DNA from: Zygnema cylindricum | Taxonomy: Eukaryota; Streptophyta; Zygnematophyceae; Zygnematales; Zygnemataceae | Length of the DNA: 64,000 bases | NCBI GenBank assembly: GCA_037447655.1 | Contig: JBBHKE010001980.1 | Span: 126,001-190,000, forward strand | Direction: 5' to 3' | In this document: one piece after another, positions 1 to 64,000 of the stretch | Position numbering within the stretch: the first letter of the stretch is position 1 | Layout: every line of letters begins with the position of its first letter | Notes under the pieces: model-generated | What the model was told of the DNA's origin: nothing | Databases searched by the model: none | The model's input: only the letters and a program-made list of their open reading frames with translations | Translations under genes and position numbers: made by a program

Positions 1-1
1 T

Positions 2-1070
2 AAACCTAATTTTCTTGGTAATGGTAACTTCCTCAGTACGAGGTCAAGGCTTCTTTTGCATAGGCACATAATTCGACCTTTTTTTCTAAAAGAGAGGTTT
101 CCTAATTTTAAGGTTCTTGCCGGTTTTTCTGAAGAATTTACTGCTTCACAACAATGGCCGAGTTCATCTCGTAATCTTGCCGAGCTCTGCCATGTATTGA
201 AAAGTTCTTTCTTTGAGGTAAAACCTTGTTGAAAACTGTTTGTTGGAGGTGAAAATCTTTTGAAAATGTTTGTTTTTTGAGGTAAAACCTTGTCAGAAGT
301 TCTTTGTTCAAGGTAAAAACCTTGAATGAGCTCTTCCAGACAACAATTTTGTTAAACTTTGTTTTTAATATGCAGTAAATACACTAGTTATCAGTAATTT
401 TCGTTAATAATACCAATCCAGTGCCGTTTTTTTTACATCTGACCACAACGTTTTTAATACAAATTGTTGTTTTGTTAATTCTAATTCATGAAGCTGTTCA
501 ATATCAGCCACGTCATTTGAAGCTGAATTAGAATTGGTAACACTAATATAAACTCCACGCTAACAATGTCGTTACTCCAATATCGATTCACGGTGTAAAC
601 TGCCCATTATTCGTTATTGAAATTAATTGTTCTAATTCGAGTGAGTGTTTTTTTGACTCAAAATTATAGATTACTGTTAATAGAACTATGAAGTTAAGTG
701 AACCACAATGAGCCACGTGTCAAAACACAGTTTAGTGTAGTTAATTCTAATAAAGAGTTAGATACTCTTAATTCACTAAGTCTAGTAGCGATGTAGACAA
801 GTTGTGATCCAAGTTTTGTTTGAGAAGATGTTATCCCCTTTTTTTTTTTTTTGTACAGAGGGGCCTTTATTTATGGCAATGTAGCGGGATACGAAACTAT
901 GAACGAAGAGCGTGAAAAGTTGAAGGGAAAGAAATAGATTGAAACACTGAGAAGGTTTTGAGAAGAGTTTTTGTAAATGTCAAGTGAATGTGCAATTTGA
1001 ATCTAATTCAAATTGTAATGGCACATGGTATTCTTGTTGAAAACTATCAGCTATACTTGTGGCTGTTCTT

Positions 1071-1158
<88 letters not shown>

Positions 1159-4100
1159 CCTATCTATTTAATTACTTTGTATTGTCGTTTTGCTCAATTT
1201 GTTTTTACAAGACCAGGAAAAGAAGCACTGTATGTATTTTTTCTGACCGCTGTCACTGTAATTCGATATCTCTTATACAGCAAGAATAGGAAATCTCAAG
1301 GTTTAGTACCAAGTTATGGGATTATGGTCACAGATACATGAAGCGATCTCAGTACTGTTTGTTGAAATGTGTGTTTTTTGAAATATGTTGCCAGCTAAAC
1401 GTTCTGTTCTCAGCAACTATTTTAATTACAATATAGGCCATAATTTTGTATTGGCGTTATGGTTGTAATGCAACAGATGCTCAAAATAGATGCTTGGCGA
1501 ATCAAACATTTGCAAAAAAAAATTGAGAAACTAATCAATGCTACAAAATTTTGAATCAAAAATTCAATTAGTCAATTTCTTGTGCACACTTCAATAGCTG
1601 TGAATGCTATTGTTTCATTTTATATTGCTTTTTGTTTCTGGATGTAGTCTATAGATGGTTTTTAGTCTACACGGTTGAATTGTGTCCTTTAATAAGTTGA
1701 CGTAAATCTTAAACATGGTTCGATATTTTTCTGTGGGCCCTACTGGAAATATATACGATTGATTGACATTTGATTTTTTTGTTATCGAGTTAGAATCAAT
1801 CCCTTTTGTTTGAGAATCAAATTCACAAAGTGATAAAGCAAAAAAATAGCGTTAAAAAACCACCTAACCGGCAAAAACTTTAAACAGTAGCATTCATTTG
1901 ACATTCGACAATAGCGTTTAAACAGGAGCATTTGAAATCGTAATTGACGCTTTGATAACCTTTGCTATAATTTAGAATGTCCTAAACATTTTATACAGAA
2001 TATTGATTTTTAGTAATGTTTTTTATAATGGTTATTTGGTGCATTTTCCAGCTATGTGTACAGAACGTTGGGAGACCTGCCGCAGCGGCTTTGAATGACT
2101 TTGTAACAGCTGCCACAGAAGCCTACCTTTCTGGCAACAATAGGGAGAGACTCTCCTTACAACTTGCTGTAAGAGATGGTTATCCACGCCAATAGTATCT
2201 GTATGTATGAGTATGAGTGTTCTTAAGAACATCATTTGCATTTCATTTCATTTCAATATGGGTTATCAGAGCTGCAAATCCACATCTTTCGCTGCAAAGT
2301 TCGGAAATTTTCTTTTGCAGCTCTTTGTAAATCCTTTCCATGCCTTTAAGTGAGATTTTTATGGCAGGAAAGCTGGAAAGCTTGAAGTTGTGGAGAGGAA
2401 TGTGCATTGACTTTTTTGGTTTGGGGCAGTATGATGGAGGCAGTGCTTCAGAATTCAATTTAACTTCGGCCGGTTATCGTCTAACATCGGCAGAAGAGGG
2501 ATATTGCAGCCAATGGCTCGATGCGGTACAGTAACTACTTTTGTTAAATTGACAACTTGATTGCTTTGGGCTGTGCAAAGGTCCCAGGTTGTGAGGTATC
2601 AATTAAGTTGTTAATGTATAGTCGATTGTCGATAACCGATAGTCGATATATCGATAATTGATTCTTATTTAAAGCGCTCATTAAGATTGAGCTACTCTCT
2701 GTAGTTCAAGCTATCAGTTAAATTGCAGGATGATTTGACTAATAATTTTATTTATAGAAACCCGAAAGAACTGGCTAATAAGTTTTAAGCATTATTAAGA
2801 CCGCTAGATACACTTCCACCATTGATAATACAATTGAATAGTACACCGTGAATCAGCGTTAGTGAGACGAAGTAAAAGTTAACATTAAGAAAAAAACGAT
2901 TAGTATTATTAACGTTATTTTATGTTAAAAAAAAACCGGTACCAAATTTGTGATTTTAACGCTAAAAGCGGTTCAGAGTGTACAGCATAAGGAGAAATAC
3001 TTGCATGTTTAGACGTGAGCGTGAAAACCAAAAAAAAAAAACTAAACTAAACAAAATTAAACCAAACCGTTTCAGTTCATGCTGCAGTCTGCTTCAAATC
3101 TTTCCTTCTCGAACCCAAGAGGTGATTCGGTGATCTCGAACATATATTTCATGGGTTTGGATACTTCTCAAATAATTGGTTCTAAAAATCTGTTTTCGAT
3201 TTGTTAATCATTTTTCTTGGGTGTAAACTCCTTTCTTTGTATCCATTTGTAGGTGTACCTCACCCTTCAATGCATGCGAATTCGTGATAATGAAGCTTCT
3301 CGAGGCTTTGTCTCCAATGACCAATGGCTTCTCAGTATTGTGCAAGTAAGTTTAAATATCTGGTTAACATAGTTTTCTACACCTCTCCTTTTCTTTTTCC
3401 AAACTTCCTTGAAGAGTCTTTGTTTTGAAAATAATCATATGGTTAACATGATTTGCAACATCTCTCCCTTTATTTTTCCAAGTCCTTTGAAGAGTCTTTA
3501 TTTGTTCCTTCGAGTTTCTATGCGTTCACAAGGTGTTTGTTTAGCTTACATGGATAATCGGGAAACATTAATGTTTCCGATTTCAAAGGAAAAACGAATG
3601 GATTTCAAATTTTATACTTTTTCCGAATGTGTGGTGTAGTTTAAGACTTCGACTCTGTTTGCCAATTCATTTCCTAAAAAACGATTTTGTGAAAGACGGT
3701 TCCATAATAGACAATTCCATGAAAAGACGATTTCATAAAAGATGATTTCATGAAAGACAATTTGTTGATTCCATGATTGAGGTTGTTATCGTTGTTTACT
3801 GGATCAGAAAGGATCTATCTTCCCTCTGTAGATTCTTCCCTCGTATCTACAGCAGTGTAAAAAGACTAGAAGCAAAATACATAAGTAGAAAAATAAGTTC
3901 AGAACAAAATGAGAAAGAAAGTATGGATGAAGACACTTACACATATAAGATAAACAAATCAACATGCAATAAAAGGCTAATTTCAGGCTTGAGGGTTGGG
4001 GTTTCAGAGGGTCCTGGAAGGGCAACGAACTCAAGAAGAACAGGTTGGACTTTTTTAAACTTTTTGTCAAAGTTTTTAAAAACTTTCTAAAAAACTTTTG

Positions 4101-5270
4101 TCCCATTGTTGGTATTTTAGCAGTCATGTAATAGCTGCAATGTTCATTTGTAATTACACTGCCCTTCGCTATTAGTTTTAAACGTTTTTTTGCGCAGTTA
4201 AAGCCTGTTTTATGTTTTATTTTTGAGGCTTTCAATTGAAAGGCAAACCGTTTTGCCCTTCGCTTGCTTCATTAAATTAAAAACCCAGCGGTTGAAAACA
4301 GAGTTAAATATGCTTATGTGTGCGGAAAATGTTTAACACTAATAGCGATGGGCAGCATTGTGATGTGTATTACAAAGTTGGGTGAAATTTGGACCGTTTA
4401 AGAATTAGCTTTAAAGAGAAAAACAATGACTATTCCTAACGTTGTTTCATGTTCAAGGCCCAAAATAACCGACATCGAATAAGGGTTATTCAACTCTAAT
4501 AATGATTCACGGTGTAGTCAGAAGTCAAAAAGTCAAAAGCTTGGAGTATAACGTGGTACAATTGTGGGAACAGAGGTACAAAAAAAATTGCCAAAAAAAA
4601 ACCGACACTAAGTGTTATCAACTCTAGTAACAAATCACGGTGTAGTCAAAACTCAAAAAGTCAAGTCAAAAGTGAAAAGTCAATAGTGAAAAGTCAAAGG
4701 TCAAAAAGTCAAAAGTTGGAGTATAACGGGGTACAGTGGCGGGAACAGAGGTACAGAGTTGGGTAAAATTCGACCGGGCTTTGGAAACCAATGGGGAGTC
4801 AGGAGGAGTGGCGTCGGAGAAAGTGGTGATTAGTCCACAATGGGTCCCCATCAGTCAGCTTGTACTTCTCACTGTCAAGGTACGAAGAGAAGGGACACAC
4901 AATTTTTTTTCCCGATAGTTTTCGTCTTTTTTGTAACGGTTTTAGTGTTTCTTAGTGAATTTTTAGTGTTTGTTATGGATTTTGTAGGGTTTTTAGGGTT
5001 CTTCCCTTAAGTCAACTTGTAGTACTCACTGTCAAGGGTAGTCTTTCAACTTTTTTCTTTATCGGTTTCGGCAGTTTTACTTTTTTCTAAAGAATCATAG
5101 TTTTCAGGTTTTTTAGGTTTATACTTTTTGATCTACATTTGCAACTCTTCCTGTTCCGTTTCTGTCTCCGTTTTCTTTTCCTTTCCTTTTTTATCTTTAC
5201 TTTTCCTTAATGGATTCTCCTTTGGTTGCTGCAGGTTGTCAGCAAAAATAATAGTTCTCAAAGAGAATAA
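2..5270 (+). CDS. Multi-exon host gene, 5'-truncated by window edge, family not recognised
   Basis: Exons joined by eye: 2-217, 2052-2178 (or 2168), 2368-2525, 3253-3345, 4757-4879 and 5235-5270 (TAA stop). Introns follow GT-AG and the phases are mutually consistent (0 at 217/2052, 2525/3253, 3345/4757 and 4879/5235). The junction 2178/2368 is least certain: donor GTAAGA at 2169 is the better site but only donor GTTATC at 2179 keeps phase with the next exon. The first exon is open from base 2 without a start codon, so the N-terminus lies outside. Its Arg/Ser-rich, acid-poor start could be an organelle transit peptide (inference). Visible segments include RPAAAALNDFVTAATEAYLS, KLESLKLWRGMCIDFFGLG, QWLDAVYLTLQC and SPQWVPISQLVLLTVK. 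No catalytic motif is seen and I do not name a family. It converges on the desaturase gene. Confidence 0.6.
218..330 (+). repeat. Reiterated splice-donor-like motif in intron 1 of the left host gene
   Basis: The donor context GAGGTAAAACCTTG at the end of exon 1 recurs downstream in degenerate form, at about 246 (GAGGTGAAAATCTT), 279 (GAGGTAAAACCTTG) and 310 (AAGGTAAAAACCTTG). The spacing is about 33 bp. These look like short imperfect tandem duplications that carry the 5' splice site. Confidence 0.5.
1068..1165 (+). repeat. (TATC)n microsatellite
   Basis: About 24 nearly perfect TATC tetranucleotide units lie in the 1.8-kb intron between exons ending at 217 and starting at 2052. The open frames over it (YLSI repeats) are artefacts. 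Confidence 0.95.
2842..2982. mobile_element. Short TA-flanked inverted-repeat element (CACCGTGAATC family)
   Basis: The left end reads TACACCGTGAATC and the right end is a degenerate inverted copy (TTCAGAGTGTA), spanning 141 bp inside an intron of the left host gene. The same terminal word occurs at 11521-11719 with both ends clear, which supports reading this as a non-autonomous DNA transposon. Confidence 0.5.
4372..4780 (+). repeat. Diverged segmental duplication overlapping the 4757 exon
   Basis: A block carrying ATTCACGGTGTAGTC followed by TCAAAAAGTCAAAAG, GGAGTATAAC and GGAACAGAGGTACA occurs at about 4500-4580 and again at about 4630-4760. The start of the 4757 exon (AGTTGGGTAAAATTCGACCG) has a degenerate copy at 4375-4400. 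The block is a local duplication built around a CACCGTGAATC-family end. Confidence 0.55.
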
Positions 5271-5812
5271 AAGTCAAGAATCAGTACCCCGGGAAATGTT
5301 TTTGAAAAACGATTCCTTAGTAATGGATGGTTTTGGGAATTACGAGGAGACTCCTGGCTTTGTCGTTGATACTTTTATCGTTGATAGTTTTATGTTCGAA
5401 AATTAAGAAATTTTGCATAACTTCTATACTAATCTCAAGTTTTACTATGAGGGAACTCACCACATGTACTGTTTGTTTCTAGGTTTTGTTTCTATCAAAC
5501 CTACAGTTGACTTTAGTTGCAGTTATCTATGTAGGACCAGTAAATCAGTTAGAGATGGGTTCAGTTTAAATAAATTGTTGCATAGAGAACGATACTGTTT
5601 TCATAAAAGAAGTTTTATTTTATGAAGGTACAAAGTTTACGATCATGCACTAAATATACTCTTGTTGAATTATAGCTTTATGATTAAAAACATAATCATA
5701 AGTTTAGGCATAGTTCAAAAGCATGTTGTGGGTTAAATGGTCGATAATCATGGCAATTGTTCTTATCACAAAGAAAAATGAGTAGAAACTTATGTAAAAT
5801 TGCAATTGCTGT

Positions 5813-6200
5813 ATTCACACTAGGAATGGATGATGAATGAGATGAGGAAATGAATGTCCTTTTTTTTGTTTGGACGTGAATCGCCCCTGACATCATGTCA
5901 CGTCAACAAAACGTCGCGATGTGATTCATGTTGCCGTACAATTAGGTGCCGATGACTCAAATCTGTCTGTACCATTCATTCAATCATTCGGGTTACGACA
6001 GGTTTTCCGGAAAAGAAGATTTACCACAGTTGTCGAGTTTTGACGCACCTGACTGTATATTGTCCGTCGCTACGCTCCAAAAAGGTTGACAGCCGAGTGG
6101 TCAGTCTGTCCGGCGACTCTGTTTTTGGTTTTTTTGCGGAATGAATGGTACGGGATTATTCGTTTCCTCATCTCATTCGTCATCCATTTCTAGTGTGAAT
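5813..6200. mobile_element. 388-bp MITE with long near-perfect terminal inverted repeats
   Basis: The left end starts ATTCACACTAGGAATGGATG and continues about 20 bp; the right end is its inverted copy, with about three mismatches over roughly 40 bp. The core has no ORF. A CAC start after the first bases would suit hAT-type elements, but no 8-bp target duplication is clear, so the superfamily is open. Confidence 0.75.
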
Positions 6201-6889
6201 GCATCAAATGTATTGTTATGAGTTGGGCCTCTAGAGTGCCATACTATTAAGGATTCCCATAATAATATGGAAGTTCTTGTGTTTCCCCTAATTTTAGAGC
6301 ATGTTTTTTATTATTACAAGAACAATTGACCTTGACCGAATCCGGACAGGAATGATGACATACTCTGGTTTGATTTATCAAGGCGATGAAGGGTCTTATT
6401 TTTCAACTTCAATTCTCATGAAATATTATGAGCTGACACATCTTTCGGATCTTGATCTGTCCATCTCTCCCCTATTCATTTGGTGGTTTAATACTTTATA
6501 ACTGATGCAGTTTGTTTCGTTTAGTTTTTCCATTTTTTATGTAACCACGTACACAGAGATTTACCATCCCCAAATAATTAGTGTGAACAGAAATAACGAC
6601 TAAACTTATACTCTCTATCACTTCGCAAGACAAACGGGATTGAAAATTAAGAAAATATGAAAAACAATGTTAATAACAAAAATAAAAAATAAAAAAACCA
6701 AAACCAAAAATTACATATCCTAACCTAAAACTCGTGAAATTAACCAAAAACTTACTTGAAATGTTCCTTCAACTTCCTACTATATGGAGGAAAAAAAAAA
6801 CCTAAACAAAGAAAGTCATTCAAAAAAAAAAGATTGACTCTCAACCTTCATAATTGATAAGAAACTGCAAAACCTGAGTATCCCTTTTG

Positions 6890-7023
6890 CACTCTCTCCC
6901 TCTCTCTCTCCCTCTCTCCCTTCCTCTCCCTCTCTCTCCTCTCTCTCTCTCCCTCTCCCTCTCTCTCCTCTCTCTCTCTCCCTCTCCCTCCCTCTCTCTT
7001 TCCTCTCTCACTCTCTCTCTCTC
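6890..7023. repeat. CT-rich tract after the desaturase stop codon
   Basis: Irregular (CTCTCC)n/(CTCTCTCT)n units. On the desaturase transcript this is a GA-rich 3' UTR starting directly after the TGA at 7024-7026. Confidence 0.85.
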
Positions 7024-10000
7024 TCATGTCTCCTTTTCATGCTTCTTTTGGCATATGGGTTGAAGACGACTTTGAAAAAGTTTGACCAGATCTTCTTTGC
7101 TTCGACTCTTTTGACCGATATTCACATAACTGCAAAGAAAAAGACAAAAAAGTATGTATATATCATTACAAGAATCATATCTCCAGAACTGAAAAAAAAA
7201 GAATTATATGACAACAAGTATTAGTGTTGGTATGGAGACATTAATGGGAAAGTCGTCCCATTCACCCTTTCCCAACTTCGAAAAATTGCATGATTCCATT
7301 TTATTTCTTGATCAACAGTTTCACAACAGATGATAATAATGATGCTCATGACTGTATAGTGCACACATTTCCATCTCCTCCCTCTTCCCTCCTCCCGCCT
7401 CCCTCTTCCCTCCCCCTCCCTCCCCCTCCCTCTTCCCTCCTTCCTCCCTCCTCCCTCCGCTTCCCTCCTCCCTCCTCCTCCCTCCACCTCCCTCCTCTTC
7501 CCTCCTCCCCCCTCCTCCCTCCCCGCGTCTCACCGGTCAGCGAGTGCTCCCAATTGGCCGGTGAAGACCAGAATTCCGACATCAAAAAATCCAATCCCCT
7601 GAAACATATCACCCCAACCCACCAAAGGGTTTTTAAGGGTTTAACGGGGTTTTATAAGGTTTTATGGATTTTTCAGGGTTTTTTAGGGTTTTCTAGGGTT
7701 TTCAGAGTTTTTTAGGGTTTTTTCGGTTTTTTAAAATGAAAGTGAAAGGGACTATAAACCATAAGAAACTTTAAATCATTAGAGTTGTGATGCGTATCGA
7801 AAACCTAAATTATGACATCCATTACGAAAAGGTCAAAAAACTCGTCCGTATTCATAACTCGGTCAACATTTATAGCTTATAATAATCTTCCTAAAAGACT
7901 CTTAGTCTTCTTAAAAACTTAACCAAGATGTTGTGATTTTTGTCTATACCCCGATATTTATGCTTTGAACATAGTACAAAACAAAGACAATAACAGACGA
8001 CAAATCGAAAAAAAAATGTTTTGTTGAGTGGTCATTTCTAACCGTGGTCCAAAACCCCATCCAACATAAAACCGGTAAAAGCTTAAAAACAATCTACTTC
8101 TACGCCCGTTTGCACTTTTTAAAATATTTTTTAATGTGTTAGCCTAGAACCAATATGTTTTTTTTGTCGCAAGACGACAAAACATATAGCAATTTGACTA
8201 AATGTACCTTCAATATGGAAAGTGCTTGATTACCATTAAACCCACATTTCATGTCTCAAATTTGACGCGACGAAATTGTACACTCATTATTGGGTATGTA
8301 AATTTAAGTGAGAAACTGACATTTTGTCACTAATCATCCACGTACTACTGAATTTAAACACAAAAGTACAAACAAAATGCAAAAAGTGAATGGTAACAAC
8401 TTAGAGCCAAAAAAATGGCTTGATAGTTTTGGTGTGTATCGTATCGTAAGAGGGACCTGACATTTATAAAAAAAACGATGGAAGATCTTCAAATTGTAAA
8501 AGCTAATTATAAATGACCAATTAATGATCCAAATAGAACTTAATGGAAAGATTCAAGTAGTCGAGCCAATAGAGACTAGTTTTTCTTAATTATGTAATAG
8601 TTTGACCATATTTTTGAGTTTTTCTTAAACAAATATGTGACAATTTGAGAGACACAAATAGGGTTTTTATCAAAAACTTTACTTCAAATACAAGGGCGTC
8701 TTCTTGAGCATGTTTGTCCAATGATTCCATAAAACGGAGAGGTAACTCTGACCTGAAAAACAAAAAAAAAAAAAAAGAGAACTTCAAAACAAAAGGAATA
8801 AAAAACTTCAAAAAAAAGCAAAAGAGAACATGAAAACCAAAAGAAGAAATGAAAACTTCAAAAAAAAAACTAAGTCATTCTTTCTTTCTCATTTAATATG
8901 GTTGAGTGGTGGTTCAACTACGCTTGTGAAACCACTTCAAAAACAAAAAACTGAGGATTTTAACCCAAAATTAATACCAGAACCTTAAAATTTTCCTTAG
9001 AAACATACTTTTGTGCACAAAATCTTAGAAAGTTACAAAAAATAAAGATGTACCCCAACTCACCAATGAATTTTAGAATTTACATGATGTAGTATGTGAT
9101 ATCCATCATTAAAAGTCTTCTGGTTATCTCCAACATTGACCAAATTGTACCTGTTCTCTCTCTCTCTCCCTCCACCCCCCATAGAACCAATCAACATCAA
9201 ACTCCCAGCTTCTCTTCGTGAGACGAAGAAAGAGAGAGGAAGAACATTCTCTAACCAAATGGGTGGCGCTCATTCCCACTTCCCTCTTCCTTCCCCTCAT
9301 CACCTTACTCTCCCTTTCCTTCCCACCCTTCCCTTCCTTCCCTCCCTTCTCTCCCTTTCCCGCTTCTTCCCTGCCCTTCCCACACCCAAACCGAGGGAGG
9401 CAAGGAGGGAGGCCTAAAGAAGGCGATGTCCCCCTCCCTCTCTCCCATTCTCCCTCCCTCCATCTCTCCCCCTCTCCCTCCCTCTCTCCCTCCCTCTCTC
9501 CCTCCCTCCCACTCCCACTCGCCTTCCCTCCTCTACTTTTCTCTCTCTCCCTCTCTCCCTCTCTGCCCCCTTCTCACGTGAGTCTGTAGTTATTCCGGGG
9601 TGAGAGCGGATCCACAAAGACATGCTGACTCCAATTTCCAAACATCATCGCAAGGGACGACACAAAGAAGGGAATCACCATCACCTGCCCATCTCCTCCC
9701 CTCACTCCCCTCTCCCCTCATCAGCTTCCTTTCTTTTCTCCCTCTCCCTCTCCTCACATAGACTTCCTTACTTTTCTTCTCTCCCTCTCCTCCCATCGAC
9801 TTCCTTACTTTTCTCCTCTCCCTCTCCTCTCATCCGCTTCTTTCCTTTCTGCTTATCCCCCGCCTTCTATCAGCCTCCTTTCTCCTTTCCCTCTCCCTCT
9901 TCTCCCATACCTTCTCTCTCACTTTAAAATTACGGTTTGTACCAGCCTTCGAATAAAAGGGAGTGTTTTAAAATTTTAAGCCATAACAAAAAAAACCCTT

Positions 10001-10276
10001 AAAAAAAATTAAAAAAAAAGGCTTCACTCACCCAAAGAGTTGCCACGGGAGACACTTGGTACAAAAAATAACCGAGACTCCTGTACTCCCACAACTCCAT
10101 CAATATGGTCACATGTTACTCGACCTCCTCTTCTCATCCTCTCCTTTTCCCTCCCGCTCCCCCTCTCCCACTCTCTCTCTTTCTCTCTCTGGGGGAGAGA
10201 AAAGGCAGAGAGAGAAGGGGGGCAGAGGGAGAGAGAGGAGAGAGAGAGAGAAAGAGAGAAAGAGAGAAAAAGAGAT

Positions 10277-10323
<47 letters not shown>

Positions 10324-13300
10324 GCACCCATAAACCGTGAGCGAGAGAATTGCCTTGAGAGCGAGGCCGTATCGCTTCCTCCTCACCGCATACCACGGCA
10401 GCTCCACCGCTATGGCGGCCCAAAATCGACACCAATACCTGCCACCGCCCTCCGGCTTAGAGAGGAGAGGATGTCAAGGGCTTCTCACATTTGGCATATG
10501 TATGTGTGCATGTATATATGTATGTATGTATTTAGGTATGTATGTATGTATGCATGTATGTATGTATTTAGGTATGTATGTATGTATGTATGTATGTATG
10601 TATGTATGTATGTATGTATGCATGTATGTATGTATGTATGTATGTATGTATGTATGTATGTATGTATGTATGTGCGTATGTGCGTATGTATGTATGTGTG
10701 TATGTATGTGTGTATTAGCGTTGGGTATCGGGTAAATTCATATCGATATTCGATATATCGAATATCGATCGAGCAGAATCCTCAATATATCGTACCGGGA
10801 CCAACATAAATCATCGCGATATATAGTATTTTATGAAATTTAATATTTTATATTTTAATATAACATGTTATTTTAGCGAAAAAGACAAATTGTCTGATAC
10901 GCTACGTACGACGTGATTTTCGTTCCGTGACTTTAAGGTAGACGCCGCAAAATGTAACCGACAAAAAAGTACTAATTCTGTAATTCATATAATTACTTAT
11001 TTGGGGTATGGTTACACCAGGAGGTCTCTATAATAGTGCGGACAGCAAAATTTATGTATTACAGAGGCCTCGGTTACATCGCGTATCGTCTGTAAACAGG
11101 TTTTTACATACGTGTTTTGATTTGAGTGGTTCCTTGTAAGTTGACGATCAAATCTCTAAAATTGTCAAAGATTTGAAAACCGACCATTTTCGTATGAAAA
11201 TCCGTACTTGCGTATTATGAACGTGTACTTCGCAAGTGTACCGCGTCAATGTACCTCAGAGATCACCTTCACTCTGGTGACTTTCAGGAAAAAACTGTTC
11301 TTTTCGGCAAAGATTTTACGGTCACCTTGTCCGAAGGCATGTGACTTTGGAGACCTGTGAAAATTTTCATTTTTTTTTTTTTTAATGCCTCGATATATTG
11401 GCGATACGATATATTGGCGATATATCGGCAATATATCGCGATATTTTGATTTTCGATATCGGGTACCTGAAATTCGATATATATCGAATATCGGCAAAAG
11501 GTCCTCGATACCCAACACTACACCTTGAATCGTTATTAAAGTATAGAAATTATTAGTGTCAAGTATTAATTAGTGTCATTCATTCTAATTTAGTGCCGGG
11601 AGACGTGGCAGATTATGGTCCACGTTCTTAAATAGTGTTATTTATTATATTTAAGGTATCAATGTAAAAATTTTGGGGTGCCGATATAGAGTACATAAGG
11701 CTAATAATGATTCACGGTGTAGTGTGTATGTATGTGTATGTATGTGTGTATGTATGTATGTAATGTATGTATGTATGTATGTAATGTATGTATGTAATGT
11801 ATGTATGTATGCATGTATGCATGTATGCATGTATATGCACGTATGCGCATGTATGCATGTATGCATGTATGCATGTATGCATGTATGCATGCATATGCAT
11901 GTATGCATGTATGCATGTATGCATGTATGCATGTATGCTAGTGTTGGGTATCGAGGACCATTTGCCGATATTCGATATGTATCGAATTTCAGGTACCCGA
12001 TAATCGATATATCGCCTCGATATATCGAAAACCCAAATATCGCTATATATTGCCAATATATCGCCAATAAATCGTATCGCCAATATATCGAGGCTTTTTA
12101 AAAAAAAAATCATAACTATTCTTGCGACATAATTTCTGATGAATTTTCCAACTCTACTGTTTCCATATCCGGAAGCAGTTCAGTGTCATTATCCTCTTCA
12201 CCTCCCATGCTGCCTCCCATCCCTTGGGAATCCATGGAGAAAACTAAAAATGTAAACTTTCTATAATACTACAGTACTACTAGAAATGGATAAGCAGTAA
12301 TGGCTACCAATCTGCCTGCAGATTGGTAGCCATTTCTGCCTGAAAGCCTGAAACGAACAGTCTGCAATTTTTTTTTTTTCAGATCATACTTTGACGAAAT
12401 TAGTGTGAACATTTCGTATGTGAAGTTCTCTACGTACTAAATAAGTTAATATATGAATTACAGAATTAGTACTTTTTGTCGGTTACATTTTGCGGCTTCT
12501 ACCTTTTAAGTCACGGAACGAAAATCACGTCGTACGTGGCGTATCAGACAATTTGTCTTTTTCGCTAAAATAACATATTATATAAAATATTAAATTTAAA
12601 AAATACTATATATCGCGATATATATTGCGATGATTTATGTTGGTCCCGGTACGATATATCGAGGAGTCTGCTCGATGGATATTAGATATATCGAATATCG
12701 AAATTATCGCAATATGAATTTACCCGATACCCAACACTAATGTATGCATGCATGCATGTATGCATGCATATGTCTGTGTGTATGTATGTATGTATGTATG
12801 TATGTATAAATGTCTACACATACATGTATGTTTTCTAATGTTTATACATGAATATGTATATATATATATAATATACATATATACATATATAAATATAATA
12901 TAAATATACAAGCATAAAAAAAAGTCGGAGGCAGATCTGAGGTTCTGTTGACCCTCTAATAACAAAGAGAGAGGGAGAGGGAAAGAAGTAGCTTTCAGGG
13001 TGGATCAAACAGAGTACAGATACAATGATCGTCAATGTAGATTGGGGAGAGAAAGGGGGGGAGAAAAGGGGAAAAAGATGGGGGAACATCAGGGAGAGGG
13101 AGAGGGAGAGTGAGAGAGAGAGAGATCACTCACCCAAGAAACTGCAAAAAACTGTCTCGTTGATATGGTTCTGTGGAGGAGACGTCATAGGGAAACAGAT
13201 TATTCTCCTGCCATCCAAACCACCCCCAACTCTTTCACATTTACCCACAACCTTGCTCATGTGGCGAGATTTAACAATGCATTGATATACATATATACAC

Positions 13301-13535
13301 ATATATATATATACACACACATATATATACACACACATATATATACACACACATATATATACACACACATATATATACACACACATATATACACACACAT
13401 ATATACACACACATATATATACCGAAAAAAGGTCCATATCGGTTATCGATAAATGCTTACCGATACACAACACTAATATATATATACACATATATATATA
13501 TGCACATATATATATACACACATATATATATATAT

Positions 13536-13607
<72 letters not shown>

Positions 13608-15902
13608 ATATAATGCTGTTGAAATCAGCAACGAACAACCTTGGAATAGATTATGTCCATGGCGCAGCTACAAACAAACAAAAAGTGAAGCAAAAAAGAC
13701 AAAACCGATTAAAATAAGAACTTACGCAGTGGTGCATAACAATGTGATGCAGACGATAGATCCCGGGAGGGATGCCATAGAAGACACAGAGAATATTGGG
13801 ACACAAGAGAGAGAGAAGCGAGCCCATCCACGTGTCTCGAAACGGCTGTTGTACATTCCAAACCCAGGAAAAACCAGTAAAAACCCATGAATTAATGTTT
13901 AGCCACAATAAGGGATGTGGATATCGATGTCCCCATGTTCGCTTTCCGAATCGTAAATCGCCTTATACTAATGTAATTGACATGAGTATCGTGACATCTA
14001 CAAGTGAACCAGAAACGATAAAATAATCATAAAGAAACCAAAAAGATGGTCATGGATACCAATAGTTATACATTTTCTTAGCGTTGAAAACATTGCCCAA
14101 ACGTTTTTGTCTTTTTGTTGATGTATTAAAAGTGTTCACTTGGCCCTAAAAGACATCAGACATTACTAACCCTAATTGATGTGTGTACTTTCATCTCAAT
14201 ATGTCCAATGTCAAATAGCCAAATGGTTAATGCCAGCTGTCAAACCACAAACGTTGACTAGGGAATGCCAAAAGTCAAACATCAACACTATTCAATGCCC
14301 CATGTCAAAGTGCAATGTCCAATAGGCAATGCTTAACCATGAGAGAGATCATAATTTTCCGTACTCATACAAGGAATCCCACCACTAAAAGCACCAAAAG
14401 GACTGGACCTGCCACTGGATGAAGGTTTGAAGCCCCAAAGGCAACGATCCTCACTCACATGTGACTTTTGAACTACTTCCGTACAAATTCCGTACAACTT
14501 TGATAGCAAATGGTTTTCATCGTCAAAGTCATCGACACCAGAATCTTCCACTTACGGGGGCCATGTCCGGCGTCCAATGGGCTATGGGCAAGATCCTACA
14601 TCCAATATCCACACTAAATTGTGCTCATCATTACGGGGGAATTCTACAAGTCCAAATAGGAGGTGAAAATAGTCTAACGGGATGGAAAAATGTCCAATAT
14701 CCACTTTGGAGTAAACATTGTTTAGACCCCATTGTTTAGAACCCAAACATAATTTTTAGTGTTGATAAGTTGACTTCCAATGACACCAAATCACAGAAAG
14801 TACAGTCCACATTAATTCCTGTTCGAGCCATAAACTTATTGGAGCTTCATCATAAACATTTGCTAGTGCCATTTCGAATCGCTTGAGAACACAAGTGGAT
14901 GCTAATCATATTTTTTAGAAGTAATCCGTGTTGGAATATCATCCTTTCCTTTTTTTTCTGTGAGGAGATGACCGTCAACATTGCCGCGGGTGATTATATG
15001 TGTTTAAACATGTGGTTTACAAATGTGCTTAAACATATGGTTTATACATGGTTTAGAAATGTGTTACATATGTGATTCTACATGTGTTTTATACATGTGT
15101 CTATGTTTATACATGTGTCTATGTTTAAACATGTGTCTATGTTTATACATGTGTCCATGTTTATACATGTGTCCATGTTTAAACATGTGTGCATACAAGT
15201 GTTTTATACATGTGGTTGACACGTGGTTTCATTATGTATAAAACCCTAATTCCATCCTCCTCCCACACACTTGCTTCCGGACAAACAGTGGAGCGAAACA
15301 CTCTTGCAAGTGCCCTACACGGAAGAGACAACCACAATAACATAGTTCTCACATTTCCAATAAAGAAAAACCTTCAAAAACAACGTAAAGCTATCCTCCT
15401 CCGACATGCTTTGTTCCCTCTACAATGAGTGACTGGAGACAAGAGAGAAGGAGAGGGAGAGGGTGAGAAAAAAGAGGGGGAGGGAGGGAAAGAGGGAGAG
15501 GGAGAGGGAGAGGGTGAGAAAAAGAGGGGGAGGGAGGGAAAGAGGGAGAGGGAGAGGGAGAGGAAGAGGGAGAGGAAGGAGAACCTGCAGGTGTTCCACA
15601 TAGTGGAGACAGAGAATGAACCGTTGCATGAATAGCCCAGAGCTGACTAAAAGGTACAAGAATCCCAGCCAATGAGAAGGCTGCCGTACGCAGAAGAGTG
15701 CTACGGCGCATGGCACTGAAACGGTGCAAATGTTAAACATAAGGTACGCCATCGGCGCATCCCGGGGATCGCGGAGCTGCCGTACAAGCCAGCTGTCGAT
15801 CCATCGTGGAGGTTTGAACCAGTACTCCGATCGTACGGCTGATACATCCGTGTTTCGGAAGACCGTTCCATGGTTTGAAGGAGACAATTCTCCGAAAGCC
15901 AT
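7024..15902 (-). CDS. Membrane fatty acid desaturase-like protein, complete, 10 exons
   Basis: Exons in transcription order: 15902-15585, 13845-13726, 13207-13134, 10438-10328, 10080-10032, 9684-9578, 9150-9064, 8752-8683, 7598-7534 and 7129-7024 (TGA). All introns are GT-AG and all phases agree. They total 1107 nt, giving 368 residues plus stop. Histidine boxes typical of the membrane desaturase/hydroxylase superfamily are present: HYVEH near residue 101, LHHIVMHH at the end of exon 2, and DGYHILHH in exon 7. [10 protein letters not shown] (exon 6) is another marker. Hydrophobic segments in exons 1 and 4-6 fit a multispanning ER or plastid membrane enzyme that would introduce a double bond or hydroxyl into acyl chains with a di-iron centre. 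Substrate is unknown. The start is the first ATG of the open first exon. No broken codon is seen, so the gene looks functional despite transposons in intron 3. Confidence 0.85.
7370..7528. repeat. CCTCCCT-type polypyrimidine tract in desaturase intron 9
   Basis: Almost pure C/T with repeated CCTCCCT units. The sense strand of the gene is G-rich with many GGGAGG runs directly after the 5' splice site at 7533, which gives potential to form G-quadruplexes. Confidence 0.9.
7625..7735 (+). repeat. Degenerate telomere-like TTTTAGGG tract (interstitial)
   Basis: A run of imperfect units such as TTTTTAGGG, TTTTCTAGGG and TTTTTCAGGG lies in intron 8 of the desaturase gene. The unit resembles plant (TTTAGGG) and green algal (TTTTAGGG) telomere repeats but is too irregular to be a chromosome end. 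A smaller similar patch is near 4980-5000. Confidence 0.5.
9155..9925. repeat. CT-rich low-complexity tracts in desaturase introns 5 and 6
   Basis: Two pyrimidine-rich stretches on the plus strand (about 9155-9570 and 9690-9925) flank exon 6 (9578-9684). Proline/serine-rich open frames over them are compositional artefacts. Confidence 0.85.
10130..10320. repeat. (CT)n then (GA)n tract, partly palindromic, in desaturase intron 4
   Basis: CT repeats (10130-10185) switch to GA repeats (10190-10320), ending in about 18 perfect GA units. The two arms can pair as a long hairpin between exons 4 and 5. Confidence 0.85.
10497..10715 (+). repeat. (TATG)n microsatellite
   Basis: About 50 TATG units with scattered changes in intron 3 of the desaturase gene. 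It directly abuts the left end of the TIR element at 10718. Confidence 0.95.
10718..11518. mobile_element. TIR transposon copy 1 (ends GTGTTGGGTATCG), about 801 bp
   Basis: The left end is GCGTTGGGTATCGGG and the right end is the inverted copy (CCTCGATACCCAACAC), flanked by TA at 10716-10717 and 11519-11520. Subterminal parts are full of CGATATATCG-type palindromes. About 280 bp next to the left end match the right end of copy 2 in inverse orientation, including TTTTCGTTCCGTGACTTT. No transposase is seen, so it is non-autonomous. The TA duplication suits a Tc1/mariner-like mechanism (inference). Confidence 0.8.
11521..11719. mobile_element. 199-bp MITE with CACCGTGAATC termini
   Basis: The left end CACCTTGAATCGTTATTA and right end TAATAATGATTCACGGTG are inverted copies with two mismatches, flanked by TA on both sides. 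The left TA is shared with the right TA of the preceding 801-bp element. No ORF. This is the clearest member of the family also seen at 2842-2982, about 590, 4505 and 4632. Confidence 0.75.
11722..11938 (+). repeat. (TATG)n/(CATGTATG)n microsatellite
   Basis: TATG units merging into GCATGTAT units, lying between the 199-bp MITE and TIR copy 2. Confidence 0.95.
11941..12737. mobile_element. TIR transposon copy 2, inverted relative to copy 1, about 797 bp
   Basis: Termini GTGTTGGGTATCGAGG and ACCCGATACCCAACAC, flanked by TA at 11939-11940 and 12738-12739. The right 280 bp are the reverse complement of the left part of copy 1, while the inner left part differs, so the two are different deletion derivatives or carry different fillings. 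It sits between two ATGT/ATGC microsatellites. Confidence 0.8.
12116..12235 (-). CDS. 39-residue acidic ORF inside TIR copy 2
   Basis: The ORF starts at the ATG read from 12235 and ends at TAG at 12116-12118. It encodes [17 protein letters not shown] and continues acidic to [11 protein letters not shown] possible splice acceptor (TTTTTAG) lies just upstream, so it may be the last exon of a lost transposase or a captured host exon. It is absent from the matching place in copy 1. Coding status is uncertain. Confidence 0.3.
   Translation of the reverse strand: MDSQGMGGSMGGEEDNDTELLPDMETVELENSSEIMSQE
12741..12925. repeat. ATGC/ATGT then AT-rich microsatellites
   Basis: GCATGCAT and TATG units (12741-12806) are followed by TATA/TATACA tracts (12850-12915). 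They flank the right end of TIR copy 2. Confidence 0.9.
13024..13130. repeat. GA-rich tract next to the desaturase exon 3 donor
   Basis: G/A-rich with GAGAGGGAGAGG units. On the gene's sense strand it is a CT-rich start of intron 3, directly after exon 3 ends at 13134. Confidence 0.8.
13285..13425 (+). repeat. ATATATACACACAC minisatellite
   Basis: About nine units of a 12-16 bp TATATACACACACA repeat in intron 2 of the desaturase gene. Confidence 0.9.
13426..13472. mobile_element. Short relic of the GTGTTGGGTATCG TIR family
   Basis: The right end ACCGATACACAACACTA matches the TIR family (one change in CCCAACAC), preceded by a TCGGTTATCGATAAA subterminal palindrome. Only about 45 bp remain, flanked by TA/CA repeats on both sides. 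Confidence 0.45.
13473..13612 (+). repeat. AT/AC/TG dinucleotide repeats
   Basis: TATATACACA units pass into about 25 pure TA units and then (TG)n, ending at 13608. Confidence 0.95.
15012..15215 (+). repeat. Minisatellite of TTTATACATGTGTCTATG units
   Basis: About ten degenerate units, 15-20 bp long, of TTTAWACATGTG followed by a short variable part; the central five (15105-15190) are regular 18-bp copies. Confidence 0.85.
15428..15580 (+). repeat. GAGAGGGA-type purine tract
   Basis: Almost pure G/A with two larger near-identical subunits of about 57 bp (GAGAAAAAGAGGGGGAGGGA core). Confidence 0.85.
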
Positions 15903-16393
15903 GGCGGAGAATTCGAGAACTTTCAGTACAGTACACTACACTGCTGTACTCTGCCCATCGCCATTATAAGGGAGTTTCACACTACAGTACAGTACTGTAC
16001 TGTACTGTAGAGTAGGTGTATGTACGGCACACGGATATATTTGCAGTTAGGTACATAGGAACGCTCCAAAAGATATTATGCTAAAAATGGGAACGTGGCA
16101 TCAGTGTACCCAAGCGTACACCCACCGTCGATGCGGTGCTGTAGACGAACCGCACCGACTTTCTAGTGTAAAAGGTAAATACGTGGTGTGCGGCCGGTAC
16201 AGTACTGTAGTGCACCGCCAACATTCAACTCGCGAGGCAGGCCACGTGCATTTTGAGCAAAATATCCTTTCCTATCGCCTCCGCCGTCGAATCATACCGT
16301 TCGATTGCAAGTCCGGTACGGAAACACTTGGCGAACCAAGGGTTAATGAACGAAAATTCGACCGTAGGCAACGCTGAGTACATAAAGCAATAA
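15903..16393. promoter_or_regulatory. GTAC-dense upstream region of the desaturase gene
   Basis: Roughly a dozen GTAC tetranucleotides lie in about 290 bp (15924-16210), many in the nested palindrome CAGTACAGTACTGTACTG near 15985-16008, right upstream of the start codon at 15902. GTAC is the core recognised by SBP-domain factors in plants and by the copper regulator CRR1 in Chlamydomonas. A regulatory role is inference; no TATA box was identified. Confidence 0.35.
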
Positions 16394-17163
16394 GAGCGTT
16401 GTTCCATTAGGCGGTCTCAGTAAACGTCGAAAATTCGTTTACTGCAGCCATCGTTCCATTGTGTCGGGTCAGTAAACGACATTTTATTTGCGTAGCACAC
16501 TTTGATTGGTCCACGTAATATATAAATACGATTCTGGTAATCTTCAGAGAATCTCTGACAACAAATTGTGACCACATGTTTGTACCAGCGAAGGTAAAAA
16601 AAGACTCGTACGACGTATTGAATAAAATATGTTTGGTCCGACGAAACTTAAAGAGTTGTAAAAGCGTACAAATGTGTCAGACTGGTTAGTGAATGGCAAC
16701 AGAAGCTTGAAACAATATCCTCCGTCAAAGATTTTTTTGCGGCTTCCGATGGCCTCGCATCTACAGAAGCTTGAAACAATATCCTCCGTCAAAGATTTTT
16801 TTGCAGCTTCCGATGGCCTCGCATCCTCCTTGGCGGAAGGCACATGTCATATGTGACGTGTACCCACCTGGTCGCGCGGTCGTCGTGGATATTTGTTCGC
16901 TTTTCCACGAGGCACGATGTTACACGCCCAGGCGCTTAAAATTGACCTACTCCGGGTCACTTGTTGCGAACTGAAAGTGTCACACAATGGCGTATCCGAT
17001 TAAGCATCCGACGGTACATGTTTACGCCCATGAACTTGGAGAATCAAATCCCTCATTCGGTAGGCTTGTTTTTTTGACATTTTATTTTTTTTGGTACGGC
17101 ATTGTACGAAACAGTACAGCTTCCAATAAACAACGACATTTTTCCCCTAATGGAACCTTACCC
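16394..17163. mobile_element. M3-family MITE copy, about 770 bp, TAA target duplication
   Basis: The left end contains GTTCCATTAGGCGG and the right end CCCCTAATGGAACCTTACCC; the inverted arms share GGTTCCATTAGG. TAA at 16391-16393 is repeated at 17164-17166. Inner AGTAAACG and CAATAAACAACG match the other M3 copies at 54229 and 58743. No ORF of note. Confidence 0.6.
16699..16826 (+). repeat. Tandem duplication, two 64-bp units
   Basis: ACAGAAGCTTGAAACAATAT at 16699 recurs at 16763, and the units run on through GATGGCCTCGCATC with one mismatch. It lies inside the M3 copy. Confidence 0.9.
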
Positions 17164-17229
17164 TAACGGTGCCGTTCCATCACGGGCCGGGTTAATTGAG
17201 GCCACGATTCCATTAGGCCGTGTCAAGCG

Positions 17230-18923
17230 TGCTTGAGAAACATGAAAGAAGGGCCCACTACCCAGTGTAGTCGGCATCGGCGTACTGCAAATAACACCCA
17301 AATTGCGAATGCTTCCCATAATCATGATTATGCCCACTGTTGCCCGCATCCCTCCCATAGGCATGCATGCAAAATAAGGGAGATTATCGGACAGGTAATA
17401 GAAATGAGTGCATAGGAGGGCGAAAATATATCTCCTCCCCCTTCCTTTCTCCACTTGGGCGGGGAAAGGGATTCGGTTCTTGGTAATTGAGGCGGTGTCC
17501 CAATTTCCCCCCCTCTTCGTCAACCGTGAATAAGACATAAGAATAATTACCCGCCCAATTCGCAGTTCTCGCAGAACCATGTGCTGGAGGGTAGAGTGCG
17601 TGGTTCCCACGAGGAGGGGAGACAGGCCAGATGCCAACACTAACAACACTGATGGCAGATGAAGACGTTGCCCAGGTGAGAGGACAGGCTGCATGTTGAT
17701 GAACAAGAACGAGGATCGGCAAAGTAGGTCAAGTGAAAAGTGGGTTTGTCCTCCAATCCTAGAAGATGGTAAGGGGCCATATTGATTTGATTCACCTTAA
17801 TTTTTTGACCGTCCTTCCCCTCCTGTGTAGAAACTCCCTTGTTGGAAACTTCTACCACTTTCAAAATTACCCGCCTTGCAGAAATATCAAGCATGTCCTC
17901 TTTCTGTTGCATCCGATATACAAAGTCCCCTGGCATAAATCGTCGTTGTCGGGGTACATAATTCCCGCTCCGGCGCTGAAAAAACCACAACTGATCCCTG
18001 TGTTGTGCCAATTGCAAATTCCACATCGCGAGAGGCATCTCACAGTGGAAGAGTTTGGCTCTATGGGCGATCAGTTTTTCGACCGTTCCTTTGTCATCCG
18101 TCTACGGGAGGACAACCGCTTGGGCCGAGGCAGCCCCAGGCAGGATTGGATGTCGTCCGAATAAAATGAAGTAAGGGCTATAGGAGTGGAGAGAAGCTAG
18201 TCTGTAGAATCTGTATCCCATGGCGATCCAAGGCACCCTTCCGTCCCATTCTCCCAAATCTTTTTCCACTGCATATTGACGTAGTGACCGCTTCATTGTC
18301 TGTACGCACCTCTCAGCCAAATTGTTGGCTTGGGGGTGGTCGCGGCTTGTCAATCGATAATCGATGAGGCATTTCTCCAAGTAATTGGTGAATTCTCCTG
18401 CAAATTCGGATCCTTCGTTGTTAGAACCTCTGCTGGCGCCCTAAATTATGACATCACCCTCTGCAAAAAGGCATGTGCAATTCACTTGGATTCCTTATAG
18501 GGCAAACCCACAACCTCTATCCACTTCGAAAAATGTTCAATCATGACCATCACAAAACAATTCCCTCGTCTGCTGGTCAGAGGAGGTCTTAAAAGATCTA
18601 AAGACCACTGATAAAACATCCCTCGGATAGGAAGAGAATGAAGCTCGGTTCCGCCCTTTTTGTCAAAAGCTGCCTTGATTCAATCGCATGAAGAGCAAGA
18701 CTGCACAATTCTGTTGACTGGGGCCCGCAACCCGTGCCACCAATAAGAGCCTTTGACCACGAAAGTGGTCCACTTCTGCCCGGAGTGTCCACATTGTTGA
18801 TGGAGATGGGTAATGAGAGTTTCCCGAGCTCAGGGGGGAGGAACCATTTTCCTCGTACCGTCTGACCATTTCCGGAGGAGAATGCCTGGGTCCCAATCAT
18901 ACGCCGTCATCCGGGTTTGCACC
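17230..18923 (-). pseudogene. Gypsy element G: integrase and C-terminal tail, degraded
   Basis: Reading down from 18923 there is an HHCC zinc-binding region (CGHSGQKW, then SCSSCD near 18690), the integrase core end DHPQANNLAERCVQTMKRSL (about 18345-18290) with the third acidic residue in place, and a C-terminal domain with FMPGDFVYR (about 17940). Several frameshifts and stops separate these parts. The block joins the RNase H segment at 30673 once A1 is removed. The 3' LTR of G should lie near 17.2-17.6 kb but I could not identify it. Confidence 0.75.
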
Positions 18924-19989
18924 TGTAGAAATTGATGGTTTTTCTAGTATTTTCTAGGTGCAAAATGAAATGCAGAAAGAAGCCGAGGTAGTCTGCCTCT
19001 AACTTCTCTCTCCAACTCCCACATTTGTTGCAGTCTCAGAGAAGTTCGAGAGGAAGCTAGAGCCATGGCTACCTAGGCTATCCAGAGGTTTACGAGAAAT
19101 AGTTTAGTTGATTTACGGATCGGTAGCTTCTTACTAAAAGGGAAGATGTCAAATCCAGGATTTGTTCCTGGTACCTGCCGTCTGATAAAGCCGCCGGTAT
19201 CCGGTAGACTTATCCATTAAGTTTAGGACAAGAGCTATATGCTATAAGGTTTGTTAGCTATTTAAATGTTGCCACGTAGGATAATTCATTTATCAGCAAC
19301 TGTTTACGGGTACATAGATTCTGTTATGTAAAAGTACGGATTACGGTACAGATAAGAAACGAGTACCGACAATTTGTTTCTTCAAACGAAACAAATACCG
19401 CGCAAGTATTTATGACGGCTACGATTGAAATCTCCAATCAATCGGACAGCCGAGAAGAATGCCGAAATCGCGGAAGAGAATCTCGGCGGTTTGTGGTCAT
19501 CGCCACATCAAATAACACGTGGCACAACTACATTGGATCACCGCATCTCCGGTAATTACGGTACCGAATCCGGATATGACATGTGTCGACATTTAGGCCA
19601 GGTCGTACAATATTCGTACAGAAAGTACACCGACAACTGTACTTTTGTGTACGGCAGTGTAATATGATTGGTGCCGTACATTAGTAGATAGAGTTTAAGA
19701 GAGTGATAGTATTTAGATAAATTTAGTAGATAAGACCCTCTCTCCCAAAGAGCTTCTGTACAAAAGGTCAACTTTGACCCTACATATCTTACTGCTCAAG
19801 GGAGAAAATTCAAAGATTCTTTTTGCTATCGACTCAGGGGAGTCTTGCCTTCACAAGGGTGAAGGTGGTCAGAGTTTTTGTCAAATAAGGTGGCGTTTGT
19901 TCTTCCTAAAACACAGAGAGGTCAGGGTTATCCAAGAGGCATCTTGCAAACTGTCCATTTTGAGGATCTAGGGAGGTCCCATAGTTACA
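18924..19989 (+). repeat. 5' LTR of A1
   Basis: Starts TGTAGAAATTGATGG and ends AGTTACA. Contains the GTAC cluster (19615-19680) and an antisense tRNA-like patch (about 19148-19232). Homologous to the LTRs at 22019, 26210, 29601, 38730 and 44140. Confidence 0.9.
19148..19232 (-). other. Antisense tRNA-like patch in family-A LTR (type example)
   Basis: On the minus strand: an A-box/D-arm-like ACTTAATGGATAAGTCTACC, then a T-arm-like CCAGGAACAAATCCTGG with a perfect 5-bp stem and 7-base loop. Equivalent patches lie in the other A LTRs (for example 22819-22890 and 39495-39570 on the plus strand) and in B LTRs (24410-24475, 61510-61575 on the minus strand; T-arm CCGGTCCAAATCCGG). Cloverleaf acceptor stems are poor. 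Confidence 0.35.
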
Positions 19990-20002
19990 GGTTATAGGCC
20001 CA
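19990..20002 (+). other. Primer-binding site of A1 (half-tRNA-iMet type)
   Basis: GGTTATAGGCCCA directly follows the LTR. It is complementary, with one mismatch, to the anticodon region of plant initiator tRNA-Met (TGGGCCCATAACC). Confidence 0.75.
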
Positions 20003-22018
20003 CCCTTTAGGGTACCCATCTTTAATTGAACTGAATTCATATAGTGGGAAACTATGATGAAAAGAGCTCTATGCGAGAAAAGTGTTTTGGGGATAGTGAG
20101 TGGACGAGTGGGGCGTTCATTAGGTCTTGGAATCCCTCTTGGGTTTGGAGGAAACAGATTCACCAAAAAAGCAGATCCATCTTCAAGGGAGGAGAAACGA
20201 AAGGGAGGTGGTGGACAAAGGAAAGGAGAAGGAGACGACCACACCAATAACAACTAGTTCGGCATTCATGTCACCTATTCCGAGGAACGAGGAGAATGAT
20301 ATTGATACTTGGGACTTCAACAATATGGCGGCAAAGCACTTCATCCTCCGCCATCTTACTCAAGGGCTTGCATGTCCTCATTTGCAGGTAGAAAGGGCAT
20401 CCGATCTTTGAATAGCTCTCATAAAGATGTTCCGAAGTGGTACGATTCAGCAACAACAGTTGGGTGATCACAAAATTAAGAAGTATGTATACAAAGGGGG
20501 GAAGATGTTGGATTTTTGCAATGAGCTTGCTAAACTTTTCATGGAGCTAGAGAGTGTTGGAAAAGAATTTAGTGAAAAGGAAAAGGTTAAATGTTTACTG
20601 ATAAAGTTACCCGATGAGTTGAAGAACATAGTCAACCGTGTGCCGGACTTGGCGCACTCAAGGTGGATATGGAACACAGTGGTAGGAATGATACTCGTTC
20701 GGGAGAATACGATTTAGATCCGAAAGGGAGGAAAGAGTTGGTAGGCCTTAGCAGCTGGGACCAATAGGAGGAACAAGGATTCTCGGAGACCGGTCAGAAA
20801 TTACGAAGGAAGGGAGCAAAAAAATTACACCGACGAGTTCGGACCAAGGGCTTATAAAGGTTTATGTCATTTTTGTAAAAAACCAGGGCACTATATGGCG
20901 GAGTGCACTCAGCTAACCAAGCTTTCGTTAAAAGATGGGCAGACCGATGGAACCCTGAGAGGAAAGAAAAAGACCCTTGTGACATAGGTACATGAGGTGG
21001 AATCCGAAAACGAGGACGATGAACTCCTATTGGATGAGGAGTAAGAAGCGACAAATGAGGTAGAAATTCCACGAAAGTAGGAATGTGCTTTCGGTGGATT
21101 CAAAGTTGAAGCAGGCTGGATTGTAGATTCAGGTGCCTCCATGCACATGTGTAAGGATAAACACCTTTTAACTAAGATATGAAAGATTCCCACCGTAGAA
21201 ATAGAGTACGGGGATGGGAGGATAGTCACTACTACTCTTAAAGGATCTGTAGATCTGAAAGTGTTAGTAGAAGGAACGACATCCATAGTTACAATCTCCG
21301 ATGTATTGTTTATTCTGGAGCTGAACAAAAACCTCATCTCTACTTTTGTATTAGATGATAAGGGTTTTGATACTAGCACTAGGAAAGGAGTCTTTACTTC
21401 TAGTTTTGAGGAGGAAGTCTGTTTCAGTGCTGAAAAAAGGTAGCCAAGGGATGTTTAGGTTGAATTTAAGCAATGAAAAGAAGAAACTTTATTATGCTGG
21501 TGTTTATAATATAATGATGTGGCATAAGAGGCTCAGGCATGTGAATCTAGATAAGTTAAGATAGATGAAAAAGATAGGAGTGGTGGAAGGGATTCAGTTC
21601 GGTGAGAGTGAGAATCTAAGTGATTGTAGTGGATGTGCTCAAGGTAAAGCACACAGATTACCCTTTCCCAAAACAACCACCGATAGGGAGAAAAAATTAT
21701 CGATTTAGTACACACACATATTTGGAGACCGGCCAAAGTGCCATCACTAAGGGGGAAAAGATTTATGATGCCTATCACTGATGATTGGTCTCAGTATTCC
21801 AGGGTGTATTTTTTGAAAAACAAGTAATAAGCTCAAGATTGTTTTAGACAATATAAAGCATGGAGCGAAAAACTCCATGAAACTCTAATCAAGAGAGTAA
21901 GAGGTGACAATCATGGAGAGTATACTTGTAGCCAGTTTGAGGATTTTCTGGGGGAAGATGGAGTCCAACACCAAAAGACAGTTCCAGAAAACCCGGAACA
22001 GAATGGGGTAGCTGAAAG
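20003..22018 (+). pseudogene. A1 gag, protease and integrase N-terminal part
   Basis: The gag body lies at 20040-20716, the zinc knuckle CHFCKKPGHYMAEC at about 20863, protease DSGAS at about 21127, and the integrase start with HKRLRHVN and CSGCAQGKAH at about 21520-21650. It reaches PENPEQNGVAE at 22013, where A2 interrupts it. Stop codons (for example at 20409, 21042, 21441) and frame changes make it non-functional. It closely parallels A4. Confidence 0.8.
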
Positions 22019-23120
22019 TGACACTCTAAGACCTCCATAAGTCCTCAGAGTGGACAGCTTCCAAGAAGCCTCGAGGATAACCCTGACCCCTTTGTGTTTC
22101 AGCAAGAACAACAGCCACCCTGGCAGACAAAAACTCTAACCAACTTCACCCATGTGAAGGCAAGACTCCCCTACGTCGATAGCAAAAAGAATCTCTGAAT
22201 TTGCCTTGAGTTGATAGCAAAAAGAATCTCTGAATTTGCTCCCCTGAGCTGTAAGTTATGCAGGGTCAAAGTTGACCTTTTGTAAAGAAGCTCTCTGGGA
22301 GAGAGGGTCCTATCTCCTAATTTTTCTAAGTCTTATCTCTCTCACTGACTCTATCTACTGATGTACGGAGCCAATCAGATTATACTTCCGTACACAAAAG
22401 TACAGCTGTCCGTGTACTTTCTATACGAACATTGTACGACCTGGCGTAAATGTCGACCTGTGGTATATCCGGATTCGCTCCCTTAATCCTCGAAGATGCC
22501 GCGATCCAATGTCATTTCGCCACGTAACATTCGATGTGGCGATGACCAAAAACCGCCGAAATCCTCATCCATAATCTCGGTGTTTAATTTTGGCCGTCTG
22601 ATTAAATTCACATTTAATCGTAGTCGTAATAAATACATACATGGTATTCGTTTCGCTAAAGAAATAAATGCGCGGCATTCGTTTCTTATCCGTACTGTAA
22701 TCCGTACTTTTATATTAATGGATCTATGTCTTCTGTAAAAAGTTTCAGTTAAATGAATAATCCTACTTGTTCATATTTAACTAAATATCAAACCCTATAG
22801 TACGTAACACTATGTCTAGACTTAACGGATAAGGCTACCGGCTACCGGCAACTTACCGTCCGGCAACTACCAAGATCAAATCCTGTAGGCATCACATATT
22901 CTTTTAGTAAATAAACCCCTAATGGTAAATAAACTAATATTTATATCCTCTAAACCTTTGGATAGCCTAGTAGCCATGGCTCTAGCTTCCTCTCCAATTT
23001 CTTAGTGACTGCGATAAGTTTGAGAGTTAGAGAGAGAAGTTAGAGGTAGACTGCCTCGGCTTCTTTCTATATTTCTATTTACACCTAGAAAATACTTTAA
23101 AAGGACCATTAATTTCTACA
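22019..23120 (-). repeat. 3' LTR of A2
   Basis: The reverse complement starts TGTAGAAATTAATGG and ends AGAGTGTCA. The polypurine tract AAAATAAGGGGAG (complement) abuts it at 23121. Confidence 0.85.
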
Positions 23121-23642
23121 CTCCCCTTATTTTCTAGTCAATCTTTAATTTTAAACCACACTTTCCCTGCAGAAAATTAGCTTAAGGGAAGGCACAGGTT
23201 TGGTCATCATATCTGCTACCATCTCACTATCTGGTCAGTACTCTAAACTGATTATTTTGTTTTCTACTTTTCTCTCTAACAAAGCTGAGTCTAATGTCCA
23301 TGTGTTTGGCTTTAAAATGATGTTTAGGATTGGCAAAAATAGCGATTGCTGCTTGATTATCACAAAAAAAATTCTGCACACCACTCTTAAGGTGACGAAG
23401 CTCACCAAGCAAAGACTTCACCCACATCAATTCTTTTACAGCATAGCAAGAGGCCATATACTCACCCTCCATGGTGGACTGAGCAATAACTTTTTGTTTT
23501 TTGCTACTCTAACACCAAGCCCCATCACCCACATATAATACATATCCAGAAGTGCATCTCCTCATCGGAGCATCACCATAACTAGCATCACTCCAAGTAG
23601 TGATGTCAGTATTCTCCCCACCCAAATGCAACCATAGATCCC
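23121..23642 (-). pseudogene. A2 RNase H C-terminal fragment
   Basis: Encodes EGEYMASCYAVKELMWVKS and HHFKAKHMDIRLSFVREK, the copia RNase H end. It stops abruptly at 23642, where family-B gag begins; the two are not in the same reading frame. Confidence 0.8.
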
Positions 23643-24240
23643 AGAAGCACATTGTTGTTTTCGTGGAATTTCTGTGTGCTTTTCTCTCTTCTCCATTCTA
23701 CCCATGTGAAGAAGCTCCAAAATATCTTCATCCTCTTTCTCCTCTTCCTTTTCTTCTTTCTCATTCACATACCAACTTCTAATTTCTTCCAAGCAAGGAC
23801 ATTCCTCGATATAATGACCCGGTTCCCTACAACAGAAGCAAACCCATTTTTCCAAAGCTCCCCTTTCTTTTCCTCTTCCTCTCTTTCCACCGAAGTTCTT
23901 ATAAGGTTTATCTTTGTCTTTCTTCCTCTCATCACGCTTCCGCTCGTCACCGCCGTTCTTCTCATCACGTTTCCGCTCGTCACCGTCGTTCTTCTCATCA
24001 CGCTTCCGCCAGTCACCACCAGCTGTAAATGCATTCACCTCGTTACTTCCCCTACGAAGTTCTAAAGTGCTTTCCCTCACAAGAATTATCCCCATGGTAA
24101 TGATCCAAGTCCACGAGGAGCCTACCATTCCCCGCATACGGTAAATGATGTCTTCGTACTCATGTGGGAGTTTCATGATTAGTGTATTAATATTTCTCTC
24201 CTCAGATTCCACGTATCTCGCACTAGCAAGCTCAACATAT
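23643..24240 (-). pseudogene. Family-B gag fragment inside A2
   Basis: Minus-strand ORF with a gag tail, repeated KRDEKNDGDER units and an intact zinc knuckle CFCCREPGHYIEEC. It is close to B1 gag at 62.9-63.6 kb and clearly different from family-A gag. It is truncated at 24240 against a family-B LTR in the opposite orientation. Confidence 0.8.
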
Positions 24241-24241
24241 A

Positions 24242-24952
24242 TGTTAAAATGTGTGTATTTTCTAGGTCTGTATTTGTCTATGTTGAAAAGAAATAATTAA
24301 TATTCACTTCTTAATTTAGACTCTAAAGTGAAGAGAGAGAGGGAGAGTCACCATGGCTGCCGCCATAGTTAGAAACAAACAGGCAGTCAAATTCATAGAT
24401 TATTAAAAGTTGCCCTTAATAGGATTTGAACTTGGGTCTACAGAATACTTGTAGACGTATGCCTAAGCCATTAATGCGTTAACGAAATGATACACGTTTG
24501 TGGATCGGCAATTACTTAAAGTGTCACGAAAGTATCACTTTCTTTTAAACAGACCAAAATTGACGAAACGACATCATAGTCAAACAGCGCTCGCGGATGC
24601 GAATCTAACCCTGTAAAATACATGATCGGATGGACGACGTCGCCCCCGCAAAACCCGAATGAATCTTTGGCGGCTTTTGGTAATAGTGGCTAGCTGTGCC
24701 ACGTGGCGCCACATCATTGGACGCCAGAAAAGATGGGAGGAGGAACGATTGTCTCATGTTGACAAGTGTCAACCAGAAGGCCATGTTGTACAATGGCCGT
24801 ACAAAAAGTACAATCGGCCACTGTACCTTCTTGTACTATACACTCTTTTGATTGGCCAAAGGTAGAGTAGTCGGTAGTTGTGAGTAGGAGTTAAGGGACT
24901 TAGCGTGTTTGAGGCGCCTCTCTCCAGGTGACGTTTTGTATTTATAGGCCAT
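24242..24952 (+). repeat. Partial family-B LTR (plus orientation) inside A2
   Basis: Begins TGTTAAAATGTGTGTATT, like the B1 LTR start at 61303, and follows that LTR to about TTTATAGGCCATC (B1 counterpart near 62030). The last third of the LTR is missing. An antisense tRNA-like patch is at about 24410-24475. Confidence 0.75.
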
Positions 24953-26209
24953 CTTACAAGAGTAGTGGTGACTATCCTCCCATCACCGTACTCTATCTCT
25001 ACGGTGGGAATCTTTCTTATCTTAGTGAACAGGTGCCTATCCTTACACATGTTCATGGAGGCACCTGAATATATAATCCAGCCTGCTTCACCTTTCAATC
25101 CACCGTGAACACATTTTTGCCTTCGTGGAATTTTGACCTCGTTTTTCGCCTCCAACTCCTCATCCAAAAGGAGCTCATTGTCCTCGCCCTCGGATTCCGC
25201 CTCATGTACCTGTGTCACAAGGGCCTTTTTCTTTCCTCTCGGGGTACCACCGGTCTGCCCCTCTTTTAACCGAAACTCGGTTAGCTTAGTGCACTCTGCC
25301 ATATAGTGCCCCAGTTTCTTACAAAAATGACATAAACCTTTGGGAGCCCTTCGTCCGAACTCGTCGGCCTGATTTTTTTGCTCTCTTCCCCCATAGTTTC
25401 CGACCGGTCTCCGGGAATCCTTATTTCTTCAATCGGTCGAAGTTGCCAAGGCTTGGCCACTCTTTCCTCCCCTTCGGATCTCAATCGTATTCTCCCGAAC
25501 GAGAATCATCCCTACCACTGAGTTCTATATCCACCTTAAGTCCAGCAAGTCTTGCACACGGTTGACTATGTTCTCGAACTCGTCGAGTAACTTCATCAGT
25601 AAACAGTTAATCTTTTCTTTTTCACTAAATTTTTTTTGCGCAATCTCTTGCTCTATGAAGAGTGCAGCTAGCTCATTGCAAAAATCCAACATTTTCCCCC
25701 CTTTGTATACATATTCCTTAACTTTCTGATCCGCTAACCGTTGTTGCTGAATCGTACCACTTCGGTACATCTCTATTAGAGCCATCCACAGATCGGATGC
25801 CCTTTCTACCTGCAAATGAGGACATGCAAGTCCTTGAGTAAGATGGTATAGGATGAAGTGCTTTGCGTCCATATGGTTGAAATCCTTGGTTTGAGTATCA
25901 TTCTCCTCGTTCCTCGGAATAGGTGACATGATTGCTGAACCAGTTGCTATTGGTGTGGTCGTCTCCTTCTCCGCTCTTTTGTCCACCACCTCTCTTTCCT
26001 TTCTCTCTTCCTTTGAAGATGGACCTGCTTTCTTTGTGAATGTGCTTCCTTCAAACCTTGGAGGAATTCCAAGACTTGATGGACGCCCCAATCATCCACT
26101 CATTATCCCCCAAAACCCTTTTTCGCATAGAGCTCCTATCATCATACTTTCCCAGTATATGAAGCCAGTTCCATTAAAGATAGGTACCCTAGAGGGTGGG
26201 CCCATAACC
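24953..26209 (-). pseudogene. A2 gag and protease N-terminal part
   Basis: Primer-binding site at 26209-26197 (perfect GGTTATGGGCCCA). Gag at 26091-25525, zinc knuckle region (CHFCKKLGHYMAEC) near 25325-25280, and protease near 25085, where the motif reads YSGAS instead of DSGAS, so the catalytic Asp is lost. Stops break it into three frames. Confidence 0.75.
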
Positions 26210-27276
26210 TACAACTCTGAGACCTCTATAAGTCCTCAGAGTGGACAGCTTCCAAGAAGCCTCTAGGATAACCCTGACCCCTTTGTGTTTCAGCAAGAAC
26301 AACTACCACCTTGGCAGACAAAAACTGTGACCAACTTCACCCCTGTGAAGGCAAGACTCCCCAGAGTAGATAGCAAAAAGAATCTCTGAATTTGCTCTCT
26401 GAGCAGTAATTTATGGAGGGTCAAAGTTGACCTTTTGTACAAAAGCTCTTTGGGAGAGAGGGTTTTATCTCCTAATTTTTGTAAGTCCTATCTCTCTCAT
26501 AGACTCTATCTACTGATGTACGGAGCCAATCAGATTACACTTCCGCACATAAAAGTACAGCTATCGATGTACTTTCTATACGAACATTGTACGACCTGGC
26601 GTGAATGGCGACACGTGGTATATCCGGATTCGCTCCCTTAATCCTCAGAGATGCCGCGATCCAATGGCATTCCGCCTCGTGTCATCCGATGTGGCGATGA
26701 CCAAAAACCGTCAAAATCCACTTCCGCGATCTTGGCGTTTAATTCCGGTTGTCCGATTAAATTCACATTTAATCGTAGCCGTAATAAATACATACATGGT
26801 ATTCGTTTCGCTAAAGAAATAAATGCGCGGCATTCATTTCCTATCCGTACTATAATCCGTACTTTTACATTAATGGATCTATGTCTCCTGTAAAAAGTTT
26901 CAGTTAAATGAATAATCCTACTTGTTCATGTTTAACTAAATATCAAACCCTATAGTACGTAACACTAAGTCTAGACTTAACGGATAAGGCTACCGGCTAC
27001 CAGCAGCTTACCGTCTGGCAGATACCCAAATCAAATCCTGGAGGCATCAAATATTCTTTTAGAAAATAAACCCCTAATGGTAAATAAACTAATATTTATA
27101 TCCCGTAAACCTCGGAATAGCCTAGGTAGCCATGGCTCTAGCTTCCTCTCCAATTTCTCAGTGACTGCGACATGTTTGAGAGTTCGAGAGAGAAGTTAGA
27201 GGTAGACTGCCTCGGCCTCTTTCTATATTTCTATTTACACCTAGAAAATACTTTAAAAGGACCATTAATTTCTACA
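26210..27276 (-). repeat. 5' LTR of A2
   Basis: 1067 bp; the reverse complement starts TGTAGAAATTAATGG and ends CAGAGTTGTA. Confidence 0.85.
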
Positions 27277-29587
27277 GAAAAATTAAATATGACATTAAGT
27301 GATAGTGCTTGAAGTATGTTGTCGGATAAGAAGATAGGAAAAAGGTTTTGGGCAGAAGCAATAAACTATGTTATTTACCTCAAAAATAGAGTTCTTACTT
27401 CAGTAATAAAAGGTCAAACACCTTATAAGAGATGGACCGGCCGGAAACCAGACATATTTCACTTAAAGGTTCTTCGTAGTCAAGTATTCAGTCTAGATAT
27501 AGATCGGTCTCATTAGAAGCTATATCCTAAACGAAAACCAGGATACTTATTAGGATATGATGAGGATGTTAAAAGACACAGAGTTTATTATCGAAAAAGG
27601 GAAGATATAATCTTAGTAAAGCATCTAGTAGTTATGGATGAAGAAAAGTCTGCTAATCCCTTCAAGTATACAAAGTCAGTAAAAATCAGATTTTTGAGTC
27701 AGAAAATTCCGATGACTTTGAGCTTCCTAACTATCCAGGTCTTAGAGAAGATGACATACTTGCACGTACAAATCAGACGAAAAAGTACTCGCCTGCGGAA
27801 ACTCCTGTGACAACTCTACCCTAAGCAGAAGGCGTGGTGGAAATTGACTCGGAATCAAGGGACAGGGAAGAAGCCGAGGTTGTTCGAAAGAACCCACGAT
27901 AACCATCTATTCCGACCACATATTTTGAGGGGGGAAGGAGAAGTAGCAAAATATTGCAAGAAAAACAAGTTAATAACAAGGTAACAAAACTATCTTATCA
28001 AGATGAACCTCAGACTTGTGGAGAGGCGATGACTTGTCCACAAATGAACTAGTGGAAGACAACCATCAATGAGGAGATGGCCTCAATTATGGCAGCCAAT
28101 TCTTGGGAGCTAGTAGATTGTCCACCTAACCGTAAACCAATCGGTTTTAAGTGGGTTTTCAAATTAAAACTGAACTCGGATAACACCATTGAGCGTTACA
28201 AAGCTCGATTAGTGGCAAAAGGATCTACACTCAAAGAAGGAATCAACTACAAGTAAACCTTTGCCGCGGTCATCAAATTTCCCTCCGTCCGCATACTTCT
28301 CAGTCTCGCAACAGCGGAAGACATGGAGGTGCACCAGATGGACATTAGACAGCCTTTTTGCATGGAGAATTGGGAAAGGAGATCTTCATGCGACAACCCA
28401 AAGGATTTGTGGAGGAACGATATGAGAGTAAGGTATGCCAGCTGATTAAATCTCTTTATGGTTTGAAACAAGCACCTCGACAGTGGAATAAGAAGCTTGA
28501 TGAGTTTTTACCGGTCTGGGATATATCTGGATCAGCTCACATCACTCAATCTATGTTTTTAAAGATGAGGAAGGTGTTATATTTTAGCAATTTATGTTGA
28601 TGATTTGTTTGTTTTAAGTAAATCAATGGAAAAAATTAATAAACTAAAAACCGATGTTAAGGGGAGATTTGAAATGAAGGATATGGGGGAAGCAAAATAT
28701 ATTTTGGGAATTCAAGTAGAAAGAGACCGAAAAACAAAGATTATCAGATTGACTCAAAAGGAAGCAATAGGGAACATGCTTGAAAAGTTTCAGATAGATA
28801 AAGCTAATAGTTGTTCAACTCCAATAGAGTTGAAGAAAGGAAGTGAGTGGGGTGAGGATGAAAGAGTCATAGTCTTAAACAAGGTATGAAGTCTTGAAGA
28901 ACAGAAGTTCATGCAGACTATTCTTTAAAGGCAAGTAGTGGGAAGTCTAATCTATTTTATGAATTGTACCCGGTCGGATTTAGCTGCACCTGTAGGAGTG
29001 TTGAGTAGAAGTCTAAATGCTCCCACTAAGAAGGATTGGGAGGCAGCTAAGAGAGTCCTTAGATATTTGATAGGAACTAGGGATCTATGGTTGCATTTGG
29101 GTGGGGAGAATACTGGCATCACTACTTGGAGTGATGTTAGTTATGGCGATGCTCCAATCAGGAGATGTACTTCTGGATATGTATTATATGTGGGTGATGG
29201 GACTTGCTATTGGAGTAGCAAACAACAAAAGGTTATTGCTCAGTCCACCATGGAGGCTGAGTATATGGCCTCATGTTTTGCTGTAAAAATTAGATGTTGG
29301 TCAAGTCTTAGCTTGGTGAGCTTAGTTACCTTAAGAGTGGCATGCAGACAAGTTTTTGTGATAATCAGGCAGCAATCGCTATTTTTGCCAATCCTAAACA
29401 TCATTTTAAAGCCAAACACATGAACATTAGACTCAGCTTTGTTAGAGAGAAAGTAGAAAACAAAATAACCAGTTTAGAGTACCGACCAGATAGCGAGATG
29501 GTAGCTTATATGATGACCAAATCTGTACCTTCCCCTAAGCTAATTTTATACAGGGAAAAGTGTGCTTTGAAATTAAAGTTTGACTAG
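27277..29587 (+). pseudogene. A1 integrase end, RT and RNase H
   Basis: Continues A1 after the A2 insertion: integrase end (LSDKKIGKRFWAEA, GQTPYKRWTGRKPD at 27316-27516), RT (ERYKARLVAKG near 28190, SLYGLKQAPRQWNKKLDEF near 28451, YVDDLFVLSKS near 28595) and RNase H (28938-29587 with STMEAEYMASC). Several stops and frameshifts. The tail ends with the polypurine tract. Confidence 0.8.
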
Positions 29588-29600
29588 AAAATAAGGGGAG

Positions 29601-30670
29601 TGTAGAAATTGATGGTTCTTTTAGTATTTTATAGGTCCAAAATGAAATTCAGAAACAAGCCGAGGCAGTCTACCTCTAACTTCTCTCTCCAACTCCCACA
29701 CTTGTTGGAATCACTAAGAAGTTGGATAGGAAGCTAGAGCCATGGCTACCTAGGCTATCCAGAGGTTTACGGGAAATAGATTAGTTGATTTACGGATACG
29801 TAGTTTTTTTACTAAAAGGGGAGATGTTAAATCCAAGATTTGATCATGGTACCTGCCGTCCGATAAATAAAGCTACTGGTAGCCGGTAGGCTTATCCATT
29901 AAGTCTACTATTAGAGTTACACGCTAAAGGGTTTGTTAGTTATTTAAATGTTGCCACAGATGATAATTCATTTAACGGCAACTGTAGCGATATATACATT
30001 TTGTTATGTAAAAATACGGATTACAATACGAATAAGAAACAAGTACCGCGCATTTGTTTCTTCAAATGAAACAAATACCGCGCGAGTATTTATGACAGCT
30101 ACGATTAAAATCTGCAATCAATCGGACAGCCGAGAAGAATGTCGAGATCGCGAAAGAGAATCTCGCCGATTTGTGGTCATCGCCACATCGGATAACACGT
30201 GGCACAACTACATTGGATCGAGGCATCTCCGAGGATTACAGGACCGAATCAGGATATGACATGCGTCGACATTTAGGCCATGTCGTACAATATTCGTACA
30301 AAAAGTACACCGACAGCTGTACTTTTGTGTACGGCTGTGTAATATGATTAGTGCCGTACATCAGTAGATAGAGTTTAAGAGAGAGATAGGAGTTAGACAA
30401 ATTTGGTAGATAGGACCCTCTCTCCTAGTGAGTTAGTGTACAAAAGGTTAACTTTGACCCTACATAACTTACTGCTCAAGGGAGAAAATTCACAGATTCT
30501 TTTTGCTATCGACTTCAGAGGAGTCTTGCTTTCACAAGGGTGAAGGTAGTCAGAGTTTTTTTCAGCTAGGGTGGCGTTTATTCTTGCTGAAACACAAAGA
30601 GGCCAAGGTTATCCTAGAGGCTTATTGCAAGCTGTCCATTTAGAGGATCTATAGAGGTCTCACAGTTGCA
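29601..30670 (+). repeat. 3' LTR of A1
   Basis: Starts TGTAGAAATTGATGG after the polypurine tract and ends TCACAGTTGCA. It differs from the 5' LTR at many sites, so A1 is not recent. Confidence 0.85.
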
Positions 30671-30672
30671 CC

Positions 30673-32190
30673 GGGATAATTCAACTCGAGCCGAGTGGGG
30701 AAGAGAAGACCTTTGCTGGATAGATTTTGAGAGAATCGCAGTCGTTCCAGATATCCTTTCGTCCGGCTCGTATGGGCGCCTACCCCTCCACGTCTGCTGC
30801 AAAAGTTGACAATTCTTCCCCAGATTGGGGAAGCCAGATTAAGGCGGAAGATGCTCGAATAAGTCCCAAACTGATTTTCGGGTCCTCATCATACCAAGCC
30901 GTGGTAGAATGCATGGTAGAGAGGTCAAGGTTTCGGCTAAGTCCATCGACATTCCCGTGGATTTCCCTTGCCCTCTGAACAATGCTGAAATCATATTCCT
31001 GCAGCATAAGAACCCATCTGGCGAGTTCGCCGCTTAACTTACTATTTTTCATAATCCATTTCAGGGGTTGGTGGTCAGTAATCAGCGTGAAATGGACCCC
31101 GTACAAATAAGGCGAGAAATGTTGGATTGCCCAAACAGCTGCGAGGAGATCTTCGTGGTATTGGTTATTGCTCCGGCTGGCTTAAGCCATCACATATTCA
31201 GCCCCGCCATCATCGACTTGGGCCAAAACCACTCCCAATCCAAAACTGCTCTATTCAGTGTAACGGAGGAAAGACCTCTGGTGATCAGGCATTTGGAGCA
31301 CGGGGTGTTGTTTCAGAGCATCCTTCAAGAACTAGAAGGCGATTTGTTAATCTTCGGCCCATTGCCATTCTTATTCCTTCCGCAATAATTGATTGAGGGG
31401 TTGGGCATGACTACTAAACTCGGAGATAAACCGTCGATATTAGTTAGCCAAGACTAGGAATGTGAGAAGGGCCGAGATGTCATGCGGATGGGAAAGAGCG
31501 TCAACGGCTGCCACCCTGACCATCTGGGACTCACAGGCCCGAGAGTCACCTCATCTCCGAGGTAAATGATTTTCTGCACCCCAAAAATGCCTTTGTCCGG
31601 GTGACATTTTAAGCGCGATGCTTGGAGTGCCCGAAGAACGATCTGGATACGCTTTAGGTGTTCCTCAAAAGTCTTTGAGAATATGATCACATCATCAATA
31701 TAACACTGGGCACAATCGATTCCTCGAAGCGCTTTGTCCATTGCCCGTTGGAATTTGGCCGGTGCATTCTTCAGCCTGAGAGGCATGTAAATCCATTTAT
31801 ACAGTCAGGATCCTGCCCAAAATGTCGTTCGCTCCCGGTGCTTTGGTTCCATGGCGATCTGGTGGAAATCGTTGTTCATTTTCAGAGTAGAGTAGATAGT
31901 GACACTAGTAAGAGAGTCAAATATCTCTTCCTGAGTTGGCATCTGATACCGGTCAGAGATGGTGGTCGTGTTCAGCATGCGATAATCTCCACACATCCGG
32001 AAATCTACAGTTTTCCAGGACGTGTCCTTCTTGGGAGGGAGAATTGTCGGGGAAGCAAACCCATGAAGTCTTGTACTTTCCTAAACCAATCTGGCTTCCA
32101 CCAAAGTCTAGACTTTAACCGTGATAAATTCCTTCTCTTTGAAGTAGAGAGGATACTGCTTCTGACAAACAGTAACCGCCTCGTCAATTA
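30673..32190 (-). pseudogene. Gypsy element G: reverse transcriptase and RNase H
   Basis: Reading down, RT begins around 31996 (CGDYRMLNTTTISDRYQMP), followed by MPLRLKNAPAKFQRAMD near 31786 and the catalytic YIDDVIIFS near 31695, which is intact. RNase H follows with FTLITDHQPLKWIM (about 31090) and HGNVDGLSRN (about 30960). In-frame stops and frameshifts occur (for example the stop after TTFWAGS). Family assignment to Ty3/gypsy rests on the RT motif order and the DGLSR tail. It continues at 18923 beyond the A1 insertion. Confidence 0.85.
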
Positions 32191-32578
32191 AATCGATTCG
32201 GAAAGGGGTTCCTTTGAAAATGTCGACATCTGTTTCTGACCATGAGAACACATGCTTCTTTTTGGCCAAAAGTTCGGAGAGCCGCGCCTTCTACTGAGGG
32301 TCGATCTACTCCCCCAGGGTCCAATCCATTTTCCCCGGCTCAACAGCAACCCTACCTTTCGGCGATCAAACCCGAAGGTTAATATGGAACTCCAACCCTA
32401 CCGGTGGATATGCCTCTACCCCTCTGACTAGGACACTACTGTTGACAACTTCCGCTACGCTGTTGCCATCTGAGCCACCGCCCCCCCCCATTGGGAAAAC
32501 TTGCGGTGGTGAAATGTGATTTTTTCTTCTCCTTTCACTCCCCCCCTCAAGTTGCAAAGTTGCTTGCATTGCTAACAA

Positions 32579-33660
32579 CTAAGGAGCTTGACGGTAAATA
32601 GCCCTTGACTCTTGGGATTGGAGACTTGAAAAGGCCAGAGCATGCTTTATGAGCCATGTGGTTGCATTCAAATCCATGCTCTGCCCTATTAAGCTACACC
32701 TCTGTGTGTTTGAAATACCTGGTGCGGTTGTAGTTCCCGCATTGAATCCCATGGCTCGCTCTTGTTTTGCGATTGTTAATGTCGTCCAGATATTTGCGAC
32801 ACTATCGTAGATCATTCAAGCTGCTCCTTTCCGGTATGCATGGCTGTGAGGAAAGGAAACTAATGTTGGAATTGCTCTACGTGGACTTCTTGCTTTGTTG
32901 CACTGGAAGAACAGAGGACGGTTTGTTTTTGTCACGGGTGTTGCCATTCGTCGTTTCTCGAGGATTTGCTACACAGAGTTCTGAGAGTCTGGGATCTGCT
33001 CCTCCAAGATTTTATTGAGTATCGGAAGCGGGATTAAATTGGTCTTGTAAGCTCAGACTCGATGTGCCCAGGATCTCATATGTGGTGCTTCAAAGACCAA
33101 TAGAGCCCCTAAATTATGGGTTACCTAATTCCAACTATCAGCCACATGTCTTCGTTTATCATCTCCTGGGTGAACATTTTCCAAAATGTACCCGACTGGT
33201 GTGTTTTGGAGCTGTTGTAACCATGATATTAATTGCACCATTGTAAAAAATGTTTTACTCTTCCGGTCGTGATGCCCTTTTCCTTGTACTGCTAGGAAGT
33301 ATCGCTGACAATGCCATCTTACCACCACTAGATCTACTCTTCCCAAACTGGCCAGGTGAGGTGTCATGATATTATCCACATTCTGTGGGAGACTGCGGTT
33401 AGCAATGGAAATTGTCAACACAGGAAGTTGTTGAGGATATAGGTTGTGAAGTTGTTGGAGGCCATGTTCGCTGACAGCTCGGGCTTCGGGCGATATCTCC
33501 ACGGTTGTATAGGAATTCTACTTGATATCGTGTTTTCAAAACGGCATCAAGATCAAAATTGATTCCAGAAAATAGAGATAAAATCCAAAGGCCTGAATCG
33601 GGAACCGTCAATGACACCACTTGTCTGTTGAATTTTTTGTTTTCAGATATGTTCCCTGAA
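32579..33660 (-). pseudogene. C5-cytosine DNA methyltransferase domain within gypsy element G
   Basis: Minus-strand blocks in canonical DNMT order: motif I WILSLFSGINFDLDAVLK (about 33590-33537), then EISPEARAVSEH, motif IV VDLVVVRWHCQ (about 33330), motif VI YILENVHPGD (about 33180), a target-domain part with SWAHRV and YKTNLIPLP (about 33070), and motifs IX/X ERAMGFNAG and QRCSLIGQSMDLN (about 32770-32660). The AHR...Y.TN piece resembles the AHRARYFWGN part of DNMT3 proteins. It lies in the polyprotein between protease and RT, with an open linker upstream (EYNDKSLQVAKPRRGVDTTF). The copy is dead: one frameshift after motif I, stops after DSWN, HRV and NSV, and motif IV reads HCQ where PCQ is expected. 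Its role would be CpG or other cytosine methylation by the element. Confidence 0.85.
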
Positions 33661-33905
33661 ACATTAGACCGAAGGTTTGAAACTGTTTTCTTTAGTAATT
33701 AATCAGAGAATGTCGTATCCACTCCCCGTCGGGGTTTAGCCACCTGTAATGATTTGTCATTGTATTCTTTTTCAAACCGCTTGGAAATAGAGAATTGCTA
33801 GATCTCCTCAGCTATATCTTTGGAGCTGGCAAAAAGTTCAGTCGGAGAGGAAGTAGCATACATCGGGTAACAGCCAGACACTGGGATATTGGTTTTCCCC
33901 CAGTT

Positions 33906-34560
33906 CTATAAGTCCAAAAGAACCACCACTTTGGTTCCTTCCCAATTTTCGGGGTCCTGAATGGTAAATTGTTCTTTCCACACGCTTAACCCCATATTCA
34001 ACCGGGTCCATGTGGCCATTCCCAACAGAATTTCCAATTGAGTTCCTTCAACCACTAAGAATGGGAGCTCAATTTTCAACCGTTGGCCTGCGTCATCAGA
34101 GAATTCAATTTTTATGGCCTTCATAATCCCATGGACTGGGTCACTACCGCTCCTTACCGTGCTCATGTAAATGTTGCTTGGGAAGATTTCTGGCCGGAGT
34201 TCCTTGGGCATTTTCAGTAAAGCGGATGTGGTGGTGAGGTTGGGGAGCGCTCTGGTGTTGACCACAGCGTCCTGATATCCTCCGTAACTGTTGAGTTTGA
34301 AATTTCCCGATTGGTTCAGTATAAAAGCCACTAATAAGGCTTTGTAGTCCCTATCCACCATAGAGGTTTTCGGATCGGTAGACAAAAAGACGGTTGTCGA
34401 TGGAGTTGCTTTGTCGTCTCTCTCTTTCCCATAGTGTATCTCTTCTCCTAATGCATGAATGAGGATTTCTTCGAACAAGTTGTGTGAGGATGCCAAAATT
34501 TTGACGTGAGTTAGGGCGTAGGGCATGAGGTGCCGGACTAGCATGACAGCCGGCTTGGCG
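33906..34560 (-). pseudogene. Gypsy element G: retropepsin-like protease
   Basis: An ORF of 212 residues. The C-terminal retropepsin signature ILLGMATWTRLNMGLSVW is clear. The active-site region reads VVNTRALPNL where the family has D-T/S-G, so the catalytic Asp and Gly are changed. Upstream is a low-complexity linker (EKESLGKEKQSNKDW). Confidence 0.75.
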
Positions 34561-34995
34561 GAAGGAAGTTGAGCTTTTGGTAAAGATGTTGGCGAATCTG
34601 GTTTCCTACGACTCTAGTTCTTTCTTTCCTTTTTGTCACTCTCGCAGCCGAAATCTGGTGCTGGTGGAGTCGAGGGAGTGTCATCGTCCGGGCGTTCTGT
34701 AATATATCTCTCAAACCAATCCTTATTGCTTTGTTTTTCTTTTCCCAGTGACTCCTTTTCTAGCTGTTGTTTCTCGTTTTTGTAGTTTTCGAAACCAGGA
34801 GGCAGTTTAGGTTTGTTTTAAAGAAATGGCGGATGAGTGGGGTTGATTCCGAGGTCCATGTCGTTCTTGAGGATCCCCGTCGTGGGAGTGAATGACAAAG
34901 GCCTGGTAGCCTTCCGGTTGTGGTCCTTCTGACCCATTCGTTGTTTCTCTTTTCTTTACTCCGAGGTAGAATGGCGGAGTTGTCGTCGGTTACCT

Positions 34996-35310
34996 CCCAC
35001 CCCTACATTCCAAGCTCCAGACATGAATGTTTGTGCATGGTGGGCGTTTGGGGGTTCTGAATCCCAGCCCATTAAGTGGTCGTGGTTAGCATCCTCTGTG
35101 CTTTGAAGATCAAGCTCCGCAATTTTCTGTAACAACTCTTGCTTCTGCTTCTGCAGTTCCCACCCCTACATTCCAAGCTCCGGGCAGGAAAGTTCGTGCA
35201 TGGTGGGTATTTGGATGATCCAAATCCCAGCCCAATAAGTCGTCATCGTTAGCACCCGTTGTTCTTTGAAGATCAAGCTTCGCAATTTTCGGTAACAACT
35301 CTTGCTTCTG
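34996..35310 (-). repeat. Tandem duplication of about 152 bp in gypsy G, spacing 163 bp
   Basis: CCCACCCCTACATTCCAAGC at 34996 recurs at 35159, and the copies run to AACAACTCTTGCTTCTG (35146 and 35310) with about 15% differences. The duplicated sequence is coding on the minus strand (gag-to-protease linker). Confidence 0.85.
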
Positions 35311-35341
35311 GAGTCTTTGTGCTGCAGTGAGAGGTGTAGCC

Positions 35342-36450
35342 TGTTGTTTTGAAAAGTTTGTTTCGTGCGTACGCGGTATTTCGTGCGCTATGGAATTTAA
35401 TGTGGAGGTTTGAATGGATTCATGGATTGGGGGAGCGAACGAACGGATATAACTAAAGTGATGTAAAAGACTCACTGAGTGGCGGGTACAAGCATTGACA
35501 AATGAACGGTGGATCGCGAAGCGATCCGATGTGGAATAAACGAAATATGGAAACAGGTACCGCCGGTACGGCGCAGTTGCGACGCAGACAAGACAACGCA
35601 ATTGCGGTTATTTTGGATGAATATGCGCCGCCAGTACGGAGCAGCTGCGACGCAAACGAGTCAACACAGCTGCGGTTACCTTGATATGATCGGCACGGAC
35701 AAAGCAGCCGACGCAGCTGTTGATAATGTAACTAGTATAGATTTTGAGTAATGATATTTGTTTAGTAGTTACTTAGTGGTAGCTTGGTTTTTGACGTACG
35801 AAGATTGTGGAGATGTCGGTGTAAATATTATATACAACATAGGTTTGTCTTTTTGCGAATCAGTTATTAGTGTAGATTTGTTCGGTCTGACATACCTCGA
35901 ACTATTCGGGTATACTTACAATAGTTTAGGTAGATGGTAGATACCGTACGGTTGGTATGCCGCCGTACATTCAGTAGTGAACTCTCTGAGTATAACTTGT
36001 AGGACTTAGAATATTTTGAGTATCACAGTCAAGTTTATCAAAGCAATGGCAAACTGTTTTCTGCATCTTTGACCTGTTGGTGTGATCACTGTGTTTGATG
36101 CTTTCATGTGAAACTTTGAGGAGTTATTCTATGATATAGAATATATATGTGTGCGAAGTTTCATTGTATTCCAGTATCTCTGAAAGATTCTGTGAGCAGT
36201 CAAAGTGATTAGTTTGTGAAGTTGTCAGTTGATTTTGTGAAACTCTGGAGCTTATATCTTCTAGATGCCTTGGTGAATTTGGCTATAACTTTGTGATATT
36301 AGAGTTTATATAGTATGCTGCATATTGGTGCAGTTTGAGGTGACTTTGTGTACTGTGGAGTAATCTGTGTCGTCTGAAACACAGCTGTTTAAGGGGTAGT
36401 CTGTGGGGCTTCCGAGTGTAGTCCATGGCTGAAATAGGCTATGGACAACA
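35342..36450 (+). repeat. 5' LTR of D
   Basis: 1109 bp, TGTTGTTTTGAAAAG to GGACAACA. Contains an internal tandem repeat of about 70 bp (TACGGCGCAGTTGCGACGCA and TACGGAGCAGCTGCGACGCA at 35567 and 35636). The gag start codon lies 26 bp before its end. Confidence 0.9.
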
Positions 36451-37987
36451 GGTTATGGGCCCACACCCATGGCTGCCCATATTTGATGGATCAAAATATC
36501 ACTACTGGAAGGATTCACTCGAGAGCTACTTCGAGATGATGGAGCTAATGGATGTGGTGGACGGTACCTTGGCCGAAACATCAAATGGATGGAAAAGGAA
36601 AAATCATGAATGTCTAAGGGTTATCAAGAACTCCTTGACTGCGGATTTGGTAATGTCATACTTAAGTTTTAAGAGGGCATCTGAATTATGGAAGTGCTTA
36701 GAATGTATGTATGCAAAGACTTCTTTATATCATTGGCTTAGCAATGTTACCAAAATAGTTGAATTCAAGTATGTAGGAGGTAGTATGGAGAAACACTGTA
36801 TTGACTTACAAGTATTATTTGCAGAAAATGACTTGGCAGGAGGAAACTTTACAGATGCCCAACAAGCTATATTATTAATGAGAAGTCTACCTAAAGAATA
36901 TAAGAGTGCTTTAGATCGATTGACGTTAATTGATAAAAGGGATTGGAGCTTAACTGTAGCAAGACGTGTTGTTCTAGATGAAGAGGCTAATAGAAAGATT
37001 TTATCCAGTAAGAGGAATATAAAGGAATCTAAGTCTCAGTTTCAGAAAATTAAAAAGAATAGCGAGTTCGGAGATCGGCCAAATAATTGTTTTTATTGTA
37101 ATGATTTGGGACATACCTTCAGGGTATGCCCGTCGTATAAAAGTGCATGTGTTATAGGGAATTTCATAGATGGATGGGACAACAACCTAGTTCGACCATC
37201 AACAAGAAGAGAATCAAGTTCTTTCGTGAGTGAGAGACAAGACTCAACCGATGACAAAAGACATACACAGTGTGTTGACAAATTTATTTACCTACCGACC
37301 TTCTATGTTGTTCGGAATGAGGAGAAGGGGGTGACAGAAAAGGATTTGGTGTCTGCCTCTTTTCCCGACGACAGATTGGTGAGTACCAAAGAGTTACAGA
37401 AGGAAGAGTTTATTGAAGAAAGGAAAAAGGACGAAAGAGAGAACGACACGGTTTTTGTGACGTTATCAGATGACAAATCAGTGAGTGAAAAATGCCTACA
37501 AGAAAGTTTGTTAACTAAAGCAAGAAGAGTTGAAGGAAGAGATGGACCCTTAGAAGCAAAAACTAGAAATAAGGTGGATGTGGAAATTGGTGAACTAGGA
37601 AAAGAACAAAGAAAAATTGTTCAAAAAATTGGATTGAGAAAAGAAGTTTGTGGGAGTGAAAAATGTCATAGAAATGCAAACGTTAGAAATATAGGAAAAG
37701 AAAATAGGAAGAAAAGAGTGCGGCTGAAAAGAAGAATATTCAAAATTAAAATTTCTCAGATGAATGAAGATAATGGGGATAGCAAATCTACGAAGAAAAA
37801 CATAGAGGTAAAACAGAAAATTAATATTTTTGACATTAAACAAGTAGAAAACTGTGACAAAAATGAAAATTTTCAGAAAAGACAAAAGATAATGAAGAAA
37901 ACAAAGAGAAGATGCAATATTAAACAAATCAAGGGCAGAAGAAAACATGCTCAAAAAGTGATTAAGAGAAGAGAGCGGGAGAAGTGA
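36425..37987 (+). CDS. Intact gag protein of element D, 520 residues
   Basis: Starts in the 5' LTR (MAEIGYGQ), reads through the primer-binding site as QVMGP, then the copia gag domain (FDGSKYHYWKDSLESYFEMM to about residue 190) and a CCHC zinc knuckle CFYCNDLGHTFRVC near residue 222. The last 250 residues have no protease; they are very rich in Lys, Arg and Glu and end RRKHAQKVIKRREREK, resembling a nuclear-localisation or nucleic-acid-binding tail. No stop interrupts the frame. It would form virus-like particles and package element RNA. It is much longer than the gag portion in family C, which is about 280 residues up to the protease. Confidence 0.8.
   Translation: MAEIGYGQQVMGPHPWLPIFDGSKYHYWKDSLESYFEMMELMDVVDGTLAETSNGWKRKNHECLRVIKNSLTADLVMSYLSFKRASELWKCLECMYAKTSLYHWLSNVTKIVEFKYVGGSMEKHCIDLQVLFAENDLAGGNFTDAQQAILLMRSLPKEYKSALDRLTLIDKRDWSLTVARRVVLDEEANRKILSSKRNIKESKSQFQKIKKNSEFGDRPNNCFYCNDLGHTFRVCPSYKSACVIGNFIDGWDNNLVRPSTRRESSSFVSERQDSTDDKRHTQCVDKFIYLPTFYVVRNEEKGVTEKDLVSASFPDDRLVSTKELQKEEFIEERKKDERENDTVFVTLSDDKSVSEKCLQESLLTKARRVEGRDGPLEAKTRNKVDVEIGELGKEQRKIVQKIGLRKEVCGSEKCHRNANVRNIGKENRKKRVRLKRRIFKIKISQMNEDNGDSKSTKKNIEVKQKINIFDIKQVENCDKNENFQKRQKIMKKTKRRCNIKQIKGRRKHAQKVIKRREREK
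36451..36463 (+). other. Primer-binding site of D (half-tRNA-iMet)
   Basis: GGTTATGGGCCCA exactly follows LTR end CAACA and is perfectly complementary to the initiator tRNA-Met anticodon region. It is also coding (VMGP). Confidence 0.85.
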
Positions 37988-38729
37988 TTTTTTGGAGAAC
38001 ATGAATTTAGACAAATCTTAATTTTGGAAAAACTTATATTACAGGCATGTCTTATAAAGACAAGCTCTTTTTTACATTCAATATTTTGGTAGGATTTTAG
38101 ATTTAATGTTATTCCTTGTTGAGTTAGTTGAAAAGAAAAAAAAAGTGATATTTATGTATTTTTGAAAACGAAGGAGGTTGCGGAAGCAGTGGTGAAACAT
38201 CGGAAGCAGTTCACGTCGCGAAGCAGCATACCAACGCAGCGGATGACGTGGAAGTATCTGATAGGGGAAGAGGTACAACAGTTGTTTGATAAAAGTGGGT
38301 AGAAGATAGATATTTTTGACAAATACTCATCATATCACAAAGTGACAATTACGGGTGGAATTCAGAGTTACTAGAAAGGTGTTATATCATTATTGAAATG
38401 ACAATTTGACGTTTATGGCATAGGGGGAGCTGTTACGGGACGATATTCAAATTTGTTAGTCTGTAAAATTAATACAAATTAAGAAAATGGTTGATAAAGT
38501 TTTCGTTGAAGACAAAGAGTGTTTGAATATTAAATAATTAACTCGGCAAAGAGGCAGTTGTCAAGAAGGGGAAGTTTGGAAGACATGGCAGGAACGCAGC
38601 GGAAGCAGTGGAGAATTAGCGGAAGCAGTTCGCTTCGCAACGCAACAACAAATTATAGCAACGCATCGGAAGAAGTGGTGTTATAGCGTTAAAGAAAGTG
38701 ACAATTTCACATTTATGGCTAACGAGGAG
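37988..38729 (+). other. Non-coding 3' part of D with a diverged internal duplication
   Basis: GCGGAAGCAGTGG, CGGAAGCAGTTC and TGACAATTT...TTTATGGC occur at about 38180-38425 and again at 38595-38722; GGGAGCTGTTAC at 38425 recurs across the A4 insertion point. No ORF. Confidence 0.6.
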
Positions 38730-39792
38730 TGCAACTCTAAGACCTCCATAGGACCTCAGAGTAAGCAGCTCACACGAAGCCTCTAGTATAACCCTGACCC
38801 CTTTTTCTTTCAACACGAATAATCGCCACCCTTGCAAAAAAAAACTATGACCACCTTCACCCCTATCAAGGCAAGACTCCCTTGAGTCGATAGCAAAAAG
38901 AATCTTTGAATTTGCTCCCCTGAGCAGTAAGTTATGGAGGGTCAAAGTTGACCTTTTGTACAGAAGCTCTCTGGGAGAGAGGGTCCTATCTACCAATTTT
39001 TCTAAGTCCTATCTCTCTCCAAAACCTTATCTACTTGTGTACGCCACCAATCATATTACACTGCCGTACACAAAAGTACAACTGCCGGTGTACTTTATGT
39101 ACGGATATTGTACGACATGGCCTAAATGTCGACACATGTCATATCCGGATTTGGTCCCGTAATTCCGGGAGATGCTGCGATCCAACGTAATCGTGCCACG
39201 TGTCATTTGATGTGGCGATGACCAAAAACCGCCGAGAATCTCTTCCGCGATCTCGGCTTTCTTTTCGGTCGTCTGATTGAATGCAGATTTCTATTGTAAC
39301 CGTCATAAATGCTTGTGCGGTATTTGTTTCGTAAAAGAAACAAAATGCGCAGTACTTGTTTGTTGTCCATACCGAAATCCGTACGTTTACATAACCGGAT
39401 CTATGTAACCGTAAACATTTGCCGTTAAATGAATTTTCCTACGTGTTAACATTTAAATAAATATCAAACCCAATAGTATGCATCGTAACTTCTAGACTTA
39501 ACGGTTAAGGCTACCGGCTACCAGTTTTTTGACGGTCGGCAGGTACGAGGATCAAATCTTGTTACCGACACTCCTTTTAGTAAATAAACCTACCTATCTG
39601 TAAATTAACTAATCTATTTCCCGTAAACCTCTGGATAGCCTAGGTAGCCATGGCTTTAGCTTCCTCTTCAACTTCTAAGTGACTGCAACAAGTGTGGGAT
39701 TTGGAGGGCGAAGTTAGAGACAGACTGCCTCAGCTTCTTTCTATATTCCAATTTAGACCTAGAAAATAATAAAATAACCATCGATTTATACA
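38730..39792 (-). repeat. 3' LTR of A4
   Basis: 1063 bp; the reverse complement starts TGTATAAATCGATGG and ends AGAGTTGCA. The polypurine tract lies at 39793-39805. Confidence 0.9.
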
Positions 39793-39805
39793 CTCCCCTT
39801 ATTTT

Positions 39806-40440
39806 CAAGTCAATCTTTAATTTCAGACCACACTTCTCCCTGCAAAAAATTAGTTTAGGGGAAGGCACAGGTTTGGTCATCATATTTGCTACCATCTCAC
39901 TATCAGGTCGGTACTCTAAACTGATTATTTTGTTTTCTACTTTCTCTCTAACAAAGTTGATTCTAATGTCCATGCGTTTAGCTTTAAAATTATGTTTATG
40001 ATTGGCAGAAATAGCGATTGCAGCCTCATTATCACAAAAAAATTTATGCACACCACTCTTAAGGTGACCAAGCTTACTAAGCAAAGACTTGACCCACATC
40101 AATTCTTTTACAGCAGAGCAAGAGGCCATATACTCATCCTCCATCGTGGACTGCGCAATAACCTTTTGTTGTTTGCTACTCCAACAGCAAGCCCCATCAC
40201 CCACATATAAAACATATCTAGAAGTACATCTCCTCATCGGAGCATCACCATAACTTGCATCACTCCAAGTAGTGATTCAGTATTCTCCCCACCCAAATGC
40301 AACCATAGATCCCTAGTTCCTATCAAATATCTAAGGACTCTCTTAGCTGCCTCCCAATCCTTCTTAGTGGGAGCATTTAGACTTCTACTCAGCACTCCTA
40401 CAGCTGCAGCTAAATCCGTCGGGTACAATTCATAAAATAG
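39806..40440 (-). pseudogene. A4 RNase H
   Basis: Carries YPTDLAAAVGVLSRSLNAP, RRCTSRYVLYVGDGACCWSS, STMEDEYMASC and FKAKRMDIRINFVREK, the copia RNase H and C-terminus. A frame change separates it from RT near 40234-40260. Confidence 0.8.
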
Positions 40441-40490
40441 ATTAGGCTTCCCACTACTTGCGTGTAAGGAATAGTCTGCATGAACTTCTG

Positions 40491-41759
40491 CTATTCAAGA
40501 CTTAATTCCTCATCTAAGACTATGACTCCTTCTTCCTCACTCCCCTCACTTCCCTTCTTTAACTCCATTGGAGTTGTACAACTATTAGCTTTATCCATCT
40601 GAATTTTTTCCTGCATGTTCCCTATTACTTCATTTTGAGTCAATCTTATAATCTTTTTTTCTCGGTCTCTTTCTACTTGAATTCCCAAAATATATTTTGC
40701 TTCTCCCATATCCTTTATTTCAAATCTCCCCTTAAGATAGGTTTTGAGTGTATTAATTTTTTCCATTGATTTACTTAAAACAAGCAAATCATCAACATAA
40801 ATTGCAATAAATATATTACCTTCCTCATCTTCAAAAAAATAGATTGAGTGATCTGAACTGATCCGGATATATCCCAGACCGGTAATAAACTCATCAAGTT
40901 TCTTATTCCATTGTCGAGGCGCATGTTTCAAACCGTAAAGGGATTTAATCAGCCGACATACCTTACTCTCCTCTCCTTCCTCCACAAATCCTCCGGGTTG
41001 TCGCATGGAGATCTCCTCTTCCAATTTTCCATGCAAAAAACTTGTCTTGATGTCCATTTGGTGCACCTCCATGTCTTCCGCTGCTGCTAGACTGAAAAGT
41101 ATGCGGACGGAGGGAAATCTGACGACCAGGGCAAAGGTTTCCTCGTAGTTGATTCCTTTTTTCTGTGTAAATCCTTTTGCCACTAATCGGGCTTTGTAAC
41201 GCTCAATGGTGTTATCCGGGTTCAATTTTAATTTGAAAACCCACTTACAACCGATTGGTTTTCGGTTAGGTGGACAGTCCACCAGCTCCCAAGTATCGGC
41301 TGCCATAATTGAGGCCATCTCCTCATTGATGGTTGTCTTCCACCGGTTCTTTTTTGGATGAGTCATCGCCTCTCCATAAGTTTGAGATTCATCTTGATGA
41401 GATAGTTTTGTTACCTTGTTATTAACATATTTTTCTTGTAATATTTGGCTACTTCTCCTCTCCCCCTCTAAATCTGTGGCCGGAATAGATGGTTCTCGTG
41501 GGTTCTTTCGAACAATCTCGGCTTCTCCACTATCCGTTGATTCCGAATCAATTTCCATCAAGTCTTCCGCTTCGGGTAGAGTTGTCACTGGATTTTCCGC
41601 AGCCGAGTCCTTTTCGGTCTGATTTGTACCTCTAAGAATGTCATCTTCTCTAAAACCTAGATAGTTAGGAAGCTCAAAGTCATCTGAATTTTCTGACTCA
41701 AATCTGATTTTTACTGACTTTGTATACTTGAAGGGATCCACAGACTTTCCTTCATCCAT
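40491..41759 (-). CDS. A4 linker and reverse transcriptase, 422-residue open segment
   Basis: An acidic linker (about residues 1-150) is followed by copia RT: TWELVDCPPNRKPIGCKWVF, ERYKARLVAKGFTQKKG, HQMDIKTSFLHGKLEEEI (usually DVKTAFLHG), SLYGLKHAPRQWNKKLDEF and the catalytic IYVDDLLVLSKS. It is uninterrupted, but the frame is broken on both sides, so the whole polyprotein cannot be made by simple translation. Confidence 0.85.
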   Translation of the reverse strand: MDEGKSVDPFKYTKSVKIRFESENSDDFELPNYLGFREDDILRGTNQTEKDSAAENPVTTLPEAEDLMEIDSESTDSGEAEIVRKNPREPSIPATDLEGERRSSQILQEKYVNNKVTKLSHQDESQTYGEAMTHPKKNRWKTTINEEMASIMAADTWELVDCPPNRKPIGCKWVFKLKLNPDNTIERYKARLVAKGFTQKKGINYEETFALVVRFPSVRILFSLAAAEDMEVHQMDIKTSFLHGKLEEEISMRQPGGFVEEGEESKVCRLIKSLYGLKHAPRQWNKKLDEFITGLGYIRISSDHSIYFFEDEEGNIFIAIYVDDLLVLSKSMEKINTLKTYLKGRFEIKDMGEAKYILGIQVERDREKKIIRLTQNEVIGNMQEKIQMDKANSCTTPMELKKGSEGSEEEGVIVLDEELSLE

Positions 41760-41885
41760 AACTACTAGATGTTTTACTAAGATTATATCTTCCCTTTTTA
41801 GATCGTAAACTCCATATCCTTTAACATCCTCATCATATCCTTATAAGTATCCCGGTTTTCCTTTAGGATCTAGCTTCCAATTAGA

Positions 41886-42365
41886 CTAATTTGTATCTAG
41901 ACTGAATACTTGACTACCAAAAACCTTTAAGTGAGATATGTCTGGTTTTCGGCCGGTCCATCTCTCATAAGGTGTTTGACCTTTTATAGCTGAGGTAAGA
42001 AATTTATTTTTGAGGTAATTAGCGCAATTCATTGCTTCTGCCCAAAACCATTTTCCTATCTTCTTATCCGACAACATACTTCTAGCACTATCACTCAGTG
42101 TCCTATTTAATCGTTCAGCTACCCCATTCTGTTCCATATTTTCTGGAACTGTCTTTTGGTGTTGAACTCCATCTTCCTTCGGCAATTCCTCAAACTGGTT
42201 AGAAGTATACCATCCACTTTTGTCACTCCTTACTCTCTTGATTGGAGTTTCATGGAGTTTTTCGCTCCATGCTTTATATTGTCTAAAACAATCCTGAGCT
42301 TGTGACTTGTTTTTCAAAAAATACACCCTGGAATACCAAGACCAATCATCATTGATAGTCATCAT
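41886..42365 (-). pseudogene. A4 integrase core
   Basis: Encodes INDDWSWYSRVYFLKNK, RSDKSGWYTSNQFEE (family consensus RSDNGGEY), AERLNRTLSDSARSML and GQTPYERWTGRKPDISHLKV. It overlaps the preceding frame by 17 bp, marking a frameshift. The DNGGEY change would damage the active site region. Confidence 0.8.
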
Positions 42366-43479
42366 AAATCTCTTCCCCTCGGTGAGGGCATTTGGCCGGT
42401 CCCCAAATATATGTGTGTACTAAATCTAAATTTTTTTCTCCCCTATAGGTGGTTGTTTTGGGAAAAGGCAATTTGTGTGCTTTACCTTGAGCACATTCAC
42501 TACAATCACTTAGATTCTCACTCTCAATGAACTGAATTCCTTCCACCACTCCCATCTTTTTCATCTCTCTTAGCTTATCTAGATTCACATGCCCAAGCCT
42601 CTTATGCCACATCATTATATTATGAACACCAGCATAATAAAGTTTCTTCTTTTCATTGCTTAAAATCAGCCTAAACATCCCTTGGCTACCTTTTTCAGTG
42701 GTCAAATAAACTTCCTCCTCAAAACTAGCAGTAAAGACTCCTTTCCTAGTGCTAATATCAAAACCCTTATCATCTAATACAGACGTAGAGATGAGGTTTT
42801 TGTTCAGCTCTGGAATAAACAATACATCGCAGAATGTAACTATGGATGTTTTTCCTTCTACCAACACTTCCAGATCTACCGATCCTACAAGAGTAGTAGT
42901 GACTATCCTCCCATCATCGTACTCTATCTCTACGGTGGGAATCTTTCTTATCTTAGTGAACAGGTGTTTATCCTTACACATGTGCATGGAGGCACCCGAA
43001 TCTACAATCCAGCCCGCTTCACCTTTCAATCCACCGAAAGCACATTTCTGCTTTCGTGGAATTTCTACCTCGTTTGTCGCTTCCAACTCCTCATCCAATA
43101 GGAGCTCATCGTCCTCGTCTTCGGATTCCACCTCATGTACTTCTGTCACAAGGGCCTTTTTCTTTCCTTTCGGGGTTCCACCGGTCTGCCCCTCCTTTAA
43201 CCGAAGCTCGGTTAGCTTAGTGCACTCCGCCATATAGTGCCCCGGTTTCTTACAGAAATGACATAAACCCTTGGGAGCCCTCGGTCCGAACTCGTCAGTC
43301 TGTTTTTTCTGCTCCCCCCCTCCGTAATTTTTGACCAGTCTCCGGGAATCCTTGTTCCTCCACTCGGTCTCAGCTGCCAAGGCTTGCCCACTCTTTCCTC
43401 CGCTTCGGATCTCAATTGTATTCTCCCGAACGAGAATCATTTCTACCACTGAGTTCCATATCCACCTTGAGTCCGGCAA
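42349..43479 (-). CDS. A4 gag zinc knuckle, protease and integrase N-terminus, 376-residue open segment
   Basis: Contains the zinc knuckle CHFCKKPGHYMAEC (about residue 93), an acidic stretch EVESEDEDDELLLDEELEA, protease active site VDSGASMHMC (about residue 174) and the integrase HHCC domain (MWHKRLGHVN, CSECAQGKAH). All key residues are intact. It ends by frameshift near 42350. Confidence 0.85.
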   Translation of the reverse strand: MPDSRWIWNSVVEMILVRENTIEIRSGGKSGQALAAETEWRNKDSRRLVKNYGGGEQKKQTDEFGPRAPKGLCHFCKKPGHYMAECTKLTELRLKEGQTGGTPKGKKKALVTEVHEVESEDEDDELLLDEELEATNEVEIPRKQKCAFGGLKGEAGWIVDSGASMHMCKDKHLFTKIRKIPTVEIEYDDGRIVTTTLVGSVDLEVLVEGKTSIVTFCDVLFIPELNKNLISTSVLDDKGFDISTRKGVFTASFEEEVYLTTEKGSQGMFRLILSNEKKKLYYAGVHNIMMWHKRLGHVNLDKLREMKKMGVVEGIQFIESENLSDCSECAQGKAHKLPFPKTTTYRGEKNLDLVHTYIWGPAKCPHRGEEIYDDYQ

Positions 43480-44136
43480 GTCCTACACACGGTTAACTAT
43501 GTTCTCAAACTCATCGGGTAACTTCATCAATAGACAGTTAACCTTTTCTTTTTCACTAAAATATTTTTCAGCACTCTCTAGCTCCATGAAAAGTGTAGCA
43601 AGCTCATTGCAAAAATCTAACATCTTCCCCCCTTTGTGTACGTACTCTTTAACTTTCTGATCAGCCAACTGTTGTTACAGAATCGTACCACTTTGGTACA
43701 TCTCTATGAGAGCCATCCAAAGATCGGATGTCCTTTCTACCTACAAATAAAGACATGCAAGATCTTGAGTAAGGTGGCGGAGGATGAAGTGTTTTGCCGC
43801 CATATTGTTGAAGTCCCAGGTATCAGTATCATTCTCCTCGTTCCTCGGAATAGGTGACATGATTGCCGAACCAATTGTTGTTGGTGTGGTCGTCTCCTTC
43901 TCCTTTCCTTTGTCCACCACCTCACCTTCCTTTGTCTCCTCTGTTGAAGATGGATCTGCATCTCTAGTGAATCTGCCTCTTGTAAACCATGGAGGTTTCC
44001 CAATACTGGATGGACGCCTCACCCGTCCACTCATTTTCCCCAAAACTGTTTCTCACATATAGCTCCTGTCATCATACTTTCCCAGTATATGAAGCCAGCT
44101 CAATTGAATATGGGCACCCTAGATGGTGGGCCCATA
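43480..44136 (-). pseudogene. A4 gag N-terminal part
   Basis: The frame enters from the LTR (MEVSELQ), through VMGPPSRVPIFN, followed by a stop. Further down is DTWDFNNMAAKHFILRHLTQ and GGKMLDFCNELATLFMELES. Stops occur before VERTSDL and after NIVNRV. Confidence 0.75.
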
Positions 44137-44139
44137 ACT

Positions 44140-45202
44140 TGCAACTCTGAGACCTCCATAGGACCTCAAAAAACAGCTCACACGAAGCTTCTAGGATAAT
44201 CCTGACCCCTTTGTCTTTTAGCACGAATAATTGCCACCCTGGCAAACAAAAACTCTGACCACTCTGACCCCTGTGAAGACAAGACTCCCGTGAAACGATA
44301 GCAAAAAGAATCTCTGAATTTCCTCCCCTGAGAAGTAAGTTATGGAGGGTCAAAGTTGACTTTTTGTACAGAAGCTCTTTAGGAGAGAGGGTCCTAACTA
44401 CCAATTTTTCTAAGTCCTATCTCTCTCTAAAACTCTATCTACTTGTGTACGCCACCAATCATATTACAGTGTTGTACACAAAAGTACAACTGGTGGTGTA
44501 CTTTATGTACGGATATTTTATGACATGGCCTAAATGTCTACACATGCCATATCCGGATTCGGTCCTGTAATTCGTAGAGATGCCGCGATCTAACGTTATT
44601 GTGACAAGTGTCATCCGATGTGGCGATGACCACAAACCGCCGAGAATCTCTTTCGCGATCTCGGCTTTCTTTTCGGTCGTCCGATTGAATGCAGATTTCA
44701 ATCGTAACCGTCATAAATGCTTGTGCGGTATTTGTTTCGTAAAAGAAACAAAATGCGTAGTACTTATTTCTTGTCCATACCAAAATCCGTACGTTTATAT
44801 AACCGGATCTAAGTATTCGTAAACATTCGCCGTTAAATGAATTTTCCTACGTGTTAACATTTAAATAAATATCAAACCCAATAGTATGCATTGTAACTTC
44901 TAGACTTAACGGTTAAGGCTATCGGCTACCAGCTTTTTGACAGTCAGTAGGTACAAGGATCAAATCTTGTTACCGACATACTCCTTTTAGTAAATAAACC
45001 TACCTATCTGTAAATTAACTTATCTATTTCCCGTAAACCTCTGGATAGCCTAGGTAGCCATGGCTCTAGCTTCCTCTTCAACTTCTAAGTGACTGCAACA
45101 AGTGTGGGAGTTGGAGGGCGAAGTTAGAGACAAACTGCCTCAGCTTCATTCTATATTCCAATTTAGACCTAGAAAATAATAAAATAACCATCGATTTCTA
45201 CA
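44140..45202 (-). repeat. 5' LTR of A4
   Basis: 1063 bp. On the minus strand the primer-binding site AGTTATGGGCCCA (44139-44127) follows directly, with one mismatch to the consensus. Confidence 0.9.
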
Positions 45203-45659
45203 GGGAGCTGTTACAGGACAAATTATGCAAGGTGGTGGTTTTCAGCAAGGCAAATGGGACATGGCCAGCAAAACAATGGTGATGTATTGTTTTGGCTAAT
45301 ATTTTTGAATCATTAAAAGTGGAGGTTGATAAAGAATTTTTAATCTCCAAATATTTTACTTTCTTCATTTTGTTTGTATCTCCATTAGGGTAGAAACATC
45401 TGCATGGACTACTGAGTCTAAAGCTTTAGGGGAGTGTTGAAATTGAAAGCTTTAGTTCTCAGTAGATGAGGCTATGAGGAGGAAGTTAAGGGTGAAAGGA
45501 GCAGCTGCTAGAGATGCGATGTCAAAATAGTGCGGCATAGCAGTACACGCTGCATATTGTATTCATATTGCGCTGCGATGTCGAACTAGCGCAACGTAGC
45601 AACATAGCATTACACAATGCATATTTTTATAGGTGCACTAAACTAAATTTTTGGGGGAG
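45203..45659 (+). other. Rest of D internal region and polypurine tract
   Basis: Resumes D after A4 (GGGAGCTGTTACAGGAC), contains GCGCTGCGATGTCGAAC-type words also found in the LTR of element C, and ends with the polypurine tract TTTTTGGGGGAG before the 3' LTR. No ORF. Confidence 0.65.
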
Positions 45660-46160
45660 TGTTGTTTTGAAAAGTTTGTTTCGTGCGTACGCGACAGTTC
45701 GTGCGCTATGGAATTTAATGTGGAGGTTCGAATGGATTCATGGATTTGGGGAGCGAACGAACAGATATAACTTAAGTGATGTAAAAGACTCACTGAGTGG
45801 CGTGTACAAGCATTGACAAATGGACGGCGGATCNNNNNNNNNNTCCGTAGATCTTCTATATTCGAGGTCTCAAAGTGTTTTTGTTGACTGTTGAAGTGTT
45901 TGATTAGTGAAACTCACGAGTGTCTGTGAAGTTGTCAGTTGTTTTTGTGAAACTCTGGAGCTTATATCTTCTAGATGCCTTGGTGAATTTGGCTATAACT
46001 TTGGGATATTACAGTTTATATAGTATGCTGCATATTGGTGCAGTTTGAGGTGATTCTGTTAATAGTGGAGTAATCTGTGCTGTCTGGAACACAGCTGTTT
46101 AAGGGGTAGTCTGTGGGGCTTCCGAGTGTAGTCCATGGCTGAAATAGGCTATGGACAACA
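45660..46160 (+). repeat. 3' LTR of D, containing an assembly gap
   Basis: Starts TGTTGTTTTGAAAAG and ends GGACAACA like the 5' LTR, but is only 501 bp including ten Ns. The gap replaces about 600 bp that are present in the 5' LTR. Confidence 0.9.
45834..45843. other. Ten-N assembly gap
   Basis: Falls at the GCGGATCGCGAAGCGATCC hairpin position of the D LTR. Comparison with the 5' LTR suggests the true missing length is about 600 bp. Confidence 0.9.
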
Positions 46161-46165
46161 TAGCC

Positions 46166-48305
46166 CGTGATGTAGATCCCAAGCAGAGGGCGGCCAATTT
46201 TGCGGCCATTGCGGCCAACTGCTAGCTCTACTTCTAGATGATGGTTTCTGGGGTAAACCTCGTAGGAGCAACCGGTGCTCGTACTGGTTCCACTTGGGTA
46301 AGCAGAACTCTGCATCCCCAAAGGTAAAGAAGTTGAATTGGGAGAGGGTTAACAACAATTTATTCCTCTCCAGCGAACAAGGCTAACTACATCATTTCTT
46401 TGGAGATCCCATTCTTGTGAAAGCATTACCCTTCATTATGCCCCATGAAACCACAAACTTCACATTTTGATCCTTCGGAGGTATATTTGCTGCGGATTTC
46501 ATTTGATATTTGGGTATCATCAAACTTGGGAAGTTTGATTTGCCGCAATTGACATTGGGATATTTTAGATGTTTCGCCCTGGGGAGTTAAACGGTAGGTG
46601 TCCTTCGTCACTGGTGTTTCTCTCCCCCGCTTCTCCTTTGAGTCGTTCCTGTTGTTTCCTGGTCCCCTCAGCATGTTTTTTTTCCCATTCTTTTTGTTTG
46701 ATGGTGAGCTCCGGTTTGAGTTTGCTAGGGCAGCGTCTCCACCCATGTCGTGTTTGTTGGCAATTCAAGCATTTAAACAAAATCATCCTGTCATCAGCTT
46801 CATGGTTGGTTCTGATCCGCTATCAGCCGTCGGTTTGCCTTTAAGCTTCCGCAAAGCTTGAAGTTCCTCTGGTTCATGATCGCTTAAAGAAGTTTCTCCG
46901 GCTAAACCGGCGAAGTTTGCTTTGGCCTTGCCGATGGCAGCCTTTTCACGAGCCTCGCTATGGACAAAATGGTCGTACAGTTGCATGGCTACCAAGGAGA
47001 TTTCCTCAGCCGAGGGATTAATGTCTTGGATTGCTTGCCCTGCAATCCAATTGTCTAGAGCATTTTGCCCTTTAGGTCCGAATGAATTTGGGACAGCTAT
47101 ACAATATTTGGTTGGCATTGCAAGAAGGTCAATAGTCGACAGTTTTGTCTTCTGGAAGAGGCTTAAGAGCTTACTAAAAAAGGTTTGTGGCGTCTCATTT
47201 TTCAAGCATCGGAATTTTGTGAACTCCTTGATGGCAGACTCATTTCTCTCTGTATGTAGGAGCCTCCATATATTCAGAAGAGAAGTGCAAGGGTTGGGAT
47301 TCGCGACCATTCGAGTTCTAGCCCGCGCGGCATGAGTAGCTTGCACCTGGTTGACATAGGCTCTTCCCTGTGCTTGCAGCTTCATCTATAAAAGTGGCAG
47401 TTATAGGGGTTGCCGACGTTGCAGCCAAGCCGGCTTCTGCTTGTAAAACTAACGCATCGAGAGCCAGGTCCGAAATCTTAATGCTACAAGACATCAAGAG
47501 TGGTTGTTGCTCCTTGTAATTTGCCAAAGCACCTCCTAAAATATAGTTGACCATCATTGGGAAAAGAGTGGTCTCGAAGTCATAAGAAATGGCCCCGCCC
47601 CTATATTTATTGATTTCAGACTGGGTGAAAGATTTCCACAGCAATTCAAAATAAAAAAAAAACGATCCTCGAGCTATCTCCCGTGAAGATCCTTATGTTC
47701 CCCAATTCTTTTTCCTCCTCAGCAAGGTTGGTAAACTATGGAGAGGTTGGTTTGGTGGGGCTAAAAAACTGAGCCAATGAAATTGCTCCGGGATCTGCCC
47801 ATTCTATATCTGAACCTCTTTCTCCTCCGCGTGTAACAATTGGGATCCCCCCCCCCGCTGAGGATGGTCTTGCTGTCAAAGGAGGTGTGGGATTTCTTGC
47901 TCCTTTATATTTCGGAGAGTATTGTTCCTCTTAGAATTGTCTCCACCGATAGGATGTGGAGACAAGGTTTGTTCAAAGGCCTTTGTTGAATGGACGGTGG
48001 CAGAGACGGAGACTGCAAAGACACTGTAAGAAAAGGCGTCTGTCTCCTCATTCGCCTCCTAGATGTCTCGAGAGGTGGAGTTCCTAAGCTGGAAGAAGGA
48101 GAACGTCGGTGAGGAGGTGGAGTGATGAGCTGGAAGAAGGGGAACATTTGTGAAGAGGTGAGTAAGCAGGTACGTCCTATTTATAAGGTAAAATAAGCAA
48201 GTCCGGCGACCCACGGATTGTTGTAGCAGGAGAAAGAGATGGCAAAGGAGAGGAGGCGTGGGGTGGTGATGGTTGACGAGTGGGCAGTCCGAGGGAGAAG
48301 TGTTG
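46166..48305 (-). pseudogene. Gypsy element G: gag with zinc knuckle
   Basis: Reading down from 48305: a Pro/Ser-rich region (SPPHASSPLPSLSPATT), then the gag body at about 47644-46783 (for example ALDNWIAGQAIQDINPSAEE), and a zinc knuckle CLNCQQTRHGWRRC near 46770. A second C..C....H group (CEVCGFMGHNEG) is near 46450. Frames shift several times. Joined to 55338 upstream (C removed) and 35341 downstream (D removed). Confidence 0.65.
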
Positions 48306-48309
48306 TCTT

Positions 48310-49309
48310 TGTTGTTTTTGAAACCTTGAGTTCTCTCTATATATTGCTGCTATGCTACCATGCTGCGCTAAGTCTGACATCGCAGCTAGAAACCTTGAGC
48401 ACTCTACTCTTGTTGTTGTGTTGCTATGCTGCTCTGATCTGACATCGCAGCTGCGCTGCTCTAATATCACAGCTGCGTTGACAGATCATAGCAGTCATAG
48501 CAGTCATAGCAGTCATAGCAGCTATAGCAGTCTGCGCAAGAAAGGTGTTCTGAATATGAGTCAGTTTGTGTGAAGATAAATTGACGGGGACATGATTTAG
48601 TGAGTATGTAACTCGAAAGGGAGTACACAGATTCGGTGCACTTCAGGCACACGTGTCGGTCCGTGAGAAAGTCAAGTTTGGTTGTTCTAGATTTAAAGGT
48701 ATAGTTACATTTGAGGACCAAAGTTACACGTGGAGGTTCATCTTCCGTGATGAAAGAATACTTGGAAAGCGGACGAAGTCCGCCGTCATTTTTGAAGAGA
48801 AGTATTGACTGTAGCGTCATTTCAGCGGACGAACTTTAACCGCGTACTATTTCATTTCTAACGGCTGTCTGATTGGTGTAAATAATTATGTGCATTCGAC
48901 GGTGGGATTTTGTTAATGAAGAAGTAGTGTACCAATTGACCACGCTAGTTGTAGTACGGTGTGATCAACTGTAGGCTCATTTGTATATATAGGACTTAGA
49001 TTACTTTAAGAGAAGTAGGATTGTTGTGTAGGAAAAACTGCGAAGCAGTTTTTGGGTGTGTTTGAATTATAAGATCATTGTGATATTTTGGCAGAACTTT
49101 GTGAAATTCTGCATGTGGGTTCTTTGGTGTATATTTTATATTGTGGCAAATTTGCAGACCTAGGGTGTGTCTGGTTTGTTTGGGGCTTCATTGTGAAGTT
49201 GGTTGTTTGTGGGATTTTGTGAGAGTTTCCTCTTTGCACAATTGATTATCATGGCAACTGCCGGTGCTTCTTCATCTTCTTCAGTGGCACCAACTGCCTC
49301 AAATCAACA
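48310..49309 (+). repeat. 5' LTR of C
   Basis: 1000 bp, TGTTGTTTTTGAAACC to CAAATCAACA. Contains CATAGCAGT tandem units at 48486-48530 and a TATATATA box at 48982, about 270 bp upstream of the gag ATG at 49251, which is inside the LTR. Confidence 0.9.
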
Positions 49310-49321
49310 GGTCACGGGCCC
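49310..49321 (+). other. Primer-binding site of C (variant)
   Basis: GGTCACGGGCCC follows the LTR; it differs at two positions from GGTTATGGGCCC and reads QVTGP in the gag frame. Confidence 0.7.
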
Positions 49322-51761
49322 TCCCTCACGGATCCCGGTGTTTAATGGGCAAAAGTATCATTATTGGGCGGATTTGACTAAGTCTTATTTGAAACAAGTG
49401 AAATTATATGATGTGATTTGGGGTATTCTTTCGGATACGGATCCGGATTTTGGAAAGAAAAATGAAGATGCATTGCATGTGTTGAAGTTACTTTTGTCAG
49501 AAGATCTTAACATGACATATATCAATATCTTTACGGCATCTGAAATATAGAAGGCCTTGAGTGAATCTTATGTCTTAGCTAGTGAGCAGAATGAGGTTGT
49601 TACTGCTGGAAAAATTTGGGACTATAAATATACTGGGGGTGACATGAACTCATATTGTAATGGCTTGAAACTTCTATTATCGGAGAATGCATGTTCCGGG
49701 GGGAGTTGTCCTCCTTATCATCAAGCTATGATTCTAATGAGAGGGCTTCCTACTGAATATAGAGGAGCAGCGGAGCAGCTAAGACGGTTAGAGAAGAGTA
49801 AATGGAATATAGCACTAGCTCAGGCTTATATCCTAGACGAAGAGGCAACTAAGATAGCATTAAATGGTGGTCAATCAGTGGTTGCTTACAATGCACAGAC
49901 ATATAAGCCAGTTGGTTTTTCTGGAAACATAAACTTTATCCCTAATCCGAATTATAGGCAATATGATAGGTGTGTCTATTGCTTTGGTCAAGGTCATGTT
50001 TTCCGGTTGTGTTCGGCATTTATAAAAGCGTGTGAAACATGAATTTATCGTGCGGGATGGAGGGTGCGATCGGAGGATTCATCACCAAAATTTCCGACAT
50101 TAAAACTGCCGATTAAAAATGCGGCATTCCTTGCATTTGATGAGACGTCACAAGATTAACGACCGGAAGAAAAGAAAGATGTGGTCAGATTTCCGCAATC
50201 GGATGATGATGAGTTCTTTGCTCTTGCAAAAGATCTCATGGAGGGACCTCGAGAGAACGGATGGATTATGGACTCCGGATGCTCCTCCCACATGTGCGGC
50301 AACCGGGCTTACTTCAAAACACTTACTCCAATTCCCACTCGTCGGATTTATTACGCGGATGACAGCGGTGTGGAGGCTACGACAAAGGGAAGCGTGGAGT
50401 TAGCATGTGACATCAATGGTCAGATTGTAAAGAGAACCTTGCATGATGTTCTCTATATCCGAAAGTTTACAAAAAAATTGTTTTCCACTTCGGTAGCAGA
50501 AATGAAAGGTTTTGAAATTTTACAAAAGAATGGGAAAAAGGTAGTAAGCAAAGATGGGAAGGTAGCTTTGGTAGGAACTAGAGGCCCAAACATGTTGTAC
50601 CAGATGGACTTGGCTAATGAAATTGACTTTGCATACTCTAGTGTCCTTCCGGAAAATGTATTGTGGCATAAGAGGCTCAGTCATGTTCATCATGAAAGGC
50701 TTGATAAAATGGTAAAGCAAAATATGATAGATGGTGTTAAATAAGGACAAACAGATTCCCATGTATGTGATGGATGTGCTTTGGGAAAACTTCATAAGCT
50801 GCCACTACCTCAGACAACGGATAACCGGGCAACAGATTTGCTGCAAATTATCCATTCGGATGTGTGGGGGGCATCAAAAGTTCCTTCACTCAGTGGCAAC
50901 CGGTTTTTGGTCACTTTTACGGATGACTTCTCAAGATATAGCAAGGTTTACTTTATGAAAGAAAAGAGTGAAGTGCTCACTCACTTGAAGCATTTTCGGG
51001 TATGGGCCGAAAAACTTCATGGGAAACCGATCCTTTCCCTTCGATCCGACAACGGAGGGGAATATATTTCTCATACATTCTCTAAATATTTAAAAGACAA
51101 TGGCATTTCTCGGCAATTTACAGTTCCTTATACTCCGGAACAGAATGGAGTATCCGAAAGACTCAACCGAACTCTAACAGAGAGTGCAAAATCTATGTTA
51201 CTAGATAAACGAATAGATTTCAAATTTTGGGGTGAAGCTTTCTCGTGTGCGTCGTATATTAGAAATAGAATAGAGACCAGAGCAGTAAAAGGGAAAACAC
51301 CATATGAAGTGTGGACCGGAAGAAAACCGAATGTTAGTCACTTCCGAGTTTTTGGGAGTAAATGTTTTATTCTGGATAATCTCCCTATTTCTAAGCTTAG
51401 TCCAAAATCGATTCCAAGAATTTTTATGGGTTATGATGATGAATCCGTGGGCTATAGAGTATTTAATAGGGATACGAATACTCTTCAGACTGGTAGAAAT
51501 ATTCAAGTTAAAGAAGAGAGCAGATCGGTAGATGTTTTTGGTATGACAGATTTTGAAAAAGATTCCAAAATCAAAGAATATGTTATTTTTGAAAGTGTTC
51601 CTCTCGCTTCTTCTAGTCCCACTTTGGACCCTCCGGCTGGTCCCCTTATGGAGAATCCTCCTCCTCCTCCACCACCTCCTCCTCGGCGGCAACCTACGGA
51701 TCCAACAATTCCAGCCTCAGATTTTCCAGGGGGGAAAAGGCAAAGCAGCAGGCTGCAACAC

Positions 51762-51938
51762 TGCGAAGCTGCGTTATTTTCTGTCGGATCAGTGGATCTG
51801 ACTGAAAACTGCGACGCTGCAAAACTACGAAGCTGCGATGCTGCGAAGCTGCAAAGCTGCGACGGTGCAAAGCTGCAAAGCTGCGACGCTGCGAAATTGC
51901 GAAGCTGCAAAACTGCTCTATTATCTGCCAGCATGATG
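51762..51938 (+). repeat. GCTGCGAA-type minisatellite in the C polyprotein linker
   Basis: About a dozen units of RAGCTGCRA (8-9 bp, with larger 15-24 bp periods) encode repeated AKLRSCD and AKLQSCD peptides between integrase and RT. Confidence 0.85.
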
Positions 51939-53539
51939 GAACCGGTCACAATACAGGAAGCCTTTTCAGCTCCGGAAAAAGATCAATGGATCGTTGCGGC
52001 TAACGATGAAATGCGATCGATAATGGAGGCTCAAACTTGGGAGCTTGTGGAGCTTCCACCAGACCGAAAAGCCATCGGCTGTAAGTGGGTCTTTAAAGTA
52101 AAGTTGAATCCAGATAACTCTATTGAAAGATATAAGGCTAGGCTTGTTGCTAAAGGTTATAGTCAGAAGGAGGGAATTGACTATGAAGAGACTTTCTCTC
52201 CGGTTGTCCGATTTCTAACTGTTAGAATTTTGTTATCCTTAGCGGCCATTGAGAATATGGAACTACATCAAATGGATGTTAAGACAGCTTTCTTGCATGG
52301 AGATTTAGAGGAAGTAATTTATATGAAGCAGCCTGAAAGGTATGAAGAGACTGGAAAAGAAAATCTGGTCTGTAAACTGTTGAAATCCCTGTATGGTTTG
52401 AAGCAGGCTCCACGTCAGTGGAACCTAAAACTAGATGAGTTTCTTACCAGTCTAGGATTCGTCAAGATTAGCTCAGATCACTCAGTCTATGTTATGGAAG
52501 GGAAAGATGGGATTATGTACATTGCGGTATATGTAGATGATTTGCTGTTGTTAAGCAAGTCATTAAATGAAATTAACAAAATAAAGGCAGCCTTGAATTC
52601 AAGATTTGAGATGAAGGACTTAGGTGAGGCAAAGTATATTCTTGGAATTTAAGTAGAAAGGGATAGAGATAGGAGAACAATCCATCTAACGCAACATGAA
52701 GCGATAGGAAATGTGCTTGAAAAGTTTGGCATGGCTGAGGCAAACGGAAGTGCCACTCCCATGGAATTTAAGCGGAAAGTGGAAGGCATGGAGACCGATG
52801 GAGGAATCATTTTTGACGATACCTTGGAGTCAGGGGAGGCAGATTTTATGGCCACCATTCCATACCGACAGATTGTTGGTAGCCTAATTTACTTCATGAA
52901 CTGCACAAGGCCGGATATTGCGGCAGCAGTTGGCGCTTTGAGTCGAAGTTTGCAGAATCCAAGAAAAACAGATTGGGAGGCTGCAAAGAGGGTTCTTCGG
53001 TAACTTGCAGGAACACGGAATCTTAGACTTGCTCTCGGTGGAGATGAAGTCAAAATTCAGACATGGAGCGATGCTAGCTATGGAGACATGCCAAGCCGCC
53101 GTTCCACCACTGGATTCATTTTGAAGATTGGAACTGGAATATGCTGCTGGAGCAGCAAGCTTCAAAAGGTAACAGCTCAGTCTACAATGGAGGCTGAATA
53201 TATGGCAGCAAGCTCAGCTATCAAGGAGTTACTATGGGTGAAGTCGCTCCTCCAAGAACTTCATTTTATGCAATCCGGACCTCAAATAGTGTGATGTGAC
53301 AACCTAGCAGCTATTGCAATGGCATCCAACCCGAGTCATCACTACAAAAGCAAGCACATTGACATCAAGCTGCATTTTGTAAGAGAGAAGGTGATGAACA
53401 GAATTTTAAAGCTAAGTTATCTTCCGGATGAGAACATGGTGGCAGATATGATGACTATGTCTTTACCTGCACCTAAGTTGAAGTTCTGTAAAGAGGAATG
53501 TGGACTCAGTGGCTGAGAGAGTCTAAAGGTTTAGGGGAG

Positions 53540-55337
53540 TGTTGTTTTGGAAACCTTGAGTTCTCTCTATATCTTGCTGCTATGCTACCATGCTGCGCTA
53601 AGTCTGACATCGCAGCTAGAAACCTTGAGCACTCTACACTTTTTACTGTGCTGCTATGCTGCTCTGATCTGACATCGCAGCTGCGCTGCTCTAATATCAC
53701 AGCTGCGTTGACAGATCATAGCAGTCATAGCAGTCATAGCAGTCATAGCAGCTATAGCAGTCTGCGCAAGAAAGGTGTTCTGAATATGAGTCAGTTTGTG
53801 TGAAGATAAATTGACGGGGACATGATTTAGTGAGTATGTAACTCGAAAGGGAGTACACAGATTCGGTGCACTTCAGGCACACGTGTCGGTCCGTGAGAAA
53901 GTCAAGTTTGGTTGTTCTAGATTTAAAGGTACAGTTACATTTAAGGACCAAAGTTACACGTGGAGGTTCATCTTCGGTGATGAAAGAATACGTGGAAAGC
54001 GGACGGAGTCCGCCGTCATTTTTGAAGAGAAGTATTGACTGTAGAGTCATTTCAGCGGACGAACTTTAACCGCGTACTATTTCATTTCTAACGGCTGTCT
54101 GATTGGTGTAAATAATTATGTGCATTCGACGGTGGGATTTTGTTAATGAAGAAGTAGTGTACCAATTGACCACGCTAGTTGTAGTACGGTGTGATCAACT
54201 GTAGGCTCACTTGTATATATAGGACTTAGGGTAACCTTCCATCAGGCGAAAAGTGGGGTTGTTTACTGGAAAAAGTACCCTTCCGTACTAGGCCGTACTG
54301 TTTTTTTTTTTTTTTTTTCAAAAGATGTTTACTAAAAATTCGTTGAGATTCTCCAGACTTCCTGGAGAAAAATACCACCGTCCGATTTTTAATTTTCGAC
54401 GCAAACGCTTCATGTTTCCAGTACGTAGCTAGTCTCCTCCTATTGTCCTCGGGAGGAGAGTTTGTGATTACTGGACGCGTGTTTTGGTCCACTTGTAAAG
54501 TCAGAGTCGATCCACGACAGACGTGAAGCAATAAACTTACATGTGGCAATTGGAGTGTACCGTGTGACATAAAAGCCAGCCTGTTCGACGACAAATAAAT
54601 CTTGGTTGTATAGCCAGCCTGTTCGACGACAAAAAAAAACTTGGTTGTAAGACATCCTGTGACGTCTCCTTCATAAATGTGCGATCACGTACAAATGGTA
54701 CATTCTTGGACATTTGTACAAACTTTAATTTTGTAACGGTTTTCGTGGCCGTTCATACCACAACAACCGTAAGAACGTTCAGATTGTACATTAGCGTGAC
54801 GCTACTAGATATTTATATCGGCGTCTGCCCGTACACATACGCAGCTGCGATTTTGTCCTTTTGCAAATGATGATTATTCCCGGGTGGCTCAACAGGTCCT
54901 ACGTGGTACCAATCGCAATCTAACACCTCATTCACTGGCACGACCTGATGGAAGGGTGTTACAAATATTAGTGCCAGTAAACGTGTTCGTACGATTACTG
55001 GGAACGCCTGATGGAAGGTTACCCTTAGATTACTTTAAGAGAAGTAGGATTGTTGTGTAGGAAAAACTGCGAAGCAGTTTTTGGGTGTGTTTGAATTATA
55101 AGATCATTGTGATCTTTTGGAAGAACTTTGTGAAATTCTGCATGTGGGTTCTTTGGTGTATATTTTATATTGTGGCAAATTTGCATACCTAGGGTGTGTC
55201 GGTTTGTTTGGGGCTTCATTTTGAAGTTGGTTGTTTGTGGGATTTCGTGAGAGTTTCCTCTTTGCACAATTGATTATCATGGCAACTGCCGGTGCTTCTT
55301 CTTCTTCTTCAGTGGCACTAGCTGCCTCAAATCAACA
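53540..55337 (+). repeat. 3' LTR of C, split by a MITE
   Basis: LTR parts 53540-54228 and 55025-55337; without the MITE and one TTA copy it is 999 bp and matches the 5' LTR closely. The polypurine tract TTTAGGGGAG precedes it. Confidence 0.9.
54229..55024. mobile_element. 796-bp M3-family MITE (PIF/Harbinger-like)
   Basis: Perfect 20-bp terminal inverted repeats (GGGTAACCTTCCATCAGGCG), flanked by TTA at 54226-54228 and 55025-55027. The empty site is visible in the 5' LTR of the same element (GGACTTAGATTACTTT near 48993), which proves the insertion and its borders. No transposase. An internal tandem repeat (AGCCAGCCTGTTCGACGAC) lies at about 54573-54650. Confidence 0.9.
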
Positions 55338-57120
55338 ATCTTCGGTCGGGTTGTAATTGCACCACGGCCTCCATAGTGGATGATCCCGCCATTGAGACAA
55401 AGGAAAGATGCTCAGTGGTAGCGGCTGCAAAGTTACGCGGTATATTTGCACCCAACCCCTCTCCGTTAGGCATTGTTGTTTCCTCCCCTTCCCGCTGAAG
55501 AGGAGATTCCGGTCTAGGTACCAGTGAAGTCCTAGGAGCTTGCGTCGCAAGAGGAGTTGCTTGACCCTGTGGTTGCCCTCCAGTAGAGGAACCTGTCCTT
55601 TGTGGAGGAGCTACCTGTCCACTAAGGATCCCTCTTGGTCTCCGTCTAGCCTCCCGAATGAGAAGCAATTCATGTTCCAGTGCCTGCTTTCTTTCCTTCT
55701 TAAGAGCTTCCCACTCTATGGTGACGGGCCCGCCCCTGCCGTAGCCTAACTCTGTGACTGCAGGATATTTACCAGTTTTTGAGTGTTGCTTATCACACTC
55801 GAGAGATCCGCAATCCCCAAACCCGGTATTTCGGGGTTTGTGGGTCTTAAACGCCACAACCCTTCGGAAGATCAAACAACCGGTGCGGATGGAGACCAGG
55901 AGCTCGGAGAGACCGAGGCGGAAAGGAAGAACGGCTCCACTTTAGGTCAGGGAGCAAACATACCCTTGCTGTCTCGATGGTCGAACCTGTGCACTCTCTT
56001 GGGCTCTGGTAACCCTCGCTTGCTGGTCCCTCCCCGGCCCAGGCCTGAGAGGTAGCCCTGCCACGAGATGGTTTACTGGTTGCAGTGTCCTAAGATTGGG
56101 TGGGCTGATGCTATGAAGTTGACGGCATCCCTTGTTGCTCTCGGACTAAGGTGGAAGAGCCGCTCTCGGACGAACTGCTCATTATCTCCACTACACCTCC
56201 CACAAGACGAACGATCCGGGCTCAGCAGTTCGGGCTACCCGCTGCACCAACTCCTTATTAACCTTCAAATCATGGAGATTGTCAAGGGCTAAGATTTCCT
56301 TGCGACCTAGCCAGTTAGGATCAGCCAAAATCTCAAGATCCATGTACATCTCAGCTATCAGAGCCTTAGATCTTGTATAGCACCCGACCTCGGGAGGGTG
56401 ACCACGGACCGTTTCCTTATGGGCCAACCCCTTTCTACGTGATTTAGTAGATAACGGTCGTCTCTCAATCTTTTCCGAGGCCCGAGCCCTGGCAGAATCG
56501 AACAATGTAGGGAAGTTCTCAAGAAGAAAAAGCAGGCGGAGGTGGAGGAGAGGGTTGCCTCATTGGCTGTTTTGGAGGAGTCTCAACTGTAATAGCCGGA
56601 GGCATCATTCTTTTAAAAAACTGCTGTATGTTTGAAGGTGAGGCAAAGGGGACTGATTCCTCGGGCATCTGTGACTCTTCCTCCAGTGCAAACGTATCTT
56701 GACTACCCTGCTCCTTAGATCCGAATTCCAGAGCTTTTTTTTCCTAAGCTTCTCCCCCTCCCATCGAGTGATGGCTAGTGGACAGAACTCTCGGAACTAT
56801 CGTTAACGAGAACCGTAACTCCTCTCAATAACTGAGGGTCCCAAAATTGGAATCTCTTATCCCCTCTAATCCGAAGGAGACAGCTGGCTATTTCAGTCCT
56901 GTGCTGATCCGCTCGAAGTCATCCAAATGTGTCCTCAAAACCTATTGTTCTGGTACAAAAGATTCTAGCAGTTTGTTCCGACGGGACCGCCGCCGAAGCA
57001 AAAAGGACTAGCAAGGAGGACCAAATAAACTTCCACGTTGAAATAATGAAATTAAAAAGAATTGGTTGTTTCAGATTTAACAATATCACCTTGCCCCATA
57101 AAATGGAATAAAAGATAGAA
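55338..57120 (-). pseudogene. Gypsy element G: N-terminal region, degraded
   Basis: Minus-strand reading contains EWEALKKERKQALEHELLLI (coiled-coil-like), PPQRTGSSTGGQPQGQATP and MEAVVQLQPDRR, which continues in frame across the C insertion into QHFSLGLPTRQPSPP at 48.3 kb. Above 55.9 kb only patches such as RSKALIAEMYMDLEILADPN remain. A sequence TGGTGCCACCGGGGG (complement of 57206-57192) could be a tRNA primer-binding site of G, but no LTR was recognised beside it. Confidence 0.5.
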
Positions 57121-57209
57121 TTAATAATGATAGCAAAGCAAGCTCAACCTACCCCGGAAAGCCAAGCTCACACAAAGAGAAGACGAAATATCCCCCGGTG
57201 GCACCAAGA

Positions 57210-58739
57210 ACAGGTACGATCCCCAAATCGAAATCGACTAGACTCTTTTCAGTTTCAATGGAAAAAGTCAAAATCGCCCAAAAGGATGGATAGTGCCAAC
57301 GAACTGCCCGAACTACGACCTCCAAACAAGACAAATCCAAACCAAGATGGCAATATAGTCAAACACTCAAGCAAGACAAAGATTCTTCCAAAAAGAAGGT
57401 TTGTTTAGATTTTTCGGAGGGTTATCACAAGAGACAGTACTGAAACAGCAACTTGTCTCTTTCGGCCCCAAGTGCCTTATACATCAAAGTTTGTCAAATC
57501 GTAGGTCCAAAAGTCAAAGCTGTACTACTAGCCAATGAGCAGTAAGCAAATGACAAATTAATCCGTACTACGCTTGGGGCAAAAAGTTATGCACCGGACT
57601 GCGGCTAGATCCGCGGCCGGAAGTTATTATTTGTTCCACTATTATAAGACAAAAAACTGAAAATGACACAAAAGTGCTATACTTTGACCGAAGGTAATTA
57701 ATGGACCAAAAGCTAGCTGAACGTGAACTAAATTCCTATTGACAGCTAACAGCATAATCTAGACGACAATCTGAAAGTTTACGTGGCAATCCACAATGTA
57801 CCCCCCACGAGGGCTGGAGTAAACTGGTCCTATGTAACGGAATTGCAATATGTGAGACGAAATAACTTGGTCGTCCGGCCTCCGTTAGGCGTGAAATAAA
57901 GTACGTTCCACTTAGTTTAGAAAATAAAAGAATCTTGTCCAGTTGGGTACACTCTTTACTTGGTACTCTGATGACCGTACAAGGTTGAAAGGGCCCGGCA
58001 ATCCTTGGTTATATAAAGGTGTGCCTGTAAAGCACGCGAGCTTGACAGCGGTCCCAATTAACGTACGAAAATGTACGCAAACCTCTAGAGTTTACTGGCA
58101 CTCCGCTCCATTGTGTGGGGCCAGTAAACAACCTTTCAAAATTATGATTCGTGCCACGTACTTGGTATTTACATTTGGAAAATCAAAATAAATTCTTCAA
58201 CGGAAAATCTGAACAATAACATCTGTGACAGCCGAGGTAGTTAATGATTCATACAAAAAGTTTGCCCCAGATTTTAATTTTGAAAATGGAAATCAAAATT
58301 TCAAAACAAAATGGCAAAAATTCGTCGCAAAATTTAAAGGTCGGTGGATGTCAGACAAAGCGTGCGATGATACTTTCGGTTGACATACATCCAACGTGGC
58401 ATGTGCCACGTCGCCCGTACGACGTGTAGGTCTGTGATAGCTTGTTTGAAGTAAATTTTTTTTTTGCCATTTCACGTGTTCTCACTCTTCTCGTCCAGTG
58501 TGAAGCAACTCTCCTAGCGAATGAGAGTTTTTGCACACAAGACGATTTGCGTGATTTCTTCGCGGATCTCAAAAAGTGAAAAATCTAACTGTTGATACTT
58601 ACGCCTATAAAGTTTGGAGCGTGTCGACAACATTTCAATAAGCATGTTTCTTCTAACAAAAAAAAAATTGTATGAATGTGTACAATAACGTACGGCGTCC
58701 AGTAAACAACCCCATTTTTCACCTAATGGAATCTTACCC
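57210..58739. other. Non-coding stretch ending in an M3-family right end
   Basis: No gene seen. The last part (CAGTAAACAACCCCATTTTTC, ACCTAATGGAATCTTACCC ending at 58739) is a right terminus like the M3 copy at 16394-17163. Its left end is not resolved. Confidence 0.45.
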
Positions 58740-58742
58740 TGA

Positions 58743-59417
58743 GGGTGGCCTTCCATTAGCAAAAAAGTGGGGTAATTACTGAGGGTCGTACCGTTTCGTT
58801 CAGTTGCGTACCATTTTTTTCCAATAAAAACATCTTTACGGAAATATCTCTAATATTGTAGGCGTAAAAGCTGACCGTCGGATGCCATTACATTTTTTTT
58901 CCGAGACGCCACGTCGTCAACCCTACAGTTTGTGGCGACCGTGGACAAGGAGGACACTTTGCACACACTAAACGTGTGAAAATGGGCCCCGTTGAAAAGG
59001 AAAAAAAACCCTCGATGAGCGAGCTAAGGTGCTTACACGTCGCATGGGCCATGTGCCTTCCGCAAGGGTGGAGGTAAATCCGCCGAAATTATCCCGTCAA
59101 GCTCCCACCACCAAAGTTTGCCACCGTTTTTTTGTCGTTGCGTTTTGAAATTTTGGATAGTAGATTATAATGCTCTTTGTACGAGTCATTAGTTACCTCA
59201 TTTTGTACAGATATTACCTCCGCTCGTACAGAAATTGCGTTCAAACTTTGCATTCGATAATATTTCAAGATTTTACACATCTTATATTAACCTACGTGTT
59301 ACCAACCAGAATGAGCCAAACAAATAAAAAGTGGTTTACTGACGCGACCTAATGGAAGGCACACCCTTCAGTAAACTTTTCCGTACAATTACTGAAACGC
59401 CTACTAGAAGGTCACCG
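58743..59417. mobile_element. M3-family MITE copy, about 675 bp, TGA target duplication
   Basis: The left end GGGTGGCCTTCCATTAGC and the right end GCCTACTAGAAGGTCACCG are imperfect inverted copies, flanked by TGA at 58740-58742 and 59418-59420. Subterminal AAAAGTGGGGT and CGTACAATTACTG match the 796-bp copy at 54229. Confidence 0.7.
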
Positions 59418-61302
59418 TGAGTCGATGTTCCAACACGTAGAGCATGCAAACCACGTGTTCTCAATTCAGTGGCACCACGTAATCAACGATCCATATTGAA
59501 TATCTTTCAAAATTTTCACACCGACAAATTTCACTATAAGTCTTCACTTGCGTACCATGTACCTCTGCACGAAGTCGTCATAGGACATAACTTTTGTATT
59601 TTTTGCAAACGCCAATCTTCTACGCCAACTCATTAATTGGGGTTCCTACATTCGAACATGACCAAAAACCCTTTGCCGGAAATAGTGTGACAAACAAGCG
59701 TTGCCATATATGGCGTGACAAATGACCGTTTCAAGATTATTTTTATTATTGTCAATTGCATTTTTTCAAAGTACATACCATGGGCAAATCTTGTGATTTT
59801 TTATTGGTTGTTCATTGTGACACGTAGCATAATCGTCAAACGTGTCCCAATTCATTTTATTTTTTTGTTGACAACCCACCTCTTATAGCAACGTTGTCAA
59901 ATACAGAGAAAAAATGAAGCGAACGTCTCGCTAATGAATATCTAACGGTTAGTGTTACCTCCCAAACCTTCAAAAAGTATTGGCAAGATTCATTTTAATG
60001 TTGTTTTGCATTTAAAAACAAATAAGCGGTACGGTTTGGTACGAATAGGCGCGGATTTCTATAAGCTACCCCACTTTTCGATAGATGAAACTTGACCCTA
60101 AATAAGTAAAATAAAAGTTATTGCAAAACTTGCCATGAAGAAACTAGTTGGGTAGAAAAGGGGGGTGGAAGCATTTAAACAATAAGAGGGACAAAGAGGA
60201 AGTGGGCAAGATTAAAAAAAAAAGACAGCGTTAACTAAACCAATTCCTTATAAATGCTAACTAGTGAAAGATTGAGAAAATAGGCAGTCCGATGATAGAC
60301 ATGAAGTTCAAAGGCGATAATAGTCATGAAGTTCAAAGGCAGATAACACAATATTCACTCACGAACAAGCTTTTTTTTATGTTTCAACCTTTCTCTTAAA
60401 CATTTCACTTTCATACTAAATCATTCCTTTGACTCTCGGTTGCAAACCCCTTTTGGGCGTAGGGAAACGTGACAAGATCCTCATAATGAGAGTGGTTATG
60501 TGGTTTACAAAAGACAAGGCCTTGTACGTCCGTACCATATGTTAAAATTCTCTCTTTTAGAAAAGGAAAGGAAAAACTTGCAACAATGAAGGGGGTCAAA
60601 CGAAAAACCTCTTGTGCATTGAGCCACCTATTTAAATGGTGCTACATATTGATCACCCTTCCAAAGTTGCTTCGTATAATGATAAATGTCACGGAAAATT
60701 TTGGTGTGTGGATATGCAATATGCAAGCCATTTAGAATAAAGGACAATATGAACAAAGCAAGTTCGTAGCCCATGCTCGTAAAGTTAAAGCCAAATAAGG
60801 CATCCTTAAAACAATACTTTGGCTTGTGGTAGTCACAACTTTAAAGGTGGCAACAACACCTTATGGACCTCCTAGAGGCAATATAAAAGAGATTATCCTA
60901 AGATAAAGATGAAGAACATTAAAAAGTACATATGCCACGAGGCATGTATGAGCTTTAAAAATTCGCATTTCGATCAACTTTGTCAAGGCGTTCGCCACAT
61001 CCACCAAATGGGGTACCCTATCCGGATGTACACCCAGAATAACTCACATCATAATCTTTTGTGATAACAACTTCAGTTAGTATGTTGGAAAATGGTTGTG
61101 GTATGATCTTTAGAGTTTTAAACACGTAATGTGAGCCACAGACTTAATATATCACTCTTTTGGTAGCTTTAAAACTAATTTATCCAATTCGCTCAAAAAG
61201 CGGAACAAGTCGTGTTATGTTGAGAAGTTATATAAAATTATAGTAAAGGTGTCATTAGTCGCCTCAAAAACTAGGTTAAACAAGTGACACAAGCCTTGAG
61301 AT
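59418..61302. other. Unassigned region with another M3-like end and possible coding relic
   Basis: A lone M3-type right end (CTACCCCACTTTTCG to TTGACCC, 60066-60098) is present without a clear left end. The rest is AT-rich. Minus-strand frames at 60628-60834 and around 60.85-61.29 kb look protein-like but broken (see findings). No intact gene. Confidence 0.4.
60628..60834 (-). pseudogene. Possible coding relic, unknown family
   Basis: An open stretch of about 68 codons without an ATG start encodes KYCFKDALFGFNFTSMGYEL and, near its end, PHTKIFRDIYHYTKQLWKGD. Composition is protein-like. Neighbouring frames upstream contain LCHLFNLVFEATNDTF and VDVANALTKLIEMRIF. A decayed transposase is one possibility; I do not recognise it. 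Confidence 0.25.
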
Positions 61303-61677
61303 TGTTGAAATTTATATATTTTTTAGGTCTGTATTGGAAAAATAAATAGAGTGTTGAAAAGAGGTGACTAATAGTTCACTTCTATATTTTAGTTTGAATG
61401 TAAAGAGAGAGAAAGAGAGGACCAAAGGCACGCCATGGTAGCCGCATCATTTAGAAAAAGGCAAAATGAATTAGAAAGTATTTTACTAGTTTTAGCAAAA
61501 TAATGCCTCATGCCGGATTTGGACCGGGGTCTGTAGGCTACAAATACACCAACTATCCATTATGACTCTAACGAAACGATACATGTGAAACATTTCACGC
61601 ATATTTACCTATTGATTCAAAGGACTAATTCGCAGCAGACTAACAAAATATATAAATTTCAACAATCTCAAGGCTAT
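61290..61677. repeat. Inverted repeat, arms about 33 bp, at the B1 LTR start
   Basis: AAGCCTTGAGATTGTTGAAA (from 61291, including host flank plus LTR start) recurs inverted at about 61642-61674, extended through ATTTATATATTTT. The spacer is about 310 bp. Confidence 0.85.
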
Positions 61678-62408
61678 GGAAGCGAATCGAAGCCCTATAA
61701 ATATAACTGATCGGACGGCCACCATTACAGCCGCCACCCGCAATAAGCTTTTGGCGGCCTTTGGGGATAGCGTCACGGGGTGCCACGTGGCGCCACATTA
61801 TTTGACACCAAAGAAGATGGGAGGAGGAACCATGGCTCCCGATTTGGCACATGTCACCTTGTAGACCATGTCGTACAATGGCCGTACAATAAGTACATCG
61901 CCCATCGTACCTTCTTGTACTATATAGTGTTCCTATTGCACTAGGGTTTAGTAGTAGGTAGTCATGAGTAGGCTGACTAAGACTTAGTGATATTTCGGTA
62001 CCTCTCTCTAAGAGAGCTTGTAACTATAAAGGTCATCTTTGACCAGCCATAACTTAATGCTCGGGTGAGCAAATTCAGTGATTCTTTTTGCTGCGGTGCT
62101 GCGGACTCAGGGGAGTCTAGGCTACACAGGGGTGTAGTCGGTCAGAGGTTTTTGCGTGCCAGGGTGGCACTTATTCAGTGGGAAAGTCAAAGTGGGGGAT
62201 TCTGTCCAAAACACATATTCAAGCTTTGAATTTTGTGGTGGAACTGAGCACACACAAGGTCTTATCTTCACAGGGGTGAAGTTGTATTGGGATTTTGATT
62301 ATCAAGGGATCATTCATTTGGGTTTACATCAACTTGGAGTCGGCACTATCTAGATAAGCTTCTATTGGATCTGTGAATTCTGTGGGCAATGGAGCCCATA
62401 GAATTTCA
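61303..62408 (+). repeat. 5' LTR of B1
   Basis: 1106 bp, TGTTGAAATTTATAT to AGAATTTCA. Its 3' third (GATTCTTTTTGCT, GACTCAGGGGAGTCT, GGTCAGAG) is homologous to family-A LTRs, so families A and B are related. TATATAG box near 61920. Confidence 0.85.
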
Positions 62409-64000
62409 GGTTATGGGCCCACCATCTAGGGTGCCTATGTTCGATGGAACAGACTTCACTTATTGGGAGTTTATTATAGAGGGATTTCTTTTCGAGAAGC
62501 ACTTATGGGGAATTGTTTCGGGACAAGTGAGATGTCCGCCACCTGGCTTTGGAGGAGGTTACTATTAAGAATCATCTGAGGCTGCCCAGAATATCAACCG
62601 GAGTTCAGATGAATCAAAAGGTGAGGGAAAAACCTTTCCGTGGATGGGGAAATAGGGGAGAAGGATAAAGGGACACTTATGGTGAGGGGAGCTATACTCT
62701 CCGTCACATCTTCACTTAGAGGGGTTATAAGTAAAACTGAAGAAAATGATAGTAAAATTTGGGAGTATAAAAATACTATAGCAAAACATCTTATACTTAG
62801 ATATGTGTCCAAGTCCATAGCTATTACCCTTTTAAGTCTTACCAAGTCTTCGGAAATATGGGAAACACTAAGGCAAATTTATAAGAGTGAGACTATTCAG
62901 AGGCAGCAGTTAGTAAAACAGGAAATAGAGGCCTATGTTTATAAAGGCAGTAACATGATAGAGTTTTGCAATGATATTGTTGCGTTATATGTTGAGCTTG
63001 CTAGTGCAGGATATGTAGAATCTGAGGAGAGAAAGATTAATACACTACTCATGAAACTCCCAGATGAATACGAAAACATCATTAATCGTATGCAGGCAAT
63101 GGGTGGCTCCTCATGGACTTGGAGCTTTACCGTGGGGATAATTCTTGTGAGGGAAAGCACTTTGGAGCTTCGTAGGGGAAGTGAGAGGGTAACTGCATTT
63201 ACAGCTGGTGGTGATTGGCGGAAGCGTGATGAGAGGATTGGCGGTGACGAGGGGAAGCGTGATGAGAGGAAGAAAGACGAGGGTAAACCTTATCGCAACT
63301 TTGGTGGAAAGAGAGGGAGAGGAAAAGAAATGGGAGCTTTGAAAAAGGGTGTTTGCTTCTTTAGTAGAGAACCGTGTCACTATATGGAGGAGTGTCCTTG
63401 TTTGGAAGAACTTAGAAGTTGGAATGTGAAAGAGAAGGAAGAAAGGGAAGAGCAGAAAGAGGATAAAGAAATCTTAGAGCTTCTCCACATTGGTAGAATG
63501 GAGAAGAGAGAAAAGTACACAGAAATTCCACGAAAGCAACAATGTGCTTGTGGAGGTATAAGGGAAGTAAAGGGAAGGGAGGTACTTAAAGGAGTTAGAC
63601 ATGATGTGGATGTCAAGTGGTATAGAAAGTCAGATCTAGAATCCATAATTGAAAAAGGGAAAAATAAAAATAATGAGGATAATTTAATAGATATTTTGGA
63701 AACAGAAAACTGGTCTGAAAGGGAGACTTCAACGGCTTTCGAGGAAAGGGGAGAAGTAAATATAGAGGGAGTTTTAAAAGATAGGGGAGAAGAGGAATAT
63801 TTAATGAAAGGTTTAGGGGAGGAGAAATATTTATTGGGAATAAAAATAGAAACTGATAGCGGAAAAAATTCCATGGGAGAGAGTGAGGAAAGTTCAGAAA
63901 ATGGGGTGAGTATCATGGATAAAAATATGAGTACGGAAGACGTAGATCTTATGAGGAACTTGGTAGGGACACTTGTTTTTTGGGAAAATTTGGGGGGTAA
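62389..64000 (+). pseudogene. B1 gag, partly disrupted, running off the window
   Basis: ATG at 62389 inside the LTR (MEPIEFQVMGPPSRVPMF), copia gag start FTYWEFIIEGFLFEKHLWG, then a stop after GGGYY near 62565. A long frame resumes at 62679 (ATG) and is open to 64000: gag body (GSNMIEFCNDIVALYVELAS), KRDER repeats, zinc-knuckle region CFFSREPCHYMEEC and a charged tail. The second zinc-binding Cys of CCHC is Ser here, whereas the A2 insert copy keeps CFCCREPGH. This gag differs from family A and is long-tailed like D gag. Confidence 0.75.
62409..62421 (+). other. Primer-binding site of B1 (half-tRNA-iMet)
   Basis: GGTTATGGGCCCA, perfect match to the complement of the initiator tRNA-Met anticodon region, directly after LTR end TTTCA. 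Confidence 0.85.

Follow-up and report, generated by a model that had tools for sequence, protein, structure and literature searches.

A DNMT3-like methyltransferase between protease and reverse transcriptase in a decayed gypsy-type retrotransposon of Zygnema cylindricum, with a conserved UAG as the likely readthrough site

Background

Why would a genomic parasite carry an enzyme that usually silences such parasites? The question arises from a 64,000-nucleotide stretch of the Zygnema cylindricum genome (GenBank assembly GCA_037447655.1, contig JBBHKE010001980.1, positions 126,001 to 190,000), hereafter the window, in which a first-pass annotation made from the letters alone placed a cytosine DNA methyltransferase (DNMT) inside the Pol region of a Ty3/gypsy retrotransposon. 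Elements of this kind have been described. In Klebsormidium nitens, KnitGypsy-Dnmt3 has a Dnmt3 methyltransferase inside the gypsy Pol ORF, evolves under purifying selection, lacks the rearrangement typical of DRM and has repeats arranged as in DIRS elements, the DIRS order being A-coding-B-A-B (de Mendoza et al. 2018, PMC5890265). A DNMT3 in a gypsy Pol with DIRS-like repeats is, accordingly, already known from that alga. The same study reports that two DNMT domains of SymbioDIRS-Dnmt3 perform de novo CG methylation in yeast and that the domain of KnitGypsy-Dnmt3, the nearest described DNMT to the one considered here, produced no methylation there, a result that its authors call inconclusive because human DNMT3B failed as well; for DIRS elements, they propose that the cDNA is methylated upon reverse transcription (PMC5890265). 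A 2025 paper notes that retrotransposons of streptophytes and dinoflagellates harbour DNMT3 members (PMC12344493), and, according to a review, transposons with DNA methylases are found in green algae and charophytes but are absent from land plants such as tracheophytes (PMC6338049).

Our reading of the window, to which we assign a probability of roughly two in three, is that it contains a decayed copy of a gypsy-type element whose DNMT3-like domain lies between the protease and the reverse transcriptase (RT), is likely produced by readthrough of a UAG codon, and is predicted to methylate the new cDNA of the element itself.

A gypsy-type element in pieces

The assignment to gypsy-type elements made in the first-pass annotation holds: protease, RT, RNase H and rve-type integrase were all matched on the minus strand, and the Pol order RT-RNase H-integrase, which defines Ty3/gypsy elements, is present in the window and in other copies of the element, with the DNMT located between protease and RT as had been proposed (Table 1). 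Comparison with copies elsewhere in the genome assembles a single gypsy copy from several pieces (58053-~56880, 56764-55339, 48324-46172, 35334-30672 and 18922-17221); copia domains are found inside all three gaps between the gypsy pieces, in agreement with the three interruptions that had been noticed at first sight. The gap that separates RNase H from integrase is bounded by the terminal repeats of an insertion (K 0.134), and its flanks, positions 18922 and 30672, are adjacent in the copies C1374 and C1485; hence, the gypsy copy is older than this insertion. No right repeat A could be located in the window. A direct repeat of 153 bases with 86% identity (34995-35147 and 35158-35310, 163 bases apart) is situated shortly upstream of the protease region.

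Table 1. Features of the element, numbered by position in the window
Feature	Position	Strand	Evidence
Left terminal repeat A	56880..58053 (inner end approximate)	minus	71-73% identity to repeat A of C1485, C1156, C1214
Internal region adjoining repeat A, probably leader and gag, without assigned domain	55339..56764	minus	74-75% identity to C1374, C2344
Second internal piece upstream of protease, probably gag	46172..48324	minus	blastn to C1374, C2344, C1485
Aspartic protease, decayed	33963..34364	minus	tblastn with P0004 residues 591-750, E 3.5e-21
Conserved stop, in-frame TAG then CAATTC	33798..33800	minus	TAGCAATTC at the same position in 18 of 19 other copies
DNMT3-like domain	32648..33581	minus	motifs, tblastn and database matches
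Motif I, LSLFSGINFDLDAVLK	33581-33534	minus	window sequence
Motif IV, DLVVVRWHCQ	33334-33305	minus	window sequence
Motif VI, LENVHP	33184-33167	minus	window sequence
Target segment, RSWAHRV and AYKTNLIP	33076-33029	minus	window sequence
Motifs IX/X, ERAMGF	32761-32744	minus	window sequence
Last named motif, QRCSLIGQSMDLN	32704-32666	minus	window sequence
Reverse transcriptase	31544..32197	minus	tblastn E 2.8e-53; PF00078 E 3.1e-12 on one piece
RNase H	30972..31418	minus	tblastn E 2.9e-47; PF17917 E 3.1e-18
Insertion with terminal repeats, holding copia sequence	18924..30670		repeats 18924-19989 and 29601-30670, K 0.134
Integrase and 3' end of internal region including repeat B	17221..18922	minus	80-82% identity to C1485, C1156, C1214
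Integrase match	18859-18258	minus	tblastn E 9e-49
Repeat B	17506-17221	minus	75% identity to B of C1485; found once in window

The methyltransferase domain

The presence of a DNMT domain of the cytosine type on the minus strand is confirmed: motifs I, IV and VI, the target segment and motifs IX/X are all found at the place and on the strand where the first-pass annotation had seen them. The domain is broken by one frameshift and four in-frame stops, with motif I in the frame of the protease and the remaining motifs in a second frame that holds the four stops. The annotation had staked its claim on a PF00145 match within 32579-33660. The read-through domain of the window copy has no such match at E<=1 in Pfam, so that, taken literally, this part failed, whereas three close copies from the same genome do match PF00145. 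Other searches with the window copy returned a weak, below-cut-off match to NCBIfam dcm (3.3e-4) and nothing credible in the PDB, and a first protein search, restricted to sequences of about 190-600 aa, yielded no match among 2996 scored candidates. The identity of the domain is nevertheless settled, because its relatives match it strongly and themselves carry PF00145 together with Pol domains. With the read-through domain as the query, three of 4742 scored database candidates were recovered, P0004 (3e-64), P0005 (1e-47) and P0006 (2e-38); the DNMT domain of P0004, in turn, matches positions 33517-32648 of the window by tblastn (E 1.4e-64). In these three proteins PF00145 (below the cut-off in P0006) stands beside protease and/or RT domains, its partners being protease, RT, or RT with RNase H and integrase, and P0004 unites protease (residues 606-729), DNMT (863-1174) and RT (1318-1448) in a single protein.

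The proposed likeness to DNMT3 is borne out both by a sequence profile of seven copies and by a predicted fold. Against solved structures, the profile ranks DNMT3A (1.5e-15) and DNMT3B (1.5e-12) above HhaI (3e-6) and DRM (1e-4). A structural model of the domain of C1374, predicted from a 22-row alignment (pLDDT 93.7, pTM 0.91), was compared with the PDB using Foldseek, and the best 50 of 1211 matches are all DNMT3A, DNMT3B or DNMT3C, with a TM-score to the target of about 0.8 for chains that consist of the catalytic domain only. Among solved structures, the modelled fold and the profile are thus closest to DNMT3A/B. The motifs run from I to X without permutation and include PCQ or PCN and ENV, as in the DNMT3 family; motif I precedes IV and IX/X, in contrast to the circularly permuted DRM of plants. 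Motif order and fold are accordingly those of DNMT3, although identity to DNMT3A/DNMT3B and to DRM is 21-24% and the stretch between motifs I and IV is longer here. No ADD or PWWP domain was detected in the seven relatives scanned.

Copies in the same genome

The genome that holds the window (352.8 Mb in 2689 contigs) contains many further copies. P0004 as the query gave 83 matches at no fewer than 32 places (32 scored of 4206 candidates); PF00145 detected at least 123 places, all above the cut-off (123 scored of 782 candidates); and the DNMT and the RT of a copy detected at least 125 (125 scored of 1855 first-look candidates) and at least 150 places (150 scored of 3001 candidates), respectively. 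The two DNMT lists combined comprise at least 212 places, 87 of which were contributed by PF00145 alone and may in part represent host genes or the second family described below. A listed DNMT lies just upstream of the RT, in the same orientation and with a median gap of 466 bases, at 76 of the 150 RT places, and an RT is listed downstream of 63 of the 125 DNMT places. For the remaining 74 RT places no DNMT was listed; six of them were read in search of control copies devoid of the domain, and none was found: three have a whole but frame-broken DNMT, and three have only its C-terminal part within the 4.4 kb read.

We read 19 copies, in addition to that of the window, over the DNMT stretch; as these were drawn from the 32 best-scoring places of the P0004 search, the sample leans to well-kept copies. 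All 19, with a protease match upstream in each, have the same protease-DNMT-RT order as the window. The annotation had proposed a search for intact copies of this order and had named copies lacking the DNMT as the observation that would speak against it; neither these 19 nor the six further RT places provided one. The aligned DNMT is free of stops in nine of the 19 copies (including one that is out of frame at its end) and contains a stop in the other ten; PCQ is retained in 16 and the EN of motif VI in 18. In two copies, the frame is open from the conserved TAG discussed below through the integrase, for 1520 and 1525 aa. In the DNMT tree (19 copies and the window) as well as in the RT tree (14 copies and the window), the family occupies one side of a branch, with P0007 adjoining.

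The median dN/dS of the DNMT among the 19 copies is 0.264 (52 of 171 pairs, those with dS 0.03-1), compared with 0.277 for RT (28 of 91 pairs) and 0.512 for the integrase (9 of 28 pairs); the DNMT is under purifying selection, like RT. These values bear on the notion that the DNMT was captured once and has since been carried along as a passive passenger, useless to the element, with the window copy as its fossil. The broken state of the window copy and the stops in 10 of the 19 copies fit that notion, but the similarity of selection on DNMT and RT, the presence of the domain at all six further RT places, the preservation of the catalytic residues and the occurrence of the domain in many distant elements speak against it and make it, in our judgment, very improbable.

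A conserved stop between protease and methyltransferase

The first-pass annotation took the linker upstream of the DNMT to be open into motif I. In this it was mistaken: three in-frame stops, beginning at positions 33908, 33800 and 33701, separate the protease match from motif I in the window copy. Only the TAG at 33800 is shared with the family. The nine bases TAGCAATTC, i.e. this TAG followed by CAATTC, occur at the same place in 18 of the 19 copies, the remaining one having TAGTAATTC; a local frameshift removes the TAG from the reading frame in one of these 18, so that 17 of the 19 keep the frame across the stop. The TAG CAATTC is in frame with DNMT-RT-RNase H-integrase. In the 15 rows that were aligned, TAGCAATTC is invariant, and these rows include C1735, which shares 57% DNMT identity with C1374. 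The conservation extends beyond the signal, because the 17 bases behind it, ATTTCCAAGCGGTGGGA, are nearly as conserved in all copies but C1735; constraints on the protein or the RNA may therefore add to the conservation around the stop.

A UAG in such a position has known counterparts. Murine leukaemia virus is an established case of UAG readthrough from gag into pol (PMC5009743), and its upstream and downstream parts are likewise in one frame that the UAG splits; plant RNA viruses use the type I readthrough signal UAG-CARYYA (PMC5382211). The sequence UAG CAAUUC is a near match to the latter, with five of six positions fitting and the last being C, not A, in 18 of the 19 copies. Unlike the viral systems, the first domain behind the stop is a DNMT here, and readthrough is predicted from sequence. 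Given that the TAG is shared by the window and 18 of the 19 copies, the DNMT-Pol protein is probably made by readthrough: the UAG CAAUUC after the protease would be leaky, the DNMT would be the first domain of the readthrough part, and the enzyme would be produced in the same dose as RT and integrase and would enter the particles together with them.

Should the UAG instead be a true end, the protein would stop after the protease, and DNMT-RT-RNase H-integrase would be translated separately, from an internal start or from another RNA. The predicted protein P0007, which begins about 35 residues before its DNMT, agrees with such an arrangement, although its source contig is 4677 bases long and may be cut. 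However, 17 of the 19 copies stay in frame across the stop, and the CAA TTC after the TAG is invariant at synonymous sites; a genuine end of translation thus appears rather unlikely, and readthrough remains the preferred reading. A stop is not universal among such elements, as protease and DNMT share one frame without a stop both in P0004 and in the second family (C1344). The 9-mer TAGCAATTC was also seen in another context, GTCTGTAGCAATTCAGTTCAG, at the places L017, L018, L020, L021, L022, L026, L027 and L030, some of them inside repeat A.

Terminal repeats

Ten copies were checked for the repeats at their ends. Six have a direct pair of repeat A, about 1.18 kb in length, one has a piece of 576 bases, and three have no pair that long and alike. 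Identity between the two A ends is 97.8, 97.1, 97.0, 94.5, 91.8 and 90.5%; the values of 97.0-97.8% in three of the ten copies suggest fairly recent movement. In all six copies with an A pair, a shorter repeat B (201-287 bases, 93-99.5% identical) is found on both sides of the right A and was not found beside the left A, from which the order of the ends follows as A-coding-B-A-B; the left A starts with TGTC and the second B ends with GACA in each of the six. The ends are therefore not a plain pair of direct LTRs. Target site duplications could not be established: exact 4-base matches are present in two of the six copies, and one of these is a run of A.

Relatives, second family and origin of the domain

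Among 85 related proteins, the DNMT precedes RT in 17, follows a protease in 18 pieces that lack RT, comes after RT in 40 and is accompanied by integrase without RT in nine; one is unclassified. In the group with the DNMT after RT (P0006 and, in part, P0029 to P0084), the domain lies past RT and RNase H and before the integrase where that is present, and 31 of the 40 proteins contain a PHD finger. The organism names given by the source, for which contamination is possible, include Marchantia polymorpha (P0023 and P0028, hypothetical proteins with protease and DNMT, P0023 also with a gag match), Closterium (P0059, P0061) and Haematococcus lacustris (P0087, E 8e-5); K. nitens does not appear among the protein matches. 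The RuBisCO large subunit, searched for as a host marker, gave no match.

A second DNMT-bearing gypsy family was detected in the same genome as a single copy (L038, G000:C1344:89000-93500), in which protease, DNMT, RT, RNase H and the start of the integrase follow each other in a single frame that stays open for 1500 aa or more and lacks the stop. Its motif IV reads GWECQ, compared with GWPCQ, and among the matches listed its nearest relative is P0017 (75% identity in RT, 49% in DNMT), with 40-42% in DNMT and 51-58% in RT to the family of the window.

The two domain orders correspond to one split on the DNMT tree and to two changes on the RT tree; both trees are quick ones with SH-aLRT support only, unrooted with respect to eukaryotic DNMT3. 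This pattern, together with phage DNMTs that are 24-27% identical to the domain over 99% of its length (E 8e-11 to 5e-12, best 5 of 194 records), could be taken to mean that the domain came from a prokaryotic or viral DNMT and not from a eukaryotic DNMT3 gene, perhaps through separate captures for the two architectures. Viral collections yielded one viral contig locus with 29% identity. We regard a prokaryotic or viral source as unlikely, since DNMT3A/B score above HhaI and DRM by sequence and lead by fold. Judging from these comparisons, the domain is likely to derive from a eukaryotic DNMT3 gene; this is not proved, because phage DNMTs, too, align over the whole domain.

The probable target of the enzyme

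Under the preferred reading, the DNMT would act on the cDNA no later than at integration, in line with the proposal made for DIRS elements in PMC5890265, and the methylated new copy would pass as the host's own DNA. The window copy itself has a substitution bias: at sites where seven other copies agree, it differs by C>T and G>A at 78 of 758 sites, compared with A>G and T>C at 35 of 894, the changes by context amounting to 6 of 40 in CG, 6 of 40 in CHG and 19 of 213 in CHH. The same tendency is seen in six of the seven other copies. CpG is weakly depleted, with observed/expected ratios of 0.62-0.71 for eight copies and 0.74 for the whole window, which counts against the preferred reading. The bias in the window copy fits an old insertion that was methylated, whichever enzyme was responsible.

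The enzyme might instead serve other ends than the methylation of its own cDNA, by targeting host chromatin, rival elements or RNA, or by slowing the element for the benefit of the host; RNA and host benefit are among the possibilities listed by the authors of PMC5890265. The excess of C-to-T type changes, as it would follow from methylation by some enzyme, fits these options as well as methylation of the element's own cDNA, and C2086 has almost no such excess (93 of 919 vs 84 of 1061). We consider targets of this kind improbable and retain the element's own cDNA as the predicted substrate.

Implications

The family in the window shares with KnitGypsy-Dnmt3 the Dnmt3 within the gypsy Pol ORF, purifying selection, the non-DRM order of motifs and the DIRS-like A-coding-B-A-B ends, here in six of six copies with an A pair. 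The text of PMC5890265 makes no mention of a stop separating protease and DNMT, which is conserved here; K. nitens, according to that source, has fewer copies than Symbiodinium, whereas the present family occupies at least 125 places. With SymbioDIRS-Dnmt3 and SymbioLINE-Dnmt the family has in common a DNMT in the coding region and a high copy number and, with the former, for which CG methylation has been shown, also the A-coding-B-A-B repeats; however, SymbioDIRS-Dnmt3 has a tyrosine recombinase and SymbioLINE-Dnmt no integrase, in contrast to the rve-type integrase here (PMC5890265). In a literature search that covered few subscription journals, we found neither a conserved UAG before such a DNMT, nor the two domain orders, nor a second such family in the same genome, nor elements of this kind in Marchantia or Closterium.

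It is tempting, if doubtful, to extend these observations to a gypsy superfamily of the green lineage with DIRS-like ends, in which methylation would be a fixed step of the life cycle: a leaky UAG would dose DNMT3 with RT and integrase in each particle, every cDNA would be premethylated, and a genome would hold such enzymes by the hundred, in two or more families, with relatives in which the DNMT, accompanied by a PHD finger, sits between RNase H and integrase. Provided that they do not stem from contamination, the Marchantia polymorpha matches bear, for liverworts, on the statement on land plants in PMC6338049. For the family in Z. cylindricum, the analysis describes a large and partly young set of elements in which the catalytic residues of a methyltransferase are conserved and in which UAG CAAUUC is a candidate translational switch that would tie the dose of the enzyme to that of Pol.
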